Part shown: positions 1-64,000 of the stretch, in pieces | Layout of the letters: the number at the start of each line of letters is the position of its first letter | Numbering within the stretch: the first letter of the stretch is position 1 | Source: Sebaldella termitidis ATCC 33386 | GTDB taxonomy: Bacteria; Fusobacteriota; Fusobacteriia; Fusobacteriales; Leptotrichiaceae | DNA length: 64,000 nucleotides | Assembly (NCBI RefSeq): GCF_000024405.1 | Contig: NC_013517.1 | Location: forward strand, 1,922,001 to 1,986,000 | Reading direction: 5' to 3' | Notes under the pieces: model-generated | The model's input: the letters and a program-made list of their open reading frames with translations, nothing else | What the model was told of the DNA's origin: nothing | Database searches by the model: none | Made by a program: the position numbers and the translations under genes

Positions 1-1
1 A

Positions 2-1306
2 AATATAGATTCACCGTCAGTAGCAGCCAAGACAGGAATAGGAATGGTTTATCAGCACTTTATGCTGGTAGATACTCTTACTGTGGCAGAAAATATGGTT
101 CTTGGCTTTGAGCCGAGTATAATGGGAAAATTTGATAAGAAGAAGGCAAGACAGGATGTAATAGATGTAGCAGAGAAATACGGACTTAATATAAATCCTG
201 ATTCAAAAGTAGAAGACCTTTCGGTAGGTATACAGCAGAGAATAGAGATACTGAAAATACTTTTCAAGGGAGCGGAGCTTCTGATATTTGACGAGCCGAG
301 TGCAGTGCTGACACCGCAGGAGGTAAAGGAACTGTATCAGATAATGAGGAATCTGGTAAAAGAGGGGAAAACAATAATATTCATAACACATAAATTACAG
401 GAAGTACTTGATGTTTCAGATAATATAACAGTAATAAGAAAAGGAAAGAACGCGGGAAGTATAAAAACAAGTGAGGCAACAAAAGAGATAATAGCCAATA
501 TGATGGTAGGAAGAAAGGTATTGTTTGAAGTAAACAGACCAGATGTAGAGCTTGGAAAAGACTTAGTAGAAGTACTGAATATGAGAGTAAACGGAGATAA
601 CGGTCTTGAGGCGGTAAAGGGAGTAGACCTGATAATCCATGAAGGAGAAGTTCTGGGAATAGCAGGAGTGGAAGGGAACGGCCAGACAGAGCTGATAGAA
701 GCACTTGCAGGACTGAGAAAGGTGGAGAAGGGAAGCTTTAGAATAGGAGAGCAGAATCTGACACATTCATCACCGAGAGACAGAAGAGAAAGCGGACTTT
801 CCCATATACCGGAAGACAGACATAAGAGAGCAGCAATAGATGATTTTACAATAGAGGAAAATATGATACTCGGAGTGGAAAATAATTACTGCCGGGGATC
901 AATACTGGATTTTGGAAAAATAACAGAGAAAACAAATGAATATATAAAGAAATATGATATAAGAACACCGGATTCAAAGGTAAAGTTCGGAGGCCTGTCA
1001 GGAGGAAACCAGCAGAAGGTGGTAGTAGCAAGAGAGCTGGAGAAAGAAAACAGATTCATAATAGCGTCACAGCCGACAAGAGGAGTTGATATAGGAGCAA
1101 TAGAGATGATCCATAATACAATCCTGAGTGAAAAAAAGAACAAGAAGGCAATATTGGTAGTATCAGCAGAGTTATCCGAGGTAATGAGCTTAAGTGACAA
1201 GATAGCGGTAATGTATGAAGGAAAAATAGTGGGAGTACTGAAAAGAGAAGAGGCAACGACAGAGAAACTGGGAATATTAATGGCAGGAGGTAAAATTGAT
1301 GAATAA
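2..1306 (+). CDS. Nucleoside ABC importer, tandem ATPase subunit (5' partial)
   Basis: The reading frame is open to the left edge, so the N-terminus with the first Walker A lies outside the window. Visible are the first Q-loop (MVYQHF), first signature LSVGIQQR, Walker B LLIFDEPSAVLTP and H-loop FITHK. The second ATPase domain has GVEGNGQTE, LSGGNQQK and ASQPTRGVD. Two NBDs in one chain with these variants are typical of the sugar/nucleoside CUT2-like family, closest to B. subtilis NupO (YufO). It should energise the two permeases that follow. Its end overlaps the next gene. Nucleoside as substrate is inferred from the downstream salvage genes; the binding lipoprotein is probably upstream, out of view. 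Confidence 0.93.
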   Translation, partial: NIDSPSVAAKTGIGMVYQHFMLVDTLTVAENMVLGFEPSIMGKFDKKKARQDVIDVAEKYGLNINPDSKVEDLSVGIQQRIEILKILFKGAELLIFDEPSAVLTPQEVKELYQIMRNLVKEGKTIIFITHKLQEVLDVSDNITVIRKGKNAGSIKTSEATKEIIANMMVGRKVLFEVNRPDVELGKDLVEVLNMRVNGDNGLEAVKGVDLIIHEGEVLGIAGVEGNGQTELIEALAGLRKVEKGSFRIGEQNLTHSSPRDRRESGLSHIPEDRHKRAAIDDFTIEENMILGVENNYCRGSILDFGKITEKTNEYIKKYDIRTPDSKVKFGGLSGGNQQKVVVARELEKENRFIIASQPTRGVDIGAIEMIHNTILSEKKNKKAILVVSAELSEVMSLSDKIAVMYEGKIVGVLKREEATTEKLGILMAGGKIDE

Positions 1307-2363
1307 AAAGTATGTGGAAATTTTAACTCCGTTACTGGCGGTATTGACAGCCTTAATAATAGGGGGAATAATAATCCAGCTGAATGGCGTAAATGCATTT
1401 GAGGCATATGGGCAGTTATTTAAGTCGGCATTTTATCAGGCGAATCCGAAGGCACCGTTTATGAGCGGACTGGCAAAGACACTGCTGACGGCAACACCGA
1501 TGATATTTGTGGGATTATCAGTAATGATAGCTTTTAAGGCGGGATTATTTAATATAGGAGCCCAGGGACAGATGATAATGGGCGGAGTAGCAGCAGCAGT
1601 AGTAGGGATATATGTAAAGAATGCATTTCTGGGGAACTTTGTAACAGCAATAATAGCAGCAGGAATAGCAGGTTTTTTATGGGCTTCGATATCAGGTTAT
1701 CTGAAGGCAAAGTTTGGAGTTCATGAGGTAATAAGTACAATAATGTTAAACTATATAGCGATCAATCTGCAGAATTATCTTCTGAACTATCCGTTGAAAG
1801 ATCCGGCATCCCAGAATGTCCAGACAATGAAGGTTCTGGAACCGGCAAGATTGTTTTTGCTTGCCCCGTCAACAAAACAGAAGCTGAATTTAGGATTTAT
1901 ACTGGCAATAGCAGCGGTAATACTGGTATGGTATTTCTTCGGTAAGACAAAACAGGGCTATGAGATGAAGGCAGTAGGTCTGAATGCAGGTTCTGCAGAG
2001 AATGCGGGAATAAAGATAAAGAAGAATATAATATTTGCAATGGGACTTGCGGGAATACTGGCAGGAATAGGAGGAGCGGAAAGAGTTCTCGGAGGTTCTG
2101 CACAGTATGCTTATACGGAGCTGATAATGGGAGAGCTTGGCTTTACGGGAGTAGCAGTATCCTTATTGGGGAAAAGTAATCCAATAGGAGTATTTATAGC
2201 GGCGATCTTTTATGCCTCGCTGGAAATAGGCGGGCAGAGTCTTCAGAGTATGAGGATACCGAAAGAAGTGGTATATATAATCCAGGCATTAATAATAATA
2301 TTTGTGGCAGGAGAAAATCTATTCAGATATATGTTATCAAAAAGAGGAGGTAAAAAACAATGA
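1299..2363 (+). CDS. Nucleoside ABC importer permease 1 (NupP/YufP-like)
   Basis: About 354 residues, strongly hydrophobic, of the BPD_transp_2 permease family. The segment GLFNIGAQGQMIMGG and the loop EVISTIMLNY are characteristic of the BmpA-associated nucleoside permeases. The frame also allows TTG at 1296, but an AGGAGG at 1285-1290 sits 8 bases before ATG 1299 and only 5 before the TTG, so I use the ATG. It overlaps the ATPase gene by 8 bases and ends in ATGA with the next permease, so the three subunits are translationally coupled. Expected to form a heterodimeric inner-membrane pore with the next protein. Confidence 0.93.
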   Translation: MNKKYVEILTPLLAVLTALIIGGIIIQLNGVNAFEAYGQLFKSAFYQANPKAPFMSGLAKTLLTATPMIFVGLSVMIAFKAGLFNIGAQGQMIMGGVAAAVVGIYVKNAFLGNFVTAIIAAGIAGFLWASISGYLKAKFGVHEVISTIMLNYIAINLQNYLLNYPLKDPASQNVQTMKVLEPARLFLLAPSTKQKLNLGFILAIAAVILVWYFFGKTKQGYEMKAVGLNAGSAENAGIKIKKNIIFAMGLAGILAGIGGAERVLGGSAQYAYTELIMGELGFTGVAVSLLGKSNPIGVFIAAIFYASLEIGGQSLQSMRIPKEVVYIIQALIIIFVAGENLFRYMLSKRGGKKQ

Positions 2364-3214
2364 TGGAAATATTAGGACAAATCTTGATGTTGGCCCCTCC
2401 GATATTAATAACAGCAGTAGGAGCATGTTTTACGGAAATAACAGGAGTAACGAACCTTGGTTTAGAGGGAATGATGTTATGCGGAGCATTTGCAGGAGCG
2501 ACAGTATCATATTATACAGGTAATCCTTATATGGGATTAATAGCAGGAGTACTGGCAGGGGGAATAATATCTCTGGTCCATGCGTTTATAAGTATAAACT
2601 TACGAGGAAACCAGATAGTAAGCGGAGTTGCGATAAACCTTCTTGCGGTGGCACTGACCTCCTATCTGATAAAGGTATTGTTTAAGGTAGCGGGTTCGAC
2701 ACCTGCAGCACCGAGACAGGCAAGTCTGATGTTTGTACTGATACTGATATACGGTTTGGCAATAATATCGAATTATATAATGTACGGAACGGTATTGGGA
2801 CTGAGAATGAGAGCAGTGGGAGAGCATCCGCTGGCAGCAGATACAGTGGGAATAAATGTATATTTGATAAGATATATAGGAGTAGTAATGTCAGGACTGT
2901 ATGCAGGACTGGGAGGAGCATATATGACGACGGTAATGCTGCCTTCATTCAGCAATAACATGTCGGCGGGAAGAGGATTTATGGCGATGGCAGCGATGAT
3001 ATTCGGAAAGTGGAAGCCTTGGGGAGCAATGCTTGCGAGTTTCTTATTTGCCTTTGGAAGTGTGCTGGAGGTCCAGTTAAAGATACATTATCCGAACTTT
3101 CCGCAGCAGTTTTTGGCGATGATACCATATGTACTGACACTGCTGGCCTTGGTAGGCTTTGTAGGGAAGGCAAAGGCACCGGCTTCTTCGGGACAGCCTT
3201 ATGAAAAACAATAA
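2360..3214 (+). CDS. Nucleoside ABC importer permease 2 (NupQ/YufQ-like)
   Basis: A 284-residue membrane protein with about eight hydrophobic segments. The region FTEITGVTNLGLEGMM is a paralogue of the GLFNIGAQGQM region of the preceding permease, as expected for the second half of a BmpA/NupOPQ-type channel. The start ATG overlaps the stop of permease 1 (ATGA), with AGGAGG at 2345-2350. The gene ends 38 bases before the pyrimidine nucleoside phosphorylase, which supports nucleosides as cargo. Confidence 0.93.
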   Translation: MMEILGQILMLAPPILITAVGACFTEITGVTNLGLEGMMLCGAFAGATVSYYTGNPYMGLIAGVLAGGIISLVHAFISINLRGNQIVSGVAINLLAVALTSYLIKVLFKVAGSTPAAPRQASLMFVLILIYGLAIISNYIMYGTVLGLRMRAVGEHPLAADTVGINVYLIRYIGVVMSGLYAGLGGAYMTTVMLPSFSNNMSAGRGFMAMAAMIFGKWKPWGAMLASFLFAFGSVLEVQLKIHYPNFPQQFLAMIPYVLTLLALVGFVGKAKAPASSGQPYEKQ

Positions 3215-3252
3215 CTTGAGATAAAAAAAATTTTATGAAAGAGGTGATATTT

Positions 3253-4560
3253 TTGAGAGCTGTAGACATTATAGAGAAGAAAAGAGACAAAAAAGAAATT
3301 ACAAATGAAGAGATTAGTTTTCTGTTATCCAATTATCTGAAAGAGGAAATACCTGATTATCAGATGGCGGCATTTTTAATGGCAGTATATTTTAATGGTA
3401 TGACTGATGCGGAACTTTTGGAATTTACAAAAGAGATGAGAGATTCAGGAGATGTAATTGATTTTGAAGGTTTGAAGAGATTTCATGTGGATAAACACAG
3501 TACAGGCGGTGTAGGAGATAAGGTAACTATTGCACTTGAGCCGATAATGTCAGCACTGGGAATGGGAAGTACAAAGCTTTCGGGAAAAGGTCTCGGACAT
3601 ACCGGAGGAACTATTGATAAATTTGAAGCTATAAAAGGCTTTAAATTCTCAAATACCAAAGAAGAAGTAATAGAAATAGCCAATAAAACCGGGATAGGAC
3701 TTATGGGCTACAGCGATAAAATAGTACCTCTTGATAAAAAATTATATTCATTAAGAGATGTTACGGCTACAGTAGCAAGTATCCCACTTATAGCAAGCAG
3801 TATAATGAGTAAAAAGCTGGCAATTCATTCTGATGCAATTATTCTGGATGTAAAAACGGGTAACGGTGCTTTCATGAAAACACTTCCCGATGCCAGAGAG
3901 CTTGCTGAAACAATGCTGAAAATAGGAAAAGGATTTGACAGAAAAATTGTAGCTGTAATAAGCAATATGGATCAGCCTTTAGGATGTGCCGTAGGAAATG
4001 CAAATGAAGTAATAGAGGCAATTGAAACACTGAAAGGAAACGGTCCGGAAGATTTTACCGATTTGGTTTATAATATAGCTGCACTTGCATTAAAACTGAA
4101 AGGTGATGTTAATACACTTGAAGAAGGAATAGCAAAGGTAAAAGAGGTAGTGGACAACAGAAGCGCCCTTGAAAAATTTGCACTGTTTATTAAGGAAAGC
4201 GGCGGAGATCCGGAAATAGTAAATGACTATTCACTGCTGCCTGAATATGCGGGAACTCTTGAGGTAAAATCAGAAGAGGAGGGTTATGTCAGTCAGATTT
4301 TAGCAGAAGAAGTAGGAAAAGCAGCAATGATAATAGGTGCAGGGAGAGCAACAAAGGAAGATGAGATAGATCACAGTGTCGGTGTGCTTGTACTGAAAAA
4401 GGTAGGAGATTTTGTTAAAAAGGGCGACGTTATAGCTAAAATTTGTTATAATGAGAGTAAGGATGTGGAAAAATCGGCAAAAATGATTTTGGGTGCTTAT
4501 AAATTCAGCAAAGAGAAGGTAGAAAAACCAAAAATTATTTTTGAGATTTTGGAAGCATAA
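3253..4560 (+). CDS. deoA: Pyrimidine-nucleoside (thymidine) phosphorylase
   Basis: A 435-residue member of nucleoside phosphorylase family II, cleaving thymidine/uridine with phosphate to the base and (deoxy)ribose-1-phosphate. The phosphate/substrate loop KHSTGGVGDK is at residues 81-90, followed by SGKGLGHTGGTIDK and KTGNGAFM. An in-frame ATG exists at 3235, but GAGGTG at 3241-3246 would then be inside the gene. With TTG 3253 the protein begins (M)RAVDIIEKKRDK, the usual family N-terminus. It may be the broad PyNP (pdp) rather than strict DeoA; sequence alone does not separate them. Lies in the salvage operon between the importer and deoC. Confidence 0.95.
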   Translation: MRAVDIIEKKRDKKEITNEEISFLLSNYLKEEIPDYQMAAFLMAVYFNGMTDAELLEFTKEMRDSGDVIDFEGLKRFHVDKHSTGGVGDKVTIALEPIMSALGMGSTKLSGKGLGHTGGTIDKFEAIKGFKFSNTKEEVIEIANKTGIGLMGYSDKIVPLDKKLYSLRDVTATVASIPLIASSIMSKKLAIHSDAIILDVKTGNGAFMKTLPDARELAETMLKIGKGFDRKIVAVISNMDQPLGCAVGNANEVIEAIETLKGNGPEDFTDLVYNIAALALKLKGDVNTLEEGIAKVKEVVDNRSALEKFALFIKESGGDPEIVNDYSLLPEYAGTLEVKSEEEGYVSQILAEEVGKAAMIIGAGRATKEDEIDHSVGVLVLKKVGDFVKKGDVIAKICYNESKDVEKSAKMILGAYKFSKEKVEKPKIIFEILEA

Positions 4561-4653
4561 TAAATATAAATTTTATGTTTTTCTGACATAAGAAATCAGG
4601 ATTATGCATCCTGCAAAAAATGTATGAAACCAAAAATATTTTAGGAGGAAAAA

Positions 4654-5319
4654 ATGAAAATAAATGAGTATATTGACCATACTTTACTAAAAGCAACAGC
4701 CACTAAGGCTGAAATTAAAGTGATCTGTGATGAGGCGAAAAAATATAATTTTTATGCTGTATGTGTGAATGGTTCTTATGTGCCTTACGTAAAAGAGGAG
4801 CTTAAGGATTCAGGAGTAAATATAGCAGCAGTTATAGGCTTTCCGTTAGGGGCAATGTCTACTAAGGCAAAGGTCTTCGAAGCGGAACAGGCTGTAAGAG
4901 ACGGTGCTACTGAAATAGATATGGTTATTCAGATAGGAAAGCTGATAGACGGTGACTATGAATATGTGGAAAATGATATAAGAGAAATAAAAAAAGCTAT
5001 CGGAGACAATGTTTTAAAGGTAATAATAGAAACTTGCTACCTTACTGACGAGCAAAAGAAGAAAGCATGCGAGCTTGCACTAAATGCAAAGGCTGATTAT
5101 GTAAAGACTTCTACTGGTTTTGGAACAGGCGGAGCAACTTTTGACGATGTTAAGCTGATGAAAGATGTAGTGAAAGATAACGCAAAGGTAAAAGCCAGCG
5201 GAGGAGTAAAGGATTATGAAACTGCTGAAAAATACGTAGAACTTGGTGCTTCAAGACTTGGGACAAGCTCAGGTGTAAAAATAATCGAAGGTGAAAAAGC
5301 AGGAGAAAATGATTATTAA
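4654..5319 (+). CDS. deoC: Deoxyribose-phosphate aldolase
   Basis: A 221-residue class I aldolase that splits 2-deoxyribose-5-phosphate into glyceraldehyde-3-phosphate and acetaldehyde. The opening YIDHTLLKA, the block EIDMVIQIGKL and the Schiff-base lysine in VKTSTGFGTGGAT (K151) are all present, and length is normal for the short bacterial form. AGGAGG precedes the ATG. It follows deoA by 93 bases; a short hairpin (around 4570-4590) lies in that gap but has no T-run, so read-through is likely. Confidence 0.96.
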   Translation: MKINEYIDHTLLKATATKAEIKVICDEAKKYNFYAVCVNGSYVPYVKEELKDSGVNIAAVIGFPLGAMSTKAKVFEAEQAVRDGATEIDMVIQIGKLIDGDYEYVENDIREIKKAIGDNVLKVIIETCYLTDEQKKKACELALNAKADYVKTSTGFGTGGATFDDVKLMKDVVKDNAKVKASGGVKDYETAEKYVELGASRLGTSSGVKIIEGEKAGENDY

Positions 5320-5422
5320 TCTTTTGGCATTCTATAGGAAATCAGAATAAAAACAGTAATTTTACAATATACCTGAATTTTATACAGACGTAACATACAT
5401 CAGTAAGTAAGGAGGTAAAAAA

Positions 5423-6601
5423 ATGAGCAAAATAAACAGAGTAACACTAATAGTACTGGACAGTGTGGGAGCAGGAGAGCTGCCTGATGCGAAGGATTTC
5501 GGAGATGAGGGGTCTAATACACTCGGGAATCTTTCAAAGGCAACAGGAGGGCTTAATCTTCCAAATATGCAGAAAATAGGATTGGGAAATATTACTGATA
5601 TAACCGGGGTAGCTCCGAATAATAATCCGGACGGAGCCTATGGAAAAGCAAAAGAGGTTTCTATAGGAAAAGATACTACTACAGGACACTGGGAAATGTC
5701 AGGAGTAATTCTGGAAAGACCATTTCCTAATTATATGAAAGGTTTTTCCGAGGAAGTAATAAAAGAGTTTTCAGAAAAGACAGGAAGAGGAGTACTTTGG
5801 AACAAAGCTGCTTCTGGAACTGTAGTAATAGAAGACTGCGGTGAGGAACAGATGAAAACCGGAAAGTGGATTGTTTATTCATCGGCAGATCCTGTTTTTC
5901 AGATAGCTGCAAATGAAGAAATAATACCTTTGGAGGAATTATACAAGGCCTGTGAAATTGCACTGGAAATCTGTAATGCAAAATCACCGGTTTCAAGAGT
6001 AATAGCAAGACCGTTTGTAGGGAAGAAAAAAGGTGAATTCAAAAGAACATCGAACAGACATGATTTCTCTATACAGCCGCCGGGGGTAACAGTACTGGAT
6101 AAATTAAGCGAAGCCGGCAAGGATGTAATAGGAATAGGAAAGATCTACGATATTTTTGCAGGAAGAGGAATTACTGATACAAGAAAAACAAATAAAGACG
6201 ATCTTGACGGAATAAAGAAAACAATAGAAGCACTGAAGGAAGATACTAACGGGCTTATATTTACGAATCTTGTAGATTTCGATATGCTTTACGGACACAG
6301 AAGAGATACCGAAGGGTACAAAAATGCCCTTGAGCTGTTTGATAAATGGCTGCCGGAAATAGAAAAAAATCTTCGTGATGATGAAATACTTATAATAACA
6401 GCTGATCACGGAAATGATCCTACATACAAGGGAACGGATCATACAAGAGAGTATATACCGGTATTGGTTTACGGGAAACATGTAAAAAAAGGTGCAGATA
6501 TAGGAACAAGAGAAAGCTTTACAGATATAGCCTCTACAATAGAAGAGCTTTTACTTGGCAATAAGACAGAAGGAAGCTTTGCTGATATTATTTTAGACTA
6601 A
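5423..6601 (+). CDS. deoB: Phosphopentomutase
   Basis: A 392-residue alkaline-phosphatase-superfamily enzyme that moves phosphate from C1 to C5 of ribose or deoxyribose, linking the nucleoside phosphorylases to DeoC and pentose metabolism. Metal and phosphoryl motifs are visible: LDSVGAGELPDA at the N-terminus, GKDTTTGHWEM, NRHDFS, and TADHGNDPTYKGTDHTREY near the C-terminus. Full length. AAGGAGG lies 7 bases before the ATG. The 103-base gap upstream shows no terminator. Confidence 0.96.
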   Translation: MSKINRVTLIVLDSVGAGELPDAKDFGDEGSNTLGNLSKATGGLNLPNMQKIGLGNITDITGVAPNNNPDGAYGKAKEVSIGKDTTTGHWEMSGVILERPFPNYMKGFSEEVIKEFSEKTGRGVLWNKAASGTVVIEDCGEEQMKTGKWIVYSSADPVFQIAANEEIIPLEELYKACEIALEICNAKSPVSRVIARPFVGKKKGEFKRTSNRHDFSIQPPGVTVLDKLSEAGKDVIGIGKIYDIFAGRGITDTRKTNKDDLDGIKKTIEALKEDTNGLIFTNLVDFDMLYGHRRDTEGYKNALELFDKWLPEIEKNLRDDEILIITADHGNDPTYKGTDHTREYIPVLVYGKHVKKGADIGTRESFTDIASTIEELLLGNKTEGSFADIILD

Positions 6602-6634
6602 TATAATATTTAATATAGGAAACGGAGTGGTTAG

Positions 6635-8284
6635 ATGAAAAGAATGATGATTTTTTTATCGATGTTGTTATCGGTAGTTTTATTGGGAAAAGAGGTAAAT
6701 ATTACCATACTTGGTACATCAGATGTACACGGAAGAATGGTGCCGTGGAATTATTCCACAGACAAGGCAGATTTTTCGGGATCGTACAGTCAGATTTCCG
6801 AAGTAATAAAAGATTACAGACAAAATAATAAAAATGTTATTGTAGTGGATATAGGGGATATAATTCAGGATAATTATATAGAAAAATTTATTAATGAACC
6901 TCAGCATCCGGCAATGACAGCACTAAACGAAATGAAATATGATATAATCATACCGGGAAATCATGAGTTTAACTTTGGCATGGATGCTTTGAACAAAGTA
7001 TTCAAACAATTTGACGGAAAAGTTTTGTCAGCTAATATTTATTATAAAACCGGAGAAAGATATCTTGAACCAAGCACGATAATGACAGTAGACGGAATCA
7101 AAGTAGGTTTAATAGGTGCAACCACTCCTTTAGTAGAACAGTTTGAGGAAGAATCAGGAAATGTTAAGGATATGAGATTTGCAATGCCTGCAGATGAAAT
7201 AAGAAAAGAAGTTCAGAATCTGAAAAAGCAGGGTGCAGATGTAATAGTACTTCTGGCTCATATGGGACTTCCAAATGAAAATAATATACCGGGAACAGGT
7301 GTAGTGGATATAGCAAACGAAGTTTCGGGAATTGATGTAATTATAGCAGGGCATGAGCATAAAAATGTAAGTAAGCAGGTAGTAAACGGAACAATAATAA
7401 CTGAGCCTTACAGATACGGAGCTGCGATTTCTGTAGTTGACCTGAAATTTAACGTAGATGCCAAGGGAAAGAAAACACTTATAAACAAAGATGCAAAAAC
7501 TATAAGTGTAAACAGTGAAAAATCAGATAAAAAAGTGGAAGAGATATATGCTCCATATAGTGAAATATTAATAAAAGATGCAAATGTAAAAGTAGGAGAA
7601 ACTGCAAATGATATGGTACCTCAGGTACTGGTGAAAGGAATACCTTCTATTTATATGAAAGATTCGGGATTATCAACATTATTTGGTGATGTGCAGATTT
7701 ATTACAGTAAGGCTGATGTAGTGTCATTCCTTGTGGATAATAAAAAAGCAGTGCTTAATAAAGGAGATATCAAAAAGAAAGATATAGCCAATAATTATCA
7801 GTATACTTCAGGGGAAACTACAGTGTACGAGCTTACGGGAAAAGATCTGAAAGATTATATGGAATGGTCGGCTGCATACTTTGATACTGTAAAGCCCGGT
7901 GATACCGAATACAGATATGATCCTGTAAGAGGAGCTTCAAAGTATATGACTTATGATATGTTCGGCGGAGTAAAGTATAAAATAGACTTGAGAGAAGCTC
8001 CGGGGAACAGAATAAAGGATCTGAGACTGGCAAAGGGAAATAAGAAGGTAACAGATGATATGAAAATCAAAGTAGGATTAAATGCTTACAGATATGAAAT
8101 GCTGGTAGCCAAAGGAGGACCGCTTGAAGGAAGAAGAGTGGATCCTGTCTGGGATTCTAAAACTGCATTTGGTGAAGAAGAAGGAACTATTAGAAATATG
8201 ACTATCAGATATATCAGAGATGCGAAAAAAGGAAAAATAGACGGTAAAGCACATGGTTACTGGGAAGTAATAGGAATAGAATAA
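6635..8284 (+). CDS. Exported 5'-nucleotidase / 2',3'-cyclic-nucleotide phosphodiesterase
   Basis: 549 residues with an N-terminal signal peptide (about 1-19). The calcineurin-like phosphoesterase domain shows [31 protein letters not shown] and AGHEHKN, in that order, followed by a 5'-nucleotidase C-terminal substrate domain. Family members (UshA, CpdB, YfkN) hydrolyse extracellular nucleotides to nucleosides and phosphate in the periplasm or at the surface. Its position inside the nucleoside uptake operon gives it a clear job: making transportable nucleosides from nucleotides. No LPXTG anchor is visible, so it is probably soluble. CpdB versus UshA specificity is not decided. Confidence 0.9.
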
Positions 8285-8307
8285 ACATAGAAAAACAGGA
8301 GGAAAAA

Positions 8308-9006
8308 ATGAGTGTACATATAGCAGCTAAAAAAGGAGAAATAGCAGAAACAGTACTGCTTCCGGGAGATCCGTTGAGAGCAAAGTATATAGCAGAAAAA
8401 TATCTGGAAAATCCTGTGCAGTATAATAATGTAAGAGGAATGATGGGATTTACTGGAACATATAAAGGAAAAAAAGTATCTGTTCAGGGAACAGGTATGG
8501 GGATACCTTCTATCTCAATTTATGCTACTGAACTGATCACAGAATACGGATGTAAAAATCTGATAAGAATAGGAAGTGCAGGCTCATACCAAAAAGATGT
8601 AAAAATAAGAGATATAGTAGTAGCAATGGCTACCTCTACTGACTCTAACATAAATAACCTCAGATTTCCGGGAGCTAATTTCGCACCGACTGCAAGTTAC
8701 GAGCTTTTTGCAAAGGCTACAGCAGCTGCAAAAGAAAAGGGAATAGAATTCAAGGCAGGAAACGTAATGTCAAGCGATACTTTCTACGGTGATGATAAAG
8801 AAGCATGGAAACACTGGGCAGATTTTGGGATCCTGTGTGTGGAAATGGAAGCAGCAGGTCTTTATACACTTGGAGCCAAATATAATGTAAATACACTGGC
8901 TATTCTGACTATCAGTGATTCACTGGTTACAGGAGAAGCTACTACATCGGAAGAAAGAGAAAAAACATTTAATGACATGATAGAGATGGCTTTGGGTACT
9001 CTTTAA
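8308..9006 (+). CDS. deoD: Purine-nucleoside phosphorylase, DeoD type
   Basis: 232 residues of the hexameric low-specificity PNP family, converting purine (deoxy)nucleosides and phosphate to base plus (deoxy)ribose-1-phosphate. Family blocks visible: [40 protein letters not shown] and the catalytic-loop region [10 protein letters not shown]. Full length. It starts 23 bases after the nucleotidase gene with AGGAGG in the gap, and supplies substrate to DeoB. Confidence 0.96.
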
Positions 9007-9033
9007 AAAATATAACATTATTAAGGAGAGTTT

Positions 9034-9435
9034 ATGGTAAACTTATCTGAAAAGGAAATACTGGAGCTTATTGATGAAGCTGTAGAGATTTCCAAAAAAG
9101 CTTATGTTAATTATTCACATTTTCCTGTAGGAGCAGTTCTTATAGATGAAAACGGAAGAAAATTCAAAGGGGTAAATGTAGAAAATGCCTCATTCGGATT
9201 ATCACTCTGTGCCGAAAGAAATGCTATTACCACTGCTGTTACAGACGGGATGAAAAAGATAAAAACACTGGTGGTTACAGGAGATACTGATAAACCAATC
9301 AGTCCATGCGGAGCATGCAGACAGTTTATGCTGGAATTCGCTGATGAGAATACAGTAATAATATTGTCTAATTATAACAGGGAATATAAAATATGCAGTA
9401 TGGAAGACCTGCTTCCTTATTCGTTTAAGCTTTAA
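9034..9435 (+). CDS. cdd: Cytidine deaminase
   Basis: 133 residues, homotetrameric type. It deaminates cytidine and deoxycytidine to uridine forms, which the pyrimidine phosphorylase of the same operon can cleave. Zinc ligands and the catalytic glutamate are seen in CAERNAI and PCGACRQ. SD AAGGAGAG lies before ATG. Last gene of the salvage cluster, followed at once by a strong terminator. Confidence 0.96.
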   Translation: MVNLSEKEILELIDEAVEISKKAYVNYSHFPVGAVLIDENGRKFKGVNVENASFGLSLCAERNAITTAVTDGMKKIKTLVVTGDTDKPISPCGACRQFMLEFADENTVIILSNYNREYKICSMEDLLPYSFKL

Positions 9436-9448
9436 TATACAGGGAAAG

Positions 9449-9491
9449 CTGTCCTTTTTTCAGTAAATAGTATGAAAAAGGACAGTTTTTA
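9449..9491 (+). terminator. Terminator of the nucleoside salvage operon
   Basis: Inverted repeat CTGTCCTTTTT / AAAAAGGACAG (9449-9459 and 9475-9485) followed by TTTTTATT. It closes the operon 14 bases after cdd. Confidence 0.85.
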
Positions 9492-9573
9492 TTATGAAAT
9501 TTATTTTTCTGCTGTGCAGTGATTTATAATTTTGGGAGTCTGATATATTTTTATACAAATATATAATAAATTT

Positions 9574-9602
9574 TTGAAATAAAAGAGTATAAATGATACA
9601 AT
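9574..9602 (+). promoter_or_regulatory. Promoter of the 9623 gene
   Basis: TTGAAA, a 17-base spacer and TACAAT, with an extended -10 TGa directly before it. This matches the promoter style seen elsewhere in the window. Confidence 0.6.
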
Positions 9603-9622
9603 ACTAATATGGAGGTGATATT

Positions 9623-10144
9623 ATGAGAAGATTCCGGATACTTTATTTTCTAAGCTTTTTTATTCTGATGCTTCCATGTTTTGGAAATATAAAATGGGGA
9701 GCCGGAACAGAGGAAGCTCTTAAGTATTTTGGTGCCGGTTATGAAATTTCTGACTGCGGCGGGGGAACTGTGTGCTATACATATAAAAATGTAGAGAAAA
9801 CAGATATAGTATTTACCGAGACCGGTTTGAGATTTCTGGATAATAAGCTGATTTCATGGTATGGAGCAAGTGATATAAATTCTGAAACTGCTTTGGATAT
9901 AATGAAAGAATTTGAACAAAAATACGGGATGAAATTTGAACATATTGAGGAAGGCGGAATCAGCAGATTATTTTATAAGAATAATGACGGAGAGGTATAT
10001 GTTTTTCTGATGAAGGAAGACTCCTTATACTATTTTACGGTTTACTACAAGGGAGCAGAGGAAATAAGGCTTGAAGCCGTGAAAGAACAGGAAATAAACC
10101 GTATTCATCCGGCAGAAAAAGAAAAAATAAGAAAGGATATCTAA
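9623..10144 (+). CDS. Exported protein of unknown function
   Basis: 173 residues beginning with a clear signal peptide (RRFRILYFLSFFILMLPCFG, about 1-22). The mature part is mixed charged/aromatic with two cysteines (SDCGGGTVCY) that could form a disulfide. No domain is recognised. It is a single-gene unit: its own promoter is upstream and a terminator-like hairpin follows at 10182-10219. SD GGAGGTG is present. Confidence 0.75.
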   Translation: MRRFRILYFLSFFILMLPCFGNIKWGAGTEEALKYFGAGYEISDCGGGTVCYTYKNVEKTDIVFTETGLRFLDNKLISWYGASDINSETALDIMKEFEQKYGMKFEHIEEGGISRLFYKNNDGEVYVFLMKEDSLYYFTVYYKGAEEIRLEAVKEQEINRIHPAEKEKIRKDI

Positions 10145-10181
10145 GAGAGTTTATGGAAGATTTTTTTGAAAATTTAAATTG

Positions 10182-10219
10182 AAAAATGGCAGTGCATAAT
10201 TGTAACGGCCATTTTTTAT
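10182..10219 (+). terminator. Terminator after the 9623 gene
   Basis: AAAAATGGC and GCCATTTTTT arms (10182-10190 / 10208-10217) with an 17-base loop, ending in T-rich sequence. Confidence 0.7.
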
Positions 10220-10346
10220 TTTCCAAATAAAAATTTTTATAAATAAAGTATATTTTGAAATATTCTAAAAAGTGATTTTGAAGCAGAATATTTCGATATT
10301 TGATATAAAGTGAAAAAATTAATTAAATAAAATATAAAAAAATGGG

Positions 10347-10402
10347 TTGACTTTTAATAAAAAGATGGTAAAAATAAATATGAATGAATTTTTTTTCATT
10401 CA
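10347..10402 (+). promoter_or_regulatory. Promoter and palindromic operator of the symporter gene
   Basis: TTGACT at 10347 with a weak -10 (TAAAAA, 16 bases on). A perfect 8-bp inverted repeat TGAATGAA / TTCATTCA (10381-10388 and 10395-10402), separated by six T, follows at about the expected transcription start. It could be a repressor site or a start-proximal hairpin. Confidence 0.4.
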
Positions 10403-10425
10403 AATAAAAGCAGAGGAGTGGTTAT

Positions 10426-11877
10426 ATGGGAATAAATTATACGGTTATTGTAATTGTAGTAGTTTACTTGATCGCAATGCTTCTTATTGGATGGTATTCG
10501 TATACAAAGATATCAAGTAATGAGGATTTTATGGTAGCAGGAAGAAGACTGGGGCCGGTACTTATGGCCGGAACACTTGCAGCTACTGAAATAGGAGGGG
10601 GAAGCTCGCTGGGTGTAGTGGAAAAGGCTTACGGCGACTGGGGAATGGGAGCTTCATGGTATATAATTACTATGGCGATAACATTTGGTTTTCTTACTTT
10701 TCTTGGTTCAAAATTCAGACAGTCAATGGTCAAAACTGTTCCGGAATATTTCAGAAGAAGATACGGGAGAAGCTCCGGAGCAATCACTTCCGTAATCATG
10801 ATAATTCCACTTATAGGTCTTACAGCAACACAATTTATAGCATCCTCTACAATTATATCGGTAATGCTGGGAGTAGATTATAAAATAGCAGTTATACTTG
10901 TATCAGTAGTGGTAACAATTTATGCAGTCATGGGCGGTCTTTGGAGTGTAACGCTTACAGATTTTGTTCAGGTATTTCTGATTGTATTCGGAATGATGAT
11001 TGCAATACCGTTTGCATTAAAGACTGTAGGCGGCTGGGATAATGTAGTGGCTACTCTTCCAAAAGAAAAATTTTATATGGTTAACAGCAGTATTAATTCC
11101 AAAACTATAATTTCATTAATTGTAATGTATCTGGCATCATTTACCGTAGGGCAGGAAGCTGTGTCAAGATATTATGCAGCAAGGGATGACAAGGCTGCTG
11201 TACAGGGTTCGCTTCTTGCAGGACTCATAAATATAATATATGCTTTTATCCCTACAGTTCTGGGTTTAATTACGCTAGCACTGGTGACAAACGGGACAAT
11301 ACCAAAAGATATAATAATGAAAGACGGTCCGAAGTACGCACTGCCGCTTTTGGCCATGCATACAATGCCTTCAGTGGTAATAGGACTTTTATTTGCCGGA
11401 ATAATATCTGCAACTATGTCAAGTGCCGATTCTGATTTGCTAGGAGCCGGATCAATATTTGGAAATGATATATATAAAATATATATAAAGCCTGATGCAA
11501 CAAGCAGCGAAGTAATGAGAACCACAAAAATAACAATGCTTGTTATAGGTTTTCTGGCTATGCTAGTAGCACTTATGAATAAAGGTAGTCTGATAAAGCT
11601 TCTGACGCTGTCATTTACTTTACGTGCAGCAGGAGCATTTTTCCCGTATGTTATGGGGCATTACTGGAAAAAGGCCTCGGCTGTGGGGACAGTAGCATCA
11701 TTATTACTGGGTAGTTTCATTACACTATATGTGGAGATAAATAAAATAACAATTTTTGGATTAAAGGAGCCGATAATACCGGGACTGGCAGTCAGCTTTC
11801 TGGCATTTTTTATACTGACATTTTTGTTTCCGAATAAAAAGAACAGCACGGAATTAGCCGGAGAAGAAGAGTTTTAA
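10426..11877 (+). CDS. Sodium:solute symporter (SSS family)
   Basis: 483 residues with about 13 predicted membrane segments. Family features: the N-terminal DFMVAGRRLGP block, ATEIGGGSSLG in the second helix, VKTVPEYFRRRYG and the SSADSDLLGAGS segment in the sodium-site region. Members import sugars, pantothenate, proline, acetate or similar with Na+. Substrate cannot be read from sequence; neighbours do not point to one. SD GAGGAG precedes the ATG. Transcribed alone, with a possible operator just upstream. Confidence 0.88.
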   Translation: MGINYTVIVIVVVYLIAMLLIGWYSYTKISSNEDFMVAGRRLGPVLMAGTLAATEIGGGSSLGVVEKAYGDWGMGASWYIITMAITFGFLTFLGSKFRQSMVKTVPEYFRRRYGRSSGAITSVIMIIPLIGLTATQFIASSTIISVMLGVDYKIAVILVSVVVTIYAVMGGLWSVTLTDFVQVFLIVFGMMIAIPFALKTVGGWDNVVATLPKEKFYMVNSSINSKTIISLIVMYLASFTVGQEAVSRYYAARDDKAAVQGSLLAGLINIIYAFIPTVLGLITLALVTNGTIPKDIIMKDGPKYALPLLAMHTMPSVVIGLLFAGIISATMSSADSDLLGAGSIFGNDIYKIYIKPDATSSEVMRTTKITMLVIGFLAMLVALMNKGSLIKLLTLSFTLRAAGAFFPYVMGHYWKKASAVGTVASLLLGSFITLYVEINKITIFGLKEPIIPGLAVSFLAFFILTFLFPNKKNSTELAGEEEF

Positions 11878-11882
11878 TATAT

Positions 11883-11931
11883 AAAAAGCTGTTTTGTATG
11901 AATGCTTATGCAGGACAGTTTTTTTATTATT
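11883..11931 (+). terminator. Terminator after the symporter gene
   Basis: Imperfect hairpin AAAAAGCTGT / ACAGTTTTTTT with one bulged base, followed by a run of seven T. Confidence 0.6.
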
Positions 11932-11980
11932 TTTATCAGCTGTTGTAAAATTATATAAAAGGCAGAGTATAGAACTAAAA

Positions 11981-12018
11981 ATACGGTTTTTATCATTACT
12001 ATGATTTAAAAACCGTAT
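11981..12018 (-). terminator. Terminator between convergent genes
   Basis: ATACGGTTTTTA / TAAAAACCGTAT (12-bp arms, 11981-11992 and 12007-12018) extended by TCAT/ATGA near the loop. Read on the minus strand it is followed by a T-run, so it terminates the 12028-12852 gene and may act in both directions. Confidence 0.75.
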
Positions 12019-12027
12019 ATTATAAAG

Positions 12028-12852
12028 CTATTTTTTAATTTTGTCCAGTTTTAGCAGAAGGTCTCTTGGATTTTTTAATTCAGATAATCTTTTTAATTTT
12101 ACATTAGGAAAAGCATTTAGCAATCTTCGTTCATTGAACTTTAATTTACGCGTGTTCAGCTTTAATTCCAAATTTTCCTTTTCATGTATTCTTTTCTCTC
12201 TTATTTTTTCTTTAAGCTCATTTTTCTTGTTAATTTCCAGCTCTATAAAATCACTAAAGTGCTGTGATCTGACTTTGAGAGACGACTTTAGATTTTTTGC
12301 CTGCCCCTCCAGTTTAGAATGAAAATCTTTAAGGAAATTTTGTAATGAAAACATATTAAGCAGTGAAAATACAGTATCAACGGCCATCAAACATAAAATT
12401 GCCGAAGGAATAATTATGCCAAAAGAATTATAGAGCATTTCCACTATTTTGGTAACAAAAGGCTGAATAACCCTGACTACAAGAACACAGCCGATTCCCC
12501 AGAAAGCAGAGACAGGCAGGGCTATTCTGCCTTGAATATTAAATGGTACGTTATGATAATCCCACCATGTTGTATGAAAAATTTTTTCCAGAAAGTAAGA
12601 AGTAAAAAATTCAAGCAGAGTAACAATAATCGTAGAAAAAATATACAAAAGTATGAGATTATTATGAAATGGTTCTATAAAATATAAAACCATAATAATT
12701 CCAAAACCATAGATCGGACAGTATGGTCCGATTAGGAATCCCCGGTATATGAATTTACCGGCTTTTAAGGAGCAGTAAATGGTTTCCCACAGCCATCCCA
12801 TGACAGAGTAAATAAAGAAGAAAAGAATAACTTCGCTGTAAAATTTTGTCAT
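12028..12852 (-). CDS. Membrane protein of the 'putative ABC-transporter type IV' (CmpB) family
   Basis: 274 residues. The N-terminal 160 residues form about five membrane helices with motifs of PF06541: FFIYSVMGWLWETIYCS, RGFLIGPYCPIYG, FTSYFLEKIFHTTWWDY and GRIALPVSAFWG. The C-terminal third is a highly charged helical tail (many K/E/R) likely to be cytoplasmic coiled coil. Despite the family name, no transport function is established. Single gene; SD AAGAGGTG on the minus strand before ATG, terminator downstream. Confidence 0.8.
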   Translation of the reverse strand: MTKFYSEVILFFFIYSVMGWLWETIYCSLKAGKFIYRGFLIGPYCPIYGFGIIMVLYFIEPFHNNLILLYIFSTIIVTLLEFFTSYFLEKIFHTTWWDYHNVPFNIQGRIALPVSAFWGIGCVLVVRVIQPFVTKIVEMLYNSFGIIIPSAILCLMAVDTVFSLLNMFSLQNFLKDFHSKLEGQAKNLKSSLKVRSQHFSDFIELEINKKNELKEKIREKRIHEKENLELKLNTRKLKFNERRLLNAFPNVKLKRLSELKNPRDLLLKLDKIKK

Positions 12853-13047
12853 ATTTCACCTCTTGTTTTATTTTTATATTAGCAGGATTTATAATACATT
12901 GTCAATAAACATAAAAAAATTATTTTTTTATACATAAATATCTTATTTTAAATAATTCTGGATAAATGATATAATATTTATAAATTTTTATAGTAAAGAA
13001 AATTTGCTGAAAAAAGCTGCCGGATAAAATATTAAGGGAGGATAATT

Positions 13048-13434
13048 ATGAGCAGAAAATTTTTACTGATTTTGGGATTAACGGTATTTTTACTATTACT
13101 AGCAGGGTGCAACAGCGATAAAACTGATACAGATTCAAATAAAGAAAAAAATATGTCTTCCGAGGATGAATATGAAATTAGGGATATAAGAATGGGAATT
13201 AATGATTCGGGAAAATTTACAGTAATTGGAAAGCTTAAAAATAAAGGGATAAAGAAAGAATATACAGAGATTTTGATCCCGTGCTATGATAAAAACGGGG
13301 CAGAATTGGAAAAAGCCTTTGACAGTTCTGAAAATATAGATTCAGGCGGGGAATGGAAATTTCATGCTGTATATTCGGGAGATGGTATTCCGGCAGTGTG
13401 CAGACCGGAAGAAGTTGAAGTGATCACTTATTAG
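13048..13434 (+). CDS. Lipoprotein with FxLYD-like domain
   Basis: 128 residues. Lipobox LLLLAGC gives a lipidated cysteine near residue 21, followed by a charged linker. The C-terminal part (about residues 45-125) contains alternating beta-type sequence FTVIGKLKNKG...EWKFHAVYSG that resembles FxLYD beta-sandwich domains of surface lipoproteins. Function unknown. SD GGGAGG before the ATG; a TATAAT lies at 12970-12975. Confidence 0.7.
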   Translation: MSRKFLLILGLTVFLLLLAGCNSDKTDTDSNKEKNMSSEDEYEIRDIRMGINDSGKFTVIGKLKNKGIKKEYTEILIPCYDKNGAELEKAFDSSENIDSGGEWKFHAVYSGDGIPAVCRPEEVEVITY

Positions 13435-13536
13435 TATTTGTTTTGTGTCCTGTGGTCAATGTAAGATTATGATGCTGTAAAAAGAATAAATCAGCAAGTG
13501 ATTATTTTAAGCGGTATAAATTTAGAGTTTTACATA

Positions 13537-13567
13537 TTGACATGGAGTAAGCTCCATATTGTATAAT
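13537..13567 (+). promoter_or_regulatory. MerR-type promoter with operator in a 19-bp spacer
   Basis: Consensus TTGACA (13537-13542) and TATAAT (13562-13567) are 19 bases apart, the overlong spacing typical of MerR-activated promoters. The spacer holds the inverted repeat ATGGAG-TAAG-CTCCAT (13542-13557). The first gene downstream is itself a MerR regulator, so autoregulation is likely. Confidence 0.85.
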
Positions 13568-13590
13568 TATGTTATATGAAAGGAGATGCC

Positions 13591-13974
13591 ATGAAGTATT
13601 ATAAAATAGGCGAGGTTTCTAAAAAAACAGAATTAAGCAGGGATACACTAAGGTATTATGAAAAAATAGGCTTAATAAGACAGCTGGAAAAAGATAGTTC
13701 AGGAAGAAAAAAATATTCTGAAGGGGATATAGCATGGATTGAGTTTCTGAAAAGGCTGAAGACTACAAGAATGTCACTGAAGGATATAGGAAGATACGCC
13801 GAGCTTAGATATGCCGGAGATCAGACTTCCGGTGAACGTAAAAAACTGCTTGCAAAGCAGCTTGAAAAAATAATAGAGGAAATGGAAAGGCTCACAGAAA
13901 CAAAGGAAATATTAGTAGAGAAAATAAAAGTATATAATGAGACAGAAAAAAAACAGCAAAAATTAACACAATGA
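13591..13974 (+). CDS. MerR-family transcriptional regulator
   Basis: About 127 residues. The N-terminal winged helix YYKIGEVSKKTELSRDTLRYYEKIGLI is typical; residues ~70-127 form a long coiled-coil dimer helix. There is no C-terminal ligand-binding domain and no metal-binding cysteine, so it resembles the short NmlR/AdhR-like group, but their redox cysteine is not seen either. An in-frame ATG at 13576 exists; AAAGGAG at 13579-13585 supports the start at 13591 (MKYYKIGEV). It sits behind a promoter of MerR architecture and has no obvious co-transcribed target, so targets may lie elsewhere. Confidence 0.9.
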   Translation: MKYYKIGEVSKKTELSRDTLRYYEKIGLIRQLEKDSSGRKKYSEGDIAWIEFLKRLKTTRMSLKDIGRYAELRYAGDQTSGERKKLLAKQLEKIIEEMERLTETKEILVEKIKVYNETEKKQQKLTQ

Positions 13975-14171
13975 TAAGAAAGGTGCGTTCAGCGTCATTT
14001 TTGAAATATAAAAAGATTATTATATCAGTATCAAAAATTATGAATAAGACTTTTTTGCTGTAATAAGTCTGTAAATAACTGAAAAATATTGAAAAAATCC
14101 TAAAGTTATGATAGAATGTATATTATTTTTAGAGAAAAAATATTATTTTAAAATAAAGTCATAGTGAAAAG

Positions 14172-14200
14172 GACTCAAAAGCACTTTTGGGTCTTTTTTT
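14172..14200 (+). terminator. Strong terminator just upstream of the MATE gene
   Basis: GACTCAAAAG / CTTTTGGGTC (10-bp stem with one G-T pair) with a 2-base loop followed by seven T. It sits 55 bases before the MATE start; a possible -10 (TAGAAT, about 14111) lies before it, so it could be an attenuator rather than the MerR terminator. Confidence 0.75.
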
Positions 14201-14255
14201 GTGGCTAAATTTCTGGTAAAGACATATGGAAAAGATATACAGAAAGGTAATTTTA

Positions 14256-15623
14256 ATGGAAAAATACGGAAAATTAGGCAATGAGAATGTAGTAAAGCTG
14301 TTATTTGAATTCTCGGTTCCTGCGGTTATTGCAGGAATGATAGCAGCACTTTATACAGTAATAGACAGAATATTCATAGGGAGATTTGTAGGGGAAATAG
14401 AATTTTCCGGAGTATCTGCCACATTTCCCATAATGATTTTTTATATAGCATTTGCTTCATTAATAGGTATAGGGGCAAGTGCAAGCATATCTCTGAATCT
14501 CGGAAGAGGGAATAAGAAAAGAGCAGAGCATATTTTGGGAAATGCCTTTTCATGCTTTAATATACTGGGAATATTAATTATAGTATTTAATTATGTTTTT
14601 CTAGATCAGATATTACGCGCATTCGGGGTAACGGAAAATACTTTTATACATGCGAAATCTTTTATGATATATCTCATTCCTACATGTTATATGACATTTC
14701 TTACATATGGCTTCGCAGGTGTAATAAGGGCAGAAGGAAATCCCAAAACCGCAATGAATATCAATATAGCGGGGGCATTAATTAATATAATTCTGGATCC
14801 TCTGTTTATAATAGTATTCAAAATGGGTGTGGCAGGAGCAGCAATAGCTACGCTGATATCAAATCTTGCAGCAGCTTTGCTTGTAATATATCATTTTACT
14901 TATTCAAAAAAATCTTCTTTAAAAATAAGAAGAAAGTACTTTAAATTAAACGCAAAAATACTGAATCAGATAGTGAAAATAGGCATTTCACCTTTTATAC
15001 TGCAGGTTTCATTATGTCTTGTAGGTCTTGCTGCTAATAATATGATAAAAATTTATGGTAATGACTATGATTTTGGAATTTACGGGGTTTTGAATACTTA
15101 TCTGATAGTTATATTTTCTGTAGTACTTGGAATAAGTCAGGGAGCACAGCCGATAATAGGTTATAATTATGGAATGAAGAATTACAGACGTGTGGAGGAA
15201 GCATTATTTAAATCAATGAGCTTTACTACTGTTTTTTCCATATTATGTCTTGTGATAACACTTATTTTTTCAAGAGAATTATCTGGTATATTTGTAAAAG
15301 ATGAAATAATTATAAACAGAACAGCACCAGCACTAATAATGTTTTTAATGTCTCTGCCTGTATACGGAATTCTGATTATAGGAGTTGATTTCTTTCAGGT
15401 AGTGGAGGAGGCTAAAACTTCCAGTATTTTATTCTTTATGAGACATTTTGTACTTGCTCTGGGAACTATGTTTTTACTTCCGGTATTAATAGGAATAAGC
15501 GGTGTATGGCTTTCAAGAACAATTTCTGATTTTATTTATCTTCCGGCAGTTCTGTATTGTCAATGGAAGTGGCTGAAAAAACTGAAATTTAAGATAAAGG
15601 AACAGCAGCAGAATGTAAAATAA
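14256..15623 (+). CDS. MATE-family multidrug efflux transporter
   Basis: About 455 residues with 12 membrane segments. The two-fold MATE repeat is visible: N half begins FEFSVPAVIAGMIAALYTVIDRIFIGRF, C half has GISPFILQVSLCLVGLAANN and GISQGAQPIIGYNYG. It should export drugs or metabolites in exchange for Na+ or H+; substrate unknown. An in-frame ATG at 14226 has no SD, whereas AGAAAGG lies 8 bases before ATG 14256, which I prefer. A terminator hairpin precedes the gene. Confidence 0.9.
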   Translation: MEKYGKLGNENVVKLLFEFSVPAVIAGMIAALYTVIDRIFIGRFVGEIEFSGVSATFPIMIFYIAFASLIGIGASASISLNLGRGNKKRAEHILGNAFSCFNILGILIIVFNYVFLDQILRAFGVTENTFIHAKSFMIYLIPTCYMTFLTYGFAGVIRAEGNPKTAMNINIAGALINIILDPLFIIVFKMGVAGAAIATLISNLAAALLVIYHFTYSKKSSLKIRRKYFKLNAKILNQIVKIGISPFILQVSLCLVGLAANNMIKIYGNDYDFGIYGVLNTYLIVIFSVVLGISQGAQPIIGYNYGMKNYRRVEEALFKSMSFTTVFSILCLVITLIFSRELSGIFVKDEIIINRTAPALIMFLMSLPVYGILIIGVDFFQVVEEAKTSSILFFMRHFVLALGTMFLLPVLIGISGVWLSRTISDFIYLPAVLYCQWKWLKKLKFKIKEQQQNVK

Positions 15624-15741
15624 AAATATTATCAGGGAATTTTTATATTAATAACGTCTATTCAAAATCAAGCAGATTGCGATAATATATTTTATTAAAT
15701 AAAAAAATATAACGAAATTCTAAGATAATAATGCTAGAATG

Positions 15742-15778
15742 ATTATTCAGTATATGACGATGTTATGTACTGAATAAT
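15742..15778 (+). repeat. Perfect 11-bp inverted repeat upstream of a small exported protein gene
   Basis: ATTATTCAGTA (15742-15752) and TACTGAATAAT (15768-15778) with a 15-base spacer and no T-run. It follows a TAGAAT at 15735 and precedes the SD of the next gene, so it is an operator or 5'-UTR hairpin candidate. Confidence 0.5.
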
Positions 15779-15797
15779 TAATGAAAGGCGGTATAAG

Positions 15798-15986
15798 ATG
15801 AAAAAAGGATTATTAGTTTTAGCAGCTGTGACTGTATCGCTGATATGTTATGGGGCAGGTTCAAGAGATACAGGGATACAGCGAAAAAAAGATGCTTTGG
15901 AAAGAAAGTATCAAAAGTGTATGAGATACAGCAGATATAAAGAGAACTGTCAGAAGTATCAGGATATCAAGAACAGCATAAAGTAA
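15798..15986 (+). CDS. Small exported protein
   Basis: 62 residues: signal peptide (about 1-20, cleavage near CYGAG) and a very basic mature part of about 42 residues rich in K, R, Y and Q with two cysteines (KCMRYSRYKENC) spaced to form one disulfide. AAAGGCGG SD before ATG. No family recognised. It is followed closely by a second tiny exported protein. Confidence 0.6.
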   Translation: MKKGLLVLAAVTVSLICYGAGSRDTGIQRKKDALERKYQKCMRYSRYKENCQKYQDIKNSIK

Positions 15987-16032
15987 CAGACAGAGAAATT
16001 ATGTAAAATAAATTTGCATCACAGGAGGAATT

Positions 16033-16191
16033 ATGAGAATTCTATTAATGATATTATTTTTGACACTTTCTGCAACAGTAATATCAAATGTATTCAGCCC
16101 GGAAGCGGAAAAGTATCTGGAAGAATATAATTATCTGCCTCAGGACAGTTATTACCAAGGGTATTGCTGCTCACAGGAGCGGGATTTTTAG
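16033..16191 (+). CDS. Tiny exported protein
   Basis: 52 residues beginning MRILLMILFLTLSATVISN, a clear signal peptide, then an acidic tyrosine-rich tail ending with vicinal cysteines (QGYCCSQERDF). AGGAGGAA sits 5 bases before the ATG and a terminator follows 35 bases after the stop, which makes this short frame credible. Probably co-transcribed with the 62-residue exported protein. Function unknown. Confidence 0.6.
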   Translation: MRILLMILFLTLSATVISNVFSPEAEKYLEEYNYLPQDSYYQGYCCSQERDF

Positions 16192-16225
16192 TTTTTTGCA
16201 GGTATTCCACATACAAAATTTTTTT

Positions 16226-16260
16226 ACGCCAGTCTTTGATTTTTAAGACTGGCGTTTTTT
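16226..16260 (+). terminator. Strong terminator after the small exported genes
   Basis: Perfect 11-bp stem ACGCCAGTCTT / AAGACTGGCGT (16226-16236, 16245-16255) followed by TTTTTT. Confidence 0.9.
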
Positions 16261-16282
16261 AAATAAATAATTACAGATTATT

Positions 16283-16311
16283 TTTACTAAATACTTAAAA
16301 TATGATAAAAT
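16283..16311 (+). promoter_or_regulatory. Promoter of the GNAT gene
   Basis: TTTACT, 17-base spacer, TAAAAT with extended -10 TGa. Confidence 0.6.
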
Positions 16312-16339
16312 ATATCATTAAAATAAATCTGAAAAGAGG

Positions 16340-16843
16340 ATGATGAAAATAGAGTACAGAATAGATATAAGAAAGTTTTCTGAAAAAGATTTTCAGAAAT
16401 ATTTTCAGCTTGTCAGCAATGAAAAAATCATGTCAATGATAACAGGAAGAGCTCTGCAGCGTGAAGAAGCAGAGGAAAGATACAGAAGACTTCTTAATGG
16501 AAATAAGATACATGAAGCTTTCGGAAGCTTTATGATTTTGGAGAAGAAAAGCGGGTGCTTTTTGGGATACGGGAAAATGGTGCTGGATACAGAAAATAAA
16601 GCAGAAGCAGAAACAGGATATATGCTGTTTCCTGAATATTGGGGAAGAGGCTATGCTACTGAAATAACAAAGCTGCTCGTGGAAAAAGCTGAAAAAACCG
16701 GAATACTGGACAGAGTGACAGCAATTATCGATCCTGAAAATACAGCTTCCAGAAATGTTTTGTTAAAAAACGGCTTTGTTTCTGAAAAAATATGTGATAT
16801 TGACGGACTTCCGGGTGAAATTCTCTGTAAAAGACTAAAATAG
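16340..16843 (+). CDS. GNAT-family N-acetyltransferase (RimJ/RimL-like)
   Basis: 167 residues of the Acetyltransf_3 type. The acetyl-CoA pyrophosphate loop region reads YMLFPEYWGRGYATEITKLLV, and the C-terminal ENTASRNVLLKNGFV matches the conserved beta-bulge block. Such enzymes acetylate ribosomal protein N-termini, antibiotics or small amines; the acceptor cannot be deduced. Two adjacent ATG codons follow AGAGG with almost no spacing, so 16340 or 16343 are both possible starts. Single-gene unit. Confidence 0.85.
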   Translation: MMKIEYRIDIRKFSEKDFQKYFQLVSNEKIMSMITGRALQREEAEERYRRLLNGNKIHEAFGSFMILEKKSGCFLGYGKMVLDTENKAEAETGYMLFPEYWGRGYATEITKLLVEKAEKTGILDRVTAIIDPENTASRNVLLKNGFVSEKICDIDGLPGEILCKRLK

Positions 16844-16922
16844 GAAATCAGCCAGCTTTTCTATATGGAAGATAAGTTACATAAAAAATTCTCAGTACAG
16901 ACATGAAGTTTTTTATGTCCCG

Positions 16923-16951
16923 TTGGAATAAAGCAGGAAATATGATAAAAT
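16923..16951 (+). promoter_or_regulatory. Promoter of the alr-manC-manA cluster
   Basis: TTGGAA, 17-base spacer, TAAAAT with extended -10 TGa. Confidence 0.65.
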
Positions 16952-16995
16952 TTAAGTACTAAAATACAGATGATTCAAAATAAGAGGTAATTAAT

Positions 16996-18099
16996 ATGCT
17001 AAACTGTGTAAAAATAAACAGGGAAAATATAATAAAAAATTTAAAAAGAATCAGGAATATGACACCGCTCATATGTGTGGTAAAGGATGATGCTTATGGT
17101 CTTGGTATAGAAAATATACTTCCTGTTTTATATAATGAAGGGGAACGGTATTATGCCGTTGCTTTTTTTGAGGAAGCCTCGGAAATAAGAAAAATGTATG
17201 AGGATGTAAATATAATTATCCTTAATTATACAGAAGAAGAAAAACTTCATGAGGCAGTAAAGGATAAAATAGAGGTATCGGTTTTCAGTATGCTCCAGCT
17301 TCACCGATATATAGAGATTCTAGGGGATAAAATACCGGAACTTGGAATTCATATAAAATTTAATACCGGGATGAACAGGCTGGGCTTTGATATAGAAGAA
17401 ACACCGGAACTATGCCGCATAATAAGCGAAAATAATTTACAGGTAAAATCAGTTTTTTCACATATTTCAAATTCCGAGAATATTGAGAATACTGAAAAAC
17501 AGCTTGAAAAATTCGAAAATATAACGAATCTGCTGAAAAAACACGAAATTAATTATGGTTTCAGACATATTTCAGCAAGTCCCGCTTTATTTCAATATAC
17601 GGGGAAGTATAATTTTGATTTTTCCCGAGTGGGAATGGCTATATACGGACTGGAACCGCTGAGTAAAGACACAGGTCTTGAAAAATGTATCAGCATCGAA
17701 TCAAAAATAATAAATATAAAAAATGTAAAAAAAGGTGAATATATCTCTTACGGTGAAAATAACAGGCTGGAAAAAGATACTGCAGTAGGTATAATTCCAA
17801 TGGGCTATGCTCAGGGAATACAAATGCAGATTGAAAATAAGGGGGCATATGCATTGATAAACGGGAAAAAGGCTCCTGTAATAGGTGAAGTCTGTATGGA
17901 TATGCTTCTTCTGGATATAAGCGGAATAGAAAACGTAAATCTTCTGGACAGTGTGGTTCTTTTGGGAAAATCCGGCAATGAGGAGATAACCCTCAGGGAT
18001 ATTTCAAAATGGACAAGTACAATTCAAGATGATATAATAACCAAGATAAGTAAAAAAATAAAAAGAATTATTACTCAAGGAGAGTTATGGAAAAAATAG
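16996..18099 (+). CDS. alr: Alanine racemase
   Basis: 367 residues, fold-type III PLP enzyme making D-alanine for peptidoglycan. The PLP lysine is in the N-terminal VVKDDAYGLG (usually VVKANAYGHG, so slightly divergent). RVGMAIYGLEP and the C-terminal GEVCMDMLLLDIS block (catalytic Tyr region and CMD motif) are present. AGAGGTAA SD. It overlaps manC by 13 bases, so the two are translated together. Related serine racemases are possible but less likely. Confidence 0.88.
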   Translation: MLNCVKINRENIIKNLKRIRNMTPLICVVKDDAYGLGIENILPVLYNEGERYYAVAFFEEASEIRKMYEDVNIIILNYTEEEKLHEAVKDKIEVSVFSMLQLHRYIEILGDKIPELGIHIKFNTGMNRLGFDIEETPELCRIISENNLQVKSVFSHISNSENIENTEKQLEKFENITNLLKKHEINYGFRHISASPALFQYTGKYNFDFSRVGMAIYGLEPLSKDTGLEKCISIESKIINIKNVKKGEYISYGENNRLEKDTAVGIIPMGYAQGIQMQIENKGAYALINGKKAPVIGEVCMDMLLLDISGIENVNLLDSVVLLGKSGNEEITLRDISKWTSTIQDDIITKISKKIKRIITQGELWKK

Positions 18100-19160
18100 C
18101 ATTAATAATGGCCGGGGGTTCCGGCACGAGATTTTGGCCGCTATCCACGGAAGATAAACCAAAACAGTTTTTGAATTTAGTTTCCGAAAAATCAATGATA
18201 AGAGAAACAATAGAAAGAACTGTGAAAATTATCCCTTTTGAAAAAATATTCATAGCAACAAATATAAAATATCTGGAAAATATAAAGAAAGAAATACCTG
18301 AAATACCCGACGAAAATATAATACTGGAGCCGATAGCACGTGATACGGCTGCCTGCATAGCATATGCAGGACTTATAATCAGGAAGAAATATCCTGACAG
18401 TATAATGGCAGTGCTTCCCTCGGATCATCTTATAAAAAAGGAAGAAGAGTTTCTTCACAGTCTGGAAAATGCCTTTAAAAAAGCTGAAGAGGATCATATA
18501 ATAACACTGGGAATAAAGCCTACATATCCTGAAACAGGCTACGGCTATATAGAGTACAGAAAGAATGATACAGACATGGAAATATGCAGTGTAAAATCTT
18601 TCAGGGAAAAACCGAATTTTGAAACAGCGGAAAAATATATAGAAAAAGGAAATTTTCTTTGGAACAGCGGCATGTTTATATGGAAAACAGATCTGATAAT
18701 AAATGAAATAAAGAAGTATATGCCTTCTCATAAAGCTGTACTGGAGGAAATAGAGGAAGCTCTTACAGGAAAAGATCTTTTCGGAATAAGTCTGAGTGAT
18801 TATGTGAAAGATATTTTCTGTAAATTTGAAAAGATATCCATAGATTTCGGTGTTATGGAAAAGTCTAAGCTTGTAAAGGTAATACCTATAGATATAGGAT
18901 GGAACGATGTCGGCAGTTTCAGATCTTTGGAAGAAGTTTTTCCGCAGGATAAGGACGGAAACATTATAAGGGAAGAAACCGAAGGAACTTATTACGAGCT
19001 TGATTCGGAAGATAACATTATTATAAACAAGGAAAATAAAATAATAGCAACTATAGGGCTTGAACACTTTGTAGTAGTGAATACAGGGGATGCCCTGCTG
19101 ATATGCCATAAGGATAAAACACAGGAAATAAAAAAAATGATGGACAAAATTAATAAATAA
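18087..19160 (+). CDS. manC: Mannose-1-phosphate guanylyltransferase
   Basis: 357 residues of the GDP-mannose pyrophosphorylase family. The nucleotide-binding signature GGSGTRFWPLS...KPKQFL lies at residues 8-28. EKPNFETAEKYIEKGNFLWNSGMFIW is the sugar-phosphate region. It makes GDP-mannose from mannose-1-P and GTP for glycan synthesis. Length fits the single-domain form without the C-terminal isomerase cupin; that activity is supplied by the next gene. The start overlaps alr with SD AAGGAGAG. Confidence 0.93.
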   Translation: MEKIALIMAGGSGTRFWPLSTEDKPKQFLNLVSEKSMIRETIERTVKIIPFEKIFIATNIKYLENIKKEIPEIPDENIILEPIARDTAACIAYAGLIIRKKYPDSIMAVLPSDHLIKKEEEFLHSLENAFKKAEEDHIITLGIKPTYPETGYGYIEYRKNDTDMEICSVKSFREKPNFETAEKYIEKGNFLWNSGMFIWKTDLIINEIKKYMPSHKAVLEEIEEALTGKDLFGISLSDYVKDIFCKFEKISIDFGVMEKSKLVKVIPIDIGWNDVGSFRSLEEVFPQDKDGNIIREETEGTYYELDSEDNIIINKENKIIATIGLEHFVVVNTGDALLICHKDKTQEIKKMMDKINK

Positions 19161-19248
19161 TAAAACAAAAGATTTTTTTGAAAATTATACTGTGAAATTG
19201 CCGGATTATGATTTTCAAAGAGGTCTAATATAGACAGGAGTGAGTGAA

Positions 19249-20208
19249 TTGTTATATCCATTAAGATTTAAAAAGGTATTTATAGACAAAATATGGGGCG
19301 GAGATGCATTAGAAAATGTATTGGGAATGGATATTCCCGCCGGAAGAAAAATCGGTGAATCATGGGAGATAAGTGCACATTCGCATGGTATGAGTATAGT
19401 AGAAAATGGGGAATTAGCCGGAAAAACACTGCAGGAAGTATTGGATGAATATAAGGGAGAGCTCGTGGGAGATAAAGTATATAATGAGTATAAAAATTTA
19501 TTTCCGCTTTTGATTAAGTATCTTGACGTAAACGACAGACTTTCTATACAGGTGCATCCAAGCGACGAATACGCAATGAAGCATGAAAATGAACTGGGGA
19601 AAAGCGAGTCATGGTATGTAATAGAAGCAAGCGATGATGCTAAGCTGATTCTTGGGATGAAAGACGGAATGACTAAAGAGAAATTTGTAGAAAAAGCCAA
19701 GAAAAATGATTTTGATGATATGTTTGATATAAAGCCTGTAAAAAAAGGAGACTTTATTGATATTAATCCGGGAACAGTACATGCATCACTGGAAGGAAGC
19801 ATTCTTATAGCCGAAATCCAGGAAAATTCCGATGTTACTTACAGAATTTATGATTTTGACAGAGAAGAAAACGGAGTGAAAAGGGAACTGCATATTGATA
19901 AAGCGGCAGAAGTCATAGACTTTGGAATGAAGGTAAATATTATTTCGGGAAATCTTTCAGGTGCCGAAACTAAAAAGAGACTTGTAGAAAAAAAATATTA
20001 CACTATAGATAAAATAAAACTGGATAATACAGACATGGAGGATATCAATGGTGAGAGCATGATAATTTACTCTATTCTGGACGGAACGGGAAAAATAAAA
20101 TATGAAAAAGGAGAGCTGGAAATAAAAAAAGGAGAGTCTATTTTAATTCCGGTAAATGTAAAAGTAAATATTGAAGGAAATCTGGAGCTGCTTAGAACAA
20201 TAATCTAA
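19249..20208 (+). CDS. manA: Mannose-6-phosphate isomerase, class I
   Basis: About 319 residues, zinc cupin enzyme interconverting fructose-6-P and mannose-6-P. Zinc ligands lie in QVHPSDEYA, in the glutamate of the following GKSESWYV block, and in GTVHAS. The frame allows GTG 19240, but that codon overlaps the SD AGGAG (19236-19240), so TTG 19249 (LYPLRFKKVF) is the likely start, 8 bases on. Works with ManC; a phosphomannomutase is not in this window. Confidence 0.92.
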   Translation: MLYPLRFKKVFIDKIWGGDALENVLGMDIPAGRKIGESWEISAHSHGMSIVENGELAGKTLQEVLDEYKGELVGDKVYNEYKNLFPLLIKYLDVNDRLSIQVHPSDEYAMKHENELGKSESWYVIEASDDAKLILGMKDGMTKEKFVEKAKKNDFDDMFDIKPVKKGDFIDINPGTVHASLEGSILIAEIQENSDVTYRIYDFDREENGVKRELHIDKAAEVIDFGMKVNIISGNLSGAETKKRLVEKKYYTIDKIKLDNTDMEDINGESMIIYSILDGTGKIKYEKGELEIKKGESILIPVNVKVNIEGNLELLRTII

Positions 20209-20228
20209 AAATTATAAGGAGATATAGT

Positions 20229-21035
20229 ATGAAAAAAGTTATCAAAACAGCATTTTTACTGATGATGATTATGGTAAATACTGCAATGTGCATGGGGAAT
20301 ACAGGAGAAAAAGCAAAACAAAATATAACTTCTTTTTTTGAGAATACAGACAGTCTGAAAGTGACAAATCCTTTGATAAGTGAAAGTAAGAGAACTAACA
20401 GTCAGGGAGAAAGTATATGTATAGACCCCGGACATCAGAGAAAAGGTAATAACGGGAAGGAAGAAATAGCACCGGGTTCGAGTATTACCAAGCCGAAAGT
20501 TTCGTCGGGAACTTCCGGAACTGCAACAAAAAAAGACGAGTATGTACTTACTCTTGAAATTGGTCTGAAATTAAAAGAAAAGCTCGAATCAGAAGGATAT
20601 AATGTAATAATGACAAGAGAGACACATGATGTAAATATAAGCAATAAAGAAAGATCAGTTATGACGAACAAGGCGGGATGTTCACTTTATATCAGACTGC
20701 ATGCCGACGGGTCGGAAAACAGAAATGCAGCAGGAATTTCCGTACTTACATCATCATCTAAAAACCAATATACACAAAAGGTTCAGGCTTCAAGTGACAG
20801 ATTTTCAAAAATAATACTGGAAGAAACATTGAAAACTACAGGGGCTAAAAACAGAGGTGTAAGCTACAGAGATGATCTTACAGGAACAAACTGGTCTACA
20901 ATAACAAATACTCTGATAGAAATGGGATTTATGTCAAATGCTGAAGAGGACAGAAAATTATCAACACCTGAATATCAGAATAAAATAGTAAACGGAATAG
21001 TGAATGGAATAAACAGATATTTAAAAGAAAAATAG
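20229..21035 (+). CDS. Exported N-acetylmuramoyl-L-alanine amidase (Amidase_3)
   Basis: 268 residues with a signal peptide (about 1-22). The zinc amidase domain starts at ICIDPGHQ (about residue 60), with further ligands and family blocks TRETHDVN, the conserved ...AGCSLYIRLHADGSEN segment and the catalytic-glutamate block NTLIEMGFMSNAEED. It cleaves the amide between MurNAc and the stem peptide in the periplasm during division or remodelling. No SH3 or LysM targeting domain. SD AAGGAG. Last gene of the alr cluster. Confidence 0.9.
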   Translation: MKKVIKTAFLLMMIMVNTAMCMGNTGEKAKQNITSFFENTDSLKVTNPLISESKRTNSQGESICIDPGHQRKGNNGKEEIAPGSSITKPKVSSGTSGTATKKDEYVLTLEIGLKLKEKLESEGYNVIMTRETHDVNISNKERSVMTNKAGCSLYIRLHADGSENRNAAGISVLTSSSKNQYTQKVQASSDRFSKIILEETLKTTGAKNRGVSYRDDLTGTNWSTITNTLIEMGFMSNAEEDRKLSTPEYQNKIVNGIVNGINRYLKEK

Positions 21036-21048
21036 AATACGGCAGATC

Positions 21049-21083
21049 AGGGCAGTTTTATAATTTTATAGAATGCCCTTTTT
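21049..21083 (+). terminator. Terminator after the amidase gene
   Basis: AGGGCA / TGCCCT arms (21049-21054, 21074-21079) with an AT-rich inner stem, followed by TTTTT. Confidence 0.7.
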
Positions 21084-21110
21084 AAATATCTTAGAAAAAA
21101 ATATTTGAAC

Positions 21111-21145
21111 CATGACATACAGGTGTCACAGGTATGCTTTATAAT
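21111..21145 (+). promoter_or_regulatory. Operator-rich promoter of the alpha/beta hydrolase gene
   Basis: A TATAAT at 21140-21145 is preceded by overlapping repeats: TGACA-N6-TGTCA (21113-21128), a CATAC/GTATG inverted pair, and two ACAGGT direct repeats. There is no good -35 at standard spacing, as expected for a promoter needing an activator. The same TGACA-N6-TGTCA form occurs at 53909. Confidence 0.5.
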
Positions 21146-21195
21146 AAAAGCATAATGAATCTAATAATTATGAATCAACCGAAGGGAGAAAAAAT

Positions 21196-21855
21196 ATGAA
21201 TATAAAAGTAAACGGAATAACATTGGAATACAGTAAGGAGGGTACAGGAGAGCCGCTTATACTTCTGCACGGAAACGGTGAGGATCATCATATTTTTGAT
21301 AAGCTTGCGGAAAAATTAAAAGAAAAGTTTACAGTATATGCAATAGACAGCAGAAATCACGGAAAAAGCTCTATGACAGATGATTTTTCTTATGAAACAA
21401 TGGCAGAAGATATATTTTCATTTATTAATGCTTTGGAACCGGGCGGAGTATCTCTGGTAGGATTTAGTGACGGGGCTGTTATCAGTTTATTTCTGGCACT
21501 AAAATATCCGGATATAATAAAAAAAATGGCTCTGCTGGGAGTCAATCTGAAGCCGTCGGATTTTAAGAAAAATTGTTATGAGTATGTAAAGAAAGAATAT
21601 GAAAAAACTAAAAATCCTTTGTTTAAGCTGATGCTGGAAGAACCAAATATAGAACTGGACAGGCTTGCCGGAATAAATATCCCGTCTTTGATAATTGCCG
21701 GAGAAGACGATATCTTTTATAGAAAAACATTTACAGATGCAGCAGAAACTATGCCTTATGCAGAACTGATGATTTTGGAGGGACATGATCATGACAGTTA
21801 TATAACAGGCAATGATCTTTTATATCCGGAATTAAGTACCTTTTTCAGCAAATAA
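21196..21855 (+). CDS. Alpha/beta-fold hydrolase
   Basis: 219 residues. Oxyanion motif LHGNGEDHH, the second block DSRNHGKS, nucleophile elbow GFSDGA (serine), acid in AGEDDIFY, and catalytic histidine in LEGHDHDSY are all in the right order. Small size and short lid suggest an esterase or thioesterase; substrate unknown. SD AAGGGAG. It converges with the thioredoxin-like gene over a shared bidirectional terminator. Confidence 0.88.
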   Translation: MNIKVNGITLEYSKEGTGEPLILLHGNGEDHHIFDKLAEKLKEKFTVYAIDSRNHGKSSMTDDFSYETMAEDIFSFINALEPGGVSLVGFSDGAVISLFLALKYPDIIKKMALLGVNLKPSDFKKNCYEYVKKEYEKTKNPLFKLMLEEPNIELDRLAGINIPSLIIAGEDDIFYRKTFTDAAETMPYAELMILEGHDHDSYITGNDLLYPELSTFFSK

Positions 21856-21879
21856 ATTTTAAAATAACAGAAATAAAAA

Positions 21880-21939
21880 AGCTGTATAAAAATAGGATTA
21901 TTTATGGCAAAATCATAATTATCTATTTTTTATACAGCT
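21880..21939. terminator. Bidirectional terminator
   Basis: Arms AGCTGTATAAAAATAG (21880-21895) and CTATTTTTTATACAGCT (21923-21939), one base bulged, flanked by A-runs and T-runs. It serves the hydrolase (+) and the thioredoxin-like gene (-). Confidence 0.85.
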
Positions 21940-21947
21940 GTTATTAT

Positions 21948-22472
21948 TTATTTCAGCCTGTTAATAAACTCATTTTCATCACTGATTGTTTCAGCTACAA
22001 CACTTGTGATTTTTCCGTTTTTATCAATAAAAATATTAGTAGGGACAAATTTTACCTGTGTTCCTTCCACAAAAACACTGTTATAGTCAAAATAAACAGG
22101 GAATGTAAATTTTTCTTTGCTCAGATACTCTTTTACCTTCTCTTCTGATGAACGTCTCTCAATAAAAATCACTGCAAAATTATATTTGTTTTTATTTTTA
22201 CGGTAAAATTTTTCAAGAACAGGAAGCTCTTCATGACAGTCAGGACACCATTCAGCAGCAGTAACAATAATGGTTTTTTTATTTTTGTCAAAAACCCTGC
22301 TGCTGGGTATTTTTTTACCATTAAGTGTTTCCAGTGTAAAAACAGGGAATGTATTTCCTTCCTGAAGATCAACACTGAAAGTATCAGATGCAGAAGTATT
22401 TTCACTATAGGCAGAAACTGATAAGAGAACGCCTAAAATTAAAACTGATAATAAAACTGTAAATTTTTTCAT
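21948..22472 (-). CDS. Exported thioredoxin-like protein (TlpA/ResA type)
   Basis: 174 residues: signal peptide (about 1-22), then an AhpC/TSA-Redoxin fold. The active site is WCPDC in TAAEWCPDCHEELPVL, followed by FVPTNIFIDKNGKI with the cis-proline region. It probably acts on disulfides or peroxide in the periplasm. SD AGGAG before ATG on the minus strand. It lies about 140 bases downstream of the DUF305 gene and may share its transcript. Confidence 0.88.
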   Translation of the reverse strand: MKKFTVLLSVLILGVLLSVSAYSENTSASDTFSVDLQEGNTFPVFTLETLNGKKIPSSRVFDKNKKTIIVTAAEWCPDCHEELPVLEKFYRKNKNKYNFAVIFIERRSSEEKVKEYLSKEKFTFPVYFDYNSVFVEGTQVKFVPTNIFIDKNGKITSVVAETISDENEFINRLK

Positions 22473-22611
22473 TTTTTCTCCTTATGATTTTAGTTTTTAT
22501 TTATTAATTATATTTTTCATATTTTATTATAAGACCTGATCTATGAATATGATATATAAATCATACCATATAATAAGCCGTATTTATAAGTGTTTCTGTA
22601 AAAAAGCCCTG

Positions 22612-23331
22612 TTATCTGCTGTTTTTTAAAAGATTCTGCATTTCTTTGATTTCTGCGGGCTGGGTAGCCAGTATATTTTTTGAGATATTAATAAGTTTTT
22701 TGTTTTTCCCTGTTTTTAGATAAGCTTTCGCCATTTCCACAGCTCCTTCATGATGTACAATCATATTTTCCAGAAAAACCTGTGTAGCCTGATCAGGGGT
22801 GAGTTTTCCAGAAGGAAGCTTCATTTTTTTCATCATATTTCCCATAATATTTTCCATACTTTTTTGAAAAGATGTGCTGTCATTTCCTGTCAGAGCATCG
22901 GACTTTATAAGCTCCTGCATATCCTGTACTTCAGTACTCTGGGCCTTTATGATTCTGGCGGCCAGATCAGCTACTTTGGGATCCTTAGTTATATCCTTTA
23001 TTCCGGAACTGGTAATAATGGCAGCTTCATGATGAAGAGTCATATAAACTGCGAAGATATTACCGGCATCGGTAGTAAGATAAGCACTGTTATCACCCAT
23101 CATTATATCATGAGCAAACTTTTCACATTCAGAATAAGTCCGGAATTTTTGAGAAGTCAGCACATCTACCGGTGCCATTACGTCAAACAGCGGAATAACC
23201 GCAAGATAGTCATAATTCATTTTCATGGTAGGATTTTCCATAGTATGAGTCTGGTTATGCGAATCTGCAGCTGCTGAAGCTATATTACCCGAAAGAATCA
23301 GTGCAGAAATAATTAAAATCATTTTTTTCAT
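22612..23331 (-). CDS. Exported DUF305-family protein
   Basis: 239 residues with a signal peptide (cleavage near ASAAADS). The protein contains two DUF305-like halves: HHEAAIITSS...AQSTEVQDMQEL and MIVHHEGAVEMAKAYL...AEIKEMQNLL. These HH and M-rich helical bundles are of the type found in copper-associated ferritin-like proteins, but metal binding here is only inferred. AGGAGG SD. The 5' untranslated region is about 147 bases and looks structured. Confidence 0.82.
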   Translation of the reverse strand: MKKMILIISALILSGNIASAAADSHNQTHTMENPTMKMNYDYLAVIPLFDVMAPVDVLTSQKFRTYSECEKFAHDIMMGDNSAYLTTDAGNIFAVYMTLHHEAAIITSSGIKDITKDPKVADLAARIIKAQSTEVQDMQELIKSDALTGNDSTSFQKSMENIMGNMMKKMKLPSGKLTPDQATQVFLENMIVHHEGAVEMAKAYLKTGKNKKLINISKNILATQPAEIKEMQNLLKNSR

Positions 23332-23491
23332 TTTTATTTACCTCCTGTGTATATGAATGTAATGTCCGGTTCATAATCAATGTTGTATAACTAAAGATGA
23401 ATCCGGAAGGACAATAAAGTACCCGCTACCTGTATAAGAAGTTTTCAGCATAAAAATAAACAGGGTGCAGGTGACCTTACAATACATTATA
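23332..23491 (-). promoter_or_regulatory. Promoter and structured 5' leader of the DUF305 gene
   Basis: On the minus strand TATAAT (23486-23491) should start transcription near 23479. The roughly 147-nt leader can fold two hairpins: one pairing TCCGGATTCAT with ATGAACCGGA (plus-strand 23365-23374 and 23397-23407) and one longer imperfect stem between 23421-23433 and 23460-23472. No known riboswitch is recognised. The -35 is poor. No gene is visible in the rest of 23492-23656. Confidence 0.5.
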
Positions 23492-23656
23492 TCAAAAAAT
23501 ACAGAAAGATAAAAATAAATAAGACTTTTTGATTATTAAGCAGACATTTTAGTCTGAAAAACCTGATTTTTATAATATTATTATTTATTATATCAGCATA
23601 ATAAAAAAGCAGAATATACCGAATAAAAAAATACTGTTCCGCTTTTTGTTTTTAAA

Positions 23657-23685
23657 TTGAAGAAAAGTCTGTTAAGTGTTATAAT
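23657..23685 (+). promoter_or_regulatory. Promoter of kdsD
   Basis: TTGAAG, 17-base spacer, TATAAT with extended -10 TGt. One of the best promoters in the window. Confidence 0.75.
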
Positions 23686-23712
23686 AGATAAAAAAACAAG
23701 GAGATATAAATA

Positions 23713-24672
23713 ATGGATAAAAGTCTTACAGAAGCAAAAAGAGTTTTTGAAGCTGAAATTGAAGAACTGGTAAAAGTAAAAGACAGACTGGATGAAAATT
23801 TTTCAAAGATGGTGGACATGATTTATGAGTCAAGCGGGAAAGTAGTAATTACCGGTATCGGCAAGTCGGGACATATAGGCAAAAAAATATCTGCTACTCT
23901 GGCTTCTACAGGAACAAATTCGGTATTTATAAATGCAGCCGAAGCACTTCACGGAGATCTCGGGGTTATTAAAAAAGGAGATATAGTATTAGCTATTTCA
24001 AACAGCGGAAATTCTGATGAAATATCTAATATACTGCCTTCTGTGAGAAGAATAGGCGCTGATATAATTGCTTTTACGGGGAATAAAATTTCCGCACTTG
24101 GAAAAGAGGCAGACCTGATAATAAATATAGCAATAGATAAAGAAGCCTGCCCGATGGGACTTGCTCCGATGACATCAGCTACGGTAACGCTGGTAATGGG
24201 AGATGCACTTGCTGCTGCATTAATGCAGAAGAGAGACTTTAAACCGGAAAATTATGCAGTATACCATCCGGGAGGAAGTCTGGGAAGAAGACTTCTTTTG
24301 AAAGTAAAAGATCTTATGCATAAGAATGACGAGCTTCCGAAGCTTACCAAAGATACTCATATAGATACAGTGCTTATGGAGCTTACAAAGAAAAAAATGG
24401 GAGCTGTGTGTATAGCAGAAGATGACAGGCTTATAGGAATTATAACAGAAGGTGACATAAGACGGGCACTGACGCATAAGGAGAAATTTTTTGATTATAC
24501 AGCAGAAGATGTAATGACTAAAAATCCTGTTTATGTTACACCAGAAATACAGGCAATAGAAGCACTGGAAAAAATGGAAGCGAGAGAAAGCCAGATCACT
24601 GTACTTCCTGTAGTTGATAATGATAAACTGGTAGGAATAATAAGAATACATGATTTATTAAATTTAAGATAG
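23713..24672 (+). CDS. kdsD: Arabinose-5-phosphate isomerase
   Basis: 319 residues. An N-terminal SIS domain (GIGKSGHIGKKISATLASTGT, AISNSGNSDE, HPGGSLGRRLLLKV) is followed by two CBS domains (from about residue 205: VKDLMHKNDELP and AEDVMTKNPVYV). It isomerises ribulose-5-P to arabinose-5-P, the first step to Kdo for lipopolysaccharide, so it argues for a Gram-negative envelope. SD AAGGAG. It starts an operon with a flippase and a glycosyltransferase 10 bases on. GutQ or KpsF paralogues cannot be excluded. Confidence 0.93.
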   Translation: MDKSLTEAKRVFEAEIEELVKVKDRLDENFSKMVDMIYESSGKVVITGIGKSGHIGKKISATLASTGTNSVFINAAEALHGDLGVIKKGDIVLAISNSGNSDEISNILPSVRRIGADIIAFTGNKISALGKEADLIINIAIDKEACPMGLAPMTSATVTLVMGDALAAALMQKRDFKPENYAVYHPGGSLGRRLLLKVKDLMHKNDELPKLTKDTHIDTVLMELTKKKMGAVCIAEDDRLIGIITEGDIRRALTHKEKFFDYTAEDVMTKNPVYVTPEIQAIEALEKMEARESQITVLPVVDNDKLVGIIRIHDLLNLR

Positions 24673-24682
24673 AGGATTTAGT

Positions 24683-26131
24683 GTGGACAGAAAAAATTTA
24701 TTAAAAGGGACTTTGGTTTACTCACTTTCCAATGTAATAACCAAAGCCGGCTCAATAGTCTTTCTTCCCATAATGACCAGAATTCTTACCGTGGAGGAAT
24801 ACGGAATAATAGGTACTCTGGCACCTGTGACTACATTTCTTACTGTAATTCTGGGACTTGGGATTTATAATGCACAGATGAAACAATATGTGGTTTTGAA
24901 AGATGATAAAAAAGAACTGGGAAGCTATCTTTTTTCTTCGAATTTTCTGCTTATTATAATTAATGCAGCATTTTTACTGTTTTTAATGACAAGTGTTTCA
25001 GAATCAGTTTTTTCAAGGATTCCGGGACTGGATAAAATAACATACAGTCCTTATGTGATACTTTCAGCAGCAATAGCAACAGTAAATGTATTTAATATTC
25101 TTGCCATAAGATTTTTCAGAATGCAGAAAAAATATACTCAGGTAGCTCTGGGCAGCCTGCTTAGTTTTTTCTCAAACTATATGCTTGCTATTTTTTTTAT
25201 AAGCAGGATGAAGCTTGGGGTGACAGGTTATCTTGCAGCTAATCTTGCAGCTGTTTTGCTTTTGTTTTTATACTATGCCAAAGGATATTTTTCTAATTTC
25301 AGGCTTCCGGTAAGGGCAAGGTATATAAAGTATTCGCTGAAAAACGGGATACCTCTGGTTTTTATAGAGCTTACGGATCAGGTAGTGAATTTAAGCGACA
25401 GACTTGTGCTTCTGATGTTTCTGGACTTTAAGATAGTAGGTTATTATACGCTAGCTTATACCGGAGGAAGAGTCCTTTCTGTAGTAACAGGTTCATTTAT
25501 TGACAGCTGGACTCCTGAATTTTATGAAATAATGTGCAGTGACAGGGAAGATAAAAACGTGACGGGAATACTTGAGGAATTCATAGCGATTCTTACGGTA
25601 GTGTGTGTATTTGCACAGATTTTTTCACCTGAGCTGATAATGATGATTTTTCCGGCAAAATTTTACAATGCCATAGAATTCATGCCGGTAATACTTCCTG
25701 CTGTAGTGATTCAGGCGTTTTACTGTCTTGATTATTTTTTCCATTTTCATGAGGAAAGCTGGTATATTATTTTTCTTACACTTTTTTGTATGATTTTCAA
25801 TCTGGTATTTAACTTTCTTCTGATACCAGTATTCGGAGCTTTGACAGCAGCATGGACTACACTTGTGGCATTTCTTCTGAGGGCTGTACTGGAAATGATC
25901 CTGATAAGGAAAAAGTATAATGTACGCTTTAATTATAAAAAACTCATTTTATATCTGATTATTATGGTAAATCCTGTTATTATATATCTTGGATCTGCCG
26001 ATATAAGTCTTGTAAAGTTTCTGATAAAGCTGGGTTATCTGCTGGTTGTTCTGAAACTGGTAGTAAACAGAAGAGTATACAGCAAAATTCTGAATATATT
26101 AAATAAAATAAGAAGAAAATTCCAGAGATAG
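24683..26131 (+). CDS. Polysaccharide flippase, Wzx-like (MOP superfamily)
   Basis: 482 residues with about 12-14 membrane helices and the family opening KGTLVYSLSNVITKAGSIVFLPIMTRILTVEEYG (read in part). Such proteins flip lipid-linked oligosaccharides across the inner membrane for O-antigen, capsule or similar. The GTG start at 24683 has SD AGAGG 7 bases before. Placed between kdsD and a glycosyltransferase, so it belongs to a surface glycan pathway; the rest of that pathway is not here. Confidence 0.88.
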   Translation: MDRKNLLKGTLVYSLSNVITKAGSIVFLPIMTRILTVEEYGIIGTLAPVTTFLTVILGLGIYNAQMKQYVVLKDDKKELGSYLFSSNFLLIIINAAFLLFLMTSVSESVFSRIPGLDKITYSPYVILSAAIATVNVFNILAIRFFRMQKKYTQVALGSLLSFFSNYMLAIFFISRMKLGVTGYLAANLAAVLLLFLYYAKGYFSNFRLPVRARYIKYSLKNGIPLVFIELTDQVVNLSDRLVLLMFLDFKIVGYYTLAYTGGRVLSVVTGSFIDSWTPEFYEIMCSDREDKNVTGILEEFIAILTVVCVFAQIFSPELIMMIFPAKFYNAIEFMPVILPAVVIQAFYCLDYFFHFHEESWYIIFLTLFCMIFNLVFNFLLIPVFGALTAAWTTLVAFLLRAVLEMILIRKKYNVRFNYKKLILYLIIMVNPVIIYLGSADISLVKFLIKLGYLLVVLKLVVNRRVYSKILNILNKIRRKFQR

Positions 26132-26150
26132 AAAAACAGAAAGGATAAAA

Positions 26151-27041
26151 ATGGAATATAAATTTACTGTTTTTACTCCGACATATAACAGGGCGGGATT
26201 ATTAACAGAATTATACGAATCACTGAAAATACAGACATATAAAAATTTTGAATGGCTGATAATAGATGACGGATCTGTGGATAATACTGAGGAAACAGTT
26301 AAAGAGTTTCAAAAAGAAAATATATTGAAAATAAATTATATAAAAAAAGAAAACGGCGGAAAACAGCGAGCATATAATCTGGCTGTGGAAAATGCTGGGG
26401 GAGAGCTTTTTATCTGTCTTGATTCTGATGACAAATATATTCCCGAAGGCTTGGAAATAATACTAAGATACTGGAAAGAATATGAAAAAAGAGACGATAT
26501 TGCCGGTATGGGTTATTTGTCAGTTTATCCTGACGGGAAAATAATCGGGAAAAAATTTCCTGAGGATGTAATAATATCCAATCAGTTTGATATATATTAT
26601 AAATATCAAGTGTCGGGAGATAAGGGACTTATGTTTCGGACAGAAATATTGAAAGAGTATAAATTTCCTGAAATAGACGGGGAAAAATTTATAACAGAAG
26701 CTGTAGTTTATAACAGAATATCAAGAAAATACAATATTTTGTATATAAATAAAGAGATAGAGATAAAGCAGTATCATGAAGGCGGACTTACCAGCGGGTA
26801 TAACAGACTTTTGTTGAATAATCCCAAAGGAAGTGCTCTCTATCACAATGAGAGAAATTTTTTTAAGATGTCATTCCGGGATAAAATATTAAATAATGCT
26901 GTTTATTATAAATTTTCAAGAGCAGCAGGGGAAAATATAAGAAAAATATTCTTAGATTCAAAAGCGGTGTTTTATCTGGCTGTAGCTTTGCCGATAGGTG
27001 AATATATGTTTCGGCGTGCCGGAAAAGATACCGGAAGGTAA
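26151..27041 (+). CDS. Family 2 glycosyltransferase
   Basis: 296 residues of GT-A fold. FTPTYNRAGLLTELYESL, DDGSVDNTEE, the N-terminal KENGGKQRAYNLAVENAGG segment and the DSDD metal site are visible. It should add a sugar from an activated donor to a membrane-linked acceptor. Donor and acceptor are unknown. It follows the flippase by 19 bases. Confidence 0.92.
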   Translation: MEYKFTVFTPTYNRAGLLTELYESLKIQTYKNFEWLIIDDGSVDNTEETVKEFQKENILKINYIKKENGGKQRAYNLAVENAGGELFICLDSDDKYIPEGLEIILRYWKEYEKRDDIAGMGYLSVYPDGKIIGKKFPEDVIISNQFDIYYKYQVSGDKGLMFRTEILKEYKFPEIDGEKFITEAVVYNRISRKYNILYINKEIEIKQYHEGGLTSGYNRLLLNNPKGSALYHNERNFFKMSFRDKILNNAVYYKFSRAAGENIRKIFLDSKAVFYLAVALPIGEYMFRRAGKDTGR

Positions 27042-27064
27042 ATTTTGATTTTAAGGAGTAAAAA

Positions 27065-27862
27065 ATGAAAAAAGTACTGGTGTTATTATTAAGTCTGGGG
27101 ATTTTTAGTGCGGGGTATTCGTATTCATGCTCGGGCTCTGCATTTTATGACATAAGCAGGGATTATGTCACGAAAAAGGACGGGATATATTATGAATACA
27201 GTTATAAAACAACACAAAATAATAACGGAAAAATGGAGCTTATTCCCAATGTGACTGAAAGCAGCAAAGTAACAGGAGCAGATGCGGCGACATTTGAAAA
27301 AATAAATAAATTTTTGGGAAAAGATAAGAAAAACCTTTATTATAAAAATAAGGTTATCGGAAAAAGCGAAGGCTTTGAGAGTATAGGTGCTTATTATACA
27401 TATAAACCCTGTACAAGTCCTGAGGATAATTATATAATAAAAAATACTGACAGTGTTTTTATAAATGATAAAAAATTAAATATTGATCCCGAAAGTGCGG
27501 AATTGCTATATCTGAATACAAAGCAAAATACTGATACGGGCTTTACTATGCTGAATCTGTATGCACAGGACAGTAACGGTGTATATTATTATTCGGAATT
27601 TGCCGGGGCAATGCAAAAAATACTTGATAAGCCGCTTAAACAAAATGAATATAAGGTTTTGGAAAATACAGGAAATTCAGTATATTTCGTAAGTCCTTAC
27701 AAAGTATATCTGAACGGGACAGAGATAAAGGGTGCAGATGCTAAAACCTTTCAGATAGTAAGCAGCAGTACAATACCGCTTTCAAGGGATAAGGACAGCT
27801 ATTATAAAGATCACACCATGATTACCAAAGCCGAATATGATAAATACAGAAGATCAAGATAA
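27065..27862 (+). CDS. Exported DKNYY-family protein
   Basis: 265 residues with a signal peptide (about 1-19). Repeated short beta units with DKxxxYY motifs (DKKNLYYKNKV, DKDSYYKDH) and ADxxTF motifs (TGADAATFEKIN, KGADAKTFQIV) place it in the DKNYY family of exported beta-repeat proteins, whose role is unknown. A paralogue of similar length lies at 29600. SD AAGGAG. Confidence 0.82.
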   Translation: MKKVLVLLLSLGIFSAGYSYSCSGSAFYDISRDYVTKKDGIYYEYSYKTTQNNNGKMELIPNVTESSKVTGADAATFEKINKFLGKDKKNLYYKNKVIGKSEGFESIGAYYTYKPCTSPEDNYIIKNTDSVFINDKKLNIDPESAELLYLNTKQNTDTGFTMLNLYAQDSNGVYYYSEFAGAMQKILDKPLKQNEYKVLENTGNSVYFVSPYKVYLNGTEIKGADAKTFQIVSSSTIPLSRDKDSYYKDHTMITKAEYDKYRRSR

Positions 27863-27982
27863 TTTTTTATAAAATTCGGATAATCTGGCTAAAAACAAAT
27901 ATATTATCGGTTTTAAAAGGAAAGCAGAATTTTTACATATAAAAAATGGTAAAAATGCTTTTACAAAAGGAGTAAGGATAAA

Positions 27983-29590
27983 ATGAAAAAGGTTTATATT
28001 TTTTTACTAACAGCTTTATTAGGTTTGGTATTATCCTGTGAGAAGGCTGGAAAGCCGGCAGATGAACAGCCGCCTCACGAGATCAAAAAGAGAACCAGCA
28101 GACTTCTAATAAGAGGCACAGAAGAACCGGTGTCGGTAAATCCTAATTTATCGCAGACTCCGACTGGAATAGTGGTTAACTCCTTTCTAAATGAAGGACT
28201 TACTAAAATAGGAAAAGACGGAATGCTTGTCCCCGGTCTTGCAGAAAGATGGGAAGTAAGCAGTGACGGAAAAGTCTGGACATTTTATTTGAGAGATAAT
28301 TTGAAATGGTCAAACGGAGATATTATTACTGCAAATGATTTCAGATTTTCATGGATAAATGTTCTGAATCCTTCCACAAAAGCAGAATATGTAGATTTTT
28401 TGTATATAATAAAGGGAGCAGAGGAATACAGCAGACATAAAGGAAAGCTGGCGGATGTGGGAATAAAGGCTGTTAATAACAAAACTCTGGAAATAACCCT
28501 TACCAGACCGGCAATGTATTTTCCGTTATTACTTGCACATCCTGTATTCTTTCCTGTCAGTGAAAGATTTTATCTGGGCTCAAAGGAAGATTTCGGAACA
28601 AGACCTGAAACTATAACATCAAGCGGGCCTTATACGCTAAGAGAATGGAATACGGGGAATAATCTGCTTATGGTAAAAAATCCATATTACTGGGATAAAG
28701 GAAATATAAAGCCTGAGGAAATAGAAATAAAAATCATTTCTGACCCTCGGAAAGCAATGAATGCATTTAATTCCGGAGAGGTAGATATAGTAAATCTGGA
28801 ACAGGAGCTGTATCAGGAATATAAAGATGATCCGAGACTCCAGAAATATCCGAACGGACGTATATTTTATGTTTCATTTAATGTAAAAGACAAGATATTT
28901 GAAAATCCCAAGATAAGAAAAGCAGTAGAATTGAGCATAGATAAAAAGGAATTGACGGATATAGTGCTGGAAGGAAGCGGACAGCCTGCCGACAGATTAA
29001 TACCGTCTATAATTCCGGGGTTTGAAGATGAAGAAAACGATGAAGAAGATGGAAATTCTGAAAAAAGCTACGGCTATGCTCCCAACAGAGCAAAAAAACT
29101 CTATAAAGAAGTACTTAAAGAGCTGAAAACAGAAAGACTTCCTATAATAAAGCTTTTGATAAAAGAAGATTATGCAGACAGAAAAATTGCTGACTATCTG
29201 AAAACAAAGCTTAAAGAAAATCTTGATATGGACATAGAAATAGTAACTAATGATAAAGACAGCTATGTATTAAGGCTTTGTGACGAAAAACCCATTTATG
29301 CAGATCCGATGGGATACTTGAAAATATTTAAAACAGAATACAAGGATAATTACGGATTTTACTCCAATCCGGAATATGATAAGCTGGTGGATAAAGTCAA
29401 TATAGAGATGCTTAATCAGGAGAGAATAAAATTTGCCGAAGAGGCAGAAAAAATACTTATGAAAGATATGCCGGCAGTATTTTTATTTTTTCAGGAAAGA
29501 GAAATAATGGTTAATCCGAGGGTTAAAAATATATATTTCATAAGTTTTGGCATGAAATATTATGTGCTGGAAGCTGAAATGACGGAATAA
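27983..29590 (+). CDS. OppA-like peptide-binding lipoprotein (SBP family 5)
   Basis: 535 residues. Lipobox VLSC (cysteine near 19), then a family 5 extracellular solute-binding domain: EPVSVNPNLSQTPTGIVV, LNEGLTKIGKDGMLVPGLAERWEVS and WTFYLRDNLKWSNGD are the usual N-terminal blocks, and NPRVKNIYF ends the protein. Normally it delivers oligopeptides to an Opp permease. No permease or ATPase is nearby, so it is an orphan binding protein or feeds a remote transporter. An acidic insert (EDEENDEEDG) near residue 350 is unusual. It is 9 bases from the second DKNYY gene. Confidence 0.9.
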   Translation: MKKVYIFLLTALLGLVLSCEKAGKPADEQPPHEIKKRTSRLLIRGTEEPVSVNPNLSQTPTGIVVNSFLNEGLTKIGKDGMLVPGLAERWEVSSDGKVWTFYLRDNLKWSNGDIITANDFRFSWINVLNPSTKAEYVDFLYIIKGAEEYSRHKGKLADVGIKAVNNKTLEITLTRPAMYFPLLLAHPVFFPVSERFYLGSKEDFGTRPETITSSGPYTLREWNTGNNLLMVKNPYYWDKGNIKPEEIEIKIISDPRKAMNAFNSGEVDIVNLEQELYQEYKDDPRLQKYPNGRIFYVSFNVKDKIFENPKIRKAVELSIDKKELTDIVLEGSGQPADRLIPSIIPGFEDEENDEEDGNSEKSYGYAPNRAKKLYKEVLKELKTERLPIIKLLIKEDYADRKIADYLKTKLKENLDMDIEIVTNDKDSYVLRLCDEKPIYADPMGYLKIFKTEYKDNYGFYSNPEYDKLVDKVNIEMLNQERIKFAEEAEKILMKDMPAVFLFFQEREIMVNPRVKNIYFISFGMKYYVLEAEMTE

Positions 29591-29599
29591 GGGGGAGAA

Positions 29600-30382
29600 A
29601 TGCATAAAAATTTGGCATTATTAATTGGAATTTCTATTTTTTACACTAGTTTTTCCTGTGTCGTAAATGAAGAAGGACCGGGGAGAATATCACGGAGGTA
29701 TGGTTATATAAAAACCGGTAATGAGATTTTTTACGGCAGTTATCTGGAAACAAAATCCTTGGCTCTTAACGAAGAGTCTTTAAAGACAGATGTCAGAAAG
29801 CTGAGAAAAACTACGGGAGCTGATGCCGAAACTTTTAAGGAGATTAATCAATGCTACGGGGCGGATAAGAACAGAGTTTATTATCAGGGAATAGAATTCG
29901 TTTCAAATGATGGTTTTCAGATTTTGGGAAGCTATGATTCCGATATCAGATACAGAGACGGGACAACAGAGCATATAAGGGACTATGTGGTAAAGACCAA
30001 GGACAGTGTATATGACGGATTAAAGTTTGTAAATATGGATTCTCCAAGTTTTCAGCTTCTTTATGCCGGACACGGAGGAATGATATATGCACAGGATAAA
30101 ACAGGAATATATTATAAAGGTGTGGAAAAAATAGACAGTCTTCCTGTGAAAAATGATGATTTCAGAATACTTGAAAACGGAGAACATATATACCTGATTA
30201 CCAGATACAGGGTATATATGGAAAACAGACTGATAAAAGAAGCTGATCCTGAGACATTCGGCATATTTGACAACGGGGTTTTCCCCGAAATATCAAGGGA
30301 TAAAAAGAATTATTACAAAAACGGGGAGAAAATGACTTCACAGGAAGTAAAAAAAATTTTTAAGATAAAAAACGGAAGATAA
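29600..30382 (+). CDS. Exported DKNYY-family protein (paralogue)
   Basis: 260 residues with a signal sequence; the cysteine in TSFSC could make it a lipoprotein. Motifs ADKNRVYYQG and RDKKNYYKNG, plus GADAETFKEIN and EADPETFGIF, match the 27065 protein in order and spacing. Starts 9 bases after the OppA-like gene and is surely co-transcribed. Function unknown. Confidence 0.82.
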   Translation: MHKNLALLIGISIFYTSFSCVVNEEGPGRISRRYGYIKTGNEIFYGSYLETKSLALNEESLKTDVRKLRKTTGADAETFKEINQCYGADKNRVYYQGIEFVSNDGFQILGSYDSDIRYRDGTTEHIRDYVVKTKDSVYDGLKFVNMDSPSFQLLYAGHGGMIYAQDKTGIYYKGVEKIDSLPVKNDDFRILENGEHIYLITRYRVYMENRLIKEADPETFGIFDNGVFPEISRDKKNYYKNGEKMTSQEVKKIFKIKNGR

Positions 30383-30398
30383 GAAAAAGGAGAAAAAA

Positions 30399-30683
30399 AT
30401 GGGTTTTGGAAAGATTTTGAAATGTAAAAGCTGCGGCTCTGAATATGATATGTGTCTTGGAGAGTCAGAAGAGGGAGAAACAGAAACTGTTTTGTTTTGC
30501 ACAATCTGCGGATCTTTTGGACATAAAAGCGATCTTGTGGGGAAAGAAACTGTCTGCTGTGGAAAGCCCATGGAAAAAATAACAGAATTAGGAGATCTGG
30601 ATAAAAGAATAAAAAAATTCAGATGTCCCGGATGCGGAAAGAGAGACATTATAGATACAGGGGAATTGTTTTCCTGGGAATAA
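30399..30683 (+). CDS. Small zinc-ribbon protein
   Basis: 94 residues with four cysteine pairs: CKSCGSEYD, CTICGSFG, CCGKP and CPGCGKRD. Two zinc ribbons are likely. The protein is cytoplasmic (no signal). No family recognised beyond the ribbon pattern; partner or nucleic-acid binding is possible. SD AAGGAG; 16 bases after the DKNYY gene. Confidence 0.7.
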   Translation: MGFGKILKCKSCGSEYDMCLGESEEGETETVLFCTICGSFGHKSDLVGKETVCCGKPMEKITELGDLDKRIKKFRCPGCGKRDIIDTGELFSWE

Positions 30684-30698
30684 GAAACAGGAGGTATT

Positions 30699-31163
30699 AT
30701 GAGAATAAAAATAGAAAAAATAACATTTTTTGATTTTCTGTTAACGAAAATGAGTACGGATAAACTAAATATAACAGCTTCATTTTTAATAGTATATGCT
30801 TATGTTATGCTGAAGCTGAGATACAATATGATGATGTCCATGGGGATGAAAGTAACTGCGGGGATATTAATCGGCGCAGCGGTAACTGCATTTATATACG
30901 GTCTTTTATATTTTTTGAAATTCAGAAAGCTAAAGGGAGAAAATCCTGGAATACAGGGGAAATTTGATAAAGATTCCGTAAAAGATTTTAATATTTTTGG
31001 TACGCAAAAAAAATTCAAGATGCAGCCGTATTCCAGATTTAATAAAAAATATGAAAATAAGTATACATTTTTTATGCGGTTTGACGGTATGAAGCTCTTA
31101 TTTATTCCCAAAAAATATTTAAGTATAGAAGAAATAGAATACATAAGAAAAAAAATAAAATAA
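30699..31163 (+). CDS. Small membrane protein of unknown function
   Basis: 154 residues. Two hydrophobic helices (about 26-43 and 49-72) followed by a basic cytoplasmic domain with the end LFIPKKYLSIEEIEYIRKKI, which resembles the C-terminus of YcxB-like proteins (weak). SD AGGAGG. Last gene of the cluster. Confidence 0.6.
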   Translation: MRIKIEKITFFDFLLTKMSTDKLNITASFLIVYAYVMLKLRYNMMMSMGMKVTAGILIGAAVTAFIYGLLYFLKFRKLKGENPGIQGKFDKDSVKDFNIFGTQKKFKMQPYSRFNKKYENKYTFFMRFDGMKLLFIPKKYLSIEEIEYIRKKIK

Positions 31164-31501
31164 CAAAAGGTTTGTTCGATATTTTCCTGTTTATTATTCC
31201 ATGACAAAGCATGGATAAAAGTAAGAAAGACTATATATAATTATATAGCGGACTTGAAACAGAAAAGAACCGGAATTTTAATTTTGAGAGCTTATAAACA
31301 GCAATATATGAAAGAAGGCATATATAAAAATGTCTTCTTTTTGATTTGGATTTGTTTAACATTGTACTTACATCTGATTATTACCAAAGAATGTACCATT
31401 TTTAAGAGCAGATAAAAAAATAAATTAAAAAAAAGATTGTTATTAATACGCGTTTTGTGCTAATATTATACTGAATAACTATATAAAAATAAGGTGATAA
31501 A
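31164..31501 (+). other. Intergenic region with terminator and promoter
   Basis: No gene seen. A terminator hairpin AAAGAAGGCAT / ATGTCTTCTTT with T-run lies at 31311-31342. A promoter TTGTTA-N18-TAATAT with extended -10 TGc (31437-31466) serves the following Smg-like gene and topA. Confidence 0.65.
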
Positions 31502-31726
31502 ATGAATGAAATAAAAATAAGATATGTACATCCGGAAGAGCTTATAAATCTCACGGAGGATGCAAAAAACTATTTTCTGGACCTAAGGTCTAAAGATATC
31601 ATTAATTATGAAGAATTTGAACTGATATTAAATGAGCTTTCATTGGTAGAAGATAAACTGGGTATTATGCAGTTGGAAGAATTACTGATAATGAACGGTA
31701 TAGACACTAAAATTATTCTAAATTAA
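31502..31726 (+). CDS. Short Smg/DUF494-like protein upstream of topA
   Basis: 74 residues. The pattern RYVHPEELINLTEDAKNYFLDL...EEFELILNEL...MQLEELLIM resembles the C-terminal half of Smg (DUF494), where RIYT-EE, FL-LE and a final leucine-rich segment recur. In gammaproteobacteria smg lies between dprA and topA, so the position agrees. If correct, this is a shortened form about half the usual length. Stop and the topA SD nearly touch. Function of Smg is not established. Confidence 0.5.
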   Translation: MNEIKIRYVHPEELINLTEDAKNYFLDLRSKDIINYEEFELILNELSLVEDKLGIMQLEELLIMNGIDTKIILN

Positions 31727-31738
31727 GAGGTGGAAATT

Positions 31739-33979
31739 TTGGCAAAAAAATTAGTTATTGTTGAGTCTCCCTCGAAGGCTAAAACAATAGAGAAGATACT
31801 GGGAAAGGGTTATGAGGTAGAAGCATCATACGGACACGTTATTGATCTCCCAAAAACTAAAATCGGCGTAGATATAGAAAATAAATTTGAGCCTCACTAT
31901 CAGGTAATAAAGGGTAAGGGAGATATATTAAAAAAGCTGAAAGATAAAGCAAAAAAAGCAGATGCTGTATATCTGGCATCGGATAAGGACCGTGAAGGTG
32001 AAGCTATAGCATGGCATATCTCTAATTATATCAAGGTTCCTGCTAAGACAAAAAGAATAGAGTTTAACGAAATTACCAAAAGTGCAATAAATAATGCAAT
32101 AAAGCATCCGAGAAACATAGATGAAAATCTGGTGAATGCCCAGCAGGCAAGAAGAATACTGGACAGGATAGTGGGTTATAAAATAAGCCCGCTTCTGTGG
32201 AAGATAATAAATAAGAATGCAAGTGCAGGAAGAGTACAGTCTGTGGCTTTGAAGCTTATCTGCGATCTCGAGGATGAAATCAGAGAGTTTATTCCGCAGA
32301 AATACTGGGAAGTAACGGCAATTACAGATAAAGGAATAGAACTGGGAATATACGAAATAGCTGGAAAAAAAGTAGACAGAATTTTTGACGAAAAAGTAAT
32401 GAAGAAGCTGAAAAAGGATCTGGCAAAGAAAAATCTTGAAGTATTTAAGATAAAAGTAACAAAAAAGACACAAAGACCGCCGCTGGTATTCAAAACAAGC
32501 ACGCTGCAGCAGCTGGCATCTTCATATCTCGGTTTTGCCACATCAAAAACAATGAGAGTGGCTCAGCAGCTTTATGAGGGACTTTCGATAAACGGTGAAA
32601 ATGTGGGACTGATTACTTATATGAGAACTGATTCCACAAGAATTTCCAATGAATCTATGGCAGATGCAGGAAAGTACATAGAAAAAAACTTCGGAAAAGA
32701 ATATGTAGGGAAGTATATGCCGGCTAAAGCCAAAGGAAATGTACAGGATGCCCATGAGGGAATAAGACCTACAGATATTAATCTTTCTCCTGACAGCATA
32801 AAAGACTCATTGAGTGCGGAGCAGTATAAATTATACAAGCTGATATGGGAAAGATTTCTGGTATCACAGTTTTCGGCAATGAAATATGATCAGATGCAGA
32901 TAAATGCCAAAAATGGGGACTATGTATTCAGAGGAACTATAAATAAAGTAACTTTTGACGGATATTATAAAGTATTTAAAGATGAAGACGAAATAAAAAC
33001 AGCTGATTTTCCTGAAATAAAAGAAGGAGACGAGCTTGTAGTAAAAGAGCTGAATATAAAAGATGGAATGACAAAGCCGCCTGCAAGATTTTCAGAGTCT
33101 TCACTGGTAAAAAAGCTGGAAGCGGAAGGAATAGGAAGACCGTCTACATATGCTTCCATTATAGAAACACTGAAAACAAGAAATTATGCAGAGCTCGTGG
33201 ATAAAAGATTTATTCCGACAGTTCTGGGCTATGAAGTAAAGTCTGAGCTGGAAAAGCACTTTGAAAAGATAATGAATATAAAGTTCACCGCTAATATGGA
33301 AGAGGAACTTGATGAAATAGAGAACGGAAGCATAAAGTGGGAAGAGCTTATGGCTAATTTTTATAAAGGGCTGGAGGTAGATCTTACCAAGTTTGAAAAA
33401 GAGATTCAGGATCTTCAGGACAGAAGAATAGAAGCAGATATTATGTGTGCTAACGGAACAGAGGCTATGATACTGAAAACCGGGAGATTCGGAAAGTATC
33501 TTATCTGTGAGTCGAATCCTGACGAGAAGGTTTCTCTGAAGGGTATTCAGATACCGAAGGAGGAGCTGGAGGCAGGTAAAATAATAGTAAAGGACAAGGT
33601 AGCCGAAAAGGAATCAGAGAAAAAAGGAGTTCCTACTGATCATTTTACTAAAGACGGAGCAAGAATTTTTGTAAAAAAGGGAAGATACGGAGAATATCTT
33701 GAAAGTGAAGATTATGAAAATGATGAGATAAGAATGCCGCTTCCTTATAAGATAAAACAGGAAATAAAAAAAGGTACTGCAAAAATGCAGGACGGGATGT
33801 ATATCATACATGAAGAGCTTGAGAAAATGCTGGCTGAGGATCAGAGAATTATAGAAGAAGCAGGATTGTGTGAAAAATGCGGCAGACCTTTTGAAATAAA
33901 AATAGGGAGATTTGGAAGATTTTTGGCATGTACGGGATATCCGGACTGCAAAAATATAAAGAAAATTCCGAAAAAGTAA
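31739..33979 (+). CDS. topA: DNA topoisomerase I
   Basis: 746 residues, type IA. Toprim domain begins KKLVIVESPSKAKTIEKILG; metal site in ASDKDREGE; active-site tyrosine in GLITYMRTDST (Y294). Only one clear C4 zinc ribbon is left at the end (CEKCG...CTGYPDC); an earlier repeat with CANG...ICES is degenerate. A GTG at 31730 overlaps the SD; TTG 31739 gives the standard (M)AKKLVIVES start. Relaxes negative supercoils behind polymerases. Followed by xer 12 bases on. Confidence 0.96.
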   Translation: MAKKLVIVESPSKAKTIEKILGKGYEVEASYGHVIDLPKTKIGVDIENKFEPHYQVIKGKGDILKKLKDKAKKADAVYLASDKDREGEAIAWHISNYIKVPAKTKRIEFNEITKSAINNAIKHPRNIDENLVNAQQARRILDRIVGYKISPLLWKIINKNASAGRVQSVALKLICDLEDEIREFIPQKYWEVTAITDKGIELGIYEIAGKKVDRIFDEKVMKKLKKDLAKKNLEVFKIKVTKKTQRPPLVFKTSTLQQLASSYLGFATSKTMRVAQQLYEGLSINGENVGLITYMRTDSTRISNESMADAGKYIEKNFGKEYVGKYMPAKAKGNVQDAHEGIRPTDINLSPDSIKDSLSAEQYKLYKLIWERFLVSQFSAMKYDQMQINAKNGDYVFRGTINKVTFDGYYKVFKDEDEIKTADFPEIKEGDELVVKELNIKDGMTKPPARFSESSLVKKLEAEGIGRPSTYASIIETLKTRNYAELVDKRFIPTVLGYEVKSELEKHFEKIMNIKFTANMEEELDEIENGSIKWEELMANFYKGLEVDLTKFEKEIQDLQDRRIEADIMCANGTEAMILKTGRFGKYLICESNPDEKVSLKGIQIPKEELEAGKIIVKDKVAEKESEKKGVPTDHFTKDGARIFVKKGRYGEYLESEDYENDEIRMPLPYKIKQEIKKGTAKMQDGMYIIHEELEKMLAEDQRIIEEAGLCEKCGRPFEIKIGRFGRFLACTGYPDCKNIKKIPKK

Positions 33980-33991
33980 GAGGCTGATTTT

Positions 33992-34915
33992 ATGGAAGAA
34001 TCAAAAGAAAAGGAACTTCTCATAGAGCCTCTTGAAAAGTTTCTGCACTTTCAGGAGGTAATATTAGGAAAAAGCTATAATACAATAAGGGGCTACAGAA
34101 AAGATATAACACAGTTTATTGATTATATCAGCGGAAATGAAGAGATTTTTGATTATAACAAAGTGGAAGTGTTTACTGTAAGATCATTTATAGCTTATTC
34201 AAATAATAATGAAGTGGGGAAAAGAAGTATAAACAGAAAAATATCTGCTCTGAGAACATTTTTTGCATATCTGAAAGAGCAGAATATAGTAGAAGCAAAT
34301 AAACTCATTTATGTGAATATGCCTAAATTTGAAAAAGAGCTTCCTACTGTGCTGACAAAGGATGATATTAATAAATTAAGAAATGTAATAGATATATCAA
34401 AGGTTACCGGGATCAGAGACCGGCTTATTATAGAATTTCTATACTCAAGCGGTCTCAGATCCAGTGAGCTGGTAAGCCTGAGCGAGCTTATGATAAACCT
34501 TGAAGAGAGGGAAGTAAGGGTGCTCGGTAAAGGAAATAAGGAGAGAGTTACCTTTTTCAGTGAAAATGCCAGAAAATGGTATGAAAAATATATCTCTGCC
34601 AAAAGAAACGAATATAAAAATTATACCCCGAATATTGTCTTTGTGAACAGCAGAGGTGAAAGAATAACAACAAGATCTCTTAGAAGGCTTATAGCTGATT
34701 ATGCTGAAAAAGCAGGGATAAATAAAGAAGTCACCCCTCATGTATTCAGACATTCTTTTGCTACGACACTGCTGAATAATAAAGTAGATATAAGATATCT
34801 TCAGGAGCTCCTGGGGCACAGCAGCATATCGACTACACAGGTATATACACATGTGAGCAAGGCTCTTTTAAGAGAAATATATATAAAAGCTCATCCTTTG
34901 GCAGATGAGGATTAA
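33992..34915 (+). CDS. Tyrosine recombinase XerC/XerD
   Basis: 307 residues. N-terminal SAM-like domain (about 10-100), C-terminal catalytic domain with R156 (SGLRSSEL), K180 (GKGNKER), H250-x-x-R253 (HVFRH), H276 (LGHSSI) and nucleophile Y285 (TQVYTHV). It resolves chromosome dimers at dif with FtsK, or acts alone as in single-Xer systems. Neighbour order topA-xer recalls topA-trmFO-xerC of Firmicutes, without trmFO. Not flanked by mobile-element features, so a housekeeping enzyme. Confidence 0.92.
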   Translation: MEESKEKELLIEPLEKFLHFQEVILGKSYNTIRGYRKDITQFIDYISGNEEIFDYNKVEVFTVRSFIAYSNNNEVGKRSINRKISALRTFFAYLKEQNIVEANKLIYVNMPKFEKELPTVLTKDDINKLRNVIDISKVTGIRDRLIIEFLYSSGLRSSELVSLSELMINLEEREVRVLGKGNKERVTFFSENARKWYEKYISAKRNEYKNYTPNIVFVNSRGERITTRSLRRLIADYAEKAGINKEVTPHVFRHSFATTLLNNKVDIRYLQELLGHSSISTTQVYTHVSKALLREIYIKAHPLADED

Positions 34916-34929
34916 TACGGAGGAAAAAA

Positions 34930-36069
34930 TTGATAATAAAAAAATGCAGCGGGTGTGGAATTACCCTGCAAACTGAATTTCCTGAAAACGCAGGATATGT
35001 ATCAGAGGAAAAGTTTATAACAGGAACAGATATTTTGTGTCAGAGATGCTACAGAATAAAGCATTACGGAAAGCATCAGGATATAGAGCTTACAAAAGAA
35101 GATTATAAAAAGGAAGTAGAAGATGCAGTAAAAAAATCCGATATTATACTTGCAATATTTGATATAATAGACTTCGAAGGGTCATTCAGTGAAGAAATTC
35201 TGGATTTTTTGAGAGAGTATAATTCTATTGTGATGATAAATAAAATAGATCTTCTGCCTAAGACAATACACCCGAGTGAGATATCAGACTGGGTCAAAGG
35301 ACGTCTTGAAGAAGAAGGAATAGTTCCTTATGATATAGCTCTGATGAGTACAAAAACAAAGTACGGTGTAAACGGTGTATTAAGAAAAATAAAAAGCTTT
35401 AAGGAAAATGCGACGGCAGTAGTATTAGGGGTCACTAATACCGGAAAGTCATCTTTTATGAATTCCCTTATGGAAAAGGATAAATCTACAATTTCAAAAT
35501 ATCCCGGAACAACTCTGAAATCTATAAAAAATAAAATAGACGGGACAGATATAAAAATAATAGATACTCCGGGTCTTATTCCCGAAAAAAGAATATCTGA
35601 TCTTCTGGAGCCTAAAGAGGCACTGGCACTGGTTCCGAACGGTGAAATAAACAGAAAAACCTTTAAGCCGGATAATAATCAGGTTTTCTTCTTTGATGGT
35701 CTGATGTGGTTCAGGGTGATTGTGGAAGAGGATGAAAAGAGTCCTATTTTTTCTGCGTTTGCAGCAAAGGATATAAAGTTTCACGTAACGAAGAAAGACA
35801 GGGTAGAGGACTTATTAAACAAAGACTTCTTTACTTTCCCGTCAAAAACAGAAAAAGATGCTTACTATCAAAAGATGAAAAAGGAAACACTGACTGTGGA
35901 AGCTTTTGAAGAAATGGCAATATCGGGGCTTGGATGGATAAATGTAAAAAGAGGGCCTCTCAAAATAGAGCTGTCTTACCCTGAAAATGTAAAGATAGTT
36001 ATCAGAAACGGAATAATTAATCCAAAAATTAGGAGAAATAATGAAAAAATCAAAAAAGAAAATGACTAG
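34930..36069 (+). CDS. yqeH: Circularly permuted ribosome-biogenesis GTPase YqeH
   Basis: 379 residues. N-terminal zinc finger (CSGCG...CQRC). GTPase motifs appear in permuted order: G4 NKID (about 97), then G1 GVTNTGKSS (about 165), then G3 DTPG (about 212). C-terminal domain is as in YqeH/NOA1. Needed for 30S subunit assembly. Starts with TTG behind GGAGG. Its last 29 bases overlap the next gene. Confidence 0.92.
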   Translation: MIIKKCSGCGITLQTEFPENAGYVSEEKFITGTDILCQRCYRIKHYGKHQDIELTKEDYKKEVEDAVKKSDIILAIFDIIDFEGSFSEEILDFLREYNSIVMINKIDLLPKTIHPSEISDWVKGRLEEEGIVPYDIALMSTKTKYGVNGVLRKIKSFKENATAVVLGVTNTGKSSFMNSLMEKDKSTISKYPGTTLKSIKNKIDGTDIKIIDTPGLIPEKRISDLLEPKEALALVPNGEINRKTFKPDNNQVFFFDGLMWFRVIVEEDEKSPIFSAFAAKDIKFHVTKKDRVEDLLNKDFFTFPSKTEKDAYYQKMKKETLTVEAFEEMAISGLGWINVKRGPLKIELSYPENVKIVIRNGIINPKIRRNNEKIKKEND

Positions 36070-36481
36070 AGAAACAAAAATAGGAATATTAAAATTTTTT
36101 ATTTTTATATTTATTATTTTGTGTATTTTTTCTGCATTTGTATTTTTTCAGGGTAAAAGAGGCAGAAGGCTGAAAAGAGTTACAATAGAGATACAGACTG
36201 AAAAACTTAATAATTCCATTAAGATTTTTAAGGCTTTGGAAGGGAAATATCCCGAGCTTGCAGGAAAAGAAAATAATCTTAGAGACATAAAGACTTCAAA
36301 GGGTGTGACTTTTCAGGAAATTTATGAAGATGAAGAAGTGTTTACACTGCCCAGAGATATAAAAAATGAAATAGAGGAAACAAATATCATAAGACTTGTA
36401 AAGGACGAAAAAGGCGGCTGGTATTATGATATGGCAAAAGGGACAATAGAAGCTAACCTGCCTGAAAAGGCTTATAAATAA
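36041..36481 (+). CDS. Single-span membrane protein of unknown function
   Basis: 146 residues: basic N-terminus, one membrane helix (about 17-37), and an extracytoplasmic domain with NNSIKIFKALEGKYPELAG and GWYYD. This layout (helix, then a short domain ending in a Gly-Trp-Tyr segment) recalls pseudopilins, but no prepilin cleavage motif is seen. SD AGGAG lies inside the end of yqeH, so translation is coupled. Confidence 0.65.
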   Translation: MKKSKKKMTRETKIGILKFFIFIFIILCIFSAFVFFQGKRGRRLKRVTIEIQTEKLNNSIKIFKALEGKYPELAGKENNLRDIKTSKGVTFQEIYEDEEVFTLPRDIKNEIEETNIIRLVKDEKGGWYYDMAKGTIEANLPEKAYK

Positions 36482-36491
36482 GGAGTGAAGT

Positions 36492-37646
36492 ATGGAAGAT
36501 TACGCTGAATTGTTAACCAAAAATACCAGAACAAACAGAATGAATTTACTTTTGCAGTTTACTATTATAATAGTAGATGTTTTGCTGCTGGGATTATTTT
36601 TAAAAAATGGTTTCGGATTATTTTCGATAGTATTTTTTCTGATTCTGGTGTTTATTTCATCATACGGCAATATACTTTTTTTGAAAAAAAGAAGGCTGGA
36701 AACTTTTGATGCAATAGGAAAATACAGCAGTGAAGAAGTTCGTGAAATAATAGGCGGGATATTTGCAGATATAAATAAAAGAGAGAAGCCAAATATCTAT
36801 ATTATATCCTCAAGTACTGTTAATGCATTTGTTACTGAAAGTATAATAAAGGGGATAGCCCCTCTGAATGCTCTGTATCTGTCGGAGGATTTGTTTGCCA
36901 ATCTGAAAACAGAGGAGCTGAAATCCGTAATATATCATGAACTCGGACATTACTATTATTTTATGAATCCGTTTTCAAAAAATATTCTGCCGTTAGATAT
37001 TTTTTCGGTATTATTTCCTTTTTTTCTTTTTTTGATATTAGGGCTTAAATCGATATTTTCTTTATTCTTTCTTGTTTTTTCATTCAGTGCTTTTGTGAGA
37101 TATCTTACATTTAAGAATATAAAGGATAATGAGTATCTGAGTGACTTTTTTTCAGCACAGAAAAACGGTCTTTTGAATATAGTAAACGGCTTGATCGTGG
37201 TAAGTAAGATAAATGAAATAGACAGTAAAATAGTAAGATATCTGGTAGAGAGAATAACAAGAGACAAGCAGAGGCTTTCTTTTCAGGATTTTGATTTTTA
37301 TTACGAAACTCTGAGAAAAGAGATACCTTATGAGTTTCAGAATTTTGATCAGATATCGGAGCTTATAGATGATTTTCTATATGACGGATCAGATGAAAAT
37401 ATTCCTGAAATAAACAAGGAAAGTTATTATTATGAGGAGATAGACGGCTGGGAAAAATTTGATCTGAATCATGATTTCAGAATTTCTGAGGAAGAATACC
37501 CGCTTCTTATAGAAACCCTTATAAATAATGAGCTTAATGAAACAGCTGAGCAGAAAGTTTTTGATGAGCGTTATAATATTACACATCCTTCACTGAAGAA
37601 CAGAATACTGTTTCTTGAGGATAATAAGGAATATCTGGAACTTTAA
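36492..37646 (+). CDS. M48-family membrane metallopeptidase with EF-hand loop
   Basis: 384 residues. Two N-terminal membrane segments (about 20-60), zinc site HELGH in SVIYHELGHYYYF (about residue 150), two further helices, then the third-ligand region NEYLSD. Similar to HtpX/YggG-type proteases that degrade damaged membrane proteins. The C-terminal part contains DLNHDFRISEEE, which fits a canonical calcium EF-hand loop. Followed by an MBL-fold gene with overlapping TAATG. Confidence 0.83.
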   Translation: MEDYAELLTKNTRTNRMNLLLQFTIIIVDVLLLGLFLKNGFGLFSIVFFLILVFISSYGNILFLKKRRLETFDAIGKYSSEEVREIIGGIFADINKREKPNIYIISSSTVNAFVTESIIKGIAPLNALYLSEDLFANLKTEELKSVIYHELGHYYYFMNPFSKNILPLDIFSVLFPFFLFLILGLKSIFSLFFLVFSFSAFVRYLTFKNIKDNEYLSDFFSAQKNGLLNIVNGLIVVSKINEIDSKIVRYLVERITRDKQRLSFQDFDFYYETLRKEIPYEFQNFDQISELIDDFLYDGSDENIPEINKESYYYEEIDGWEKFDLNHDFRISEEEYPLLIETLINNELNETAEQKVFDERYNITHPSLKNRILFLEDNKEYLEL

Positions 37647-37666
37647 TGATAGATAAAGGCGGTAAG

Positions 37667-38734
37667 ATGTATATTTTGATAATATCTGTAATAATAGCGT
37701 TTTTAGCTTATTTAAGATATTTTCCCCTGGGTTATGATGAAGATAAACACTTTGAAGAGATAAAAAATCAAAAAAAATCTGATTTTTATTCTGTTAATTT
37801 TAGTAAAAAGTACTTTAATTTATGGAAAAAAGATAAGAGAAATATATTTCACAGTGTAAAATGGTTTTTGGAAAAGAAGCCTGATTATAATTATGAGAAA
37901 GGGAAGTATTTTCCCGAAAATAAAAGTATCACTAAAGAAGAACTGAAGTATTTGATTAAAAATGAAAAAGGTTTTATAATATGGATAGGACATAATACTA
38001 CTCTTATAAAAGCAGGAGAATATTTTTTTCTGTGTGACCCCGTTTTTTCGGAAAAGATTTTTTTTACAAAAAGACATACTAAGGCAGGAATAGATGCAGA
38101 AACGTTAAATGAAGTATTTAAGAGCAAAGAGCTGAATGTCTTGATTACGCATAATCATTATGATCATCTGGATATAAAATCACTAAAAAAACTTAAAATA
38201 ACAGGAAATGTTTTTCTTCCCGCAGGAGTAAAAAAGCTTTTAAAAGGTATAAATGCCCAAGAAATTATAGAGCTTAACTGGTGGGACAGTATTGAAACAG
38301 GCAGCATAAAGATTAATTTTCTTCCTGCACAGCATTACTCACACAGGATATCACAGGGTAAAAACAGCTCCTTGTGGGGCAGTTATGTCATAGAAACGAA
38401 AAACGGCGATATTTTTATAGGCGGAGATTCCGGTTATTTCGGCGGATATAAAGAATTCGGAGAAAAATTTAATGTGAAATATGCGGTTCTTCCGACGGGA
38501 GGTTATGAAACAAGATGGTTTGCAGCATATGAACATATGAATATTGAGGATTCTCTGAATGCAGCAGCAGATTTGAAATGCAGAGTTATGATTCCTGTAC
38601 ACTGGGGAGCATTTCATCTTGGAGTGGAGCCGCTTGATTACACAGGGTTCAGATTTAACAGCATAGTAAAAAACAATGAAAATATGGCAGATATAATAAA
38701 ATTAATTAATTTGGGAGAAGTATTTTATCTCTGA
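37667..38734 (+). CDS. Membrane-anchored MBL-fold hydrolase (UlaG/NAPE-PLD-like)
   Basis: About 355 residues: N-terminal membrane helix, then a metallo-beta-lactamase fold. Metal motif THNHYDHLD (HxHxDH), then further ligands in PAQHYSHR, GGDSGYFG and PVHWGAFHL. The order and the IWIGHNTTLIK start resemble NAPE-PLD-like and lipoprotein-associated MBL proteins. Substrate not known; a phospholipid or phosphodiester is possible. ATG 37646 also fits the frame, but AAGGCGG before ATG 37667 looks like the SD. Confidence 0.85.
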   Translation: MYILIISVIIAFLAYLRYFPLGYDEDKHFEEIKNQKKSDFYSVNFSKKYFNLWKKDKRNIFHSVKWFLEKKPDYNYEKGKYFPENKSITKEELKYLIKNEKGFIIWIGHNTTLIKAGEYFFLCDPVFSEKIFFTKRHTKAGIDAETLNEVFKSKELNVLITHNHYDHLDIKSLKKLKITGNVFLPAGVKKLLKGINAQEIIELNWWDSIETGSIKINFLPAQHYSHRISQGKNSSLWGSYVIETKNGDIFIGGDSGYFGGYKEFGEKFNVKYAVLPTGGYETRWFAAYEHMNIEDSLNAAADLKCRVMIPVHWGAFHLGVEPLDYTGFRFNSIVKNNENMADIIKLINLGEVFYL

Positions 38735-38752
38735 TAATAGAAAGGCATACAA

Positions 38753-39199
38753 ATGGATTATGAGCTTTTACTAAAGAGTTATAAAGGACTGGTGGAAAAA
38801 GAAAATAATTTTACAGCAACTCTGGCAAATACAAGTGCATTTATTTTTAATACCATAAAAGGATTAAACTGGGCAGGTTTTTATTTGTCTGATGGAGAAG
38901 AACTGGTGCTAGGACCTTTTCAGGGGAAACCTGCATGTACCAGAATAAAATATGGAAGCGGAGTATGCGGGACAGCTGTAAGTAAGGCTGTAACCATGGT
39001 TGTGGATAATGTTCATGATTTCGAGGGACATATAGCATGTGACGGTGCTTCAAATTCGGAAATAGTGGTTCCTGTATATAAAAATGGAGTGATAATAGGT
39101 GTACTGGATGTGGATAGTCCGGAATTTTCCAGATTTGGCAATGCAGAGAAAGAATTCTTTGAGAAGATCGTAAAGGTCATAGAAGAAAAAATCCAATAA
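38753..39199 (+). CDS. msrC: Free methionine-(R)-sulfoxide reductase (GAF domain)
   Basis: 148 residues covering one GAF domain. fRMsr signature: NWAGFYL, FQGKPACTRI, GSGVCGTAV, the block VVDNVHDFEGHIACDGASNSEIVVPV, and DVDSPEFSRF. The cysteines in KPAC, GVCG and HIACD are the catalytic/resolving set. It reduces free Met-R-sulfoxide with thioredoxin. The ArsR-type gene starts 12 bases later. Confidence 0.93.
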   Translation: MDYELLLKSYKGLVEKENNFTATLANTSAFIFNTIKGLNWAGFYLSDGEELVLGPFQGKPACTRIKYGSGVCGTAVSKAVTMVVDNVHDFEGHIACDGASNSEIVVPVYKNGVIIGVLDVDSPEFSRFGNAEKEFFEKIVKVIEEKIQ

Positions 39200-39211
39200 C
39201 GGAGGAAGATT

Positions 39212-39493
39212 ATGGGAGTGGAACATTTAGAGAAACTGGCTGAATTTTTTAAAGTATTTGGAGACAGGACGAGACTGAGTATACTAAAGTTGTTGCTGGA
39301 GAATGAAATGAATGTGACAGAGATATCTGAAAAACTGAATATGAATAATTCGGCAATATCACATCAGCTCCGTGTGCTGAGAACAGCCAATCTGGTAAAA
39401 ACCAGAAAAGACGGAAAAGAAGTATTTTATATGCTTTCCGATGATCATGTAAAGAAAATTTACGAAGTAGGAATGGAACATATGATGGAGTAA
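39212..39493 (+). CDS. ArsR/SmtB-family transcriptional regulator
   Basis: 93 residues, winged helix: FGDRTRLSILKLLLENEMNVTEISEKLNMNNSAISHQLRVLR, with the beta-wing KTRKDGKEVFYML. No CxC metal motif in the recognition helix. The C-terminal DDHVKKIYEVGMEHMME has Asp and His residues placed like the alpha-5 zinc site of SmtB/CzrA, so a zinc sensor is possible. Co-transcribed with fRMsr. SD CGGAGGA. Confidence 0.88.
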   Translation: MGVEHLEKLAEFFKVFGDRTRLSILKLLLENEMNVTEISEKLNMNNSAISHQLRVLRTANLVKTRKDGKEVFYMLSDDHVKKIYEVGMEHMME

Positions 39494-39521
39494 CGGAATA
39501 GAAAAAATCATTTATAGAAAC

Positions 39522-39561
39522 TGCCAATTTGATTTACTGTGTAGATCAAGTCGGCATTTTT
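39522..39561 (+). terminator. Terminator after the ArsR gene
   Basis: TGCCAATTTGAT / ATCAAGTCGGCA arms (10 of 12 pair) followed by TTTTTAT. Confidence 0.75.
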
Positions 39562-39627
39562 ATATTGGTCATTTTTGATAAAATGGCAAAGAAGAGTTAA
39601 AAAGTGTTGAAAAGTTTTAGTGTTTTC

Positions 39628-39656
39628 TTGTATTGAGAAATTGACTATGCTAAAAT
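39628..39656 (+). promoter_or_regulatory. Promoter of the DUF2695 gene
   Basis: TTGTAT, 17-base spacer, TAAAAT with extended -10 TGc. The 77-base leader contains a small hairpin near AAGCC/GGCTT. Confidence 0.6.
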
Positions 39657-39733
39657 ATGTGAAAAGCAGAAATTATATGAGAAGCCAGTAATCATACCGT
39701 TAGTCGGCTTATGTCTGAAAGACAGGTGAGATA

Positions 39734-40030
39734 ATGAATAAACAGGAGAAAAAGTTAAAACTGAAAGAATGGAAGCAGGAGAAAAAAATTGAATTTGAAA
39801 AATCATTGCCGATAAGCAGAAAATTATTTGAACAGCTTTTTGAATATTTAGATGAGAAGCTTGATATCGAAAAATGCTCACACGATTTGTCACTGACAGT
39901 GGAATTTTTGATACAAAATAATCTGGCTCAGGATGCTGTAATAAACTGGCTGAAGGAAAATGGCGGGTACTGTGACTGTGAGGTTTTGTATAATGTAGAA
40001 GAGAAGTTTTTTGATGATGCAGTTCTCTGA
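39734..40030 (+). CDS. DUF2695-family protein
   Basis: 98 residues. The C-terminal half reads CSHDLSLTVEFLIQNN...INWLKENGGYCDCEVLYNVEEKF, which carries the DUF2695 marks (C-x-H, WL-x2-GG-x-CDCEVL-x-N). Three cysteines and a histidine may bind zinc. Role unknown. SD AGGTGAG. Confidence 0.8.
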   Translation: MNKQEKKLKLKEWKQEKKIEFEKSLPISRKLFEQLFEYLDEKLDIEKCSHDLSLTVEFLIQNNLAQDAVINWLKENGGYCDCEVLYNVEEKFFDDAVL

Positions 40031-40152
40031 TAAAATGATACAGAGATTTATAATGGTTTTGAATAATGTTACAGTGGGATATTAAAATCGAAAATAACAG
40101 TAATTTTATTATTTTTGTTATATTGAGTTAAAAATTATCAGGGGGTAACTAT

Positions 40153-40620
40153 ATGACAAACAGAGAAATAGGAAGAAAAATTGATAATGCGTTGAAACAT
40201 ATACCGCCGAAAGAATTGGAAGAGCTTCCCAAAACAAGATATGGTCTTTCACAGTGGCATAGCTATGAACATTTTATTTGGAAGACCGGTGAACAAATAC
40301 GACAAATGTTATTAAAGAATAAAAATATAGTATTATCTGATAAACAGATAGAAAAAATTATAGAAATCATTAATAATCCTTTAGCAAAGAGAGGGCGCCA
40401 GACTTTTGCGTGGCTGTTGGGAAAAAGGAAATACGCCGGGCTGGCACCGAGAATTATTGATCAGATTTATGATGATGATGTTTCACTGCACATTTTTGAT
40501 ACAATTTACAAAATGCGGGCATTGGGCTATGAAAAGGAAATTTCGGATTTTCAGGAAAGATTTAAGCCGCTTGCTGCTGAAAGGAAAAAAATAAAAAGAT
40601 ATTTAGACGGATTTAAGTAA
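40153..40620 (+). CDS. Conserved-looking protein of unknown function
   Basis: 155 residues, mostly helical and basic, with LAKRGRQTFAWLLGKRKYAGLAPRI and a final KKIKRYLDGFK. No signal or membrane segment. The centre looks like a HEAT-type helical pair but I do not recognise the family. SD GGGGG is 7-8 bases before the ATG. A terminator follows at 40723. Confidence 0.65.
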   Translation: MTNREIGRKIDNALKHIPPKELEELPKTRYGLSQWHSYEHFIWKTGEQIRQMLLKNKNIVLSDKQIEKIIEIINNPLAKRGRQTFAWLLGKRKYAGLAPRIIDQIYDDDVSLHIFDTIYKMRALGYEKEISDFQERFKPLAAERKKIKRYLDGFK

Positions 40621-40722
40621 ATTATATTTTGAATTTTGTTATTATTTTGATAACAGTTTTGAAATAATCAGTTTATTATAGGAGTGAACAGAGAGCAAGC
40701 AATAAGAATAATCTATATATTT

Positions 40723-40766
40723 AAAACGCCTGTTTTTGTGGAGAAGTTTAAAACCGGTGTTTTTTT
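40723..40766 (+). terminator. Terminator after the 40153 gene
   Basis: AAAACGCCTGTTTTT / AAAACCGGTGTT arms with seven T after. Confidence 0.65.
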
Positions 40767-40996
40767 ATTTGTGTTATTTTACAGCTGATTTTATGGCTGA
40801 GAAAAATGGGTATTTTGGAAGAGGCAAAAGAGGTAGAGCTTACTTATGATGAAAAGAAGATAACTCTGGAAAAGAAATAAAAAAATTCTCCTGCCAGTCT
40901 TAAAAAGAACTACAGGAGAAGTACAGTCTAATAAAAGACTCACCATCATTATTATAGTGTGTTATCTCCTAAAAATCAAATTTTAGGAGGAAAAAT

Positions 40997-41226
40997 ATGA
41001 ACAAAGCAGAAATGTTTAATATGTTAATCAGGAAGGAGTTGTCTGAGAATTTAGCATTGACTAAATTAAACAAAAAAAATTATGGAACTGGAAAATGAAA
41101 ATAGGTTTAAAGAAAAGCATGGTGATGAGGTGTTTCATGATTATTACGAAAGCAGAACTTGCAATTGAAGAACTGTCAGAGTGTATAACTTTTAGTTTTG
41201 AAATAGGAAGAAAAATAGCCTTATAA
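40997..41226 (+). pseudogene. Frameshifted remnant of a small gene
   Basis: AGGAGG (40985-40990) and ATG 40997 open a frame that runs 33 codons to TGA. At a run of eight A (about 41072-41079) the coding-like sequence moves to the next frame (MELENENRFKEKHGDEVF...) and near 41163 to the third (EELSECITFSFEIGRKIAL) before TAA 41224-41226. Together they would give about 76 residues whose charged helices and final F-x-x-G-x-K/R segment recall small phage-type proteins. Family not identified. Confidence 0.45.
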
Positions 41227-41409
41227 AAAATTCTGTCGATCTCTGATAAGGAATAAACTGCCGGGGATCGACAATCTTATATTTTATAAATATTTGAGTA
41301 TATTTTTGAATAAAAAGTGACATAATTTTGTCATGATTTGATAGACGAAAAAAACAGATCGACAGAAATGCTTATTTAAGGTATAATAGATAAAAGGTTT
41401 GCAAATGTA

Positions 41410-41436
41410 TTGGTATTAATATAACTATCTTAGAAT
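41410..41436 (+). repeat. 27-bp direct repeat, copy 1
   Basis: Identical to 41477-41503 and begins TTGGTATTAATATAAC. The copies are separated by 40 bases. AT-rich with little internal symmetry. Confidence 0.85.
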
Positions 41437-41476
41437 GTAAATTTTTTTGTTTCAAAAATTTCTATTATATAATCAT

Positions 41477-41503
41477 TTGGTATTAATATAACTATCTTAG
41501 AAT
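41477..41503 (+). repeat. 27-bp direct repeat, copy 2
   Basis: Second exact copy, 175 bases upstream of the VOC gene. No third copy was seen in the window. Confidence 0.85.
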
Positions 41504-41677
41504 ACTAATATACATATTCACATACAAAACATATTTTTTTAATTTCTCACATGATAAAAAATTATAAAATATTCAACTTATTCTCTGAAAAATTGAAAAT
41601 AATTCGTTTTTTTACAATTATTTATTTTTTGATTATGATATTATCTATAAGATATAATTTTTCAGGAGGTAAGATAT

Positions 41678-42067
41678 ATGAAAGTAACATCATTTTCACC
41701 AAATTTAATGGTAAAAAGTGTAAATAAAAGCATTGAATTTTACTGTAATATTCTTGGTTTTTCCCTTTTGCAGACTGTACCTGAAAATGGAGAGTTTGAT
41801 TGGGGAATGGCAAAAAAAGATGACTTTTTTATTATGTTTCAAAAGGAGGAAAGTTTAAAACAGGAGTATCCCGAGCTGGAATCTAAAATTTCAGGAGGAG
41901 CCCTTACTTTTTATATGAAAATTGAAGATATTCAGGAGTTTTATAATAAAATCCATTCTCATACAAATATTTCACATAAAATGCATAAGACTTTTTATGG
42001 TGCTGATGAATTCGCCATAACAGACCCCGATGGATTTATTCTTGTCTTTTCAGATACATTTTTATAA
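41678..42067 (+). CDS. VOC-family protein (glyoxalase/bleomycin-resistance fold)
   Basis: 129 residues with paired beta-alpha-beta-beta-beta modules: NLMVKSVNKSIEFYCNILGFSLL in the first, GALTFYMKIEDIQEFYNKI and FAITDPDGFILVFSD in the second. One potential metal glutamate is missing or shifted, so it may be a binding protein rather than an enzyme. AGGAGG precedes ATG. A TTGATT-N18-TATAAT lies at 41629-41658 but would start transcription inside the SD, so the real promoter is unclear. Confidence 0.85.
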   Translation: MKVTSFSPNLMVKSVNKSIEFYCNILGFSLLQTVPENGEFDWGMAKKDDFFIMFQKEESLKQEYPELESKISGGALTFYMKIEDIQEFYNKIHSHTNISHKMHKTFYGADEFAITDPDGFILVFSDTFL

Positions 42068-42100
42068 TAAAAGTAATACAATAAATTATTAGTTTCAGAA

Positions 42101-42136
42101 AGAAAAAGAGAAGTTAAACTACTTCTCTTTTTTTCT
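42101..42136 (+). terminator. Terminator after the VOC gene
   Basis: AGAAAAAGAGAAGT / ACTTCTCTTTTTTTCT, 13-14 bp stem including its own T-run. Confidence 0.85.
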
Positions 42137-42334
42137 GCTAGTGCAGTACATCAAAAACAAACTAAGAAAATTATCTGAATTTTTATTACTATTCCATACA
42201 TACAGAATGAGAAAAATCCATATCAAATTAAGCAAAAAATATTAATACTGAATTTAATTATTAAGAACAGCAGAAGAGTGATATTAAAAGGTTTTTTATA
42301 TAAGATATATTTTTTTTAAAAATTTAAAAATTGT

Positions 42335-42363
42335 TTGACATTTTATTATGGAAGATGTATTAT
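42335..42363 (+). promoter_or_regulatory. Promoter of the autotransporter gene
   Basis: TTGACA, exactly 17 bases, TATTAT. It leaves a leader of about 138 nt with a hairpin GCATTT...AAATGC around TTTTATAATT/AATTATAAAA, and two SD-like TAGGAGAAT copies (42445 and 42495); only the second serves the gene. No gene is seen in the rest of 42137-42334. Confidence 0.8.
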
Positions 42364-42507
42364 ACATTTGGTAAATTGTAATAAATGCATTTTTATAATT
42401 GAAATTATAAAAAAATCATTCAAATGCGTATACAAATTTCTATTTAGGAGAATTGCTGCTATTAACATTAATTTATCGTTTAAAATATTAATATAGGAGA
42501 ATAGTAA

Positions 42508-45500
42508 ATGAAAAAATTTAAGAAAAATAAACTTTTGATCGCTTTTATGGCAGTAATAATAGCAAATTCAGCTTATGCAGAAAAATCAGATGAAAATGAA
42601 CTTATAATTCTGGGAAATTATTTTAAAAACCATAATAATCCGAAAAAGCAAAATGCAGGAGGAGGAATTACAGTTCCGACGGATCCGGATAATAATATAC
42701 CGGATAATGACGACCCAGAGGAACCAGATAATCCTGTTGATCCCGATGAACATATAATTCCGGTAGATCCTGTTAAATTAGTAGTGGTAAAGGAGAATGA
42801 CAAGGAAAGTGCCTGGAAATTACAATACGGAAATAATTTGTCTTACAATGTTTCGGGGGATATATCATCTGTTAACACAACAGCCTTATGGATGACAGAT
42901 CGAAATACTGTAGTTACAAATAATAATACTTTGGAATCTGATTACTCCACAACAAATGAAAATAATAATCAATATACAGTACATGTAGAAAATAATGCTT
43001 CTTTTATAAATAACGGAATAATAAACGGGAACAATGTAATAGGAGTATATCTGGAAAATGCAGATTCTTTTGAAAATAGTACAGGTGCAAGTATTAATAA
43101 TACAGGCAGCTATGGAGTAAGAGCATTTAACACAAAAGAAATAAAAAATAACGGATTGATACAAAATACGGGTGATTACGGTCTATATGCTTCAGATGTT
43201 TCGTATATAGAGAATAAGGAAAACGGGATAATAGCCAATATCGGAAACTATGGTGTATTTTTAAAGGGACAGGACAGTATTTTTATAAATAATGGAACAA
43301 TAGCTAATAGTGGAAAGTATGGTTTACATATAGTAGATGGTTCCGCAATTAATTACGGGATCATAGAGAATAATAGTTCTTGGGGAATAAAATCTGATGA
43401 AAATGCTACAGCAGAAAATTACGGGATAATCAGAAACGGCAGTTCTGCCGGTATGGGTGCAATAAACGGCGGTACGGTAATAAACCATAGTGATGGAGTG
43501 ATAAGCAATCTTGGCGAAAACGGAATGTATGCAACTTCTAATTCCAAAGCGATAAATTACGGTATAATTGAAAATCTCAAGTCAGTGGGAATGATAATAA
43601 GCGGAGAAAATGCTTTAGGAATAAATAACGGAGAAATAAGATCAAATGGTGTTTACGGGATGCAGGGAGATTACTCGGGAGAAATAATAAATAACGGGAA
43701 AATAATAAATAACGGGAATTTTGGAATGCTGATTTTCGACGACGGAACACGGGCAATAAATAATAATGTCATAGAAAATAAAGGAAATAATGGTATGGGC
43801 ATGATGGAAGGCAGCGGATATATAGAAAACAACGGAACGATACAAAATACTGGGGATAATGGAATTTCTGTGAATGGAAGCGGTTATGCAAAAAATAACG
43901 GAACAATAAAAAACTTAGGGGATTATGCTACGTCTGTTACTAGTACTGGAATAATAGAAAATAACGGAATAATAGAGCTGACAGGAGATAACAAAACAGG
44001 GATGACGACAACCGGAGGCGGTATTTCTATAAATAACGGAACAATAAAAATGAATGGACAAAATACTGTAGGAATATATGCTTCAAACGGGACTGTAATA
44101 AATCAGGGAAATATAATAATAAATGGTTCAGGACACGGGATAGCGGCATATAATAACAGTCATGTTATTTTGGGAGAAGGGAGTACAATAACAATAAACT
44201 CTTCGTCACAGACATATAACGGAACAGAAACAGGAGGAGACGGGACTTATGTTTATGTGGATGGAACTTCTGATATAAATAACAAGGGTGTGATAACTTC
44301 CGACTCAAGAATAACAGTGGATGGAAACGGAAAATTTGTAGTAAATTCAACTGCCGGAGGATTAAGGACAAAAAAGCTGATTTTGAATAATAATTTATAT
44401 ATGGGCTCTGAAGCAGTTATGAATTCATCAGAGGATAAATATGTTCTTAAAAATATAGATGCTGATGAGATAACAGGAAACGGAAGAATTTTATCAGATT
44501 CAATATTTTTTGAGACAGAGACAGAAAAGAAAAATGACGGCTATCAGGTAGTAATGAAAAGAATAAAATTTAACAATCCGATAAAAAGTACATTAGGAGA
44601 AGTTCTTGAAAATAATTATTCAGGTTCTGAAAATGATGCTCAAAAGAATAAAATTTATAATTCCCTGAAAGCAATAACAGACAGTCAGAAATTGCTGACT
44701 GCCGAAGATGAAATGACAGGAAGTTCAGCAGTAAATAATCAGACGTATCAGTTATTCACTCAGGACAGACTAATATCACAGGGGATAGATCAGCTTATGA
44801 GCAGAAGGACCGAAAGTGTAGATAATGGAATATATGCTAATTTTCTTTATAATCAGACAAAGGCAGATACAAAAAACGGATTTGAAGGATATAACGGAAA
44901 ATCAACTGGAATTATACTGGGCGGAATGAAAAAAATTACTGAAAATACTGCTGTAGGAGGATTTTTAGGTTACCTTAATACAGATATAAACTATAAGGAT
45001 TCATCAAATACCCAAAAATTAGAAACATGGTCATTGACAGGAGCTTTAAATACAGAGCTTACAGATAAAATTCTATGGAGAAACAGAGTTAACTATAACT
45101 TTGGATCTAATGATTCGGAAAGAAGAATAACTTTTGATAATTCAAACAGAGAAGTTAACAGTTCATTTGATTCATGGTCTGCAGGAGGAGTATCAGAGCT
45201 GGAGTATACGCAGAAAATAAATGATATTATATCATTTAGACCGTCTGCAGGAGTAAGGCTGGATTATCTGAAAGAAAGCGGATATACTGAAAATGGAGCA
45301 GACGGGCTGAATCTAGAAGTAGATTCCAATGATGCTTTCTCAGGGAAGATTGGCGCAGGAGTAAAAGTTGATATTAATGCTTATAAAGGACAGAATTCCG
45401 CACTTAAGCTTACGCCGAACATGAATTATGCATATGAGCTCGGGAATCCTTATGACAAAAGAGCTGTAAAGTTATCAGCTTTTGAAGGAAAAATGGATAT

Positions 45501-45654
45501 TAATGAAAGAGATACAGGAAAAAATTCTTTGAATCTTGGTCTTGACCTGGAGTATAATTATAAGAATAAATTTTCAGTTTATGCGGGTTATAATGCCGGT
45601 GTACTGTCAGATAAAGATTCTGCCTTTACAGCAGGATTTAAATATCAGTTTTAA
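42508..45654 (+). CDS. Type Va autotransporter (classical) with beta-helix passenger
   Basis: 1048 residues. Signal peptide (about 1-24, ending AYA), then a Pro/Asp/Asn-rich linker (about 50-90) with DPEEPDNP-type repeats. The passenger (about 100-640) is built of imperfect repeats with the core N-N-G-x-I-x-N-x-G-x-x-G, a right-handed beta-helix pattern. The C-terminal 270 residues form the autotransporter barrel, starting near NGIYANFLYNQTKAD and ending in the terminal phenylalanine of FKYQF. It is exported by its own barrel (with BAM help) and most likely acts as an adhesin; no protease triad is visible. Strong promoter upstream, terminator downstream, monocistronic. Confidence 0.93.
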   Translation: MKKFKKNKLLIAFMAVIIANSAYAEKSDENELIILGNYFKNHNNPKKQNAGGGITVPTDPDNNIPDNDDPEEPDNPVDPDEHIIPVDPVKLVVVKENDKESAWKLQYGNNLSYNVSGDISSVNTTALWMTDRNTVVTNNNTLESDYSTTNENNNQYTVHVENNASFINNGIINGNNVIGVYLENADSFENSTGASINNTGSYGVRAFNTKEIKNNGLIQNTGDYGLYASDVSYIENKENGIIANIGNYGVFLKGQDSIFINNGTIANSGKYGLHIVDGSAINYGIIENNSSWGIKSDENATAENYGIIRNGSSAGMGAINGGTVINHSDGVISNLGENGMYATSNSKAINYGIIENLKSVGMIISGENALGINNGEIRSNGVYGMQGDYSGEIINNGKIINNGNFGMLIFDDGTRAINNNVIENKGNNGMGMMEGSGYIENNGTIQNTGDNGISVNGSGYAKNNGTIKNLGDYATSVTSTGIIENNGIIELTGDNKTGMTTTGGGISINNGTIKMNGQNTVGIYASNGTVINQGNIIINGSGHGIAAYNNSHVILGEGSTITINSSSQTYNGTETGGDGTYVYVDGTSDINNKGVITSDSRITVDGNGKFVVNSTAGGLRTKKLILNNNLYMGSEAVMNSSEDKYVLKNIDADEITGNGRILSDSIFFETETEKKNDGYQVVMKRIKFNNPIKSTLGEVLENNYSGSENDAQKNKIYNSLKAITDSQKLLTAEDEMTGSSAVNNQTYQLFTQDRLISQGIDQLMSRRTESVDNGIYANFLYNQTKADTKNGFEGYNGKSTGIILGGMKKITENTAVGGFLGYLNTDINYKDSSNTQKLETWSLTGALNTELTDKILWRNRVNYNFGSNDSERRITFDNSNREVNSSFDSWSAGGVSELEYTQKINDIISFRPSAGVRLDYLKESGYTENGADGLNLEVDSNDAFSGKIGAGVKVDINAYKGQNSALKLTPNMNYAYELGNPYDKRAVKLSAFEGKMDINERDTGKNSLNLGLDLEYNYKNKFSVYAGYNAGVLSDKDSAFTAGFKYQF

Positions 45655-45670
45655 TATAATAAAAGTTCTG

Positions 45671-45710
45671 AAAATAATCAGGAAGCAGTGAAAAGCTCCC
45701 TGATTATTTT
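45671..45710. terminator. Terminator after the autotransporter gene
   Basis: Perfect 12-bp stem AAAATAATCAGG / CCTGATTATTTT. The T-run is short (TTTT). Confidence 0.75.
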
Positions 45711-45791
45711 GTACTGTTAGCCTGTCTTAGAGCTGCTCTTGACATATAATATGAAAACCCATATATTTTCCTTATTTTTTCTTTAGAAAAC

Positions 45792-45820
45792 TTGACAAAA
45801 TTTTTTTATGAATATATAAT
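45792..45820 (+). promoter_or_regulatory. Consensus promoter with SD-sequestering hairpin
   Basis: TTGACA-N17-TATAAT, the only perfect sigma-70 match noted in the window. About 8 bases after the predicted start a hairpin AGTACCT-GTAA-AGGTGCT (45835-45852) followed by ATTTTT covers the SD of a tiny frame at 45859. Confidence 0.75.
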
Positions 45821-45858
45821 ATTATTATATAGGAAGTACCTGTAAAGGTGCTATTTTT

Positions 45859-45924
45859 ATGGGAACTGACATAATTTGTTATCATTACAAAAATAAACTG
45901 ATATTTGATAAAAAAAGTTTTTGA
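45859..45924 (+). CDS. Possible 21-residue peptide
   Basis: ATG follows AAAGGTG by 7 bases. The peptide starts MGTDIICYHYKNK and ends in FDKKSF, short and basic with one cysteine. Its SD is in the 3' arm of the preceding hairpin. It may be a regulated micro-peptide or leader peptide, or chance. The remaining interval to uvrA shows only the uvrA promoter. Confidence 0.3.
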   Translation: MGTDIICYHYKNKLIFDKKSF

Positions 45925-45972
45925 AATTTGTGAAAATTAATAAAAATTTATTGTTAAATATGAGAAAAATAG

Positions 45973-46002
45973 TTGGATAATAACAAATATATATGGTAAA
46001 AT
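45973..46002 (+). promoter_or_regulatory. Promoter of uvrA
   Basis: TTGGAT, 18-base spacer, TAAAAT with extended -10 TGg. No LexA-box-like palindrome is seen. Confidence 0.65.
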
Positions 46003-46080
46003 AATAGTTACTTGTAAAGTAAAATATTAAAGAAAGTTAGGTATATTAGGCAGCAATATACGCTATGAGGTGACATTTGA

Positions 46081-48906
46081 ATGAATGATAAAATTATTAT
46101 AAAAGGAGCACGAGAGCATAATTTAAAAAATATAAATATAGAGATTCCGAAAAACCAGTTTGTAGTAATAACAGGTGTTTCTGGAAGCGGTAAATCTTCA
46201 CTGGCTTTTGATACTATCTACTCGGAAGGTCAGAGAAGATATGTGGAAAGTCTTTCAGCATATGCAAGACAGTTTATCGGTCAGATGCAGAAACCCGAAC
46301 TGGACAGCATAGAAGGGCTGTCACCGGCAATCTCAATAGAGCAGAAGGGTGTTTCCAAGAATCCGAGATCAACAGTGGGAACAATGACTGAAATATACGA
46401 TTATATGAGACTTTTATGGGCGCATATCGGGGAAGCACATTGTCCTGTCTGCGGTGAAAAAGTAGAAAAGCAGACTATTCAGGAAATAGTGGATACAATA
46501 ATAGACAGTAATAAAGATGGTGATAAGCTTGTGATTCTTGCTCCGGTAATTAAGGACAAAAAAGGAACACATAAAAATCTGTTTCTGAATCTCCAGAAAA
46601 AAGGTTTTCTGAGAGTAAGGGTAAATGGTGAGATACTATATCTGGAAGATGTAATAGAGCTTGATAAAAATAAACGACATAATATAGAAGTGGTAATTGA
46701 CAGACTGAAAGTAAAAAAAGATGACAGCGATTTTCTGGGAAGATTTTCAGAAGCGGTGGAGACAGCTACAGGATTGTCAGAGGGTGTGATTATAGCCAAT
46801 ATAAATGATGTAGATCATGTCTACAGCGAGAATTTTTCATGTCCGAATCACCCCGATGTAGTATTTCCGGAAGTGGTTCCGAGATTATTTTCATTTAATG
46901 CACCATTCGGGGCATGTGAAGCGTGTAACGGAATAGGTACTACACTGGAAGTTGATGAAAATAAACTTATTATGGATGAAAATCTTTCATTAAACCAGGG
47001 TGCTATTTATGTTCCGGGAGCAAGTACGAAAAAAGGCTGGAGCTGGGAATTGTTCAAATGCATGACTGCAGCACATAACATAGATATGGATAAGCCTGTA
47101 AAAGAACTGACGGCAAAAGAGAGAGACATAATATTTAACGGCTCAACTAAAAAATTTAAGTTCAAATATTCGGGAGATTCATTCTCATTTAATGGAATGA
47201 AGGAATATGAAGGAGCTGTAAAAAATCTTGAAAGAAGATACTATGAAACTGCTTCTGATTCTATGAAAGATGAAATAGAAGCAAAATATATGATAGAAAA
47301 AACATGTAAAACATGTAACGGTAAAAGACTGAAAGATGTAGTACTAGCCATTACTGTAAATGATAAAAGCATTATAGACATAACAGAAGAAAGCGTAAAT
47401 GATTCGCTCGGATTCTTTGAAAATATACAGCTTACTGAAAAGCAGATGCAGATATCAAGCGAGATACTAAAAGAGATAAAAGAAAGACTGTCATTTATGA
47501 TAAATGTCGGTTTGGATTATCTGACACTTGCAAGAATGACGAAGACACTTTCCGGCGGTGAGTCACAGCGTATAAGACTGGCAACACAGATAGGAAGCAG
47601 ACTTACAGGTGTCATATATGTACTTGATGAGCCGAGTATAGGACTCCATCAGAGAGATAACGAAAAGCTTCTTGCTACTCTTAAAGATTTGAAAGATATA
47701 GGAAATACTTTGATAGTAGTAGAGCATGATGAAGATACCATGAGAGAATCGGACTTTCTTATTGATATAGGTCCTAATGCGGGAATACACGGCGGAGAAG
47801 TAATAGCAATGGGAACACCAGAGGAAGTAATGAAGTCAAAAGAATCACTGACTGCACAATATCTGAACGGTGATATAAAAGTAGAGATTCCGAAAGAAAG
47901 AAGAAAAGCAAAAAATAGTATTGAACTGAAAAATGCCAAGGGAAATAATCTGAAAAACGTAAGCATAAAAATACCGTTAGAGTCATTTACAGTAGTTACA
48001 GGTGTTTCGGGAAGCGGTAAATCTACTTTGATAAATCAGACTTTATTTCCGGAGCTGTTTAACAGACTGAACAGAGGAAAGCTGTACCCTCTTGAAAATA
48101 AAGGGGTAAAAGGACTGGAGCAGCTTGAAAAGGTAATAGACATAGATCAGTCGCCTATAGGAAGAACGCCGAGATCTAATACTGCGACATATACAAAGCT
48201 TTTTGATGATATCAGGGATATATTCGCCCAGACCAAAGATTCCAAAATAAGAGGATATGATAAAGGAAGATTTTCATTTAATGTAAAGGGCGGAAGATGT
48301 GAGGCCTGCGGCGGAGCCGGAATAAATAAAATAGAAATGAATTTTCTGCCTGATGTATATGTGGAATGTGAGGTTTGTAAAGGGAAAAGATATAACAGGG
48401 AAACACTGGAAGTCCATTATAAGGATAAAAATATTTCTGATGTATTAAATATGTCAGTAGAAGAAGCATATGAATTTTTCCAGAATATTCCCGGACTGAA
48501 AAGAAAACTGGAAACATTAATGGATGTAGGAATGAATTACATAAAGCTGGGACAGCCTGCCACTACACTTTCCGGCGGTGAGGCACAGCGTATAAAGCTT
48601 GCTTCCGAGCTGTCAAAAATGTCAAGAGGAAAAACAATATACATTTTGGATGAACCTACTACAGGACTTCATTTTGAAGATATAAGAAAGCTTCTTATAG
48701 TACTGAACAGACTTGTGGAAAAGGGAAATACAGTAGTAGTAATAGAGCATAATCTGGATGTCATAAAATCTGCCGATCATATTATAGACGTAGGACCGGA
48801 AGGCGGATTCAGAGGCGGGGAAGTTATAGCTACAGGAACTCCCGAGGAAGTAGCCAAAGTAAAAAAATCTTATACAGGACAGTTTTTGAAAAAATATTTA
48901 AAATAA
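46081..48906 (+). CDS. uvrA: Excinuclease ABC subunit A
   Basis: 941 residues, full length. Two ABC ATPase halves: Walker A GVSGSGKSSLAFDT (about 31) and GVSGSGKSTLINQT (about 640); signatures LSGGESQRIRLA and LSGGEAQRIKLA; Walker B VLDEPSIGLH and ILDEPTTGLHF. Zinc modules CPVCGEK, CEACNGIG, CKTCNGKR and CEACGGAG...CEVCKGKR are present. It finds DNA damage with UvrB in nucleotide excision repair. Three small genes follow closely. Confidence 0.97.
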   Translation: MNDKIIIKGAREHNLKNINIEIPKNQFVVITGVSGSGKSSLAFDTIYSEGQRRYVESLSAYARQFIGQMQKPELDSIEGLSPAISIEQKGVSKNPRSTVGTMTEIYDYMRLLWAHIGEAHCPVCGEKVEKQTIQEIVDTIIDSNKDGDKLVILAPVIKDKKGTHKNLFLNLQKKGFLRVRVNGEILYLEDVIELDKNKRHNIEVVIDRLKVKKDDSDFLGRFSEAVETATGLSEGVIIANINDVDHVYSENFSCPNHPDVVFPEVVPRLFSFNAPFGACEACNGIGTTLEVDENKLIMDENLSLNQGAIYVPGASTKKGWSWELFKCMTAAHNIDMDKPVKELTAKERDIIFNGSTKKFKFKYSGDSFSFNGMKEYEGAVKNLERRYYETASDSMKDEIEAKYMIEKTCKTCNGKRLKDVVLAITVNDKSIIDITEESVNDSLGFFENIQLTEKQMQISSEILKEIKERLSFMINVGLDYLTLARMTKTLSGGESQRIRLATQIGSRLTGVIYVLDEPSIGLHQRDNEKLLATLKDLKDIGNTLIVVEHDEDTMRESDFLIDIGPNAGIHGGEVIAMGTPEEVMKSKESLTAQYLNGDIKVEIPKERRKAKNSIELKNAKGNNLKNVSIKIPLESFTVVTGVSGSGKSTLINQTLFPELFNRLNRGKLYPLENKGVKGLEQLEKVIDIDQSPIGRTPRSNTATYTKLFDDIRDIFAQTKDSKIRGYDKGRFSFNVKGGRCEACGGAGINKIEMNFLPDVYVECEVCKGKRYNRETLEVHYKDKNISDVLNMSVEEAYEFFQNIPGLKRKLETLMDVGMNYIKLGQPATTLSGGEAQRIKLASELSKMSRGKTIYILDEPTTGLHFEDIRKLLIVLNRLVEKGNTVVVIEHNLDVIKSADHIIDVGPEGGFRGGEVIATGTPEEVAKVKKSYTGQFLKKYLK

Positions 48907-48924
48907 GAAAGAATAAGTGAGAAT

Positions 48925-49140
48925 ATGAATAGTATGTTTAATATATTTCAATATTTACAAATGAAGGGAATAGACGGAGAACAGCAGAAGGATTACTTTA
49001 AAGAGCTGGATGAAGCTAATGACAGGATAAATGAATTTCTGCTTCAGAATCCTAACTCAAAAGTAAAGGACATAAAAATCAAATTTCTGGATGACAGTGC
49101 TGAAAAGGTTATGCTGGATATACATATTGAAAAGCAATAG
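48925..49140 (+). CDS. Small protein of unknown function
   Basis: 71 residues, soluble, helix followed by beta strands (VKDIKIKFLDDSAEKVMLDIHIEK). It starts 18 bases after uvrA and is followed 18 bases on by another small gene, so it is in the uvrA operon. No family recognised. Confidence 0.65.
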   Translation: MNSMFNIFQYLQMKGIDGEQQKDYFKELDEANDRINEFLLQNPNSKVKDIKIKFLDDSAEKVMLDIHIEKQ

Positions 49141-49158
49141 AAAGAGGAGAGTATTACG

Positions 49159-49500
49159 ATGAAATATTCATTGGATATAAACGGAAGAGTTTATGAAAAT
49201 TTTACAGAGGAGTATTTAAGAAGTTCTCTTGTGGCAATGCTGGATACTGAACCGGGAGAAGATAATTTTCTGATACTGGATCCTGCAGAACCGATACAAA
49301 ACTCCATATATATACAGACCTGGTATGAAAACGGAGTATTTGACATAGAAACAAGAATAGTTCATGCTGATGATTCGTATACACATTATCTCTATAAAAC
49401 ATCTTCACTGGAAGAAGCAACCAAATTATTTACCGAATATTACCTGTATCAAAAGCTGCCTAATATAACAGAGTGGCAGGATGTAACTGATACTATGTAA
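49159..49500 (+). CDS. Protein of unknown function
   Basis: 113 residues, acidic, soluble, with beta-rich sequence DNFLILDPAEPIQNSIYIQTW and DDSYTHYLYKTSSLEEATKLFTEYY. This looks like a small alpha-beta domain used in uncharacterised short proteins. SD AGAGGAG. Operon partner of the genes either side. Confidence 0.65.
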   Translation: MKYSLDINGRVYENFTEEYLRSSLVAMLDTEPGEDNFLILDPAEPIQNSIYIQTWYENGVFDIETRIVHADDSYTHYLYKTSSLEEATKLFTEYYLYQKLPNITEWQDVTDTM

Positions 49501-49519
49501 ATACTGAAGGAGGAAAGCA

Positions 49520-49807
49520 ATGTACGTTTCGGTTTTAAAGCTAAAGATGAAGCTTCCTTACTCAGAATCACTAAAAGATAAAAGAATGGTAAAAAATAGT
49601 GTGAGAGATAAAATAGAAAGAAATTACAAGGCTTTGGTAAAAGAAATAGATACACAGGATAATAAAAAGGTACTGAGTCTCGGAGTGATCTATGCATCAT
49701 CTGCCCAAACAAATGCAGAACAGCAGATTAACAAAATTCTGGAATACTTGGAAAGAAACTATGATTACGAATTTTATGAAACAGAGAAATATATAGAAAA
49801 ATTTTAG
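49520..49807 (+). CDS. DUF503 (YlxP-like) protein
   Basis: 95 residues. LKLKMKLPYSESLKDKRMVKNSVRDKIERNY matches the SLK-x-KR core of DUF503; the remainder follows the family in length. In Firmicutes the homologue ylxP sits between infB and rbfA; here it is instead at the end of the uvrA operon. Function not established. AGGAGG SD. Confidence 0.88.
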   Translation: MYVSVLKLKMKLPYSESLKDKRMVKNSVRDKIERNYKALVKEIDTQDNKKVLSLGVIYASSAQTNAEQQINKILEYLERNYDYEFYETEKYIEKF

Positions 49808-49820
49808 ATATAAAACAGAT

Positions 49821-49852
49821 AAAAGACAGCATTTTCAGCTGTCTTTTATTTT
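49821..49852 (+). terminator. Terminator of the uvrA operon
   Basis: AAAAGACAGC / GCTGTCTTTT perfect 10-bp stem followed by ATTTTTT. Confidence 0.9.
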
Positions 49853-49961
49853 TACCGGCTGGATGACCGGTATATCAATTATAAGAAGGAACAAACAATT
49901 TTATACAGAACCGGTTTTAAAGAATTAAACAGTATCTTTACGGTTTCTGTTTTTATTACTT

Positions 49962-50174
49962 TTAAATTTTCGGATTCATGCAATACTTGCATTTTTTCTT
50001 ATAAGTGGGATGTCTCTTAACCTCTGCGTATAAATTATCAGAAGAAAAAATGCAGTCTTTGGAAAGTCTTTCTATTCCACATTCAATTTCAAAATTATCC
50101 AAATCATGGCATACTCCTGTGTTCATATCCAAAATATATCTTTCATCTACAGAAATATTTTTATTTATATCCAT
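49962..50174 (-). CDS. Small cysteine-containing protein
   Basis: 70 residues with two pairs of cysteines at the ends (CHDLD...CGIE, and KKCKYCMNPK at the C-terminus); a zinc site is possible. GTG 50183 lies inside the SD AGGAAGG, so ATG 50174 (MDINKNISVDERY) is preferred. No family recognised. Confidence 0.6.
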   Translation of the reverse strand: MDINKNISVDERYILDMNTGVCHDLDNFEIECGIERLSKDCIFSSDNLYAEVKRHPTYKKKCKYCMNPKI

Positions 50175-50230
50175 AATAATCACCTTCCTGCTGTTAGCTG
50201 TTCAAATAAATAATTTTAAAAAATTATAAT

Positions 50231-50379
50231 CTAGTGTAGTGATCTTTTTACTTTTAGCTGAATGAAACCTTATTCCGGAATTCACTGTGAGGCACCTGTA
50301 AGCAGTCCGTTTTTTGCTTCACAGAGCATAAAAAGCTCTAAAGCTGCAGTAACTAAAAGTAAACAGATCACTACACTAG
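50231..50379. mobile_element. MITE-like element with 27-bp terminal inverted repeats
   Basis: The ends 50231-50257 and 50353-50379 are inverted repeats matching at 26 of 27 positions, starting CTAGTGTAGTGATCT. The 95-base interior has smaller hairpins (CTGTGAGGCA/TGCTTCACAG; GAGC...GCTC) and no coding frame. The outer CTAG may be a target duplication (palindromic, so ambiguous), as seen with some IS5-group elements. No transposase is present, so it would need mobilisation in trans. Confidence 0.7.
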
Positions 50380-50425
50380 TACCAGCTTTTACCGATAAAA
50401 GCAAAATAGAAAATATTTTCACGGA

Positions 50426-50806
50426 TTAGTCCATGATTAATTTTGCATCAGCAAAGCTGTATTTATATTTCTGTGTATAGACAGAAATAGTATTATATCC
50501 CTTATCCATTAGTTTAGCCAGATTTTTTACCTCCAGATAAACATCTTCATTTACATAGGCTCTTTTCAGTTTTTTTGAAATATTTTTCTTATCTTTAAAA
50601 TTTTTGTCTTTGCTTATAATAATATAAACATCGCTCCCCTTGCCGTCATATGTGAAATCGTTTATAGCTATGGTACCGTTGATATTATCTACAGTAATAT
50701 CTCCTTTTATCTGATGGAGTTTTGCATCAAAGGTACCGAAAAAATTTTCTGAAAAAGAGAAAAGAGTTATAATAAAAAATAAAATAAATAGAAAAAATTT
50801 TTTCAT
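50426..50806 (-). CDS. Exported protein of unknown function
   Basis: 126 residues with a signal peptide (KKFFLFILFFIITLFSFSEN, about 1-20). The mature part is beta-rich and basic: GDITVDNINGTIAINDFTYDGKGSDVYIIIS, followed by KKLKRAYVN and YNTISVYTQKYKYSFADAKLIM. The order of strands resembles DM13-type electron-transfer domains (FxxG...YxIxLSxD), which is only suggestive. AAAGGAGG SD on the minus strand. Confidence 0.65.
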   Translation of the reverse strand: MKKFFLFILFFIITLFSFSENFFGTFDAKLHQIKGDITVDNINGTIAINDFTYDGKGSDVYIIISKDKNFKDKKNISKKLKRAYVNEDVYLEVKNLAKLMDKGYNTISVYTQKYKYSFADAKLIMD

Positions 50807-50822
50807 TTTTACCTCCTTTAAT

Positions 50823-51032
50823 TTATAAAACCCACAAATTCATATTTTTTAACAGATCTTTAGTGTCGTTATAGACTTTTTCAAGATTAGTTTTGGCATC
50901 TTCCCTTGCCTCGTCAAGTGTGGATCCAATTCCCAGATTGTAAATAAAATTTACACTTGAGAGCTGTGTTATGGATTTAACAATGTATTTATTATCTACA
51001 AAAGCTACAAAATCGTATGAAATAACTAACAT
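50823..51032 (-). CDS. Small protein of unknown function
   Basis: 69 residues. SD AAGGAGGTAT before ATG. Beta then helix: DFVAFVDNKYIVKSI, then EAREDAKTNLEKVYNDTKDLLKNM. No signal. Sits between the exported protein gene (16 bases) and the 51068 gene. Confidence 0.6.
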   Translation of the reverse strand: MLVISYDFVAFVDNKYIVKSITQLSSVNFIYNLGIGSTLDEAREDAKTNLEKVYNDTKDLLKNMNLWVL

Positions 51033-51067
51033 ATTATACCTCCTTGAAAATTTCCCGTCAGTAAAAA

Positions 51068-51373
51068 CTAAAATAAATTGTCAGGCCTGTCAATATTAAG
51101 AGCAATATCTAAAATTATTTCTTTTTTCCGTGAAATAAATTTATTATGCTTTATCAGTAAAAGCTCATATTTGGAAAAAGTAATAAGGTTAATACGTTCC
51201 AAAAGCCTGCATTTTCTTTTGAGTTTATTTATCAGTATTATGTGAGAGTGAGAGTTAGTACACTCCTTTATCTCCCTTTCAAGGATGTGAAGTTCTGAGA
51301 GATAATTTTTCAGATATTTTTCTTTTGTTTCAAAAGGTAATTTGTAAATGAATCTGCCGAGTCTTGAATTAAT
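51068..51373 (-). CDS. Small helical protein, possible ATT start
   Basis: About 101 residues, helical and basic (KEKYLKNYLSELHILEREIKEC, KLKRKCRLLERINLI). The best SD (AGGAGG) is followed 8 bases later by ATT (INSRLGRF), while the only upstream start codon in frame, GTG at 51382, overlaps that SD. So either a rare ATT start or the GTG is used (then the gene runs to 51382). No family recognised. Confidence 0.5.
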   Translation of the reverse strand: MNSRLGRFIYKLPFETKEKYLKNYLSELHILEREIKECTNSHSHIILINKLKRKCRLLERINLITFSKYELLLIKHNKFISRKKEIILDIALNIDRPDNLF

Positions 51374-51382
51374 GGAAACCAC

Positions 51383-52203
51383 CTCCTAATCTTTATGATG
51401 CATAGAATATTTTATAAATTATGAAATATGATAAATAAATGTGAAGTTGTCTCGATAAAAATAAATGGATAAGCCGAGAAGATAGAAAAAAGATAATTTT
51501 GAGATTCCCCTGAATGAAAAACTATGAAAATCAAACAGGGAAATCTAAAACCGGATTGTCAGTGTCATACAGAGAAGCCTCTATTTCAGTAAGCAAAAAA
51601 ATGTATTTATTTAAAGATACGTTCCTGTCTAATGATATTATATTTTATTAAAGTGATTGTTTTTTAAAAGAATGAATGAAAGTGACGACTATTGTTCAGA
51701 TATTTGAAAAGGTAATATACCAAAGAAAAGAATAGAAATATATAATTTTTTGAAATTATAACATTTTTGAAAAATTTATTAGATTGTTTTATAAATTTAA
51801 GATAAGTTTTCATTTTACTTTATTTCTTCTTACTAATATTAATATAACACCAATTTTTATTAATGTCTACATATTTATATTAATTTTAAATATGGAAATA
51901 TAGATGTTTTTTTGATTACTATTAAAAATAGAGGGCTTAATTCTTTTTTATATATTTTTATTTTATTAAAAAATTAACTGTATATAAACCAATGCGAGTG
52001 GAATATACTTCATTCGATAACATAATTTTAATGCTTATTTTTATATTATTTTTTTGACTGAAAGTTCATATTTTTTTAAAATCAGAGCTGAAAAGAAAAA
52101 TCTGATAAAAGAAAATTATCAAGAAAAAATAAATTTTTTTGAATAGCAAAAAAGATATAAAAATAGATAAACATTCATATTTTTATATCTTTAATCAAAA
52201 AAT
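51383..52203. other. Long AT-rich intergenic region
   Basis: 821 bases, more AT-rich than the surroundings. I see no RNA gene and no convincing protein gene; a 45-codon plus-strand frame at 51514-51651 lacks an SD. At 52151-52192 an exact 15-bp inverted repeat (AAAGATATAAAAATA / TATTTTTATATCTTT) with T-run on the minus strand terminates the next gene. Confidence 0.6.
52151..52192 (-). terminator. Terminator of the UDG-like gene
   Basis: Exact 15-bp arms, 12-base loop, TTTTTT on the minus strand, 12 bases past the stop codon. Confidence 0.8.
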
Positions 52204-52815
52204 TTATCTGATAATATTCATCATATTTTTAATATCTTCTGAAGCCATTTCAAATTTTGATTTTTCAATAAGAATATTTTTCCCTGTCATTATATAAGAC
52301 GGGAAAAGCCTTATTTTACCATACCAGAGCTCGTTTTTTCTTAATTTATAAGTAGAAACCGCCGGAAGGGCAGCAGCCTTTGTTTTTTTCCTGCTGATCA
52401 TGTTAAGAGCTTTTCTGGCTACATCACCCATGAGCATGATAACTTCCACATTTGGAAAAAGTTCCGTTTCAATTTCCAAAAAAGGAAGTGAAGCCGTAAT
52501 ATAGTCCTTTGGTATGGTGTATTCATCTTTAGGTATTTTTACTGCATTAGTCATATAGATTCCGAGTGAAGTAATATCATCTATGGTTTTTACAGGAACG
52601 CCTGCTTTTTGAAATAAGGGAAAAACAGTAGTGTGATAATAAGGAAGTTCATTTTTTCCGTAAAAATCATCTTCTGGATCAGAAGGAACTACCTCATTAA
52701 TCATAATGGTCTTTATTTTATCTGTATCCAGTGTGATATCCGGAAACTGAAAGTCATACTTTTCTTTATCATAGTCTGTATTTTCCTTTAGATATTTTCC
52801 TACATTTATCTCCAT
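52204..52815 (-). CDS. Uracil-DNA glycosylase superfamily protein
   Basis: 203 residues. MINEVVPSDPEDDFYG and LPYYHTTVFPLFQKAG resemble the water-activating/base-pocket region of UDG-superfamily proteins; VEVIMLMGDVARKALN matches the central strand-helix; RLFPSYIMTGKN has the position of the HPS-type minor-groove loop (here PSYIMTGKN). Iron-sulfur cysteines of family 4/5 are absent. Function in base excision repair is therefore likely but not proven. SD AGGAAA. Confidence 0.65.
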   Translation of the reverse strand: MEINVGKYLKENTDYDKEKYDFQFPDITLDTDKIKTIMINEVVPSDPEDDFYGKNELPYYHTTVFPLFQKAGVPVKTIDDITSLGIYMTNAVKIPKDEYTIPKDYITASLPFLEIETELFPNVEVIMLMGDVARKALNMISRKKTKAAALPAVSTYKLRKNELWYGKIRLFPSYIMTGKNILIEKSKFEMASEDIKNMMNIIR

Positions 52816-52881
52816 ATTTATTTTCCTTTCCTGTTTTCAGGATTTATAAGAAAAAAGATAAACCTGAAATAATAAATTTGA

Positions 52882-53454
52882 TTATAAAAATCCTTTTTTA
52901 TACATATAAAACCAATTTTCCAATTCTTCAGGTGAAAAAATATTCAGCTTTTTCAGAATATCTCTTGAAAATTCCACAGCAGCACTTCCGTTGGCAGTAA
53001 TAAGATTTTCATAAATAAAAGACTGGGATTCTACATATTCCTTATCGCCTTTATAAGCAGGAGCATACTGTTTCAGATATTCAAGCGTATTTCCGGTATG
53101 TCTGCGATTATCAAGAAAACCGTTATCGGCAAGAAAAGTAACCCCGTTGCAGATAGCAGCAGTGAGAATATTATTTTCAAGGCAGTATCGGATAATTTTA
53201 CAGTATTTTTTATATTCTGTATTATCCCAGCTGAGTCCTCCGGGAATAAGGAGAAGCTTTATATTAATATTCTCCGGGATATTATCAATATCATAATCAG
53301 GGAGTACTTTTAATCCTCCCATTGTAGTAACAGGTGCTTTTGAAAGTGAAACAGTTTTTATTTCATAATCCTCAAGCTTATTCAGCTCCGGACATATATA
53401 AGCTGCTTCCCAGTCTGCGAAAGGCTCGGAAAGCAGTATTAAAACAGTATTCAT
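52882..53454 (-). CDS. DJ-1/PfpI-family protein
   Basis: 190 residues starting NTVLILLSEPFADWEAAYI. The nucleophile elbow cysteine lies in LTAAICNGVTFLADNG, with the preceding LLIPGGLSW glutamine-amidotransferase-like strand. Members are glyoxalases, deglycases, chaperones or proteases; which is unclear. A longer frame reaches 53541, but AGGAGG with 6-base spacing marks ATG 53454. Confidence 0.85.
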   Translation of the reverse strand: MNTVLILLSEPFADWEAAYICPELNKLEDYEIKTVSLSKAPVTTMGGLKVLPDYDIDNIPENINIKLLLIPGGLSWDNTEYKKYCKIIRYCLENNILTAAICNGVTFLADNGFLDNRRHTGNTLEYLKQYAPAYKGDKEYVESQSFIYENLITANGSAAVEFSRDILKKLNIFSPEELENWFYMYKKGFL

Positions 53455-53482
53455 AAATTTCCTCCTAAGTGTGCATATAAAA

Positions 53483-53576
53483 GAAAGCTGTCTGCCTTTA
53501 CAAAAAGTGGCAGCTCCTTGTATACATTCATATATAATCATTTAAATATGAAATGCAGTAAAAACAGACAGCTTTC
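53483..53576 (-). terminator. Long-range 12-bp inverted repeat between zinc-ribbon and PfpI genes
   Basis: GAAAGCTGTCTG (53483-53494) and CAGACAGCTTTC (53565-53576). On the minus strand the second arm is followed by TTTTAT after an inner TGCC/GGCA hairpin. It may terminate the zinc-ribbon transcript or control read-through into the PfpI gene. Confidence 0.5.
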
Positions 53577-53585
53577 ATTAAGTAG

Positions 53586-53858
53586 TTATTTTTTCCATCT
53601 TTTCAAAGTAGGAAAATATTCTTTCATCATAGTTTTTGCTTCATCAGCAGTAACTTTTTTTTCACTGTCCTTATTGAATTCATCCAGATGCTCAAGACAT
53701 ACATCGATCATTTCATCCATGGTAACGTCCTGTGTAAACTTTCCGTCTTTAAAGCAATAAGTACAGTAATCTTCATTTTTAGAGCCGTCTGCGTTAGTAC
53801 CGAACAGTTCAGGTGTGTCCATAGGCATTCCGCAGCTCTGGCAAAATTGTTTTTCCAT
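53586..53858 (-). CDS. Putative zinc-ribbon protein (PF12674 type)
   Basis: 90 residues. N-terminal ribbon FCQSCGMPMDTPELFGTN...EDYCTYCFKDGKF, then a helical DEMIDVCLEHLDEF...MMKEYFPTLKRWKK segment, as in the family often annotated as transcriptional-regulator-associated zinc ribbon. Role unknown. AAGGAGG SD. Its promoter (TTGTCA-N17-TTTATA, minus strand) overlaps a TGACA-N6-TGTCA site. Confidence 0.85.
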   Translation of the reverse strand: MEKQFCQSCGMPMDTPELFGTNADGSKNEDYCTYCFKDGKFTQDVTMDEMIDVCLEHLDEFNKDSEKKVTADEAKTMMKEYFPTLKRWKK

Positions 53859-53907
53859 ACATTACCTCCTTAGTTTTATTTTATATATAAAGTATATTAT
53901 ATTGAAT

Positions 53908-53925
53908 ATGACAATAGTATGTCAT
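53908..53925. promoter_or_regulatory. ATGACA-N6-TGTCAT operator candidate
   Basis: Perfect 6-bp inverted arms. Its left part overlaps the minus-strand -35 (TTGTCA) of the zinc-ribbon gene. Same core as the site at 21113-21128. Confidence 0.5.
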
Positions 53926-54102
53926 GTTAGAAAAGAAAATTATAAAAAATTGTTATTGCTTAGATTATCACATCAATCCGGATGATAAACCGGAAGAGAT
54001 TCTTTATATGTAAATTTTAGGACACCAAAAAATGTCAAAGCTTTTTATGACAAATTTGATACTACTTCTAATGGACTTTTTGTGGTTTATAAGCTAACAT
54101 AG
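53924..54102 (+). pseudogene. Frameshifted remnant upstream of the mtl operon
   Basis: From ATG 53924 a 29-codon frame reads ...YCLDYHINPDDKPEEILYM and stops at 54013. Overlapping, the next frame reads SLYVNFRTPKNVKAFYDKFDTTSNGLFVVYKLT to TAG 54102. Joined by one base change near 54000 they give about 58 protein-like residues; the N-x-KAFYDKF segment resembles the C-terminal part of GNAT proteins. No SD is visible. Confidence 0.4.
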
Positions 54103-54107
54103 TAATG

Positions 54108-54123
54108 TAATAAGCGCTTATTA
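54108..54123. promoter_or_regulatory. cre-like / LacI-type palindrome before mtlA
   Basis: Perfect 16-bp palindrome TAATAAGCGCTTATTA, core AAGCGCTT as in CcpA (cre) and other LacI-family operators, 24 bases before the mtlA start. It suggests catabolite or sugar-dependent repression of the operon. Confidence 0.65.
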
Positions 54124-54147
54124 TAAAAATATTTTTAGGAGGAATTT

Positions 54148-55551
54148 ATGGATGTTAGTCAGACAAAAAACTGGCAAATCAAGATTCAAAAGTTTGGCGG
54201 TTTTTTAAGCTCAATGGTTATGCCTAATATTGGAGCTTTTATAGCATGGGGAATTATTACTGCATTATTTATCCCTACTGGATGGATTCCTAATGAATTT
54301 TTAAATAGATTGGTTGGTCCGACACTGACATATTTACTGCCGATTTTGATTGGGTATACTGGAGGATACAATATACACGGAAAAAGAGGTGGAGTTGCCG
54401 GAGCCATAGCAACAATGGGGGTTGTTATAGGTGCTGATGTAACTATGTTAATCGGTGGTATGATTATGGGACCGCTGGCCGGATGGATAATTAAAAAAGC
54501 GGATAAATGGCTTGAGGGAAAATGTAAGCCGGGATTTGAAATGCTGATTGATAATTTCTCTTTGGGGATTATCGGTGGAATCTTGATGATACTGGGGCTT
54601 TGGGCTATTGAACCTGTATTTAATGTAATTCTTACTTCGCTGTCTCTTGGGGTAAACTGGGTACTGGCCAGGGGACTTATCCCGCTGGCAAGTATTTTCG
54701 TGGCTCCGGCTCAGGTATTATTCTTAAATAATGCGATTAATCATGGCATTATGGCTCCGCTGGGTGTACAGCAAGTGGCTGAATACGGAAAGTCGATACT
54801 TTTCCTTGTAGAAGGAAACAGCGGACCGCTGGTAGGTGTAATGCTGGCATATTGTATTTTCGGAAAAGGAATAGCTAAAAAAACTGCACCTGCTGCCAGT
54901 GTAATAGTCATGTTTGGAGGAATAGCAGAAGTTTATTTTCCGTATGTTCTGATGAAGCCGATTTTGGTACTGGCTCCTATTTTCGGAAGTATGACATCAT
55001 TATTTATTTTCCAGACATTTGGAGGAGGGACTGTGGCAGTTCCGTCACCGGGAAGTATTTTCGCCTTTTTGATGATGACTCCGAAAGGATCATTTATAGT
55101 AAATATTGCGGGATATTTTGGTGGCTTGCTGGTTTCATTCTTAATAGCAGGATTTTTACTAAAAATTGATAAATCCGAGCCGGATGATGAGGTTCTTGCC
55201 GAAGAAACAACAGCAGCGGATTTAAGTGTTAACAATACTCTAAATGAAATGGGAGATATTACATCAAATACTGTCAAAAGAATTTTGGTAGCATGTGATG
55301 CAGGTATGGGTTCCAGTGCTATGGGAGCTTCTCTTTTGAAATCAAAAATAAAAAAAGCAATGCTTGATATATCAGTGACAAATGCTTCGCTGAATAATAT
55401 TCCTGATGATGTTGATCTCATTATTACTCATAAAGACTTGCTGGAGAGAGCAAAATCAATAGTGAAAAATCCTAATACACAGTTTATAGGTATCAGTAAT
55501 TTTCTTGAAGCAAAAGAATACGATAAAATAATTGAAACTTTGAAAAAGTAA
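54148..55551 (+). CDS. mtlA: PTS mannitol-type transporter, EIICB
   Basis: 467 residues. IIC membrane domain (about 10-340) with MVMPNIGAFIAWGIITALFIPTGW (read in part) and FLNNAINHGI; IIB domain with phosphocysteine C383 in ACDAGMGSS. No IIA domain; that is encoded by mtlF. The substrate-site motif that reads GGIHEIYF in E. coli MtlA is GGIAEVYF here (Ala260), so the hexitol may not be mannitol. SD AGGAGG. First gene of the operon. Confidence 0.92.
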   Translation: MDVSQTKNWQIKIQKFGGFLSSMVMPNIGAFIAWGIITALFIPTGWIPNEFLNRLVGPTLTYLLPILIGYTGGYNIHGKRGGVAGAIATMGVVIGADVTMLIGGMIMGPLAGWIIKKADKWLEGKCKPGFEMLIDNFSLGIIGGILMILGLWAIEPVFNVILTSLSLGVNWVLARGLIPLASIFVAPAQVLFLNNAINHGIMAPLGVQQVAEYGKSILFLVEGNSGPLVGVMLAYCIFGKGIAKKTAPAASVIVMFGGIAEVYFPYVLMKPILVLAPIFGSMTSLFIFQTFGGGTVAVPSPGSIFAFLMMTPKGSFIVNIAGYFGGLLVSFLIAGFLLKIDKSEPDDEVLAEETTAADLSVNNTLNEMGDITSNTVKRILVACDAGMGSSAMGASLLKSKIKKAMLDISVTNASLNNIPDDVDLIITHKDLLERAKSIVKNPNTQFIGISNFLEAKEYDKIIETLKK

Positions 55552-55582
55552 AATGATATTTTTAATATAGTAGGTGAGTGAA

Positions 55583-57640
55583 ATGATAATATCTTCCAGA
55601 ACTAAAACCATAATTGAATTTTTAATAAGTGCAGAAGATTATCTTACAATAAAGGATATAGCCGGCAGGCTTAATTTGGCCGAGAGAACGGTATATCGGG
55701 AAATGGATAACGTTAATGATACATTGGGTCATTACAGTCTTTTTGTGGAAAGTATAAAAAGCAAAGGAGTCCGTCTGTATGGTTCTGCGGAAGATATTGA
55801 TCATTTAAAAAAATCACTGAATGATAACAAGGCTGTTTATGATTATAATTTTCAGGAAAGAATTGAAACAATACTGTTTTATCTGCTTCATGAAAAAGAC
55901 TTTATAAAAACGAGACTCTTATCTATAAAATTGCAGGTATCAATGCAGACTATAAGAAATGATCTGCAGCATATTGAAAATACCATTAAGATACATGATC
56001 TGAAACTGGAAAAGAAAAAAGGACTCGGTATTTTGATCAGTGGGAATACAATTTCCAGAAATCATCTGCTTGTAAATCTTTTGATGAGAAATATTGATAT
56101 AGATGTATTTTTAAAATGGATAAAGAACTTTAATGAAAATAACAGTTTATTCATAAAGTTTTTGATTGAATTTGGCTATGAGAATATCATAAAGAAATCT
56201 TATACAGTAGTAAATAATCTTATAAACGAAAAAAATATCCAGCTTACTGATGTAGAGTTTCAGGAACTTATTTTTCTTCTGACAATGTTTATTAACAATC
56301 GTGATAATTATATTTTAGAGCCTTTAAATTTTGAAGAAACATTTTATAATAAAAATTTGACTGAAAAAATAAAGGTATATATTGAAAATATCTTTAATAT
56401 TAATCTTACCGGAGATGATATAAAGTATTTGAAATGGATTGTCAATTTGATTTCAAATCATAATATAAAAAGTATAATTGTCGATAAAAACGAACTCAGT
56501 ATGGCTAAAAAAATTAATAATTTTATAGAATTGGTAGAAGCCTCGCTAAAAGTAAATTTACGTAACGACAGCACTTTGGCGGAAGGGCTGGTCGGTCACA
56601 TTGACAGGGCATTGATAAGAATAAGAAGCGGGATTTCCGTATCAAATCCGATAAACAGTGAAATAAAAAACAGATACGAAGAACTCTACAGAGTAATTCG
56701 CCAAAGTATTGACGAAGTTTTTCAGGATGACTTATTTCCAGAAGATGAAATCGGATATCTGGTTCTTTATTTTGTTGTGTCGCTGGACAAGATGGCTGTT
56801 AAATCAATAAAGGTACTAGTAGTCTGTTCCAGCGGAATGGGGTCTTCAAAAATGCTTTCAAGCAGACTGGAGCGGGAAATCCCCGAAATAACTGTAAGGA
56901 AAATAATAGCTTTAATAAGTCTGCCGAAAGAAAATTTGAATGAATACGATATAGTAATTTCTACAATACCGCTGGATCTTCAGACAGTTCCTCATATGAT
57001 GGTTTCCCCTCTCTTAAATAAGGAAGAAATTAATAGATTAAAACACAGAATAATTACTCTGGAAGAAAAGAAATATCAGCTGACTGATAAAATAAAAATA
57101 ATCAAGGCAGAAGAAAGAGATATCGTAGACGAGATTAAAAAAATCAGACTTTTCAGCCATTGGGCACTGGAATTAATCAATGGATTTAAAGTGGAATATA
57201 TAGAAGGGAAAGACAGGAACACGGATATTTTAGAAATAATAGACAAAGATCTGTTCAATGATAAAATTATCCCTGAGAACGCTGTTTATGAACATATCAA
57301 GAATAATGAAAAAATCTCTTATTTTCAAATTCCGAATACAAAAATAGATTATCTTGACTGCAGCCTGGAGAAAATTAAACAGCCGGTATTCAGAGTATAC
57401 CATTTGGATTTCGAGGGTATCTTCAATTTTAATAATAAAGAATTATCAGATATAGAAGCCTTTGTTATTATGATATATCCGAAAAACCATAATAAATTAC
57501 TGCTGAATCTGCTGAGCTTTATTACTATGTCAATAATAGAAAATAACGATACAATAAGAAATTTTGAAAATGGAAACGAAAATAAAATAAAAGGTCTTTT
57601 AAATGAAAAAATAAAACTATTTTTAAAAGATCATTTTTAG
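55583..57640 (+). CDS. mtlR: PRD-containing transcriptional activator MtlR
   Basis: About 685 residues of the BglG/MtlR type (residue numbers from GTG 55574). Two N-terminal HTH modules (LTIKDIAGRLNLAERTVYREM; VSMQTIRNDL), two PRDs, EIIB-like domain with C418 in VVCSSGMGSS, a coiled helix, and a C-terminal EIIA-like domain. PRD2 keeps H342 (GHIDRA) but has Y399 where a histidine is usual (LVLYF), and the EIIA-like site reads IPN588 instead of IPH. Expected to activate the operon when unphosphorylated by the PTS. ATG 55583 is preferred over GTG 55574, which overlaps the SD. Confidence 0.88.
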   Translation: MIISSRTKTIIEFLISAEDYLTIKDIAGRLNLAERTVYREMDNVNDTLGHYSLFVESIKSKGVRLYGSAEDIDHLKKSLNDNKAVYDYNFQERIETILFYLLHEKDFIKTRLLSIKLQVSMQTIRNDLQHIENTIKIHDLKLEKKKGLGILISGNTISRNHLLVNLLMRNIDIDVFLKWIKNFNENNSLFIKFLIEFGYENIIKKSYTVVNNLINEKNIQLTDVEFQELIFLLTMFINNRDNYILEPLNFEETFYNKNLTEKIKVYIENIFNINLTGDDIKYLKWIVNLISNHNIKSIIVDKNELSMAKKINNFIELVEASLKVNLRNDSTLAEGLVGHIDRALIRIRSGISVSNPINSEIKNRYEELYRVIRQSIDEVFQDDLFPEDEIGYLVLYFVVSLDKMAVKSIKVLVVCSSGMGSSKMLSSRLEREIPEITVRKIIALISLPKENLNEYDIVISTIPLDLQTVPHMMVSPLLNKEEINRLKHRIITLEEKKYQLTDKIKIIKAEERDIVDEIKKIRLFSHWALELINGFKVEYIEGKDRNTDILEIIDKDLFNDKIIPENAVYEHIKNNEKISYFQIPNTKIDYLDCSLEKIKQPVFRVYHLDFEGIFNFNNKELSDIEAFVIMIYPKNHNKLLLNLLSFITMSIIENNDTIRNFENGNENKIKGLLNEKIKLFLKDHF

Positions 57641-57655
57641 AAAGGAGTATTACCT

Positions 57656-58093
57656 GTGAAAAAAATTTTCAGTGAAGACAATATTATCCTTAACCAGTCA
57701 TTTAAAGATAAATATGAAGCAATAACCTATGCCGGGGAAATTTTGGTAAAGAACGGATATACGACACCTGAGTACATTGAATCTATGTTAGAAAGAGAAA
57801 AAGTAGCTTCGGTATATATAGGAAATAATGTAGCGATTCCGCATGGTGTCAGCGGTTCTGAAAAAAATATCCTGAAATCAGGCATTTCTTTTGTTCAGGT
57901 TCCCGACGGAGTTCCTTTTGATAATGGCGAAATTGCTTATCTGATTATCGGAATAGCCGGTAAAGGTGATGAACACATGGGGTATCTTGAACAGATTGCT
58001 TTTGTCTGTTCGGAAGAGGAAAATATAATAAAATTAAAAAATTCTGTTAATAAGGAAGAAATATTAAAAATATTTGAGGAGGTAAGCATATGA
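57656..58093 (+). CDS. mtlF: PTS mannitol-type EIIA component
   Basis: 145 residues, single EIIA-2 domain. Phosphohistidine H63 in VAIPHGVSG; DGVPFDNGEIAYLIIGIAGKGDEHMGYL is the family's second block. It passes phosphate from HPr to the IIB cysteine of MtlA. GTG start with AAAGGAG 8 bases upstream. Its stop overlaps the mtlD start (ATGA). Confidence 0.94.
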   Translation: MKKIFSEDNIILNQSFKDKYEAITYAGEILVKNGYTTPEYIESMLEREKVASVYIGNNVAIPHGVSGSEKNILKSGISFVQVPDGVPFDNGEIAYLIIGIAGKGDEHMGYLEQIAFVCSEEENIIKLKNSVNKEEILKIFEEVSI

Positions 58094-59220
58094 TGCAGGC
58101 AGTACATTTTGGAGCCGGAAATATAGGAAAAGGCTTTATTGGGGATCTTTTACATGATTCCGGATTTTACATAACATTTGTGGAAGTTAATGATGCTGTT
58201 GTGCAGAGTATTAACAGAACTAACAGTTATGATATATATGTTATAGATAAAAATTATGAAAAAAGAACAATTAATAATGTAAGTGCACTATCATCAGGGG
58301 AAGAAGAAATAACTGAGGCGATTTTGGACGCTGATATGGTAACGACGTCTGTATGGGCGGATAATCTTGCCAAAGTAGCACCTGTAATAGCAAAAGGTCT
58401 GCAGAAACGTATAGATAATAAAAAAGAAAAATTAAATATTTTAGCTTGTGAAAATGCTCTTTATGCAACAGATATTCTGAAAAAAGAAATATTGAAAAAT
58501 TTGAAGGCAGATGAAAGCGAATTAAATAATTATGCCTGTTTTCCAAATGTTTCGGTAGACAGACTGGCACTTAACATTATAAAAGACGGGGAACCGGCGG
58601 TAGAAATCGACAGCAGCTTCGAGCTGGTTATTGAAAAAAATAAACTTGTAAATCCTGACACAGAGCCAATAAAAGGAGCTATTTATGCAGAAAATCTAAC
58701 TATGTATCTGGAACGGAAATTATATATTGTAAACTGCGGGCATGCAGCAGCAGCATATCTTGGTTTTCTAAAAGGTTATAAAATTGTTCAGGATGCACTA
58801 AAAGATAAAGAAATACTGGAAGAGGTTCTGGGGGCTATGAATGAATCAGCTGCTGTTCTTCAGAAAAAATTTGGTTTTTCGCATGAGGATCTGCAGAAAT
58901 TTATTCAGAAAAATATAAAGCGTTTTACATCAGAAGCCGTGAAAGATGATATTCTCAGAGTGGGACGTTCACCAATAAGAAAATTAGATCCTACAGACCG
59001 TCTTGTGGCTCCTGCATTAGGATGTATCGAATATAATTATGAGACTAAATATTTATCAAAGATAATAGCTGCAGTTTTCCACTATGAAAATCCAAATGAC
59101 GAGCAGGCTGTCATACTGAAAAAATATTTGGATGAAAACGGCATTGAAAAATCAATTACAAATTTTACTAAAATTCAAAAAGGGACAAAATTATTTGATG
59201 AAATATCAGAAAAATTTTAG
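58090..59220 (+). CDS. mtlD: Mannitol-1-phosphate 5-dehydrogenase
   Basis: 376 residues, long-chain polyol dehydrogenase. Nucleotide-binding start VHFGAGNIGKGFIGDLL, middle LNILACENAL, catalytic region ERKLYIVNCGHAAAAYLG and VGRSPIRKLDPTDRLVAPALG. It oxidises mannitol-1-P to fructose-6-P with NAD+. The segment around residue 150 (CFPNVSVDRLAL) is divergent from enterobacterial MtlD, so a different hexitol phosphate is possible. Tight coupling with mtlF (ATGA overlap). Confidence 0.92.
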   Translation: MMQAVHFGAGNIGKGFIGDLLHDSGFYITFVEVNDAVVQSINRTNSYDIYVIDKNYEKRTINNVSALSSGEEEITEAILDADMVTTSVWADNLAKVAPVIAKGLQKRIDNKKEKLNILACENALYATDILKKEILKNLKADESELNNYACFPNVSVDRLALNIIKDGEPAVEIDSSFELVIEKNKLVNPDTEPIKGAIYAENLTMYLERKLYIVNCGHAAAAYLGFLKGYKIVQDALKDKEILEEVLGAMNESAAVLQKKFGFSHEDLQKFIQKNIKRFTSEAVKDDILRVGRSPIRKLDPTDRLVAPALGCIEYNYETKYLSKIIAAVFHYENPNDEQAVILKKYLDENGIEKSITNFTKIQKGTKLFDEISEKF

Positions 59221-59242
59221 TCATCAGAAAACGGAGGGAAAA

Positions 59243-59881
59243 ATGAAATTACAGTTAGCTTTAGATGATATGCCGCTTCAGGAAGCGATATCATTCACAA
59301 AAAAAGTAGAGAAATATATTGATGTTATAGAGATAGGGACTCCTTTTATAATAGATGAGGGTGTTAATGCAGTAAGAGAATTCAAAAAAGAATTTCCTGC
59401 GAAAGAAATTCTGGCAGATTTAAAAATTATGGATGCAGGGGCTTATGAAGCAGAGCTGGCACTTAAAGCCGGGGCTGATTATGTAACTGTTTTGGGTGTT
59501 ACTGATGTTTTGACAGTAAAAGGCTGTGTAGAGATGGCGGATAAATATAATAAGGAAATCGTGGTAGATATGATTTGTGTTTCTGATTTACCTGCGAAAA
59601 TCAAAGAGATGGAAGATGTTAAGGCACATTTTGTTTCTGTACATACGGGTGCTGATCAGCAGGCAGCTGGAAGAGAACCGATTGAAGATCTGAAAATAAT
59701 GACTGCACATACTAAAAAGGCAAAAATTTCTGTAGCGGGAGGAATCAGCAGCAGAACAGCACAGATGTATGTGGATCTGAATCCGGATATTTTAATTGTC
59801 GGAAGTGCAATAACACATGCAGATGATCCTGCAGCTGAGGCTAAAGCTATCAGAGATATCATGGACGGAGGTAAAAAATAA
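59243..59881 (+). CDS. hxlA: 3-Hexulose-6-phosphate synthase
   Basis: 212 residues of the orotidine-phosphate-decarboxylase superfamily. KLQLALDDMPLQEA, EIGTPFII, metal/acid site LADLKIMDAGAYEA, and VHTGADQQAAGREPIEDL are typical of HPS. It interconverts ribulose-5-P plus formaldehyde and arabino-3-hexulose-6-P. The QQAAGR block favours HPS over the related 3-keto-gulonate-6-P decarboxylase UlaD. The frame runs upstream into mtlD, but GGAGGG marks ATG 59243. Stop overlaps the hxlB start (TAATG). Confidence 0.93.
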   Translation: MKLQLALDDMPLQEAISFTKKVEKYIDVIEIGTPFIIDEGVNAVREFKKEFPAKEILADLKIMDAGAYEAELALKAGADYVTVLGVTDVLTVKGCVEMADKYNKEIVVDMICVSDLPAKIKEMEDVKAHFVSVHTGADQQAAGREPIEDLKIMTAHTKKAKISVAGGISSRTAQMYVDLNPDILIVGSAITHADDPAAEAKAIRDIMDGGKK

Positions 59882-60441
59882 TGAAAAAAGCAGAAGAATT
59901 ACTGGCAATATGCAGAGAACTCTCGGAAGATGCAGAATTTGTCTCAGGTGAAGACATAGAAAAACTGGCGGAATTAATAATAAAATCAAATCGGATTTTT
60001 ATAGCAGGGGCCGGAAGATCAGGATTTGCAGCAAGAGCATTTGCCAACAGATTAATGCACCTGGGACTGACTGTTTTTTTTGTCGGTGAGACAACAACAC
60101 CTTCAATACAGGCAAATGATCTTTTGATAATAGGATCAGGATCAGGTGAGACAGGAAGTCTTGTTACAATGGCAAATAAAGCTTCCGGGCAAAATGCTTC
60201 AGTAGCAACAATAACTATTTATCCGCAGGCTACAATAGGGGCTCTTTCAAAAGTTACTGTAAAGCTTCCGGGAAGCACTAATAAAAGTGATATTGACTCG
60301 GGAAAAGTTTCTATACAGCCTATGGGTTCGTCTTTTGAACAGCTGAGCCTGCTTGTTTACGACAGTCTGATTATGATTTTAATGAAAAAATTAAATAAAA
60401 CCGGAGATGAAATGTTCAAAAATCATGCAAATTTAGAATAA
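59881..60441 (+). CDS. hxlB: 6-Phospho-3-hexuloisomerase
   Basis: 186 residues, one SIS domain: GAGRSGFAARAFANRLMHLG, TTPSIQANDLLIIGSGSGETGSL, and QPMGSSFEQLSLLVYDSLI are the family signatures. It interconverts 3-hexulose-6-P and fructose-6-P. Start overlaps hxlA by one base; AGGAGG... of the hxlA end (GACGGAGG) serves as SD. With hxlA it makes the complete fixation/cleavage pair of the ribulose monophosphate pathway. Confidence 0.95.
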   Translation: MKKAEELLAICRELSEDAEFVSGEDIEKLAELIIKSNRIFIAGAGRSGFAARAFANRLMHLGLTVFFVGETTTPSIQANDLLIIGSGSGETGSLVTMANKASGQNASVATITIYPQATIGALSKVTVKLPGSTNKSDIDSGKVSIQPMGSSFEQLSLLVYDSLIMILMKKLNKTGDEMFKNHANLE

Positions 60442-60467
60442 AAACTATATTCAGGAGGAAAAATAAA

Positions 60468-61619
60468 ATGTCAAGCAAGGTTTTTTATGTCCCGGCAGTA
60501 AATCTACTGGGAAAAGGATGTATAAATGAATTAGGCGGTTATATTCAGCAGTTTGGTTATAAAAAAGGGCTGATTATAACGGATAAATTCTTAAGCTCAA
60601 GTAAAATAATAGAAAAAGTAAAAGCAATTTTGGATAAATCAGGAATAGAGTATGTCATTTTTGATGATGTAAAGCCGAATCCCACATGTGAAAATGTAAA
60701 TAACGGACTGGAAATGCTAAAAAAAGAAAAGTGCGACTGCATTATTTCTGTCGGAGGAGGATCACCTCAGGATACTGCCAGTGGAATAAGTATTTTGGCT
60801 GCAAACGGCGGAGAAATGAAAGATTATGAAGGTGTAAATAAATCAGAAAAAACAGGATTTCCTGTTATTGCTGTTAATACCACAGCAGGAACTTCAGCAG
60901 AGCTGACAATAAATTATGTAATTACAGATGAAGAAAGACATGTCAAGATGATTTGCATTGATAAAAACAGTCTTGCAAAAATGTCAGTAAATGATCCTGA
61001 ATTAATGCTTGATAAACCTGCATCACTGACAGCAGCTACAGGAATGGATGCACTAACTCATGCAATAGAAGCGCTGGTAACCCCGGGAGCTTATCCTGTA
61101 ACTGATGCTATGGCATTATCAGCTGTAAAAATTATTTTTGAGTATCTTCCAAGAGCTGTAAAAAACGGAAATGATATCGAGGCGAGAGAGCAAATGGTTT
61201 ATGCTATTTTCCTCACAGGGATGGCTTTCAGTAATGCTGGTCTTGGTTTTGTACATGCTATGGCACATCAGCTCGGCGGTCTGTATGATCTTCCGCATGG
61301 TGTATGTAATGCCATGCTGCTGCCGACAGTAGAAGAAGCTAATGCTAAATATGTTCCTGAAAAATTCAGACCGATTGCGGAATATATAGGACTGGACACA
61401 AAGAATAAAAGTGATGATGAATGTGCAGAATTTGTAATTTCTTCAATCAGAGAGCTTTCAAAAACAGTGGAAATACCTGAAACTCTCACAGAATTAGGGG
61501 TAACTGATCCGGATTTAGATTTGCTGGCAGAAAATTCGTTAAAGGATGCCTGTGCATTTGCGAATCCTTACCTGCCAGATAAAGAGGAAACAATAGAATT
61601 ATTTAAGAAAATATTATAA
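60468..61619 (+). CDS. Iron-containing (group III) alcohol dehydrogenase, methanol-dehydrogenase-like
   Basis: 383 residues. NAD site VGGGSPQDTA (96-104); iron ligands D194, H198 (GMDALTHAIEA), H263 and H277 (HAMAHQLGGLYDLPHG). Overall order and several blocks (NDYxGVN-type KDYEGVN, VNTTAGTSAE, GMAFSNAGLGFVHAMAHQLGG) closely resemble NAD-dependent methanol dehydrogenase of Bacillus methanolicus, but also 1,3-propanediol and lactaldehyde enzymes of the same group. In this operon, formaldehyde/methanol is the natural substrate pair to test. SD AGGAGG. Confidence 0.88.
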   Translation: MSSKVFYVPAVNLLGKGCINELGGYIQQFGYKKGLIITDKFLSSSKIIEKVKAILDKSGIEYVIFDDVKPNPTCENVNNGLEMLKKEKCDCIISVGGGSPQDTASGISILAANGGEMKDYEGVNKSEKTGFPVIAVNTTAGTSAELTINYVITDEERHVKMICIDKNSLAKMSVNDPELMLDKPASLTAATGMDALTHAIEALVTPGAYPVTDAMALSAVKIIFEYLPRAVKNGNDIEAREQMVYAIFLTGMAFSNAGLGFVHAMAHQLGGLYDLPHGVCNAMLLPTVEEANAKYVPEKFRPIAEYIGLDTKNKSDDECAEFVISSIRELSKTVEIPETLTELGVTDPDLDLLAENSLKDACAFANPYLPDKEETIELFKKIL

Positions 61620-61666
61620 CGTTTTGTTATTGTAAAAAATTATAATGACTTTGAAATAAAAAATTG

Positions 61667-61699
61667 ATATGGAGATATATTATATATCTTCATATTTTT
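61667..61699 (+). terminator. Terminator of the mtl-hxl operon
   Basis: ATATGGAGATAT / ATATCTTCATAT (one G-T pair), loop of five, then TTTTT. Confidence 0.75.
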
Positions 61700-61773
61700 A
61701 GTTTCAGAGAAAGCAGAGAAAAACTTATGTGGTTCTGAAACTGGATAATAATTATAAAAATTATTTTTGACAG

Positions 61774-61986
61774 TTAATCCTGCCATTCTATCTCAAATTT
61801 ATCCTGCTTAATCTGTTCATATACTAAAGCTTCTGAAACATCCCAGTAACAAAATTTTGTTTTTTTGTCAGAATCAAATATAAAAATATAAAAGCCGCCG
61901 GTATCATTAGAATTGCCTGTAATTTCAGCATATCATCCTTTGTAACATAAAGGCTTTGTTACTTTGCCGTTCCTACTGATTAACAT
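61774..61986 (-). pseudogene. Small gene interrupted by one in-frame TGA
   Basis: GGAGG lies 7 bases before ATG 61986. The 71-codon frame is open except for TGA at codon 18 (61933-61935), read after ...KPLCYKG and before YAEITGNSND. The rest (GGFYIFIFDSDKKTKFCYWDV...KFEIEWQD) looks protein-like. A G-to-A change of TGG would explain it. No SECIS-like element is evident. Family not recognised; the ending IEW recalls small immunity-type proteins. Confidence 0.6.
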
Positions 61987-62010
61987 TATTGCCTCCTTTA
62001 TAAAATAAAA

Positions 62011-62052
62011 GGGCTTTATGGGAATAATTATTTTAATAATTCCTATAAAGCC
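62011..62052 (-). terminator. Terminator of the ABC-F gene
   Basis: GGCTTTAT...GGAATAATTA / TAATAATTCC.TATAAAGCC, near-perfect 18-bp stem, followed on the minus strand by TTTTATTTTAT. It sits 20 bases past the stop codon and directly before the SD of the broken small gene. Confidence 0.85.
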
Positions 62053-62071
62053 GGATCTTTTTTAGTATGTT

Positions 62072-63697
62072 CTAATTTTCGCCGTATAATTCTTCAAGTC
62101 TTTTTTGCACATTTTCATCGTCTATATATTCGTCATATTCCATCATTTTATCTACAAGTCCGTTTGGCGTGATCTCTATGATTCTGTTTGCCACTGTCTG
62201 TATAAACTCATGGTCATGAGTAGTAAATAATATAGTTCCCGGAAATTTGATAAGAGATTTATTCAGTGAAGTAATAGATTCCAAATCCAGATGATCAGTA
62301 GGATTATCCAGTAATAACACATTGGAATTGGAAAGCATCATTTTGGAAAGCATACATCTTACTTTTTCTCCACCGGAAAGTACTTTGGCTTTTTTCGTAG
62401 CTTCTTCGCCTGAGAAAAGCATTCTTCCAAGAAATCCTCTCAGATACTGTTCGTGCTGATCTTCTGAAAACTGTCCCAGCCATTCTATAAGGGTCAGATC
62501 AGAGTTTTCAAAAAATTCTGTATTATCTTTCGGAAAATAACTCTGTGATGTAGTAACTCCCCATTCATATGTACCGGAATCAGGCTCAAGTTCACCTGCA
62601 AGTATCTGGAAAAGAGTAGTTTTAGCTATATCGTTTCTAGATAAAATAACCACTTTATCATTGGTATTTACAGTAAAAGTAAGGTTATCCAGTACTTTTA
62701 CGCCGTCGATTGATTTGGTAAGTCCTTCTACTTTCAGCAGATTATTTCCTGCTTCCCTTTCAGGCTTAAATTCAATAAACGGATATTTTCTGTTAGAAAT
62801 CTGCATATCCTCAAACTGTAATTTTTCCAGCTGTTTCTTTCTGCTGGTAGCCTGCTTCGACTTAGAGGCATTGGCACTGAAACGTGCGATAAATTCCTGT
62901 AATTCTTTTCTTTTCTGATCTATTTTTTTATTCTGGTTTCTTGTAAGCTCCAGCATTAACTGGTTAGACTCATACCAGAAATCATAGTTTCCTACGTACA
63001 TTTTTATTTTACCAAAGTCAATATCTGCTATATGTGTACATACCTTATTCAAAAAGTGTCTGTCATGGGAAACTACTAAAACTGTAGTTTCGTCAAGCTC
63101 CATAAGAAAGTTTTCCAGCCACTCCACAGCTTTTATGTCAAGACCGTTAGTAGGCTCATCCAGAAGCAGGATATCGGGATTACCGAAAAGTGCCTGTGCC
63201 AGAAGAACTTTTACTTTATCCGGTTCTGTGAGCTCTTTCATAAGCTTGTGGTGGTATTCCGCACTAAGACCTAATCCGATAAGCATTTTTTCTGCATTTG
63301 TTTCTGCTTCCCATCCGTCAAGCTCGGCAAATTCTCCTTCGAGTTCTGCGGCTTTCATACCGTCCTCATCTGTAAATTCCGTCTTAGAATATATAGCATC
63401 CTTTTCCTGCATTATTTCATAAAGTTTTTGATGTCCCATCATAACTACATTCAGAACACTTTCTTCCTCATATGCAAAGTGATCCTGTTTCAGAAAAGAC
63501 ATTCTTTTATTTGGTGCTGATATAACTTCACCTTCGGTAGAGTCTATTTCTCCTGATAATATTTTCAAAAATGTAGACTTACCTGCACCGTTCGCTCCTA
63601 TTATACCGTAACAGTTACTGGGTGTGAATTTTATGTTTACATCTTCAAATAATTTTCTTCCTCCAAATCTGAGTGATAAATTGCTTGTTGAAATCAA
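62072..63697 (-). CDS. ABC-F ATPase, YkpA/YbiT type
   Basis: 541 residues, two ATPase halves with no membrane segments. Half 1: Walker A GANGAGKST, signature replaced by LTEPDKVK, Walker B LLLDEPTNGLD. Linker ANASKSKQATSRKKQLEKL is the basic P-site tRNA interaction arm. Half 2: Walker A degenerate (SRNDIAKTT), signature LSGGEKVR, Walker B LLLDNPTDHLD with Asn for the catalytic Glu. ABC-F proteins act on the ribosome to rescue translation. TTG start with TAGGAGGG. Promoter TTGTTT-N17-TATAAT at 63733-63761 (minus). Confidence 0.9.
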   Translation of the reverse strand: MISTSNLSLRFGGRKLFEDVNIKFTPSNCYGIIGANGAGKSTFLKILSGEIDSTEGEVISAPNKRMSFLKQDHFAYEEESVLNVVMMGHQKLYEIMQEKDAIYSKTEFTDEDGMKAAELEGEFAELDGWEAETNAEKMLIGLGLSAEYHHKLMKELTEPDKVKVLLAQALFGNPDILLLDEPTNGLDIKAVEWLENFLMELDETTVLVVSHDRHFLNKVCTHIADIDFGKIKMYVGNYDFWYESNQLMLELTRNQNKKIDQKRKELQEFIARFSANASKSKQATSRKKQLEKLQFEDMQISNRKYPFIEFKPEREAGNNLLKVEGLTKSIDGVKVLDNLTFTVNTNDKVVILSRNDIAKTTLFQILAGELEPDSGTYEWGVTTSQSYFPKDNTEFFENSDLTLIEWLGQFSEDQHEQYLRGFLGRMLFSGEEATKKAKVLSGGEKVRCMLSKMMLSNSNVLLLDNPTDHLDLESITSLNKSLIKFPGTILFTTHDHEFIQTVANRIIEITPNGLVDKMMEYDEYIDDENVQKRLEELYGEN

Positions 63698-63732
63698 TGA
63701 AAGCCCTCCTAAAAATTAAAATATTCATTCCT

Positions 63733-63761
63733 ATTATAGCAGAGATTTCTGCCATAAACAA
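63733..63761 (-). promoter_or_regulatory. Promoter of the ABC-F gene
   Basis: Minus-strand TTGTTT, 17-base spacer, TATAAT. Confidence 0.6.
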
Positions 63762-63840
63762 GTTATTGTTACTGTAAATACATTTCTTTCAAATAATGCA
63801 GAGATAATTAAAATTTTTTATTATATTATTTTTCAATACT

Positions 63841-63870
63841 TTGACTGGTAAAGAAAAAAAAATTTATACT
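63841..63870 (+). promoter_or_regulatory. Promoter of the PHP-family gene
   Basis: TTGACT, 18-base spacer, TATACT. Confidence 0.6.
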
Positions 63871-63924
63871 TTCCTTTCTTTTTTTGAAAATAATTGATAG
63901 AATATGGGAGAAGAGGTGATATCA

Positions 63925-64000
63925 GTGAGAGCAAATTTTCATACACATAATTACAGGTGCGGTCATGCAGAAGGGGATGTGGAGGATTATGTAAAGGAAG
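63925..64000 (+). CDS. PHP-domain phosphatase, histidinol-phosphatase-like (3' partial)
   Basis: Only 25 residues before the window ends: NFHTHNYRCGHAEGDVEDYVKE. The HTH...CGHA-x-G...DYV pattern is the first metal motif of the PHP superfamily as in HisJ/HisK. GTG start with GAGGTG at 63913-63918. The full product, and whether it is histidine biosynthesis or another phosphoesterase, lies outside. Confidence 0.75.
   Translation, partial: MRANFHTHNYRCGHAEGDVEDYVKE

Follow-up and report, generated by a model that had tools for sequence, protein, structure and literature searches.

A mannitol-type PTS operon of Sebaldella termitidis carrying hxlA, hxlB and an iron-containing alcohol dehydrogenase: a candidate operon for fermentative sugar splitting

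The region analyzed was a 64-kb stretch (the window) of the 4,486,650-base genome of the termite-gut bacterium Sebaldella termitidis. Seven genes were located on the + strand at 54148-61619, in the order mtlA-mtlR-mtlF-mtlD-hxlA-hxlB-adh and with the tight spacing reported in the initial annotation. An mtlA-like PTS enzyme IICB of the hexitol/mannitol family (54148..55551) is followed by an mtlR-like PRD transcriptional regulator with HTH, PRD and IIB domain matches (55574..57640), an mtlF-like PTS IIA (57656..58093) and an MtlD-family polyol-phosphate dehydrogenase (58090..59220); the IICB, the IIA and the dehydrogenase were assigned using family models. The three remaining genes are hxlA, encoding a 3-hexulose-6-phosphate synthase (HPS; 59243..59881), hxlB, encoding a 6-phospho-3-hexuloisomerase (PHI; 59881..60441), and a gene for a group III iron-containing alcohol dehydrogenase (Fe-ADH; 60468..61619). 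Successive genes are separated by 22, 15, −4, 22, −1 and 26 bases, and most starts are preceded by a ribosome-binding site. Because the flanking genes at both ends lie on the opposite strand, the unit was regarded as bounded. The likeliest start of hxlA is the ATG at 59243, after CGGAGGGAAAA; the ORF start at 59132 was disfavored. The perfect palindrome AATAAGCGCTTATT (54109..54122), 25 bases 5' of the mtlA start, has a single match within the 64-kb window, with approximately 0.8 near-matches (two or fewer mismatches) expected by chance, and is a putative cre-like or operator-like site. The G+C content of the seven genes (0.30-0.39, versus 0.34 for the window) does not show recent transfer. 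Elsewhere in the window are a nucleoside uptake and degradation cluster (44-9006; ABC transporter, pyrimidine/thymidine phosphorylase, DeoC, DeoB and a DeoD-like protein), which is a further source of pentose phosphate in S. termitidis, and a gene for a large, autotransporter-like protein whose passenger is repetitive and rich in asparagine (42508-45654).

The assignment of HxlA and HxlB as an HPS/PHI pair held up against curated models. HxlA scored 277 bits against TIGR03128 (equivalog cut-off 200) and HxlB 231 bits against TIGR03127 (cut-off 160), and the nearest solved chain to HxlB was YckF. The catalytic D/K/D residues are retained in HxlA, which carries D109/A137/A165 where UlaD of the S. 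termitidis ascorbate operon has E/R/T; positions 112/139/169 of KGPDC (E/R/T) are those which we take to separate ketogulonate-6-P decarboxylase from HPS. That HxlA might prove to be such a decarboxylase had been raised at the outset, and was ruled out by the D/A/A residues together with the model scores. Position 137 is Ala in the window HxlA and in that of a second S. termitidis operon described below (operon 2), and Thr in the HxlAs of enteric PTS operons; it is Tyr in all sampled detoxification-type proteins of Bacillales and Lactobacillales, and Leu in the actinobacterial and alphaproteobacterial ones. Since it is Ala rather than Tyr or Leu, the aldehyde that the window HxlA would release is possibly not formaldehyde but a larger one. 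Two ascorbate (ula) loci (L023 and L024), whose UlaD proteins are near-identical and whose neighbors are identical in part, were observed in opposite orientation with approximately 18 kb between them.

The window MtlA scored 608.8 bits against NF011663 (cut-off 589) and 464.6 against TIGR00851 (cut-off 468.4), and is 53% identical to the MtlA of a separate, canonical mtlR-mtlA-mtlF-mtlD operon in the same genome (L117). The window MtlD fell under all NCBIfam mannitol-1-P dehydrogenase equivalog cut-offs (best 351.6 versus 356), and its paralog from the canonical operon passed (522 versus 368). Only five mtlD-family genes were found in S. termitidis. One MtlD clade (support 100/100) comprises the proteins of the window, of operon 2 and of rpe-hxlB-mtlD operons, the last represented by those of Sebaldella and Enterococcus raffinosus; the MtlDs of canonical mannitol operons lie outside. 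Because mannitol has a canonical operon elsewhere and the window MtlD belongs to this divergent, HxlB-linked clade, the substrate of the window operon may be a polyol other than mannitol. The claim that MtlD makes fructose-6-P from mannitol loses ground through the canonical operon and this clade placement. In a fourth MtlD operon (L116:4853-9889; G000:C1:3593000-3612000), MtlD is accompanied by a DeoC-family aldolase, a zinc-type dehydrogenase and a fructose-type PTS; such a polyol aldolase set is unusual, and a congener (G089) has it too.

The Fe-ADH keeps the metal ligands Asp194, His198, His263 and His277 and the cofactor region, and fell under all equivalog cut-offs, YiaY/FucO being nearest in NCBIfam. 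A resemblance to NAD methanol dehydrogenase had been noted for this gene; its best solved match was such an enzyme (8zrl, 412 bits), but ADH2 (3owo, 395 bits) and 1,3-propanediol dehydrogenase (355) followed closely, and its closest Sebaldella paralogs (55-56% identity) were found in rhamnose loci with RhaD, the rhamnulose-1-P aldolase, and other rha genes. There they occupy the position of lactaldehyde reductase and would reduce the aldehyde released by the aldolase. It is from this placement beside an aldolase that the window Fe-ADH is proposed, by analogy, to reduce the aldehyde released by HxlA.

Close relatives of HxlA were found in two of 98 Fusobacteriia genomes, both of Sebaldella species; two further matches were UlaD-like. 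A scan of genome contigs with HxlA, which used short patterns and so had limited sensitivity to relatives, gave distant matches, five from the Mycoplasma group at 33-35% and one weak. Both S. termitidis copies of hxlA adjoin an mtlD-family gene, a pairing whose chance occurrence was put by rough estimate at about 5 in 100,000. Operon 2 (L018:4948-12628; G000:C1:3352000-3371999) encodes a SorD-like SDR, a Man-type PTS (IIA-IIB-IIC-IID), an MtlD paralog, DhaL, DhaK, HxlA2 and HxlB2, and is kept in the congener G089; HxlA2 is 63% identical to the window HxlA, and the SDR scored over the cut-off of the sorbitol-6-P dehydrogenase family. A second group III Fe-ADH gene was observed 3' of this operon on the opposite strand (L106:10679-11827; L019:14881-16029), at a distance of approximately 12 kb in S. 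termitidis (G000) and 3 kb in G089. The full seven-gene order was found in S. termitidis and in none of the other species examined. The operon was not found in Sebaldella congeners within the 98 Fusobacteriia genomes, and when plasmids were searched with the MtlDs of the window and of operon 2, the best match was 41%, with no close relative and no sign of the seven-gene operon.

Partial counterparts of the operon were more widespread. Operons of an Rpe-like gene, hxlB, mtlD and a mannitol PTS were found in three Sebaldella genomes and in Enterococcus raffinosus (L098:6388-10643; L128:9286-13607, the E. raffinosus locus; L129:2450-6794); in these the carbonyl is perhaps moved to C3, with epimerization following. 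The L129 operon sits on a wastewater contig filed as Listeria phage. The nearest HxlA outside the genus (57%) belongs to enterobacterial operons of PTS IIBC, a cupin G6P isomerase, hxlB and hxlA, which in E. coli/Salmonella also include an SgrR-like regulator (L035:4148-9637) and lie on the chromosome in 132 of the 5,426 complete E. coli genomes; hxlB has been listed among clade-associated E. coli genes (PMC4819403). Neither operon 2 nor the enteric operons contain an Fe-ADH gene. Among 395 evenly drawn Bacilli genomes there were five HxlA matches, one of them within a PTS operon; a Bacilli cluster (G330) has the order Man-type PTS - ManA-like isomerase - DeoC - hxlA - hxlB. One HxlA clade (support 89/98) gathers proteins linked to zwf-gnd-pgi or to formaldehyde dehydrogenases, together with lone HxlAs on Bacilli plasmids. 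The window, operon-2 and enteric HxlAs fall outside this detoxification clade and the PTS-linked Bacilli protein inside it, from which it follows that linkage to PTS genes either originated repeatedly or has been lost.

From these comparisons we propose, at about an even chance, that the window holds a fermentative polyol PTS operon that would split its sugar through an isomerase acting with a retro-aldolase, followed by an aldehyde reductase. The PTS would import the sugar alcohol as its phosphate, and the MtlD-like enzyme would use NAD to oxidize this phosphate to a 2-keto sugar 6-phosphate, which in the case of mannitol is fructose-6-P. HxlB would shift the carbonyl from C2 to C3, and HxlA would split the 3-keto sugar phosphate into ribulose-5-P and a small aldehyde, formaldehyde in the case of a hexose. 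The aldehyde would be reduced by the Fe-ADH with the NADH made by MtlD (formaldehyde would give methanol), a step that would pull the unfavorable cleavage and balance redox. The equilibrium of HPS/PHI favors synthesis, and NADH-dependent reduction of formaldehyde is strongly downhill, so coupled reduction would be expected to pull HxlA cleavage. In this scheme the direction, the substrate, the aldehyde and the cofactor are predicted, whereas the identities of the genes, their operon arrangement, the HPS-type residues of HxlA and the recurrence are observed. Points against the proposal include the lack of an Fe-ADH gene within operon 2 and the enteric operons, and the occurrence of the complete seven-gene order in a single species. 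Isomerase and retro-aldolase action on a PTS-derived ketose phosphate is the most likely role of HxlAB, since hxlAB recurs where a PTS operon delivers fructose-6-P or a comparable ketose phosphate, away from zwf/gnd and formaldehyde dehydrogenases; no obvious enzyme supplying ribulose-5-P or formaldehyde was seen within the PTS-hxlAB operons compared. The initial suggestion that HxlAB run backwards is favored by this recurrence, while its mannitol-derived fructose-6-P is weakened as substrate. The more specific version, in which a hexitol is split by reverse RuMP to ribulose-5-P and formaldehyde and methanol is the electron sink and a true fermentation product, is put forward only tentatively. 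A wider family of PTS pathways, in which the carbonyl is moved to C3 before cleavage or epimerization, is possible. A continuation through phosphoketolase, which would give a balanced methanol, acetate and lactate fermentation of mannitol, was discarded, as phosphoketolase is absent from the S. termitidis genome.

The initial annotation had viewed the operon as a pentose-making route, and the expected absence of zwf and gnd was verified in the S. termitidis genome. The hexose monophosphate shunt enzymes have been reported missing from this species (PMC3035275), and there is archaeal precedent (PMC9700705) for such a supply, in which HxlAB would here provide ribulose-5-P for nucleotides and the ADH would clear formaldehyde. 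Pentose need is nevertheless not a sufficient reason for the operon, as zwf was found in none of 33 Leptotrichiaceae, of which just one other has a close HxlA, and genes for transketolase and a transaldolase-family protein are present. The genes also lie in a polyol-regulated operon, and E. coli, some strains of which carry the enteric PTS-hxlBA operon, has zwf and gnd. Anabolic supply of this archaeal kind is thus judged very unlikely, and redox disposal or substrate-specific catabolism appears the likelier purpose. A little less improbable is the synthetic direction, in which a pentitol would be converted to ribulose-5-P by the PTS and MtlD, methanol would be oxidized by the Fe-ADH, and HxlA/HxlB would make fructose-6-P. 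It accords with the equilibrium given above, with NAD methanol dehydrogenases as the nearest solved relatives of the Fe-ADH, and with the canonical mannitol operon elsewhere, which leaves a pentitol substrate allowed; methanol is abundant where pectin is degraded. On the other hand, it would load an anaerobic fermenter with additional reducing equivalents, MtlA and MtlD score with mannitol families, and in the remaining hxlAB operons the partners are a hexose or hexitol PTS and a G6P or M6P isomerase, which feed fructose-6-P and not ribulose-5-P.

The residue at position 137 bears on a further alternative, still unlikely but less so than the two preceding, that the operon serves a rare polyol and that HxlA, no longer strict for formaldehyde at its aldehyde site, cleaves another 3-keto sugar phosphate. 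A heptitol-derived heptulose phosphate, for example, would yield glycolaldehyde for reduction by the Fe-ADH. The Ala of the window and operon-2 proteins, the Thr of the enteric ones, the lactaldehyde reductase position of the Fe-ADH relatives and the divergence of the MtlD clade are consistent with such a pathway, but a single small residue is weak evidence when other HPS carry Ile, Leu or Phe there; moreover, HxlA clearly exceeds the TIGR03128 equivalog cut-off and the PTS is of the mannitol family. Least probable of all is that a formaldehyde-detoxification hxlAB-adh unit landed 3' of a mannitol operon with no metabolic connection. Plasmids do carry hxlAB as detoxification units and the window operon is missing from congeners; against this stand the tight gene overlaps, the position of the window HxlA outside the detoxification clade, and the recurrence of hxlAB, both alongside another MtlD and PTS within S. 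termitidis itself and alongside different PTS in further phyla.

HPS and PHI are taken to mark formaldehyde fixation or detoxification. If in PTS operons they form a catabolic aldolase pair, many annotations point the wrong way, including those of the 132 complete E. coli genomes and of Salmonella plasmids; bacteria would have a sugar-splitting route of a new kind, and the methanol of gut systems could derive from sugar alcohols as well as from pectin. The two enzymes are small and soluble, and together with a single dehydrogenase they allow the idea to be tested directly.

The seven-gene set is without precedent among the systems found, as the initial annotation had supposed, but an mtlD-PHI-mannitol PTS combination was already known: in Streptococcus uberis, SUB0285-SUB0289 form an operon of mtlD, a PHI-family gene and a mannitol PTS with rpe and without hxlA (PMC2657157). 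It was the only find in the literature on mannitol-hxlAB operons or methanol from mannitol. Like the window operon, the rpe operons of S. uberis, E. raffinosus and Sebaldella bring together a mannitol-type PTS, MtlD and a PHI-family isomerase; unlike it, they lack an Fe-ADH and encode an Rpe-like epimerase where the window has HxlA, their function being a putative one taken from annotation, and that of E. raffinosus has a DeoR regulator. The S. uberis ribulose-phosphate 3-epimerase is unlikely to be a misnamed HxlA, as its Sebaldella and Enterococcus counterparts encode a real Rpe-family protein. In the enteric operons (L029, L030, L035) a PTS likewise supplies HxlB and HxlA with a ketose phosphate, but the PTS is of the glucose family, MtlD and ADH are lacking, and the hosts have zwf and gnd. 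Bacterial detoxification and methylotrophic RuMP units, with zwf-gnd-pgi or formaldehyde dehydrogenases, use the same two enzyme families in a separate HxlA clade, with other neighbors and in the opposite inferred direction. For archaea, reverse RuMP is an established route (PMC9700705). In Thermococcus kodakarensis, which lacks the oxidative pentose phosphate pathway, HPS/PHI convert fructose-6-P to ribulose-5-P and formaldehyde, as is proposed here. The archaeal route differs in being an anabolic supply with no PTS operon and no coupled reductase, and the non-oxidative pentose phosphate pathway missing from that system is present in S. termitidis. Catabolism of rhamnose and fucose, through an isomerase, a kinase, an aldolase and lactaldehyde reductase, relies on a class II aldolase of another fold and yields lactaldehyde, not formaldehyde, but shares with the proposed route the pairing of an aldolase with an aldehyde-reducing Fe-ADH, the paralogs being 55% identical.
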